Below are positions 1-22,576 of a DNA stretch of 22,576 nucleotides, piece by piece. The notes under the pieces were generated by a model that was not told where the DNA came from, ran no database searches, and saw nothing but the letters and a program-made list of their open reading frames with translations. This DNA is from a virus: positions 1-22,576 of IMG/VR virus record IMGVR_UViG_3300010396_000104, one strand, 5' to 3'. Both the position numbers and the translations under genes were made by a program. Position 1 is the stretch's first letter; every line of letters begins with the position of its first letter.

Positions 1-675
1 CAGGCGATCCAAGCGTGGCTGAACTCCACGACCCCGGAGAAGGCGCTGGCGGAGCTCCGCGAGGCGGACCAGAAGCGCGCGAGCGAGGTCGAGGAGCTCA
101 AGGCCGAGCTGAAGCGCCGCGACGAGGCGGTCGCAAAGGAGCGCGAGGAGACGCAGAAGCAACAGGCAGCCGCCGCAGAGCAGGCGCTGGTGCGGGGTTT
201 CGTATCCGCCGTCACGAGCGACGCGAAAAAGTACCCACATCTGAACGCCCTGTTCGAGCCCGAGCAGATCGCCGCGAAAGCCCGCGAATTCTCAGAGATG
301 GCGAAGCGTGAGGAGTGGATCGACGAGGCCGGCAACCGGCGCGTCGGCAAGGCGTACTCCTTCGCCGAGGTGGCGAATGCGTTCGAGCAGTACGCGAAAC
401 GCGTGTACGACAAGCAAGAGGAGCGTCGCAAGTCGCTCCTGACGCCCTCGGAAGAGGGGGCAGAGCCGGGGACGGCCCTCGGGGTACAAACGAAGCCAGC
501 TCCGGGAAACGGCCGCCGAGAAGGCACCAACGGGCCGGGAACGAGCACGACCCCGAAGCCGGAGAAGAAGCCGCGCATCCTGACTCGCCGAGAGCAGGAG
601 CGGGAAGACCTGGCGAAGCTGAGAGCGGCCATGGCGAAGGACGCCGAGACCGCGAAGGCCACCGCCAGGCACTGA
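1..675 (+). CDS. Putative capsid scaffolding protein (5' partial)
   Basis: The frame is open from base 1, so the start lies upstream; 224 residues are visible. The first ~60 residues are a charged Glu/Lys/Arg/Ala-rich stretch with coiled-coil character (LAELREADQKRASEVEELKA). A mixed helical region follows (about 63-140). A Pro/Gly/Thr-rich linker (about 150-185) leads to a strongly basic, helical C-terminus (TRREQEREDLAKLRAAMAK). No enzymatic motif is seen. An elongated helical protein with a basic tail immediately upstream of the major capsid gene is the usual profile of a phage scaffolding protein, which templates procapsid assembly and binds coat protein through its C-terminal helix. The assignment rests on position and composition, not on a specific motif. 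A different head-assembly protein remains possible. Confidence 0.65.
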   Translation, partial: QAIQAWLNSTTPEKALAELREADQKRASEVEELKAELKRRDEAVAKEREETQKQQAAAAEQALVRGFVSAVTSDAKKYPHLNALFEPEQIAAKAREFSEMAKREEWIDEAGNRRVGKAYSFAEVANAFEQYAKRVYDKQEERRKSLLTPSEEGAEPGTALGVQTKPAPGNGRREGTNGPGTSTTPKPEKKPRILTRREQEREDLAKLRAAMAKDAETAKATARH

Positions 676-699
676 CTGACGCCCCTCCGACCTCGCGGG

Positions 700-724
700 C
701 CGTGCAGAGCCAACGCTCTCACGG
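700..724 (+). promoter_or_regulatory. RNA hairpin in the leader of the major capsid gene
   Basis: In the 58-base gap before the capsid gene, CCGTG (700-704) pairs with CACGG (720-724), and AGAGC (706-710) pairs with GCTCT (715-719). C705 is bulged and the loop is CAAC (711-714). This gives a ten-pair stem. Its 3' arm includes the first two bases of the capsid Shine-Dalgarno GGAG (723-726). No T-run follows, so it does not look like an intrinsic terminator. It could be a translational control element, an RNase III-type processing site, or a stabilising 5' end for capsid mRNA. The function is inferred. Confidence 0.55.
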
Positions 725-733
725 AGACTCCCC

Positions 734-1975
734 ATGCCCGCAGGCGACGCGACGATTGCCGCGCTGACGAACATCCTCAAGACGCGGTACGACCAGAAGG
801 TTTTCCACCAGCTCTTCTACAAGAAGGCCCCCTTCGCGGGACAGGTGGAGAAGGACACGGAGTTCGGCGGCAACAACAGCCGCATCTCGCTCCGCTACGG
901 CGCCCCGCAGGGCGGCAGCTTCACCTTCGCGAACGCGCAGGCGAACGCCACCAGCTCGAGCGACGTCGCGTTCCTGCTGACCCGTGCGCGCGACTACCAG
1001 GTCTCGGGCATCTCGGGCGAGGCCATCCGCGCCGGCAAGGGCGACGAGGACACGATCTACAACTCGCTCCGCGGCGAGATGGAAGGGTCGATGCGGAACC
1101 TGAACCGCTCGATCCAAATCTCACTCTGGCGCAACGGCGGCGGCCAGCGCGGCCAGGGCAACAGCTCGTACACCATCACCGGCGCCACCGCGACGCTCGC
1201 CCAGGCGGCGGACATCGTGGGCTTCGAGGTCGGCATGAAGTGCGACTTCAGCGCCGACGATGGGTACAACAACGGCGGCGCGCTCGCGGGCATCCGCTCC
1301 GGCGGGCCCCTGACGGTGCTCGCGGTCGACCGCACGGCCGGCACCATCACGTTCACCCAGAACATCAGCCCGACCCTCTCGGGCGTCACCAACGCGGACT
1401 ACATCTTCCGCAACGGCGACTACTCCTTCGGGATGGCCGGCGTCGCGCGCTGGCTGCCCTCGACGGCCCCCACCACGGGCGACAACCACTTCGGCGTCGA
1501 CCGCTCCGTGGACACCGTGCGCCTCGCCGGCATCCGGTACACGGGCAACGGCGGGAACAAGGAGGAGACCCTCATCGACGCCGCCGAGCTGGCGGGCCGC
1601 GAGGGCGCCGAGGAGCTCTCGGCCTTCATCAACAACCTGGACCGCGCCGACGTCGTCAAGAGCCTCGGCTCCAAGGCGGTGTACGAGCCGACGAGCTCCA
1701 CCGACGGGGACATCGGCTACCGCGCCCTGAACGTCGAGGGGCCGGACGGGACCATCAAGGTCTACTCCGACGTCAACGTGCCGCGCGGGAAGTTCTACCT
1801 GCTCGACATGTCGACCTGGGTGCTCAAGTCGGCCGGCAAGTTCCCCGGGCTGCTCGACGACGACGGCCTCCAGATGATCCGCGAGAGCAACGCGGACGGC
1901 TACCAGTGGCGCATGGGCGGGTATCCGCAGCTCGGCTGCGAGGCGCCCGGCCTGAACCTCGCCGGGACGTGGTGA
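734..1975 (+). CDS. Major capsid protein (HK97-fold type)
   Basis: The product is 413 residues and would form the icosahedral head shell. The N-terminus (ATIAALTNILKTRYDQKVF, then LFYKKAPFAG) and the end (GYPQLGCEAPGLNLAGTW) have the pattern of a large family of phage coat proteins. Residues about 130-235 form a Gly/Thr-rich beta segment ending FRNGDYSFGMAG, which resembles an insertion domain in the coat. The conserved helix region ISGEAIRAGKGDEDT and a C-terminal segment rich in beta strands follow the same family order. The ATG at 734 has GGAG at 723-726 with seven bases of spacing. It follows a scaffold-like gene and precedes small head proteins, the classic head-module order. The leader hairpin suggests separate control of expression. 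The coat identity is firm; the exact family is less so. Confidence 0.85.
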   Translation: MPAGDATIAALTNILKTRYDQKVFHQLFYKKAPFAGQVEKDTEFGGNNSRISLRYGAPQGGSFTFANAQANATSSSDVAFLLTRARDYQVSGISGEAIRAGKGDEDTIYNSLRGEMEGSMRNLNRSIQISLWRNGGGQRGQGNSSYTITGATATLAQAADIVGFEVGMKCDFSADDGYNNGGALAGIRSGGPLTVLAVDRTAGTITFTQNISPTLSGVTNADYIFRNGDYSFGMAGVARWLPSTAPTTGDNHFGVDRSVDTVRLAGIRYTGNGGNKEETLIDAAELAGREGAEELSAFINNLDRADVVKSLGSKAVYEPTSSTDGDIGYRALNVEGPDGTIKVYSDVNVPRGKFYLLDMSTWVLKSAGKFPGLLDDDGLQMIRESNADGYQWRMGGYPQLGCEAPGLNLAGTW

Positions 1976-1979
1976 GACC

Positions 1980-2462
1980 ATGAGCAACCGGAACCACGAC
2001 AAGCTCCACGGGCTCATCGGGCCCGGCAAGATCATCGTGGACGGCAGCTTCGTCCCGCTGACCGGAGCCGGGACGGTCGACGCCACGAAGGTGACGGGGC
2101 TCGGGTTCGGGTACGCGCCCGTCAAGGGCGTCATGGCGCTCATCACGCCGCCCCAGAACAACCCGATCCCCCTCAGCACCGCGGGCATCGTCCGCACCGG
2201 CACGGGGCTCTACACCATCACCTTCGAGGACCCGTACCTCGAGGTGGTGAGCTTCCGGTGCGACCTCGCGGTGGCTGCCGCAGGCTCGGCCCTGCGCGCG
2301 GTGCCCGTCGAGCCCATCACCGGCACGTCGACCGCGAACACCGCGCCGACCATCACCATCGTCATCCTGAACGGGGCGACCCCGACGGATGCCGCGGCGA
2401 GCCAGCGCGTGCACTTCCACGCGGTCTTCCGCGACTCTACCACCCGGTACCAGAAGCCCTGA
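1980..2462 (+). CDS. Hypothetical small structural protein (head-module)
   Basis: The product is 160 residues, starting four bases after the capsid stop. It is dominated by short beta-prone segments (KIIVDGSFVPLTG, GLYTITFEDPYL, TITIVILNG) and ends VHFHAVFRDSTTRYQKP. There is no signal peptide, membrane segment or catalytic motif. The regular beta character and position right after the coat gene are compatible with a head decoration or minor capsid protein that binds the outside of the shell. That is inference from location and composition. No specific family is recognised. It is close enough to the capsid gene to be co-translated with it. Confidence 0.6.
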   Translation: MSNRNHDKLHGLIGPGKIIVDGSFVPLTGAGTVDATKVTGLGFGYAPVKGVMALITPPQNNPIPLSTAGIVRTGTGLYTITFEDPYLEVVSFRCDLAVAAAGSALRAVPVEPITGTSTANTAPTITIVILNGATPTDAAASQRVHFHAVFRDSTTRYQKP

Positions 2463-2470
2463 GGCCGACC

Positions 2471-2716
2471 ATGGCGGACGCGAAGAAGAAGGGCGCACTG
2501 GCCATCATGTTCGGCGCGGGGGAACCCGACGGCGACGAGGCCAGCGCGCCCGGCGACGGAGACGGAGACACCGGCCTCGACCAGGCGTGCGACGAGATGA
2601 TGGCCGCGATTAAGTCGGGCGACAAGGCCGGCTTCTGCGAGGCCTTCAAGGCGGCGCTCGACCTGCACAAGGCTGGCGGCGGCGGCGAAGAGCCGGACGG
2701 CGACGAGGCGGCCTGA
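2471..2716 (+). CDS. Small acidic head-module protein
   Basis: The product is 81 residues. The ATG at 2471 is chosen because it lies eight bases after the upstream stop and has GAGG in the right place. The protein begins with a short basic stretch (MADAKKKGALAIMFGAG). A very acidic Asp/Glu/Gly region follows, then one predicted helix (DEMMAAIKSGDKAGFCEAF) and an acidic Gly-rich tail. Small acidic proteins of this shape, with a 'sub-set of residues AIKSGD...F..A...A.DLH' helix, are often found between coat and adaptor genes in short-tailed phages. Their function is generally unassigned. No enzymatic role is evident. Confidence 0.65.
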   Translation: MADAKKKGALAIMFGAGEPDGDEASAPGDGDGDTGLDQACDEMMAAIKSGDKAGFCEAFKAALDLHKAGGGGEEPDGDEAA

Positions 2717-2719
2717 CCG

Positions 2720-3469
2720 ATGGCCCGCACGGTGACGCTCCAGACCCTGACGGCGCGCGTGAAGCAGCGCGCGAACGTCGAGGTTGCGTCCAATGCGGCC
2801 ATCTTCTCCTCGTCGGAGATCACCGACAACATCAACGAGGGCATCGCGGAGATGCACCGGGCCGTCATCAGCGTGCCCGGGCAGCCGTACTACTTCGAGT
2901 CCGTGTCGTTCGCGACGTCACCGAGCGTCGACACGTACGCCATCGGGCCATCGCAGGCGGTGAACGTGTCCGACTTCCTCGAGGCCAAGGGCTTCGACGT
3001 GCAGTTCGGCCAGAACATCATCAACACGGCCAAGCCGTTCATGTGGACGGAGCGCAACCGCTTCAAGCTCCTGTACAGCGGCTGGATTTACACGCAGCCG
3101 GTGTTCTACCGGATGCTCGGCAAGGGCAGCGCGCAGGCTTCGGCGGCGCTGGACTCGGTGAAGTTCATCCCGGTGCCGTCGGGCGCCTTCAGCGTGACCA
3201 TGTGGTACACGCCGACGCCCACGGTCCTCACGAACCCGTCGGACACGTTCGACGGCATCAACGGATACGAGGAGATCGTCGTGCTTTCGGCGGCGATCAA
3301 GCTCCTCCTGAAGCAGGAGCAGTTCGAGCACGCGCAGGCGCTCATGAGCGAGCGCGCGCGGCAGGAATCGCAGCTCCTTTCGAGCCTGACGCACGACGCG
3401 GAAGCGCCGGAGCGCGTGCAGGACGTGACCCTCAACGACGACGGGTGGATCGGCCGCCCCATCTACTGA
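2720..3469 (+). CDS. Head-tail adaptor / connector protein
   Basis: The product is 249 residues. The N-terminus (LQTLTARVKQRANVEV, then SSSEITDNINEGIAEMH) matches the common phage adaptor pattern, in which a helix with 'R.R.R..' is followed by 'elt..IN.gi.ely'. Such proteins bind under the portal ring and form the interface with the tail. The middle is beta-rich (YYFESVSFATSP, FSVTMWYTPTPTVL). The end is helical (EEIVVLSAAIKLLLKQEQFEHA), followed by a C-terminal tail ending WIGRPIY. It sits between the head genes and the tail genes, three bases after the preceding stop, as expected for a connector. The family-level call is based on this N-terminal pattern and on gene order. Confidence 0.7.
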   Translation: MARTVTLQTLTARVKQRANVEVASNAAIFSSSEITDNINEGIAEMHRAVISVPGQPYYFESVSFATSPSVDTYAIGPSQAVNVSDFLEAKGFDVQFGQNIINTAKPFMWTERNRFKLLYSGWIYTQPVFYRMLGKGSAQASAALDSVKFIPVPSGAFSVTMWYTPTPTVLTNPSDTFDGINGYEEIVVLSAAIKLLLKQEQFEHAQALMSERARQESQLLSSLTHDAEAPERVQDVTLNDDGWIGRPIY

Positions 3470-3481
3470 CCCAAGGACCCC

Positions 3482-4435
3482 ATGAGCCTCTCTTCCACCG
3501 CAGCTCTCGTTTCGATCCAGGACGGCGCCGGAGCCGTCGCCACCCAGGCCAACGGCGCGGTTGCGCTCGTGACGCCCGGCGCGCTCGTCACCTTCTCGCT
3601 CCAGTCGACGTCCGGCGTGGCGCTCTGGGAGATCGCCTTCAACTGCCCGAACTACCCGAGCCTGCACCAGCAGGTGTTCCGGTGGGTTCCCGGGCAGGCC
3701 AACCAGCTGCAGGTGCAGCTCCCGGTCGACTCGCTCCTCGCGAACTACACGAGCACGGTCAGCGACGGCCAGGCTTCGGTGCAGTTCGCGTCGGGGCAGA
3801 TCAGCACCAAGGGCTCCAACTCCGTCCCGGTGCAGCACGTGGCGCGCGTCGCCACCGCCGCGGCGCTCTCCGCGTACACCAACGTCAACGGCGTCCTGAC
3901 CGCCAACGCGAACGGCGCGCTCGGCACCATCGACGGCGTCACCATGGCGGTCGGCGACCTCGTGCTGCTGACGCTCGGCGCGGCCGGCGCGGACAACGGC
4001 CTGTACCAGGTGACGAGCCTGGGCGGCGCCTCGGCGAAGTTCGTGTTCACCCGCGCGCCCGACTGGGCGAACGGCTCCTCGCTCCTGGCCGGGACCGTCA
4101 TCGAGGTGACCGAGGGCAGCACGCTCTCCGGCACCTGGAAGGTCACCACGACCGGCACGAGCACCGTCGGCACCACGAGCATCGCGCTCTTCCCGCGCGT
4201 GTCCACGGTGACCACATCGGCCGCGGTCGCGGGCGTAACCCCGTCGATCGCCACGGCCTGGGTGCTGAGCACCAGCGTCCCGGTCATTCCCGTCGTGGGA
4301 ACGAGCGGCGGCACGCAGGGCATCTGGAAGATCACCACGCAGACCGCCGGCGCGGGCGGGTCGAGCGCCCTCGTCGCGACGAGCTCCAGCGGCACCGACA
4401 CCAGCACGGTGAAGCTCACGGTCATCAACTTCTGA
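3482..4435 (+). CDS. Fibre-like structural protein with N-terminal module shared with the spike
   Basis: The product is 317 residues. AAGGA five bases before the ATG supports the start. Residues 1-96 resemble the start of the large spike at 14422: MSL-ST-ALVSI, FSLQST (38-43), a Trp about seven residues later, GQANQ (71-75) and VSDG (93-96). Residues about 120-235 form a beta module with the pattern seen in many phage fibres (VATAAALSAYT, GVTMAVGDLVLL, DNGLYQVTSLG, FTRAPDWANGS). The C-terminal ~80 residues are Thr/Ser/Gly-rich beta repeats ending VKLTVINF. No enzyme motif is seen. It is probably a surface-exposed fibre or adhesin attached through the shared N-terminus. Its place between adaptor and nozzle genes is unusual for a receptor-binding protein, so a head fibre or neck appendage is also possible. 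Confidence 0.65.
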   Translation: MSLSSTAALVSIQDGAGAVATQANGAVALVTPGALVTFSLQSTSGVALWEIAFNCPNYPSLHQQVFRWVPGQANQLQVQLPVDSLLANYTSTVSDGQASVQFASGQISTKGSNSVPVQHVARVATAAALSAYTNVNGVLTANANGALGTIDGVTMAVGDLVLLTLGAAGADNGLYQVTSLGGASAKFVFTRAPDWANGSSLLAGTVIEVTEGSTLSGTWKVTTTGTSTVGTTSIALFPRVSTVTTSAAVAGVTPSIATAWVLSTSVPVIPVVGTSGGTQGIWKITTQTAGAGGSSALVATSSSGTDTSTVKLTVINF

Positions 4436-4443
4436 GGTGAGCC

Positions 4444-4872
4444 ATGTCGACGGTCCGCGTCGCCACCAGCACGGTCACGCAGCCTGTCGGCTCGCAGGCC
4501 AAGCCGTCCGTGCTCACGCGGGCGGCGCTGGCCATTCGGCAGCTCCAGTTCACCGGCGACGACCTGAAGGAGTCGAGCCGACTGTACCGCGTGCTGAACG
4601 ATCTGCACTCGGCCGTCTCGAGCGCGCTCCAGTCGCTCGCCAGCAACCCGACGCTGAGCGGCGTGCTCCTCTCCGGAGAGGTCTTCACAGGCGGCCAGAC
4701 GCGCACGCTCACCCACGGCCTCGGGCGCGCCTTCCGTGGCTGGTACGTCGTCCGCGCGCAGGGAGGCGTAGCCGCCTTCGTCGAGGCCGGGCTCCCCGCC
4801 GGCATGACGCCAACCCAGGGCCTCTCCCTCACGAGCACCAACGCAGGCACATTCGACCTCTTCGTCTTCTGA
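4444..4872 (+). CDS. Small tail-associated protein with HGLGR motif
   Basis: The product is 142 residues. The Shine-Dalgarno GAGGTGA overlaps the stop of the previous gene and fixes the ATG at 4444. Residues about 28-72 are helical with coiled-coil character (ESSRLYRVLNDLHSAVSSAL). The C-terminal ~65 residues form a beta domain containing RTLTHGLGRAFRGWYVV and ending TFDLFVF. The 'THGLGR..RGW.VV' signature recurs in small tail or fibre-associated proteins of short-tailed phages, but its role is not established. The last base of its stop is the first base of the nozzle gene (TGATG at 4870-4874), so the two are translationally coupled. It may trimerise and cap or decorate the tail. That is inference. 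Confidence 0.6.
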   Translation: MSTVRVATSTVTQPVGSQAKPSVLTRAALAIRQLQFTGDDLKESSRLYRVLNDLHSAVSSALQSLASNPTLSGVLLSGEVFTGGQTRTLTHGLGRAFRGWYVVRAQGGVAAFVEAGLPAGMTPTQGLSLTSTNAGTFDLFVF

Positions 4873-7800
4873 TGCCCATCGAGCGCAAAACCGTCTCCGT
4901 CCCGCTGACCGCCGGCCTCAATCAAAAGGCGGACCTGCGCACGCTCGCCATCAACGGCGCAGCGACGATGACGAATTGCGTGATGCAGAAGACGGGCGCG
5001 GTCCGAAAGCGCTTCGGGCACACGGCGCTCTCGAAGAGTACGACCCTCGCCGGCACCATCGCAGCGGCCGTTGCCGGCGGCAGCTACCGAGGCATTCCGT
5101 GGATGAGCGACGGGGAGACGCTCTACGAATGGAGTGACCTGGCCGCAGCGTGGACCCCCATCGACACCGTGCCGGACGCCGTGGCGCTCGATCGCGTCGG
5201 CATCACGTCGATGCCAGTCAACCCGCTCGACTACGACCAGGCGTACGGCCAGGGGTACCTCGTCGTCGTCTGGACGGCGGACCCCGCCGGGCTTGGCTTC
5301 ACGGTCCCGTTCTACAAGGTCCTCGACCCGGCCACGCAGGCCGTCCTCCTGCCGGACACGCCCGTCGATCCGGCCATCGCATCGCAGGTGAACGCGCCGA
5401 AGCTGACGGTATGCGGGCAGACGCTCCTGCTGACGTACGTGCGGGCGGGCAACATCTGCGGACGGGTTGCGACCCTCGCTGCGGCGTACGCATCGGGGTG
5501 GAGCGGCGAGGTGGTGCTTGCGAACGATGGCGTCGGCAACGTCACCAGCGGCGTCTACGACGTCGCACCGGTGGCGAATGATGCCTCTCGATTCTGCATC
5601 GCGTACGAGGTCTCGCACGCCGGCAAGTCGGTCGCGATCAGCACCTTCAACACCGGCACGCTGACGCTTGCGCACACGGAGTACGACGACACCGCGTTCT
5701 CCTCGCTGACCGCCATCGCGGTTGTGGCCACGAACACGGAGCTCATGTGGGCCACGTACTTCGGTGTCAGCGGCGGCATCAGCTCGATCCGAGCATGGGC
5801 CTGGCAGGACGGCACCCCTGCAAGCCACGTGGCCCCGTTCACCGTCACCGGCTCCGGCACCAGCACGCCCGGGCGAGTCGTCGCCATCCGCAACGACGCG
5901 CAGCACATCACGGTCTACTGGTCGCAGTTCCTGAACACCGCAGCCGACGACGGAACGAACCTCGTCGCGGCCGTAACCCGGGCGGTCACGCTCATCAGCA
6001 CCAGCACCTTCGCCCGCATCCGACCCACCGGCCCGTGCGTCATCGCGAGCAAGCCCGTGCTGGCGCCGAACGGCGGCTGCTACCTGGCGCTCGCGCTGCC
6101 GAGCGTCGCGCAAGGCACCTTCTTCCTGGCGCGCGACTACGGCTTCGGGGACCTTGGCTTCGCCCAGCACCCCATGACGCCAGTCGCCACGCTCGACCCG
6201 CGGCTCTCGAAGTACACGGCGCTGCTCATCCCAACGGGCAATCAGGCGCAGACTGCGCCGCATGCGGTGATCCTAACGACCGTGGGCGCGGGCGTCGTGG
6301 GCGTGATGGCGTTCGAAAACACGTCTCCCACACACGTAGCCTTCTACGAGCACGCCGTCGATACGGCCTCGCCGCTCCGGTACTTCGGCGGGGAGCTCTA
6401 CGAACTCGAGGCGCTGTCCGCGGGCACTCCGCTCGCCTTCGATGGGCAGAACATCGTCGAGAACGGGTTCTTCGCATACCCGCAACTGCCGGCGCCCTCC
6501 TTCTCGGGAGTCGGCGGCAGCATGCAGACGTCGGGGCTCTACCAGTACATCGCGACGTACGAGTGGTACGACGCGCGCGGGCAGATTCACCGCTCCGCGA
6601 CAAGCCCCGCGGTGCAGGTCACTGCAACCGGCGCCGGCAACACGGGTTCCTGCACGGTCACGGTGCCCGGGGTGATGACGCGGCTCGCGCCGTCGACGTC
6701 GACGAGTCCGGCGGCAACGTTTCCCTCGGTCATCCTCTACCGCACGCAGGCGAACGGCGCCGTGTTCTACCGCGTCACGGCCGATCCGGCGCCGCTCGCA
6801 AATGACGCGGCCAGTGCGTTTGTGACCATCACGGATACGGCGAGCGACGCCAGTATCGCGACCAATCCGCTCCTCTACACGACGGGCGGCGTCCTCGACA
6901 ACTTCTGCCCCCCGTCGGGCCGCATCCTCATCACGCACCGCAATCGATGGTGGGTGGCCGGCTGCCCGGACCCTACGGCGCTCTGGCCCTCGAAGGAGAT
7001 CACCCCGGCCGAGCTGCCAGGCTTCAACGAAGCCATGAACTTCACGTGCACGGGCGCCATCCGGGCGCTCGCGAGCATGGACGACAAGCTCGTCGTGGGT
7101 GTGCAGCGCGGGAGCCTCTACGGCATCGAGGTCATCACCGGCGAAGGCCCCACGGACGCCGGCACGCAGAGCGACTGGACGCCCCCGCAGTCTGTCCCGA
7201 GCGACGCGGGCCCGGTCGACCAGCGCGGCATCTGCTCGGGGCCGTTCGGCACCCTATTCCGCTCCCTGAGCGGCGGACCGACTGGCGCCGGCGGCATCTT
7301 CCTGCTCTCGCGTGACTTGCAGGTCTCGTATCTGTCCGGGCCTGTCGAGGACGCGCTGGCCGCGAACCCGGTGGTGACCAGTATGGTGGTCCACCCGACG
7401 GCCGGTCGCGTCTACATCACATGCGTGCCTTCCGACCCTGGCTTCGCGAGCGGCGTCCGGCTCGTGTGGGACTACCAGCAGGGCGGCGTCTGGTCGCTCG
7501 ACACGCTGTACGACGTCGACACGGCCACCGTGCCCGGCGCACGGTGCGCGTGGGTGGCGCAGGCGGCCGGGCGCAGCGTGGTCCACTGGGCGACCACGGC
7601 GGGACGCGTGTACCGCGAGACGAACGGCCTCGGGGCGAACGCCTACACGGACGCGGGGCATTGGATCTCCATGACGTACGCCTCCGCCTGGCTCAAGCCG
7701 ACGGAGGGCGGATTCGCGCGCTTCTGGCGGGTGCTCTGCGAGGGAGACTCGCTCGATCCGGCATCGCTCACCGTGACCCTCACCTTCGATGGCGCGCCGT

Positions 7801-8054
7801 CGAGCTACTACAGCGAGTCGAGCGCCTGGGCCTATGCGGGCGCCATCTCGGCGTTCGATCGATTCCCGCAAGTCGACGTGCAGATGACGCCCGGCAATCA
7901 GAAGGCGAAGAGCATCCAAGTCACGATGAGCGACGCGCCGCCGTCGCCGCCGAGCTTCACCACCGGACAGGGCTTCAGCTTCGGAGCGATCGTCCTCGAC
8001 CTGGGCGTCAAGGACGGCACGTACCGCAACGTTCCACCCGCGCAGAGGGCCTGA
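4872..8054 (+). CDS. Tail nozzle-like large structural protein
   Basis: The product is 1060 residues. The ATG at 4872 is chosen because it overlaps the previous stop (TGATG); the open frame extends further upstream only inside the neighbouring gene. The N-terminus has the pattern of podovirus nozzle or tail-tube-B-type proteins: SVPLTAGLNQKADLR, then TNCVMQKTGAVRKRFGHTAL (31-53 region). The rest is almost entirely beta strands with regular Gly/Asp turns, as in a propeller-type nozzle. A fibronectin-like segment YEWYDARGQIHRSATSPAV begins near residue 563. No membrane segment or catalytic motif is seen. It probably forms the distal tail tube through which DNA exits. The general class is well supported; exact equivalence with T7 gp12 needs structure comparison. 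Confidence 0.7.
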   Translation: MPIERKTVSVPLTAGLNQKADLRTLAINGAATMTNCVMQKTGAVRKRFGHTALSKSTTLAGTIAAAVAGGSYRGIPWMSDGETLYEWSDLAAAWTPIDTVPDAVALDRVGITSMPVNPLDYDQAYGQGYLVVVWTADPAGLGFTVPFYKVLDPATQAVLLPDTPVDPAIASQVNAPKLTVCGQTLLLTYVRAGNICGRVATLAAAYASGWSGEVVLANDGVGNVTSGVYDVAPVANDASRFCIAYEVSHAGKSVAISTFNTGTLTLAHTEYDDTAFSSLTAIAVVATNTELMWATYFGVSGGISSIRAWAWQDGTPASHVAPFTVTGSGTSTPGRVVAIRNDAQHITVYWSQFLNTAADDGTNLVAAVTRAVTLISTSTFARIRPTGPCVIASKPVLAPNGGCYLALALPSVAQGTFFLARDYGFGDLGFAQHPMTPVATLDPRLSKYTALLIPTGNQAQTAPHAVILTTVGAGVVGVMAFENTSPTHVAFYEHAVDTASPLRYFGGELYELEALSAGTPLAFDGQNIVENGFFAYPQLPAPSFSGVGGSMQTSGLYQYIATYEWYDARGQIHRSATSPAVQVTATGAGNTGSCTVTVPGVMTRLAPSTSTSPAATFPSVILYRTQANGAVFYRVTADPAPLANDAASAFVTITDTASDASIATNPLLYTTGGVLDNFCPPSGRILITHRNRWWVAGCPDPTALWPSKEITPAELPGFNEAMNFTCTGAIRALASMDDKLVVGVQRGSLYGIEVITGEGPTDAGTQSDWTPPQSVPSDAGPVDQRGICSGPFGTLFRSLSGGPTGAGGIFLLSRDLQVSYLSGPVEDALAANPVVTSMVVHPTAGRVYITCVPSDPGFASGVRLVWDYQQGGVWSLDTLYDVDTATVPGARCAWVAQAAGRSVVHWATTAGRVYRETNGLGANAYTDAGHWISMTYASAWLKPTEGGFARFWRVLCEGDSLDPASLTVTLTFDGAPSSYYSESSAWAYAGAISAFDRFPQVDVQMTPGNQKAKSIQVTMSDAPPSPPSFTTGQGFSFGAIVLDLGVKDGTYRNVPPAQRA

Positions 8055-9553
8055 TGCCGAACAGCGAATACCTGGGCCCCAGCAACGGAAGCACGGCCGG
8101 CAACGGGCCCCTTCAGCTCATCGGAAACAACGGAGTCCAGCCGAATCTCGGCGAACCGACGCCTTCCCAGAGCTGGATGGGCGACATGGGCGACTCGTTC
8201 TTCGGGACGGCCGCCTACACGCCCGCCGCCCAGTTCGGCGGGAACACGCAGACGAACGCGTACGCGCAGGGGCTCGCCAATCAGGGCCTCGGCATGGCGG
8301 GGAAGGACCAGATCCTTGGTGCGAACGCGGCCGGATCGCTCAACAACGTCGGCAATCAGTACGGGGTGGCGTCGCAGGGCGCATTTGGCAACGCGAGTCA
8401 GGCTCTGGCCGCACAGAACAACGCGCTCGCGATGTACCAGCAGGCCGCGCAGGGCAACGGCCCCAGCGCCGCGCAGGCGCAGCTGCAGTCGGGGCTCGAC
8501 CAGTCGATCCAGGCGCAGCAGGCGCAGGCGGCGAGCGCGCGCGGCGGCTTCGGCCTCGCCAACGCCCAGCACCAGGCGGCCCAGAACCAGGCGCAGCTCG
8601 CGGGGCAAGCCGCGAACAACGCGGCGCAGCTCCGGGCGCAGGAGCAGCAGGCGGCCATGGCCGGCTACGGGAACCTGGGCAGCACCATCCAGAGCCAGCA
8701 GGCCGGCAACGCGCTCGCGCAGCAGGGCAACCAGCTCCAGGCGTACGGCATGGGGGCGGGCCAGCAGCTCGCCTACAACCAGCTTGGCCAGGGCAACCAG
8801 CTCCAGTACCAGAACCTCGCGAACCAGGCCCTCCAGGCGCAGACGAGCGCGGACGTGTCGCACGAGTCCACGATGGACCAGGCGGCGGCGGGCAACGCCC
8901 AGCGAAGCCAGACGGCCACCGGCGGCATCACGAGCATGGTCGGGAGCCTCATCGGCTCCATCGGCGCCATGTCCGACGCGACCAGCAAGTCGGAAATCAC
9001 CCCCGACTCGCCGGCCACCGGGCAGGGGCCCTTCGCCGCCTTCGCCAACGGCGTCATGAGCGGCGCGACGCACGGGATGATGGGCAGCACCCAGGGCATC
9101 TCCGGCCAGTCGAGCGGTGGAGGGGGCATGCTCTCGGGCCTCCTCGGCGGCCACGGCGGGGGAATGGGCGGCATGGGCGGCGGCGGAGCGACCCTCGCGG
9201 ACGGCCACGGCTTCGGTGCTGGCGCCATGGACGCGGTGTCCGACGAGCGCGCGAAGACGGGCATCGCCCCGCAGTCGACGGCGACCGACCGCGTCATGTC
9301 GACCCTGGAGCCGTACACCTACAAGTACAAGAGCCCCGCCGACGAGCCGCGCACACAGCCCGACGGGGGCAAGTACCTCGGCGTCATCGCCCAGAACCTC
9401 GAGAAGACTCCCGAGGGCGCGCAGGCGGTCGAACAGGACCCGGCGACCGGCAAGCGGATGATCAACCCCAAGGCCGGCATGTCACTCGCGCTCGCGGGCC
9501 TCGGCCGGCTGCACGAGAGGGTCTCGGCCCTGGAGGCGATGTTCGGCCGATGA
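8054..9553 (+). CDS. Gln/Ala/Gly-rich virion protein with C-terminal S74-type chaperone domain
   Basis: The product is 499 residues, with a TGATG overlap at 8052-8056. Residues about 60-300 are low-complexity, rich in Gln, Ala, Asn and Gly, with repeated 'QAQ', 'NQLQ' and 'AQQ' units. Residues about 360-385 are a Gly/Met-rich linker. The last 104 residues look like an intramolecular chaperone (Peptidase_S74): SDERAK (Ser396, Lys401), LEPYTYKYK, KYLGVIAQNLEKTPEG, and a final helix LHERVSALEAMF. In characterised members a Ser-Lys dyad with this spacing cuts just before the Ser, releasing the chaperone after trimer folding. A second motif of the same spacing (SDATSK, Ser307, Lys312) lies upstream. 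Its place between nozzle and internal-protein genes suggests an internal or tail-tip protein rather than a classic fibre. Self-cleavage is predicted, not shown. Confidence 0.65.
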   Translation: MPNSEYLGPSNGSTAGNGPLQLIGNNGVQPNLGEPTPSQSWMGDMGDSFFGTAAYTPAAQFGGNTQTNAYAQGLANQGLGMAGKDQILGANAAGSLNNVGNQYGVASQGAFGNASQALAAQNNALAMYQQAAQGNGPSAAQAQLQSGLDQSIQAQQAQAASARGGFGLANAQHQAAQNQAQLAGQAANNAAQLRAQEQQAAMAGYGNLGSTIQSQQAGNALAQQGNQLQAYGMGAGQQLAYNQLGQGNQLQYQNLANQALQAQTSADVSHESTMDQAAAGNAQRSQTATGGITSMVGSLIGSIGAMSDATSKSEITPDSPATGQGPFAAFANGVMSGATHGMMGSTQGISGQSSGGGGMLSGLLGGHGGGMGGMGGGGATLADGHGFGAGAMDAVSDERAKTGIAPQSTATDRVMSTLEPYTYKYKSPADEPRTQPDGGKYLGVIAQNLEKTPEGAQAVEQDPATGKRMINPKAGMSLALAGLGRLHERVSALEAMFGR

Positions 9554-11196
9554 ACACCCTGTCGCCCGCCGTCCTCGCAGCGCTCGCCCAGCGGGGCATC
9601 ATCCCGCCGCAGCAGAACCCCCTGGACGCTGCCGCGGACCTGCCGCCCGACGTGGGCGACACCGGCAGCGCGCAGGCGCTCGCGTCGACCCAGGCGCCCC
9701 CGCCCCAGGCGCCGCCAGCGGCCCCAGCGCCCGCGCAGGCCGCGCCCCAGCCTCCCGCGTTCGATTCTTCGGCGATCGATCAGCTCATGCGCGACGGCAA
9801 AATCACGTACGCGCAGTACGAGCAGATGGGCGGGAAGCTGCCGCCCACGACCGGAAGCGGCTCGATCTTCAGCGGAGGCCCGTCCGCCAAACCCGCTCAG
9901 GCGGCAACCCCGACCCCTCAGCCGGCGACACCAGCGAAGGCCGAAGGCGTGTTCGCAGACCAGGGCGGGGCCGGCGCCCAGCGCCCCCCGGTGTCGATGG
10001 CCTTCCCCATGGGCGGGGTCGCGCCGGCCCACGCGGTTTCGATGGTGAGCCCCGAGAGCCGAGAGGGCATCGAGCGGGCCAACCTCGACAAGCTGGCCGC
10101 GGCGGACCAGGCGCAGGGCGCCGAGGTGGCGGCCAGTGACGCGAACGCGCAGGCCATGCAAGGCGTCGCCGACGCGCTGGGCAAGCAGCGCGGCGAGATG
10201 GAGGCGCGCGAGCGGAAGCGCCAGGAAGCCTACGAGAAGCAGGCGGCCGACTACCGCCGGGCCCAGCGCGAGGCCGCGGAAGGGCGCGTCCGCCCCGAGA
10301 ACGTGAACCTCGCGGGCGCCATCGGCATCGGCCTCGGGGCCCTCGGCGGCGCCCTGTCGCACTCGCCGAACTACGCGCTCGAGGTGGTCAACAAGCACAT
10401 CGACGACAACATCGCCGCCCAGCGCGCCAACCTCGAGAACAAGAACCGCGCCGCCGAGGGGATGCGTCAGGGCCTGGCCGAGATGCGCTCACGGTTCGGC
10501 GACGAGCGCGTGGCGGATGCCGCGGAGCGCGCGCGCCAGCTCGAGGAGGCGAAGGCGACCGGGGACGTCATGGTGGCGCGCTCGCAGTCGCCCATGCTCG
10601 CGGCCAAGTGGGCGGGCGTACGCGCCGGCATCGAGGCCGAGCAGGCCGCGCAGCACGCGCAGATGGAGAAGTGGATTCCCGCGACGGCGACCGGCGGCGG
10701 CATGACGCAAGCCGCGGTCACGAAGCTCGCCGGGGACCTGCTCATGCGCGGCGTCTACAAGAACCCCGACGACGCCACGAACGCCGCGGTGCGCATCCTG
10801 TCGACGGGCCGCGCCGGGACCAGCGAAGACCGCGTGCCGGCCGGCGGCGGGAAGCCTAACGCGCGACTCGCTCGGCGCCAGGCGGAGCTCGACGAGGCCG
10901 ACAAGGCGGCGGCGCGGCTCGAGTCCCTGCTCCGCAGCGGCTCGTCTCTGAGCCTGTCACAGCGGGAGCAGGCCAAGGCCGATGCCGCCGTCCTCCGGCG
11001 AAGCGGCTTCCCGAACGTCCCCGAGGAGCCTCTCACCGTGTGGAGCTCCAGCGGCGCGCGCGCGGCGGGTGTGGGCGAAGTGCGGCGGGCCATCCAGTCC
11101 GAGCGCAAATCGCTCGCCGAGCACGGGACCGCCGGCGGCGAGGAAGCCCCCGAGGACGCGGACCAGTACATCAAGCCGGCCGGGGAGGGCGAGTGA
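9550..11196 (+). CDS. Putative internal virion / ejection protein
   Basis: The product is 548 residues and overlaps its neighbour by ATGA. The start is followed by a Pro/Ala/Gln-rich linker (about 48-70). A short helical motif resembles a SHOCT segment (FDSSAIDQLMRDGKITYAQY, 71-90). Residues about 190-245 are a long charged coiled-coil. Near 251-300 a Gly/Ala-rich hydrophobic stretch (NLAGAIGIGLGALGGALS) is followed by SPNYALEVVNKHIDDNIAAQ. That combination is common in internal proteins of short-tailed phages. The C-terminal half is mostly alpha-helical and charged. Such proteins are typically packed in the head and ejected with DNA to form a channel through the cell envelope. No lytic or polymerase motif is seen. 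Function is inferred from position and composition. Confidence 0.6.
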   Translation: MNTLSPAVLAALAQRGIIPPQQNPLDAAADLPPDVGDTGSAQALASTQAPPPQAPPAAPAPAQAAPQPPAFDSSAIDQLMRDGKITYAQYEQMGGKLPPTTGSGSIFSGGPSAKPAQAATPTPQPATPAKAEGVFADQGGAGAQRPPVSMAFPMGGVAPAHAVSMVSPESREGIERANLDKLAAADQAQGAEVAASDANAQAMQGVADALGKQRGEMEARERKRQEAYEKQAADYRRAQREAAEGRVRPENVNLAGAIGIGLGALGGALSHSPNYALEVVNKHIDDNIAAQRANLENKNRAAEGMRQGLAEMRSRFGDERVADAAERARQLEEAKATGDVMVARSQSPMLAAKWAGVRAGIEAEQAAQHAQMEKWIPATATGGGMTQAAVTKLAGDLLMRGVYKNPDDATNAAVRILSTGRAGTSEDRVPAGGGKPNARLARRQAELDEADKAAARLESLLRSGSSLSLSQREQAKADAAVLRRSGFPNVPEEPLTVWSSSGARAAGVGEVRRAIQSERKSLAEHGTAGGEEAPEDADQYIKPAGEGE

Positions 11197-13979
11197 CGCA
11201 GCCCGCCCCCAATCCGCCCCCGGCCGCCGCGCCGCCGCCGCAGCCCACCATTCCGATGGTGCAGCGCGACGGGACTGTCGTGCAGGTGCCCCACGACCAG
11301 GCCGCGCAGGCGTACGCCTCGGGGCAGTTCGGCTTCGTCAAGGGCTCCGCCGTCCCCGTCGTGGGCTCCGACGGCACCATCGGCCACGTCGACGCGGAGC
11401 ACGCGGGCGATGTCCTCGCCGGCGGCGGGCGCCTCGCGACCCCCGAGGAGTACCGCGACGCGGCCCTGGACCGGGAGTACGGCGGTGTAGGGCACACGCT
11501 CGCGGCCGTGGGCGAGGGCGCCGCGCGCGGGCTGTCGCTGGGCCTGTCCGACCCGCTGGCGGTGGCCGCGGGGCACCTGGTCGGCGGCGACAAGGGCGCC
11601 GAGGCAGTCCGTCAGCACCTCGAGGGTGAAAAAGAGGACCACCCGTACGGTTCCGTCGGTGGCGAGCTGATTGGCGCAGCTCTGCCGGTGCTCTTTACCG
11701 GCGGCGCTGCTGCGCCAGAGGAAGCGGCGGCGCTGGGTGGTGCCGAGGCGCTGGGGGCCACCACGGAGGCCGGCGCGCTCGCCAAGGTGGGCCAGGGCCT
11801 CCGGACACTCGGCGCCCTGCCTAGGGGCGTGACGTCGCTGGGCGCCGCGGCGGAGCGGGCCATGGCCGGGCGCCTCGGCGCGGAGGCCGGGACGGTCCTC
11901 GGGCGCGCGGCGCAGTCGGCGGCGAAGGCAGCGGCTCGCGGCATCGTGGAGGGAGGGCTCTTCGGCGCCGGGCAGGGCATCAGCGAGTCGACGCTGAAGG
12001 ACGAGGACCTCACCGCCGAGAAGCTCTTCGCCTCGGTGGGCCACGGGGCGCTGATGGGGGGCCTCCTGGGCGCTGGCCTGTCGGGCCTCGGCTCGATGGC
12101 CGTCGAGGGCGCGTCTGGCCTGCTGGGCAAGGTGGCGCCGAAGCTCGACGAGGCCGCGGGGGAGCAGGCGTGGAAGTGGCTGGACCCCCTCAAGCGCTAC
12201 TCGGACGAGGCGACGAAGCGCGCCGGCGGGACCGACGAGGTGGGGCGAACGGTGTTCGAGCGCGTCCTGCGCCCGCTCGTCGAAGAGCGCGGCTTCGGCG
12301 GCGCGATGGTCTCGAACGACGAGAAGTACGAGCTTGTCCAGAAGGCGCTGAGCGACACGGGCAAGCAGATCGGCGACCTGGTGGCGGGGCGCTCGGAGGC
12401 CACCGTCAAGCTCGAGGACATGCTCCGGCCCATCCAGGAGCGGATCGAGGAGTTCTCGGACCGCGTAGGCGGCGAGGACAAGGTCCGGACCCTCGAGAAG
12501 CTTCGGGACTCCGTCACGCGCGTCCTCGGCGGCGGCGAGGAAGCTGAGCCGCTGGAATCGAAGCTCTCCGGGCTGGTCCCGGGGAGCCCCGAGCACGAGG
12601 CGGCGCTCACCGGGGCCGGGTACGTGCGGCGCACGCCAGCCGAGCTGGGCGAGCACCTGCGCGAGCACCCGGAGCTCCTCGAGCAGGCCGCGAACGGGGG
12701 CCTTCCGCTCGAGGCGACCCACAAGGCGCCCGCCGTCGTCGCCGCGGAGGGGGCAGAGCGCGCGGTGCCCATCGCCGACGCCATCAAGCAGCGCAGGGCG
12801 CTCCAGCAGCTCGCGTTCGAGGAGAGCAAGAGCCTCGACCCGAACCTGCGCGTCCAGCTCCTGCGCGACGTGTCCCGCGAGTGGAACGGACTCGAGGAGG
12901 AGGCGCTCAACAAGGCCGGCAAGGCGGCCGGCGAGGGCCTGGCGGGCACCCAGCTCCGGGACCTGAACCGGGAGTACCAGCGCCTGAAGATCGCCGCCGA
13001 CGCGCTCGAGTCGAACACCGCGCGCTACGCCACCAACCGCAACCTGTCGCTCACCGACTACCTCGCGGGCGCCGCGCACGCGCCAGGGATGCTCCTCGGC
13101 GGCCACCCGGGCGCCGCGGTGGGCGCGCTGGCGATGAGCGTGGGTCACAAGACGATGCGCGCGCACGGCAACGCGTACGCGGCGCTCATGCTCGACCGGC
13201 TGGCCGCATTCGGGGGCGCCAGCAAGGCCGCGAGCGAGTTCGACCAGGACGTAGACCGCGCCATCGACGCGGCCATCTCCGGCAAGCTGGCGCGGCGGAT
13301 GCCCCGGGCGTTCTACACGAGCGGCGGCGAGTCGGACGCCAAGCGGTTCGAGGAGGAGGAATCGCGCGTACGGCAGCTCGCGGCCATCTCCCCGGGCCTC
13401 GTCGGTGCCCATCTCCAGGCGCGCACGGGTCCCCTCGCGACGCACCTGCCTAACGCCGCGGCGACCATGCAGCAGATGGCGAAGTCGCAGACGGCCTACC
13501 TCGCGAGCAAGCTGCCGGAGGACAACGGCCAGCCCGCGAGCCTGACGCCGCAGCTCGCCAAGCCTCCGGTGTCGGCGGCCGACCGGGGGAAGCTCCTTCG
13601 CGCCGTGGATGCCGTCGAGGGTGGGCCCACCGCCATCATGCAGCGCCTCGCGACCGGGAAGATGAAGCCCGAGGACGTCGAGGTGATGCAGCGCTTCTAT
13701 CCGAAGGCGTACGAGGAGATTCGGCAGAAGATCGGCACCAAGTGCGCCGAGCGCACGAAGCCGCTCGGGTACCAGGAGCGCGTCCGGATCGGCCAGCTCT
13801 TCGACCTGCCGACGGACCCCACGCTCACGCCCCAGTTCCGGCTCTCCATGCAGGAGAGCTACGCGAAGCATCCGACGGCGCCGTCGAGTAGCGGGCCGTC
13901 GCCGCGCAAGTCTGCACCCGCATCGCTCGGCATCAGCAAGTCGCTGGCGAGCGTGTTCGACGCGCCAGGAGGGCGCTAA
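11193..13979 (+). CDS. Putative large internal virion / ejection protein
   Basis: The product is 928 residues. The GTG at 11193 is chosen because it overlaps the preceding TGA (GTGA); the frame is open further upstream only within the neighbouring gene. A Pro-rich start leads to a small beta segment (MVQRDGTVVQVPHDQAAQAY). Several Gly/Ala-rich hydrophobic stretches follow (EGAARGLSLGLSDPLAVAAG near 110; GALMGGLLGAGLSGLG near 285), which could insert in membranes. Long alpha-helical charged regions occupy about 330-900 (for example LEEEALNKAGKAAGEG). No transglycosylase catalytic motif was recognised. Size, helical content and position after the nozzle match the long internal proteins that line the ejection channel. 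It is the third such gene in a row, as in T7-type phages, but sequence homology cannot be judged here. Confidence 0.6.
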   Translation: MTQPAPNPPPAAAPPPQPTIPMVQRDGTVVQVPHDQAAQAYASGQFGFVKGSAVPVVGSDGTIGHVDAEHAGDVLAGGGRLATPEEYRDAALDREYGGVGHTLAAVGEGAARGLSLGLSDPLAVAAGHLVGGDKGAEAVRQHLEGEKEDHPYGSVGGELIGAALPVLFTGGAAAPEEAAALGGAEALGATTEAGALAKVGQGLRTLGALPRGVTSLGAAAERAMAGRLGAEAGTVLGRAAQSAAKAAARGIVEGGLFGAGQGISESTLKDEDLTAEKLFASVGHGALMGGLLGAGLSGLGSMAVEGASGLLGKVAPKLDEAAGEQAWKWLDPLKRYSDEATKRAGGTDEVGRTVFERVLRPLVEERGFGGAMVSNDEKYELVQKALSDTGKQIGDLVAGRSEATVKLEDMLRPIQERIEEFSDRVGGEDKVRTLEKLRDSVTRVLGGGEEAEPLESKLSGLVPGSPEHEAALTGAGYVRRTPAELGEHLREHPELLEQAANGGLPLEATHKAPAVVAAEGAERAVPIADAIKQRRALQQLAFEESKSLDPNLRVQLLRDVSREWNGLEEEALNKAGKAAGEGLAGTQLRDLNREYQRLKIAADALESNTARYATNRNLSLTDYLAGAAHAPGMLLGGHPGAAVGALAMSVGHKTMRAHGNAYAALMLDRLAAFGGASKAASEFDQDVDRAIDAAISGKLARRMPRAFYTSGGESDAKRFEEEESRVRQLAAISPGLVGAHLQARTGPLATHLPNAAATMQQMAKSQTAYLASKLPEDNGQPASLTPQLAKPPVSAADRGKLLRAVDAVEGGPTAIMQRLATGKMKPEDVEVMQRFYPKAYEEIRQKIGTKCAERTKPLGYQERVRIGQLFDLPTDPTLTPQFRLSMQESYAKHPTAPSSSGPSPRKSAPASLGISKSLASVFDAPGGR

Positions 13980-13982
13980 GCC

Positions 13983-14414
13983 ATGGACCAGATCGCCGGA
14001 ACGTACGAGGGAGAGGGCCCCAACACCACCGCGGGCATCGCCAGCCTGCCGGACATCAACGCGGCGCCAGCCGGTGGAACGAACGCCGCGCAGACCGCGC
14101 AGACCACGGCCGACACGGCGAAGAAGGCGCAGGGCCGCACGGCCTCCGTCGCCATCACGCGCCGGCGGCAGCTGCGCGTATCGAGCGAGGGCGCGCGCGA
14201 CGAGATGGCCATCAGTGTTGGCGGCGGCGACCAGAAGCTCGCGAACGCGGCACGCGGCGTCTACGTGAGCGGCGCGGGGAACCTCGTCTGCCGGCTCGTC
14301 GACGCGACAGCCGACTCCACGTTCAGCAACCTGTCGGCGGGCGTGCTCTACCCGTTCCAAGTCTCGATCGTCCGGCAGGCCGGGACCACGGTCACCGGGA
14401 ACATCCTCTTCTGA
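13983..14414 (+). CDS. Small spike-base-like virion protein
   Basis: The product is 143 residues, starting four bases after the preceding TAA with GGAGG about ten bases upstream of the ATG. Residues about 25-50 are Ala/Thr-rich and helical (NAAQTAQTTADTAKKAQ). Residues about 85-143 form a compact beta domain: GVYVSGAGNLVCRLVDA, then LYPFQVSIVRQAGTT and the end VTGNILF. The pattern of a 'G-x-YV...G..V', followed by 'lpf.V..I...GTTA..i..' is seen in small phage proteins that sit at the base of spikes or cap tail parts. It lies directly upstream of the spike gene, which supports a role in spike attachment or assembly. Family membership is likely but not certain. Confidence 0.6.
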   Translation: MDQIAGTYEGEGPNTTAGIASLPDINAAPAGGTNAAQTAQTTADTAKKAQGRTASVAITRRRQLRVSSEGARDEMAISVGGGDQKLANAARGVYVSGAGNLVCRLVDATADSTFSNLSAGVLYPFQVSIVRQAGTTVTGNILF

Positions 14415-14421
14415 GCTGCGC

Positions 14422-17214
14422 ATGTCGCTGACGTCCACGAACGCCCTGGTCTCGATTTCCGTCAACGGCGTGCCGACGCCGTTGGCGTACGGCGGTACGT
14501 TCAACACGACGGCCGGACAGACTCTGACATTCTCGCTCCAGAGCACGAGCCTCGTGCAGCGCTGGGAGCTCGCGCTCCAGAGCGACGATCAGACGCTCAA
14601 CGGCCAGCGCTTCGCGTGGTCGGCAGGGCAGGCGAATCAGATCGCCGTCACATGCCCCATCGCACCGTTCACGCTGAAGTTCACGAGCCTCGTGAGCGAT
14701 GGTGCCAGCAGCACTGCCAGCGCTCCGGGAACGGTCATCGGCGCGAGCGGCAGCAGCGGCAATCAGGGGCAGTCCAACATCACGCTCGCGAATGGTCTCA
14801 ACTCGGACGTAGCTACCACGGGCCTGTCCGTCCTGCGCGTCGGCGGCCCGACGGCTGCCTTTTCCATCGGCGGCATCGCAACAACGTCCGCCACGAAGTC
14901 GGGCTTGCCGATCACGATCATCAACACGACCCAGTACCAGCTCACGATCGTCAACGAAGACCCATCGTCGACGGCCGCGAACCGCATCACGACGTGGGCG
15001 AATGGAGGCAGCAAGAGCGTCAACCTCCGGCCCTACGGCGGCGCGTGCCAGCTCGTCTACGACACGACCGCGAACCGATGGCAGCTCCAGCACAGGGGAT
15101 GGGAGACGCAGGCTCCTCGCCACATCGACGTGCGCGACTTCGGGGCGGTCGGCTCGGGAGCAGTCGACGACACGGCTGCGGTCGACGCGGCCATCGCGGC
15201 GGCGCAGGCGCTCGCCGTGGTCGCAGACAGTCCCGTGACGGTGCGCTTCCCGCACACGCAATGGGCGTCGCCGACCTTCTACGCGCGCACGACGCCGATC
15301 TTCGTCGACACGCCGAACATCCGGCTCGAGGGCGAGCCGATGCCGTACTCGATGCCGTCGGTGCCGCTCACGTACCCGCAGATCACGACCTCTCAGACGG
15401 GCATCAGCGCCGGCCCCGGATTCCAGACATGCCCCGCGCTCTACGTGGGTCCGGACATCCCCGACACGACGTACCAGGCGGAGACCGCCCTTGGTGCGAC
15501 GATCCAAACGGCGACGCTCGAGGTTCTCGTCCCGGCGAACATCTTCCTTGGGATGTTCATGGACTTGGCCGAGCTATCGGACGTCGGTCGCATCGACGGG
15601 CTCAGCGCGTTCACGTTCTCGTTCTGGATTAACCCGGGATCGATCGCTCCCGGCATCGGCGATCTCGTCGACCCGATTGTCTCGAGCAACGGCGGCACGG
15701 CCGGCAACGATCTGAGCGAGGCGTTCTTCGTCTTTCTATCGAACTCCGGCGCCAACATCGGAGCGCAGCTGTACGTCGGGCTACGTACGAGCGTCACAGG
15801 GTTCTCGCCGCATTTCACGAGCAACGCACTCACGGCGAACGCGCTCAACTACGTGAAGGTCACGTACGACGGCAGCTTCGTCTACGTGTACATCAACGGT
15901 GTTCTCGGGGCGCAGAACGCTCAGACAGGGACGATCGTCCAGAAGTGGTACGAGCGCATCCTGATCGGCGCGGAGCCATCATGGTTCCCCGACCGGATGA
16001 ACAAGATCCACACGCACCAGTACACGCTTGGTGGCATCCTCGCCCGCAACGTCTCCGACGTCAGCACGACGATCCCCAGCGCGGAGCCGGTCGCCGACAC
16101 GCACACGCTCTTTTGCTTCTCGTTCGTCAACGCGAACCGCCCGCGCTCGGGCTGGGTCATCGCGACGAGCTCGGGCGCGACGAATCACGGAGCGGTCAGC
16201 CGCACGACCGGCTCGTACGTGTGGATGCGGTGGCAGGGCAAGGTCTCGATCCTTCCGGTCAACAACGTCGGGGTCAAGCACCTCGGATTCAACTCACGGG
16301 GCGCGACGGTCTACGGCTCGACGTGGTCTGACGGGTACGTAGAGCGGTGCGAGTTCTCCGGGACTGCGGCCCTGACGTTCGGGTACTTCTCGTATCCGGT
16401 CCGCGTCCGCGACTGCTTGTTCACGCCGCTGTCGATTGGTGGCTTCGGCGATTCGTGGGGTCTCGGCATCGTGACGGGGACGCAATTCGTGCACGTCACT
16501 GACTGCCAATTCCACGGCACGCCGACCTGGCAAATCGTCGATTCGGTCGGCAATGGGGGCGGAACGGCGCTTCTCGAGAACTCCTGGATCGTCGGTCGCG
16601 GCGGGCGCGGCTCGGTGTTCCTAGCTAACGCGACCGCGTTGTTCAACGCGTGTTGGCTCGATGATGATGGAGGCACCGTCACGGACTGCCTTGTCTTTGC
16701 TGGCACGTCGAACGCACGCTTCAACGGCGGATTCGTATCGCTGTCTAACAGCGCCGTGCCTGCGATCCGAGCGGCCGGAAACGCGGTGATGGAATTGAAC
16801 ACGACGGTAGACGGCGTGCCCGGTATCGCGTCCGACGTGGCTGGCGCCGCGCAAGCCTCGTTCGTCGGCGGGAACATGTCGAGCTTCTTCGGATTGACGA
16901 TCACGAACGGCGAGGTGCCACTCGTCGTCGGTCACCAGGAGGAGACGGGGCGAAAGTCCTTCGCGCTCAGCGGCACGACGCTGACGATGGCGAAGAACGA
17001 CTTCTACAACCGTACGTTTGTGTTCACTGGCGCGCTGACCGGAGACTGTACCGTGACCGTTCCCACGGTCATCGCCGGGTACAGGCGCGTCATCGTGAAC
17101 AAGACGACGGGCGGGCACAACATCATCATCCAAGGTCCGTCGGGCGCGGCCGCGGCTGGCGTCGCGACGACGGCGACCGTGGCTTCGGATGGCACCAACT
17201 GGAACGTGGAGTGA
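14422..17214 (+). CDS. Tail spike with shared N-terminal module, beta-helix and embedded LamG-like domain
   Basis: The product is 930 residues. Residues 1-95 resemble the N-terminus of the protein at 3482 and probably anchor it to the virion. Residues about 115-230 are a beta domain (YQLTIVNEDPSSTAANRITT). Near 234-330 is a pectate-lyase-type beta-helix entry (HIDVRDFGAVGSGAVDDTAA). Residues about 355-545 read as a concanavalin/LamG-like sandwich (LSAFTFSFWINPG from 394; FVYVYINGVLG near 486). Beta-helix rungs resume at about 614-830 (VGVKHLGFNSRG onward). The C-terminus (about 841-930) is a beta domain common in fibre tips (TVTVPTVIAGYRRVIVNKTTG). It likely binds or depolymerises a surface polysaccharide; catalytic residues cannot be assigned by eye. 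Codon use from ~14.8 kb on looks less GC-biased than in the internal-protein genes. Confidence 0.75.
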   Translation: MSLTSTNALVSISVNGVPTPLAYGGTFNTTAGQTLTFSLQSTSLVQRWELALQSDDQTLNGQRFAWSAGQANQIAVTCPIAPFTLKFTSLVSDGASSTASAPGTVIGASGSSGNQGQSNITLANGLNSDVATTGLSVLRVGGPTAAFSIGGIATTSATKSGLPITIINTTQYQLTIVNEDPSSTAANRITTWANGGSKSVNLRPYGGACQLVYDTTANRWQLQHRGWETQAPRHIDVRDFGAVGSGAVDDTAAVDAAIAAAQALAVVADSPVTVRFPHTQWASPTFYARTTPIFVDTPNIRLEGEPMPYSMPSVPLTYPQITTSQTGISAGPGFQTCPALYVGPDIPDTTYQAETALGATIQTATLEVLVPANIFLGMFMDLAELSDVGRIDGLSAFTFSFWINPGSIAPGIGDLVDPIVSSNGGTAGNDLSEAFFVFLSNSGANIGAQLYVGLRTSVTGFSPHFTSNALTANALNYVKVTYDGSFVYVYINGVLGAQNAQTGTIVQKWYERILIGAEPSWFPDRMNKIHTHQYTLGGILARNVSDVSTTIPSAEPVADTHTLFCFSFVNANRPRSGWVIATSSGATNHGAVSRTTGSYVWMRWQGKVSILPVNNVGVKHLGFNSRGATVYGSTWSDGYVERCEFSGTAALTFGYFSYPVRVRDCLFTPLSIGGFGDSWGLGIVTGTQFVHVTDCQFHGTPTWQIVDSVGNGGGTALLENSWIVGRGGRGSVFLANATALFNACWLDDDGGTVTDCLVFAGTSNARFNGGFVSLSNSAVPAIRAAGNAVMELNTTVDGVPGIASDVAGAAQASFVGGNMSSFFGLTITNGEVPLVVGHQEETGRKSFALSGTTLTMAKNDFYNRTFVFTGALTGDCTVTVPTVIAGYRRVIVNKTTGGHNIIIQGPSGAAAAGVATTATVASDGTNWNVE

Positions 17215-17217
17215 GCG

Positions 17218-17727
17218 ATGGCGGACAAGTACCTGACGATCAAGTTCGAGGGCGACGAGCAGGCACTCCACCGCTGGCTCATGTCCGCAATGCCCGACAT
17301 GGCGGCGGCGCTCGAGGGGCGTCTCGACGTCAAGGGTTTCAGCATCTCCGGGCGCGACCCGGGCTTGCCGGCGGATGCACACCACGAAGAACTCAGGCGC
17401 GCGAGCGAGGCGGCGGTTGCCGGACACGAGAAGTGCGAGGCCGGTGCGACGCTCGACGAGCACATCGAGTCTCTTCTTCAGGAGATCGACCACCTTCGCA
17501 AGTCGGTCGCCGTCGCTGGCGCGTTCAAGCGCGGCCTTGTCGAAGCCCACGAGGCGGTCGAGAATCATCCGCCGCACGTCGCGCATGCGAAGGTGAAGGA
17601 TGCTATCACCAAGGCGCGAGCGGTGGCCGGCGCCTTCGCCGACATGGACGCGCGTCGATGGCGAAGGAATCACCCGGAGCCGCCGGTTGCGCCGGTCATC
17701 CTCGGCATGAGGGGCCCGGACCGATGA
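17218..17727 (+). CDS. Hypothetical protein between the two adhesin genes
   Basis: The product is 169 residues. GGAGTGA, which overlaps the previous stop, precedes the ATG. The N-terminus has beta-alpha character (KYLTIKFEGDEQALHRWLM). Residues about 55-140 are helical and charged, with coiled-coil potential (DEHIESLLQEIDHLRKSVAV). The tail is Pro/Arg-rich (RRNHPEPPVAPVILGMRG). It has one Cys and no membrane segment, signal peptide or catalytic motif. No family is recognised. Its stop overlaps the start of the next adhesin gene by ATGA. A chaperone or adaptor for the neighbouring adhesin is one possibility, based only on position. Confidence 0.55.
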   Translation: MADKYLTIKFEGDEQALHRWLMSAMPDMAAALEGRLDVKGFSISGRDPGLPADAHHEELRRASEAAVAGHEKCEAGATLDEHIESLLQEIDHLRKSVAVAGAFKRGLVEAHEAVENHPPHVAHAKVKDAITKARAVAGAFADMDARRWRRNHPEPPVAPVILGMRGPDR

Positions 17728-18452
17728 CCGCGATCGGGATGGGCATGGGCCTGACGTACGGTATGCCCAACAACGGGTGGAATCCGCTCACGGTCTCCGG
17801 CTGTCTCTGTTACCTCACGGCGGACGCAGGCATCACGCTCAACGGCTCGAACGTGTCGCAGTGGAGCGACCAGAGCGGCAATGGCAATCACTTCACGCAG
17901 CCGACAGCCGGGAAACAACCGGCGTTCGTCACGAGCGGCATCAACAGCAAGAATAGCGTCAAAGCTGATGGCGTCACGGCCGGAATGAGGCTCTCGTGCG
18001 TCAACAACATGAGCGCCCTCATGGGGTCCGCGACGGCCGGGGAGCGCATCATCCTCGCGCAGCTCACGGTGGACGGCTTCGGCAACCCTTCTTCGATCAA
18101 CTGGGGCACCGGCGACATCGGCTCGTTTCAGGAGTTCTCGACCGATCACAAGATGTACGACGGATTTGCGACGACGGCCCGAAAGAATGGCTCCGTCGCG
18201 GTCACGACGGGCCTGCTCCTGTCGCCGTACACGCAGGACATCCAGAGCGCGGCCGGCAACTTCACGATGCTGATCAACGGCACCACGTACTTCACGACGG
18301 GGACCAACACCTACGGCGTGAATACGAACATCCCGACGCTCTTCAGCAACGGCACCAACGCAGCGGCTCCGATGTTGATTCGCGCGTTGCTCGTATACGA
18401 CCACGTTCTGTCGTCGGCAGATCGATCCTACGTTCTCGGAGGTCTGACGTGA
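17724..18452 (+). CDS. LamG/concanavalin-like phage adhesin
   Basis: The product is 242 residues. The ATG at 17724 overlaps the previous stop (ATGA). The open frame runs upstream, but only antiparallel to the logic of the preceding gene, so this start is preferred. The order of motifs is that of a jelly-roll carbohydrate-binding sandwich: CLCYLTADAGITLNG, then SQWSDQSGNGNHF (45-57), ADGVTAGMRL, a central strand block, MLINGTTYFTTG, and the end ALLVYDHVLSSADRSYVLGG. 'W.DQSGNGN' and the terminal 'l.vYd..Ls..dr..v..yl' are typical of phage LamG-like proteins. It could be a second receptor-binding protein or a decoration binding host glycans. There is no N-terminal module like that of the other two adhesins, so it must attach differently. 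Confidence 0.65.
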   Translation: MTAIGMGMGLTYGMPNNGWNPLTVSGCLCYLTADAGITLNGSNVSQWSDQSGNGNHFTQPTAGKQPAFVTSGINSKNSVKADGVTAGMRLSCVNNMSALMGSATAGERIILAQLTVDGFGNPSSINWGTGDIGSFQEFSTDHKMYDGFATTARKNGSVAVTTGLLLSPYTQDIQSAAGNFTMLINGTTYFTTGTNTYGVNTNIPTLFSNGTNAAAPMLIRALLVYDHVLSSADRSYVLGGLT

Positions 18453-18961
18453 GCAATAGAAGCGACTTCGACGAAGTGACCCCGCCCCGCCAGCCGGCCG
18501 GGCTCCGTGTGCTGCGCGAGGCCGCGGAAGGGGCCGCGAAGGCGCACTCACGCATCGACTCGCTCGAGGAAGCCGTCGGACGCGTCGAGTGGGCCATCGG
18601 CGAGAGCGAGGAGCGCGTGAAGAGGCGCATCGACGCGCTCGAGCACGCGATGCACGCAGGATTCGAGCGCATCGGGGAGCTCATCGATGACGTGCACCGG
18701 GAGCACACCCGGGACACGCGCCGCGCGGAGACGTCCCATCACGACCTGAGCGAAGAGCTCGCACGCACCAAGAGGATCGCCATCATGAAGAGTATCAGCC
18801 TACCCACGGCCATCGTCGTGGGCGTCGTCGTCGTCTGCTACACCGTGCTGCTCGCGCTGCACGTCGAGGTGCCCACCTGGATGGGCGCCATCATCGCGTC
18901 CGTCGGCTCCGCCGTCGCTGGCATGCTGCCGGCGCTCCTCGGCCAGGGGAAGGCGTCGTGA
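18449..18961 (+). CDS. Putative holin / membrane protein with coiled-coil domain
   Basis: The product is 170 residues. GTG at 18449 overlaps the preceding stop (GTGA). Residues about 25-108 are a long charged helix with heptad-like spacing (AHSRIDSLEEAVGRVEWAIG, KRRIDALEHAMHAGFERIGE). Two hydrophobic segments follow: about 118-137 (LPTAIVVGVVVVCYTVLLAL) and about 144-164 (WMGAIIASVGSAVAGMLPAL). It ends with a short basic tail (GQGKAS). Position directly upstream of a lipoprotein and an endolysin fits a holin. The endolysin lacks an export signal and so needs one. The long N-terminal coiled coil is larger than in classical holins, so another membrane role is possible. Confidence 0.55.
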   Translation: MSNRSDFDEVTPPRQPAGLRVLREAAEGAAKAHSRIDSLEEAVGRVEWAIGESEERVKRRIDALEHAMHAGFERIGELIDDVHREHTRDTRRAETSHHDLSEELARTKRIAIMKSISLPTAIVVGVVVVCYTVLLALHVEVPTWMGAIIASVGSAVAGMLPALLGQGKAS

Positions 18962-19194
18962 GGGCCCTCCTCGCCATCGCCCTGCTCGCCCAGGTATGCG
19001 CGCTGTCGGCGTGCGGCGGCTCCAAGCTCACCCCGCAGGATGACGCCAAAGTCTCCGCGGAGACCGCCATGGGGACCCTCTGCGTCACGGACAACAAGGG
19101 CGACGCCGGGGCCATCGACGCGTGCCGCGCGCACGTGCGGGCCTACTGGGACGCGTATTGGGCCAGCTACTTCGACGGAGGCAAGGGACAATGA
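18958..19194 (+). CDS. Small lipoprotein in the lysis cassette
   Basis: The product is 78 residues, with a GTG start overlapping the previous stop (GTGA). A short basic start (MRALLAIALLAQ) and a hydrophobic core lead to a lipobox L16-S17-A18-C19 followed by GG, predicting cleavage before Cys19 and lipid attachment. The mature part has about 60 residues, with two further Cys, that could form a disulfide (LCVTDNKGDAGAIDACRA), and an aromatic helix (YWDAYWASYFDGG). The predicted lipoprotein suggests a Gram-negative-type envelope. Its place between a holin candidate and the endolysin recalls outer-membrane spanin subunits, but no partner inner-membrane spanin is obvious and it is not Pro-rich. 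Confidence 0.6.
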   Translation: MRALLAIALLAQVCALSACGGSKLTPQDDAKVSAETAMGTLCVTDNKGDAGAIDACRAHVRAYWDAYWASYFDGGKGQ

Positions 19195-19388
19195 CCGCCG
19201 CAGAGATTCTCATCCAGGCCGCGCTGCTCGACCTCCCGGAGCTCATCAAGCTCGGCGAGGACATCGCCGCGCTCATCGCCGGCAAGCAGTCCGGGCAGAC
19301 CGAGGCGCAAGCCGTCGAGGCCGCGCGTGAGACCGCACGGGAGGCCGTCGACCAGCTCGAGAAGGCTGCGACGTTGCCGAAGCCGTGA
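19191..19388 (+). CDS. Small helical protein in the lysis cassette
   Basis: The product is 65 residues. The ATG at 19191 overlaps the previous stop (ATGA), and GGAGGCAAGGGA lies upstream. The sequence is predicted helical throughout. The first half is amphipathic (ILIQAALLDLPELIKLGEDI, then AALIAGKQ). The second half is Ala/Glu-rich (AVEAARETAREAVDQLEKA). It has no Cys, signal peptide or clear membrane span. Its function is unknown. Coupling to the lipoprotein and endolysin genes by 4-base overlaps suggests it belongs to the lysis programme, for example as a regulator of holin or endolysin. That is speculation from position. Confidence 0.55.
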   Translation: MTAAEILIQAALLDLPELIKLGEDIAALIAGKQSGQTEAQAVEAARETAREAVDQLEKAATLPKP

Positions 19389-19933
19389 CCTCCGACGACG
19401 TCCCCACCACGCCGGACCTGCCGAGCAATCGGCCGCCGGCGCTGGTGACGTCGCCCGCCGGACGCGCCGCCATCGAGGCGGAAGAGGGCGTCGTGCTCAG
19501 GTGGTACTACGACTTCGCAGGCTACGAGACGGGCGGAATGGGGCACCGGAGGGTGGACGGCGACCCTCCCTTCGTCGAGCACGGGCCCCTACCGCAGTCC
19601 CTCGTCGACGCGTGGGCGACGAACGACCTCCGCACCACCGAAGCGTGCGTGCGGTCCTTCGTCGCCGACAACATCGGACAGAACATGTTCGATGCTCTCG
19701 TCTCGCTGGGCTTCAACATCGGTACCGGCGCTGAGCGCGTGTCGAGCGTCGCGCGCATGATGCGCGTGGGCGGATACCTTGCAGCCGCGGATCACTTCCG
19801 CGACTGGAACAAGGTGCTCGACCGGAAGACGGGGCTCCTCGTCGTCAGTCCCATCCTGACGGCAAGGCGAGAGCGTGAGCGCGCGCGGTTCCTGCTCGAC
19901 GTGTCCACGCTTGACGACGCTGGCCAGGCCTAG
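19385..19933 (+). CDS. Endolysin, T4-lysozyme type (glycoside hydrolase 24)
   Basis: The product is 182 residues, with a GTG start overlapping the previous stop (GTGA). The catalytic triad of T4-type lysozymes is present with exact spacing: Glu34, Asp43 and Thr49 (EGVVLRWYYDFAGYETGG), followed by GMGH (51-54). The helix pattern NMFDALVSLGFNIGTGAE is also typical of the family. It cleaves the N-acetylmuramic acid-N-acetylglucosamine bond of peptidoglycan at the end of infection. The N-terminus is hydrophilic and Pro-rich, without signal or SAR anchor, so release should depend on a holin, as offered by the gene at 18449. Its stop TAG shares the tetranucleotide CTAG with the stop of the convergent gene. 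Confidence 0.88.
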   Translation: MTSDDVPTTPDLPSNRPPALVTSPAGRAAIEAEEGVVLRWYYDFAGYETGGMGHRRVDGDPPFVEHGPLPQSLVDAWATNDLRTTEACVRSFVADNIGQNMFDALVSLGFNIGTGAERVSSVARMMRVGGYLAAADHFRDWNKVLDRKTGLLVVSPILTARRERERARFLLDVSTLDDAGQA

Positions 19934-20778
19934 CGCGTCTGCTTGAGCAGCGCCGCCACGACCGGCCCCGGCGTCCCGCGCTGGTACGTGCGCCAGTTGC
20001 GTTGCGCGCGCCAGTCGGGCGCCGGCGGCGCGGTAGCACGCGGGGGCGCCTGCAGGGCTGCGCCCGAGCGCGCGAGCCAGCGGTTGCCCTCATGCACCAG
20101 CCGCCGCACGAGACGCTGAGGCAGCGGCAGCGGGGGCGGCACGGCATCCTCGGCCAGGCGGCGGTGCACCCACGCGACGAGCGCTTCTCGGTGCCGCTGG
20201 GGCACGGCGACGATGACATCGCGGTAGATGAGCGCGTAGCGGTCGCCGAGCGCCTGCGCGACCTCGACGAGCCCGGGCCAGCTGCGGCCGTCGTTCGGGG
20301 GCGGCGGCGGAGCGGTGAAGAAGCGAGCGTCATCGATGATGATGACGTGGTCTGTGGCGCACTCGTTCAGCGCCTCGAGCTCGTCGAGCAGCGGGCACTC
20401 GGCGGCCTTGCCGAACGTCTCGGCGCCGCACCAGTGGGCGTCGAGCCACACGAGCGCGGGCTGGCCGACGTTCTCGAGCACGCCCCCGAGCTCCTCCCCA
20501 CTGTCGCCGTGCACGAAGCGCACGTTCCGCAGGCGGCCGTGCGTCGACCGCGCCGCCTCGTAGAGCGCCCGATCGCCCTCGATCGTCGTCACGCGATCGA
20601 AGTGGTCGGCCGCCCATGCGGCGGTACCGGCCTTGTTCGTGCCGGTCTCGACGAACGTGCGGAGGTCGAGCAGATCGCGCAGGAAGAGCGCCAGGTCTTT
20701 CGGGATGCCGAAGTCGTGAAGGCCCATGTAGGTACGGTCGCTCCATGCAAGGTGTGTCGTCAATCCTCGGCGGGTCAC
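19930..20778 (-). CDS. Class I SAM-dependent methyltransferase-like protein
   Basis: From GTG at 20778 the product is 282 residues. That start overlaps the upstream stop (GTGA); ATG at 20727 (17 residues shorter) is the main alternative. The core has a Rossmann-type pattern: FVETGTNKAGTAAW (42-55) as the glycine-containing binding loop, RVTTIEGD (62-69) as the acidic motif, VRFVHGDSGEEL (86-97), ALVWLDAHW (108-116) and VIIIDDARFF (145-154). This matches a family of class I methyltransferase-like proteins often found near sugar or surface-polysaccharide genes. The C-terminal ~80 residues are Arg/Pro-rich and poorly defined. The substrate is unknown; host surface sugar or a nucleotide precursor are candidates. 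Transcription is opposite to the late genes. Confidence 0.68.
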   Translation of the reverse strand: MTRRGLTTHLAWSDRTYMGLHDFGIPKDLALFLRDLLDLRTFVETGTNKAGTAAWAADHFDRVTTIEGDRALYEAARSTHGRLRNVRFVHGDSGEELGGVLENVGQPALVWLDAHWCGAETFGKAAECPLLDELEALNECATDHVIIIDDARFFTAPPPPPNDGRSWPGLVEVAQALGDRYALIYRDVIVAVPQRHREALVAWVHRRLAEDAVPPPLPLPQRLVRRLVHEGNRWLARSGAALQAPPRATAPPAPDWRAQRNWRTYQRGTPGPVVAALLKQTR

Positions 20779-21527
20779 GGCTTGGCCTGGCGCTTGGCGA
20801 GGAGGGCGTCGATGCGGTGGACCACGCGCTCGCCGAATACGGCCGGGCAACCGTCGGCGTGGTCGTCCTCGGCTCGACATTTGAGTTCGTGCGCGGCGTT
20901 TTCGATCCACGATCGGGCATCGCGCAGGGCGGACAGCGCCTCGTCGGCGGTGGTGGCTCGCGCGATGATCGCCTGACAGACTGCGCAAGATCGACCGGCC
21001 GCCCGGAACCCGCTGCACGTGTCGCACGCAACGCACCCAGCAGCTTCGTTCGGCGGTGCGATGACGCGCTCGAAGCGAGACGGCTCCCCCGCCCCCGTCG
21101 GCTCGATGGGCACCGCGTTGCAGTCGCAGGTCGCGCTAGACTTGAGCTTCCCGCACCATTCCTCGTGCCGCAGCCCGTCATGGCTTCCCCTTTTGCCGCC
21201 TACGCATGATGTGACAAAAGGGGAGGCGATGGGCTTCGGCTTCGGGGCGGGCGGGGATGCGAGTCCGAGAGCTACCAAGAGCGCGTCCCACTCGTTCCAG
21301 CTCTCCACGTCGGGCGCGTGTCGACGCACCACGCGCTCGAGCTTGCGGAACGCCTCCCGCATCTTCGCGAGCTCGACATCGCGGGCGGCGAGGGTGACCT
21401 CGAGTTTCTCCGTGCGGCACATCGGGCACTCGAGCACCGGCGGCGTCACTTCGGCCACCACAAGGACACCGGCCGGGAGCTGATGCTTGCACGGTGGCAG
21501 CTTCAATTCAGGTAGATTCGCCATCAT
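20775..21527 (-). CDS. Cysteine-rich hypothetical protein (zinc-binding candidate)
   Basis: The product is 250 residues. A purine-rich GGAAGGA lies just before the ATG at 21527; a second ATG follows directly, so Met1 or Met2 may be used. Fourteen Cys occur, several in pairs typical of metal knuckles: C13..H15 with C34-x2-C37, C134-x-C136, C165-x2-C168-x2-C171 and C181-x2-C184. A short coiled-coil (LAARDVELAKMREAFRKLE) lies at about 46-64. The end is helical (RDARSWIENAAHELKCRAED). No enzyme motif is recognised. Start and stop overlap both neighbours, so it belongs to the - strand operon. A DNA- or protein-binding role through zinc is inferred only from the Cys spacing. Confidence 0.6.
   Translation of the reverse strand: MMANLPELKLPPCKHQLPAGVLVVAEVTPPVLECPMCRTEKLEVTLAARDVELAKMREAFRKLERVVRRHAPDVESWNEWDALLVALGLASPPAPKPKPIASPFVTSCVGGKRGSHDGLRHEEWCGKLKSSATCDCNAVPIEPTGAGEPSRFERVIAPPNEAAGCVACDTCSGFRAAGRSCAVCQAIIARATTADEALSALRDARSWIENAAHELKCRAEDDHADGCPAVFGERVVHRIDALLAKRQAKP
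21183..21227. repeat. Inverted repeat inside the cysteine-rich gene
   Basis: CCCCTTTTG (21187-21195) and CAAAAGGGG (21215-21223) are perfect inverted copies separated by 19 bases. The match extends outward with T/A at 21186/21224, a mismatch at 21185/21225, and two further pairs to 21183/21227. The arms lie within the - strand coding sequence (encoding IASPF and GKRGS). This A/T-run within a GC-rich gene stands out. It may be an operator, an RNA stem-loop or an attenuator. No function is established. Confidence 0.5.
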
Positions 21528-21750
21528 CCTCTTCCTTCCGGGTTCCGTCGGCGGATGCGGTCACCATCTGAATCGACGAGCCCGCGTAGGTGGCCTGCCA
21601 CAATGCATACCGGGCGGAGCGTGCGGTAACCCCGTCATCCCACCGGATGGTGACCGTGAACGCATCCGCGCTGTCGACCGTGCCGGTAATGCCGCCAGGA
21701 CTCCGGACGCGGTCGCCTACCTGCAAGCTCTCAGCCTCGATGCGTCTCAT
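21508..21750 (-). CDS. Small SH3/KOW-like hypothetical protein
   Basis: The product is 80 residues. The ATG at 21750 overlaps the upstream stop (ATGA), and its 3' end overlaps the start of the next gene by 20 bases. The core (LQVGDRVRSPGGITGTVDSA, then FTVTIRWDDG) has the beta-turn pattern of a small SH3-like or KOW barrel, often used to bind nucleic acid or protein. The tail is very acidic (RKEEDDGEST). No other motif is seen. It sits between two Cys-rich genes. The barrel assignment is from pattern only; the role is unknown. Confidence 0.55.
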   Translation of the reverse strand: MRRIEAESLQVGDRVRSPGGITGTVDSADAFTVTIRWDDGVTARSARYALWQATYAGSSIQMVTASADGTRKEEDDGEST

Positions 21751-22460
21751 CTCCCCGTCCCTCCGTCGCTTTCGTACTTCGCCCTCAGCCGCTCGACCTC
21801 CGCCGTCGCTGAGGCGAGCTGCTGGCAGGCGGTGTCGCGGTCCTGCCTGTACCTGACGAGCAGCTTCCCGAGCGCCTTCTCGTCGGGCGCGTTCCGGTTC
21901 ATGACGGCGATCTCCGCCAGCTCCCCCTCGAGCCGCGCGATGGTGGCGCGGGCTTCGTCAATCTGCTTCGCCTGAAACTCGGAGCGATTGCGCCACACGC
22001 CTTCGCGATACAGGTCCGCCCGCTCGTACGCGAAGAAACGAACCTCGTCGGCCGGCATGAGAATCTGATTCCACCGGACCGCGCCTGTCTCCGGGTCCGT
22101 GTCCTCGTGCAGCACGAGACGCTCCGGCGCCCCCTCCGCCCGCGCCCGAATCGCAGCCAGGTCGGGCGAGTCCCGGTCGTAGGCGCGGGCTCCCTTGCAC
22201 GGCCCGCAGCTACAAACACACGGGTCGGTCATGGTGCAGGGAGCTGCGCCGCAATGCTTTGCAGCCAGGTCGGGCGAGCCATCCCCCGCCATCTCCCCCC
22301 TCGCCCTCCCCGCCTGCTCATCGTCCAACAGCACGCTGAGGCTCGTCGTGCGCCCATCAGGCAGCGGCGCCGTGATGGTGAGGCGGCGGTACGAGATGCA
22401 GCCCTGAGTCTCGGGGGTGATGGTGAGGGAGGAGCCGTTGGCGGAGAGGATGGGGGTCAT
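21747..22460 (-). CDS. Hypothetical protein with Cys cluster and coiled coil
   Basis: The product is 237 residues, with ATG at 22460 overlapping the upstream stop (ATGA). Residues 1-45 are beta-prone (SLTITPETQG, YRRLTITAPLP, TTSLSVLLDD). A dense Cys cluster follows: C70, C75, C81, C83, C85, C88, flanked on both sides by a repeated SPDLAA (62-67 and 98-103). A mixed region (about 110-160, with NQILMPADEVRFFAYERADL) leads to a C-terminal coiled coil (about 162-232, QIDEARATIARLEGELAEIA, ASATAEVERLRAKYE). No known family is recognised. The Cys spacing suggests metal binding; the repeats suggest a duplicated segment around it. Confidence 0.58.
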   Translation of the reverse strand: MTPILSANGSSLTITPETQGCISYRRLTITAPLPDGRTTSLSVLLDDEQAGRARGEMAGDGSPDLAAKHCGAAPCTMTDPCVCSCGPCKGARAYDRDSPDLAAIRARAEGAPERLVLHEDTDPETGAVRWNQILMPADEVRFFAYERADLYREGVWRNRSEFQAKQIDEARATIARLEGELAEIAVMNRNAPDEKALGKLLVRYRQDRDTACQQLASATAEVERLRAKYESDGGTGR

Positions 22461-22576
22461 GTGGATGGTCCGTTCTCGGTCCGCACCACCTCAGCCTCGA
22501 TCGCGTCGAGGATGGCGGTAGTCACCCGATCGACCGCCGCCCTCGCCGCCGCCTCCGCCGCCCCCTCCGCCCCCTC
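22457..22576 (-). CDS. Partial hypothetical CDS (N-terminus beyond the window)
   Basis: On the - strand an open frame enters at the right edge and ends at TGA 22457-22459, overlapping the next start by ATGA. The 39 visible residues begin with an Ala/Glu/Gly-rich helical stretch (EGAEGAAEAAARAAVDRV) and end TTAILDAIEAEVVRTENGPST. The overlap and absence of stops agree with the pattern of the operon, so this is likely a real gene end. The DNA here is a low-complexity run of GCC/CTC triplets, so composition alone could also keep the frame open. Function cannot be judged. Confidence 0.5.
   Translation of the reverse strand, partial: EGAEGAAEAAARAAVDRVTTAILDAIEAEVVRTENGPST

Follow-up and report, generated by a model that had tools for sequence, protein, structure and literature searches.

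This locus raises the question of why two genes of one phage encode proteins that begin with the same sequence and then continue in unrelated ways, and what the shared beginning does for the virion. The phage group that carries the shared segment is an unclassified family of short-tailed phages. The window, meaning the whole stretch of viral DNA analyzed here, is 22,576 nucleotides long. A sequence-only reading of the window had proposed that the genes starting at 3482 and 14422 encode two adhesins with a common virion docking domain and different receptor-binding parts, built by module duplication. We call the two proteins P1 and P2. The features on which the argument depends are as follows.

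734 to 1975, + strand: major capsid protein (MCP), matching NF033394 at 50 bits, under its cut-off of 80
2720 to 3469, + strand: adaptor protein, SU10-type, directly upstream of P1 (PF24175, E 2.6e-8)
3482 to 4435, + strand: P1, 317 aa, a decoration-type virion protein as judged from its constancy in relatives and the homology of its body
3482 to 3808, + strand: shared N-terminal module of P1, residues 1–109 (BLASTP against P2, AlphaFold2, VIA-align)
3833 to 4432, + strand: body of P1, residues 118–317 (hhalign, phrog_2647, PDB 9nx3)
4872 to 8054, + strand: tail hub/nozzle-type protein, labeled from position and size alone
13983 to 14414, + strand: spike base protein of the RcGTA Rcc01079 family (NF048002), directly upstream of P2
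14422 to 17214, + strand: P2, a 930-aa adhesin with the module of P1 (BLASTP and domain matches)
14422 to 14739, + strand: shared N-terminal module of P2, residues 1–106, by similarity to the P1 module
15124 to 15207, + strand: putative start of a pectate-lyase-type beta-helix in P2, residues 235–262, DVRDFGAVGSGAVDDTAAVDAAI (PF12708, E 0.0058, below the gathering score)
15577 to 15984, + strand: LamG/concanavalin-like lectin domain of P2, residues 386–521 (PF13385, E 3.1e-11)
16987 to 17193, + strand: C-terminal domain of P2 in common with the P2 of relative G014 (36.6% identity, E 4e-7)
17724 to 18452, + strand: second adhesin, LamG-like, with N-terminus MTAIGMGMGL (from its sequence and resemblance to the RcGTA Rcc01080 peptide)

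The protein at 4872 to 8054 had no family match; its homologues in relatives are 37–45% identical.

Similarity of P1 and P2

Comparison of the two proteins by BLASTP aligned P1 residues 1–107 with P2 residues 1–105, with 47 of the 107 positions identical (44%, 65.5 bits, E 7e-16). The Smith-Waterman score of the module pair was 179, compared with a mean of 31.8, a standard deviation of 5.6, and a maximum of 69 for 2000 shuffles (Z 26). All four motifs that had drawn attention to the pair (MSL-ST-ALVSI, FSLQST, GQANQ, and VSDG) are present in both proteins and in identical order. The common N-terminal module is therefore significant by alignment, and it is slightly longer, at about 107 residues, than the roughly 95 residues first proposed. 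The remainders of the two proteins scored 53, where shuffled sequences averaged 55, in agreement with the claim that they are unrelated. In the 22,576-base record the module is present at two places only, the N-termini of P1 and P2.

The beta-helix/LamG spike described for the rest of P2 fared differently in its two parts. The LamG domain was confirmed by its Pfam match, whereas the beta-helix, at E 0.006 and below the cut-off for PF12708, remains putative. Podophage tailspikes typically have a beta-helix plan and a late gene position, and no further candidate for a tailspike was apparent in the window. PDB matches of P2 residues 658–723 to Hax3/TAL proteins were attributed to chance, because no stretch passes alone.

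The module itself had no Pfam match, and its only PHROG matches were two marginal ones (E 0.05–0.07). Searches of 50,697 phage records with each module by tblastn gave no match, scans of bacterial and archaeal genomes with module and MCP profiles found none, and profile scans found no module outside the relatives of the window. By its Pfam and PHROG results the module family is essentially unclassified.

Predicted fold of the module

AlphaFold2 models of nine P1 sequences gave a beta-sandwich with pLDDT of about 80–88 over most of residues 31–110 and near 62 over the first 30 residues. In VIA-align comparisons the P1 module matched FN3, PKD, and RhoGDI sandwiches at Z 8–9. A Foldseek search of the PDB with P1 returned nothing with E below 0.001, the matches being generic FN3/PKD/Ig sandwiches only. 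The module is thus predicted to be an Ig/FN3-like beta-sandwich, a widespread arrangement from which no partner can be recognized. The P2 model had a mean pLDDT of 35 and was too poor for comparison; its strand order resembles that of P1, an observation to which we give little weight.

Distribution and gene order in relatives

With the MCP as the marker for relatives, 14 IMG/VR records were obtained: L003, which is a near copy of window positions 1–10491 (99.7%), and 13 relatives with MCPs 67–80% identical. The module was found at the P1 position in 10 of these 14 records (L003 and nine relatives); the four records with no module match are short (6.9–12.3 kb), and P1 with its module is constant in all relative records that extend to the locus. 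There, as in the window, P1 lies between the adaptor gene and a gene of 142 aa that precedes the nozzle-type gene. Three of the nine relatives (G005, G007, and G014) also have the module at the P2 position. L056 (MCP 45%) is a more distant relative. It encodes a homologue of P1 in which the module has diverged (33% identity, E 6e-19), and this gene separates the MCP cluster from the adaptor; neither P2 nor a spike base was detectable in L056.

Wherever P2 is present (window, G005, G007, and G014), it directly follows the homologue of the 13983 protein. The 13983 homologues of G004 and G006 are followed by a gene that has no module and encodes instead a LamG-like protein (G004) or a TIG plus LamG-like protein (G006), the LamG-like reading being by appearance and from a weak tblastn match of the window 17724 protein in G006. 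An unrelated gene pair occupies the P2 slot of G003, in which P1 with its module is present and a spike base was not detected.

P1 as a probable decoration-type protein

The part of P1 that follows the module had been described as a small beta module, and P1 itself as an adhesin. The first description did not hold, and the second was not supported. The body is 200 residues long and contains a recognizable virion domain: by hhalign, residues 118–317 align over their full length with residues 181–405 of P0008, a 405-aa protein of the Mu-like phage L068 (probability 99.3, E 7.9e-21), and by BLASTP the two are 46% identical over 104 residues (E 2e-18). The P0008 gene is flanked on one side by a protease/scaffold pair and on the other by a gpT-type major capsid gene, and a homologue of 13983 immediately follows that capsid gene. 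Residues 1–142 of P0008 correspond to phrog_1731 (head and packaging), and a phrog_1731-type domain alone (134–140 aa) fills the P0008 slot in Pseudomonas phage Ps59 and Myxococcus phage Mx4. The body of P1 is thus homologous to a decoration protein of a capsid cluster, and from the comparison with P0008 we infer that the N-terminal module of P1 replaces another capsid-binding domain. The P1 body also matched the head decoration family phrog_2647 (E 9e-11), and P1 matched the capsid decoration protein in PDB 9nx3 (E 5.7e-5). The "head decoration" PHROG label was checked and was not relied on by itself; it is also carried by a gene among tail-fiber-like genes in Rhodococcus phage E3. With its constancy in relatives and the homology of its body, P1 appears to be a capsid decoration protein and not an adhesin.

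The gene order of the window's clade, in which P1 lies between an SU10-type adaptor and a nozzle-type gene, where SU10 encodes long tail fibers, counts against capsid docking. It would fit a module that is a tail-docking anchor, with P1 a short appendage on the adaptor or nozzle and P2 a tailspike at equivalent tail sites. The tailspike-like domains of P2 and the occurrence of the P1 central domain in annotated tail fibers point the same way. This reading, however, does not account for the homology of the P1 body to the Mu-like capsid-cluster protein, or for the P1 of L056, which comes after the MCP cluster and before the adaptor. In addition, P2 follows a head-spike-base gene, and in G004 and G006 the gene behind the spike base lacks the module, which means that P2 is not an obligatory tailspike. 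We consider tail docking unlikely.

Exchange of the P2 body

The P2 modules of G005, G007, and G014 are 76–80% identical, whereas the bodies of the same three proteins have no significant match among themselves. The G007 body consists of TIG and GDSL hydrolase domains, the G005 body is short, and the G014 body matches pectate lyase weakly and shares its C-terminal domain of 71 residues with the window P2. The module has thus been kept while the body varies from beta-helix/LamG to TIG plus GDSL hydrolase to a short beta structure. A constant module joined to bodies that turn over is the pattern predicted for a docking domain. In relatives the cargo types TIG, LamG, and GDSL occur both on proteins that have the module and on proteins that lack it, and therefore the idea of an anchor swap is testable.

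Spike base 13983 and the 17724 adhesin

The 13983 protein matched NF048002, the RcGTA spike base model, at 40.8 bits (cut-off 28), in a match that covers residues 83–139 only, and it is conserved in G004–G007 and G014. In RcGTA the base holds its fiber by an N-terminal IALGLGLGL peptide (PMC7296036). The 17724 protein begins with MTAIGMGMGL and its G004 counterpart with MMLGMGLSM; this glycine/hydrophobic N-terminal pattern was found at 9 of 2150 ATG starts, four of the nine being at 17724 and the G004 gene. Because the 17724 protein has an N-terminus that, read from this pattern, resembles the RcGTA fiber peptide, the 13983 base probably carries the 17724 adhesin, and the partner of the module probably lies elsewhere. 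P1 and P2 begin with a folded module and have no N-terminal peptide of the RcGTA fiber type.

These results bear on the possibility that the module docks on the 13983 spike base, with P2 the spike fiber and P1 an alternative fiber. P2 does come directly after 13983 in the window and in G005, G007, and G014, and in G007 and G014 no separate glycine-repeat fiber was seen in the slot. Nevertheless, L056 and G003 both have a module-bearing P1 although no spike base was detected in either, and the peptides that resemble the RcGTA fiber attachment belong to the 17724 protein and its G004 counterpart. We regard docking on the spike base as improbable. The nozzle and the 13983 protein had both been suggested as partners of the module; with 13983 in a head-spike-base family and the L056 P1 gene in the capsid cluster, each is a less likely partner than the capsid.

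History of the module

In the module tree, the window P2 groups with the P1 modules of its own phage clade, and the P2 modules of G005, G007, and G014 group with the P1 modules of theirs (99/98). A phage tree made from the MCP, adaptor, and nozzle proteins recovers these two clades as separate groups (100/100). A single P2 clade was rejected on the full module tree (AU p 0.0097), and also when G002 was omitted (0.0084), when L056 was used as outgroup (0.0056), and when 82 residues were used (0.030). Sampling is thin and the branch leading to the window P2 is long (about 1.9). An artefact of this long branch was considered and set aside, since the three variant analyses just listed, the last of them on the first 82 residues, gave the same rejection. 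We also asked whether P1 and P2 have recently undergone gene conversion; this was not supported, as the DNA matches were all short, the best being 74% over 47 bases.

Because the P2 modules are not monophyletic, the tree gives moderate support to two histories: capture of the module at least twice, or homogenization of P2 toward the resident P1. Duplication of the module, as first proposed, is supported, but not simply as one event. The C-terminal domain common to the window and G014 P2 proteins is compatible with both histories.

The tree also bears on the idea that the module is an oligomerization or folding cap, for which P1 and P2 would need no common virion site. An Ig/FN3-like fold has many uses. 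On the other hand, the module occupies the N-terminus, which is the virion-proximal end where an anchor would be expected, and it has been conserved through the turnover of P2 bodies. In each clade, moreover, the P2 modules follow the P1 modules of that clade, as expected with a common co-evolving partner. A role as a cap seems to us very improbable.

Proposed role of the module

The reading that we prefer, to which we assign a probability of about 0.6, is that the module docks on the capsid, that P1 is a decoration protein, and that P2 is a head-borne adhesin with a copied anchor. The Ig/FN3-like sandwich would be a docking domain that anchors proteins on the exterior of the virion. Because 13983 belongs to a head-spike-base family and the P1 body is homologous to a capsid-cluster protein, the docking site is most likely the capsid. 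P1 would be the resident, conserved decoration protein that uses this domain. P2 would consist of the copied P1 docking domain joined to an exchangeable receptor-binding body: lectin-like LamG plus beta-helix in the window, and TIG plus GDSL hydrolase or others in relatives. Both proteins would sit at capsid sites of one class, sharing or competing for them, with P1 in bulk and P2 in the minority. The original proposal of one docking domain with two receptor-binding parts thus keeps its single module and its two unrelated bodies, but would lose one of the receptor-binding parts if P1 is a decoration protein.

More tentatively, and with rather less confidence than in the capsid-docking reading, we suggest that the docking domain of the constant decoration protein has been copied again and again onto the changing adhesin, by independent capture or gene conversion, so that the anchor keeps pace. 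If this is true, the re-copied anchor together with an RcGTA-type vertex spike would give three kinds of display on a podophage head. Under the capsid-docking reading, such a phage could swap what it displays without rebuilding the shell, and decoration-protein anchors that have been copied while the rest has changed would provide a handle on new head receptor-binding parts. The locus also links GTA-type head spikes to ordinary podophages.

Comparison with known systems

By analogy, the closest precedent appears to be the two Hoc proteins of Enterobacter phage PG7. Paired Hoc-like proteins occur in PG7 and in Serratia phage Muldoon, and the longer one of PG7 has an N-terminal capsid-binding domain and a C-terminal GDSL lipase/acylhydrolase (PMC10385173). 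As in our window, one phage has two proteins with a common domain, which in PG7 is capsid-binding, and the long PG7 protein resembles the module-TIG-GDSL protein of G007 in its architecture. In contrast, the binding domain of Hoc is usually C-terminal and Hoc belongs to T4-like myophages; moreover, here it is the small protein that is constant and the large one that has a changing body.

The head spike of RcGTA (base Rcc01079, fiber Rcc01080) is matched in the window by the family membership of 13983 and by the glycine/hydrophobic N-terminal peptide of the 17724 protein (PMC7296036). Unlike the RcGTA fiber, P1 and P2 have a folded module instead of a peptide, and thus they are not spike fibers of that type.

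The tailspikes TSP2 and TSP4 of the Ackermannviridae have common N-terminal XD domains and variable C-termini (PMC11414711), and so resemble P1 and P2 in being several proteins of one phage with conserved N-terminal domains and varying C-termini. Their XD domains, however, link the spikes into a branched tail complex (PMC11414711), whereas in our pair one member is of the constant decoration type and nothing indicates branching.

Ig-like head proteins are known in epsilon15 (gp10), SU10 (gp10), and phi29 (gp8.5) (PMC9509320). The epsilon15 capsid protein gp10 and the Ig-like gp10 of SU10 resemble the present case in having an Ig-like domain and in the gene slot between MCP and adaptor, which is that of the L056 P1; profile comparison of the module with these two gp10 proteins showed no sequence similarity. 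Compared with its known counterparts, the system described here differs in the module itself, in that one partner is a decoration-type protein that stays constant, and in what appears to be repeated capture of the anchor by a changing adhesin.

A putative vertex head spike

Features of the window considered here were as follows:
4444-4872, 142-aa protein, between P1 (a decoration-type protein) and the nozzle-type gene
13983-14414, RcGTA-type spike base
17724-18452, LamG-like protein with the glycine/hydrophobic N-terminal peptide MTAIGMGMGL
19930-22460, minus strand, several ORFs after the endolysin-like gene

The spike base at 13983-14414 and the LamG-like protein with its MTAIGMGMGL peptide suggest that this podophage has a vertex head spike.

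The 142-aa protein is possibly a tail needle or knob. Family searches with it returned zero matches. Its N-terminus looks helical, and it has the C-terminal stretch THGLGRAFRGWYVVRAQGG. One of the minus-strand ORFs has a methyltransferase-like appearance (LRTFVETGTNKAGTAAWAADHFDRVTTIEGDRALYEAA).

Contig L003 was 99.7% identical to window positions 1-10491; it reaches 2.2 kb further upstream, and the additional part includes a portal-like ORF. The relative G003 (L030/L031) contains PDA-type codon repeats at 24.4-25.7 kb (oriented), in long runs with overlapping frames (PDAVPDAGPDAV...).

In the Mu-like phage L068 (1637-4369), a P1-type body extends the decoration-slot protein, followed by the major capsid gene and, directly after it, a spike base.
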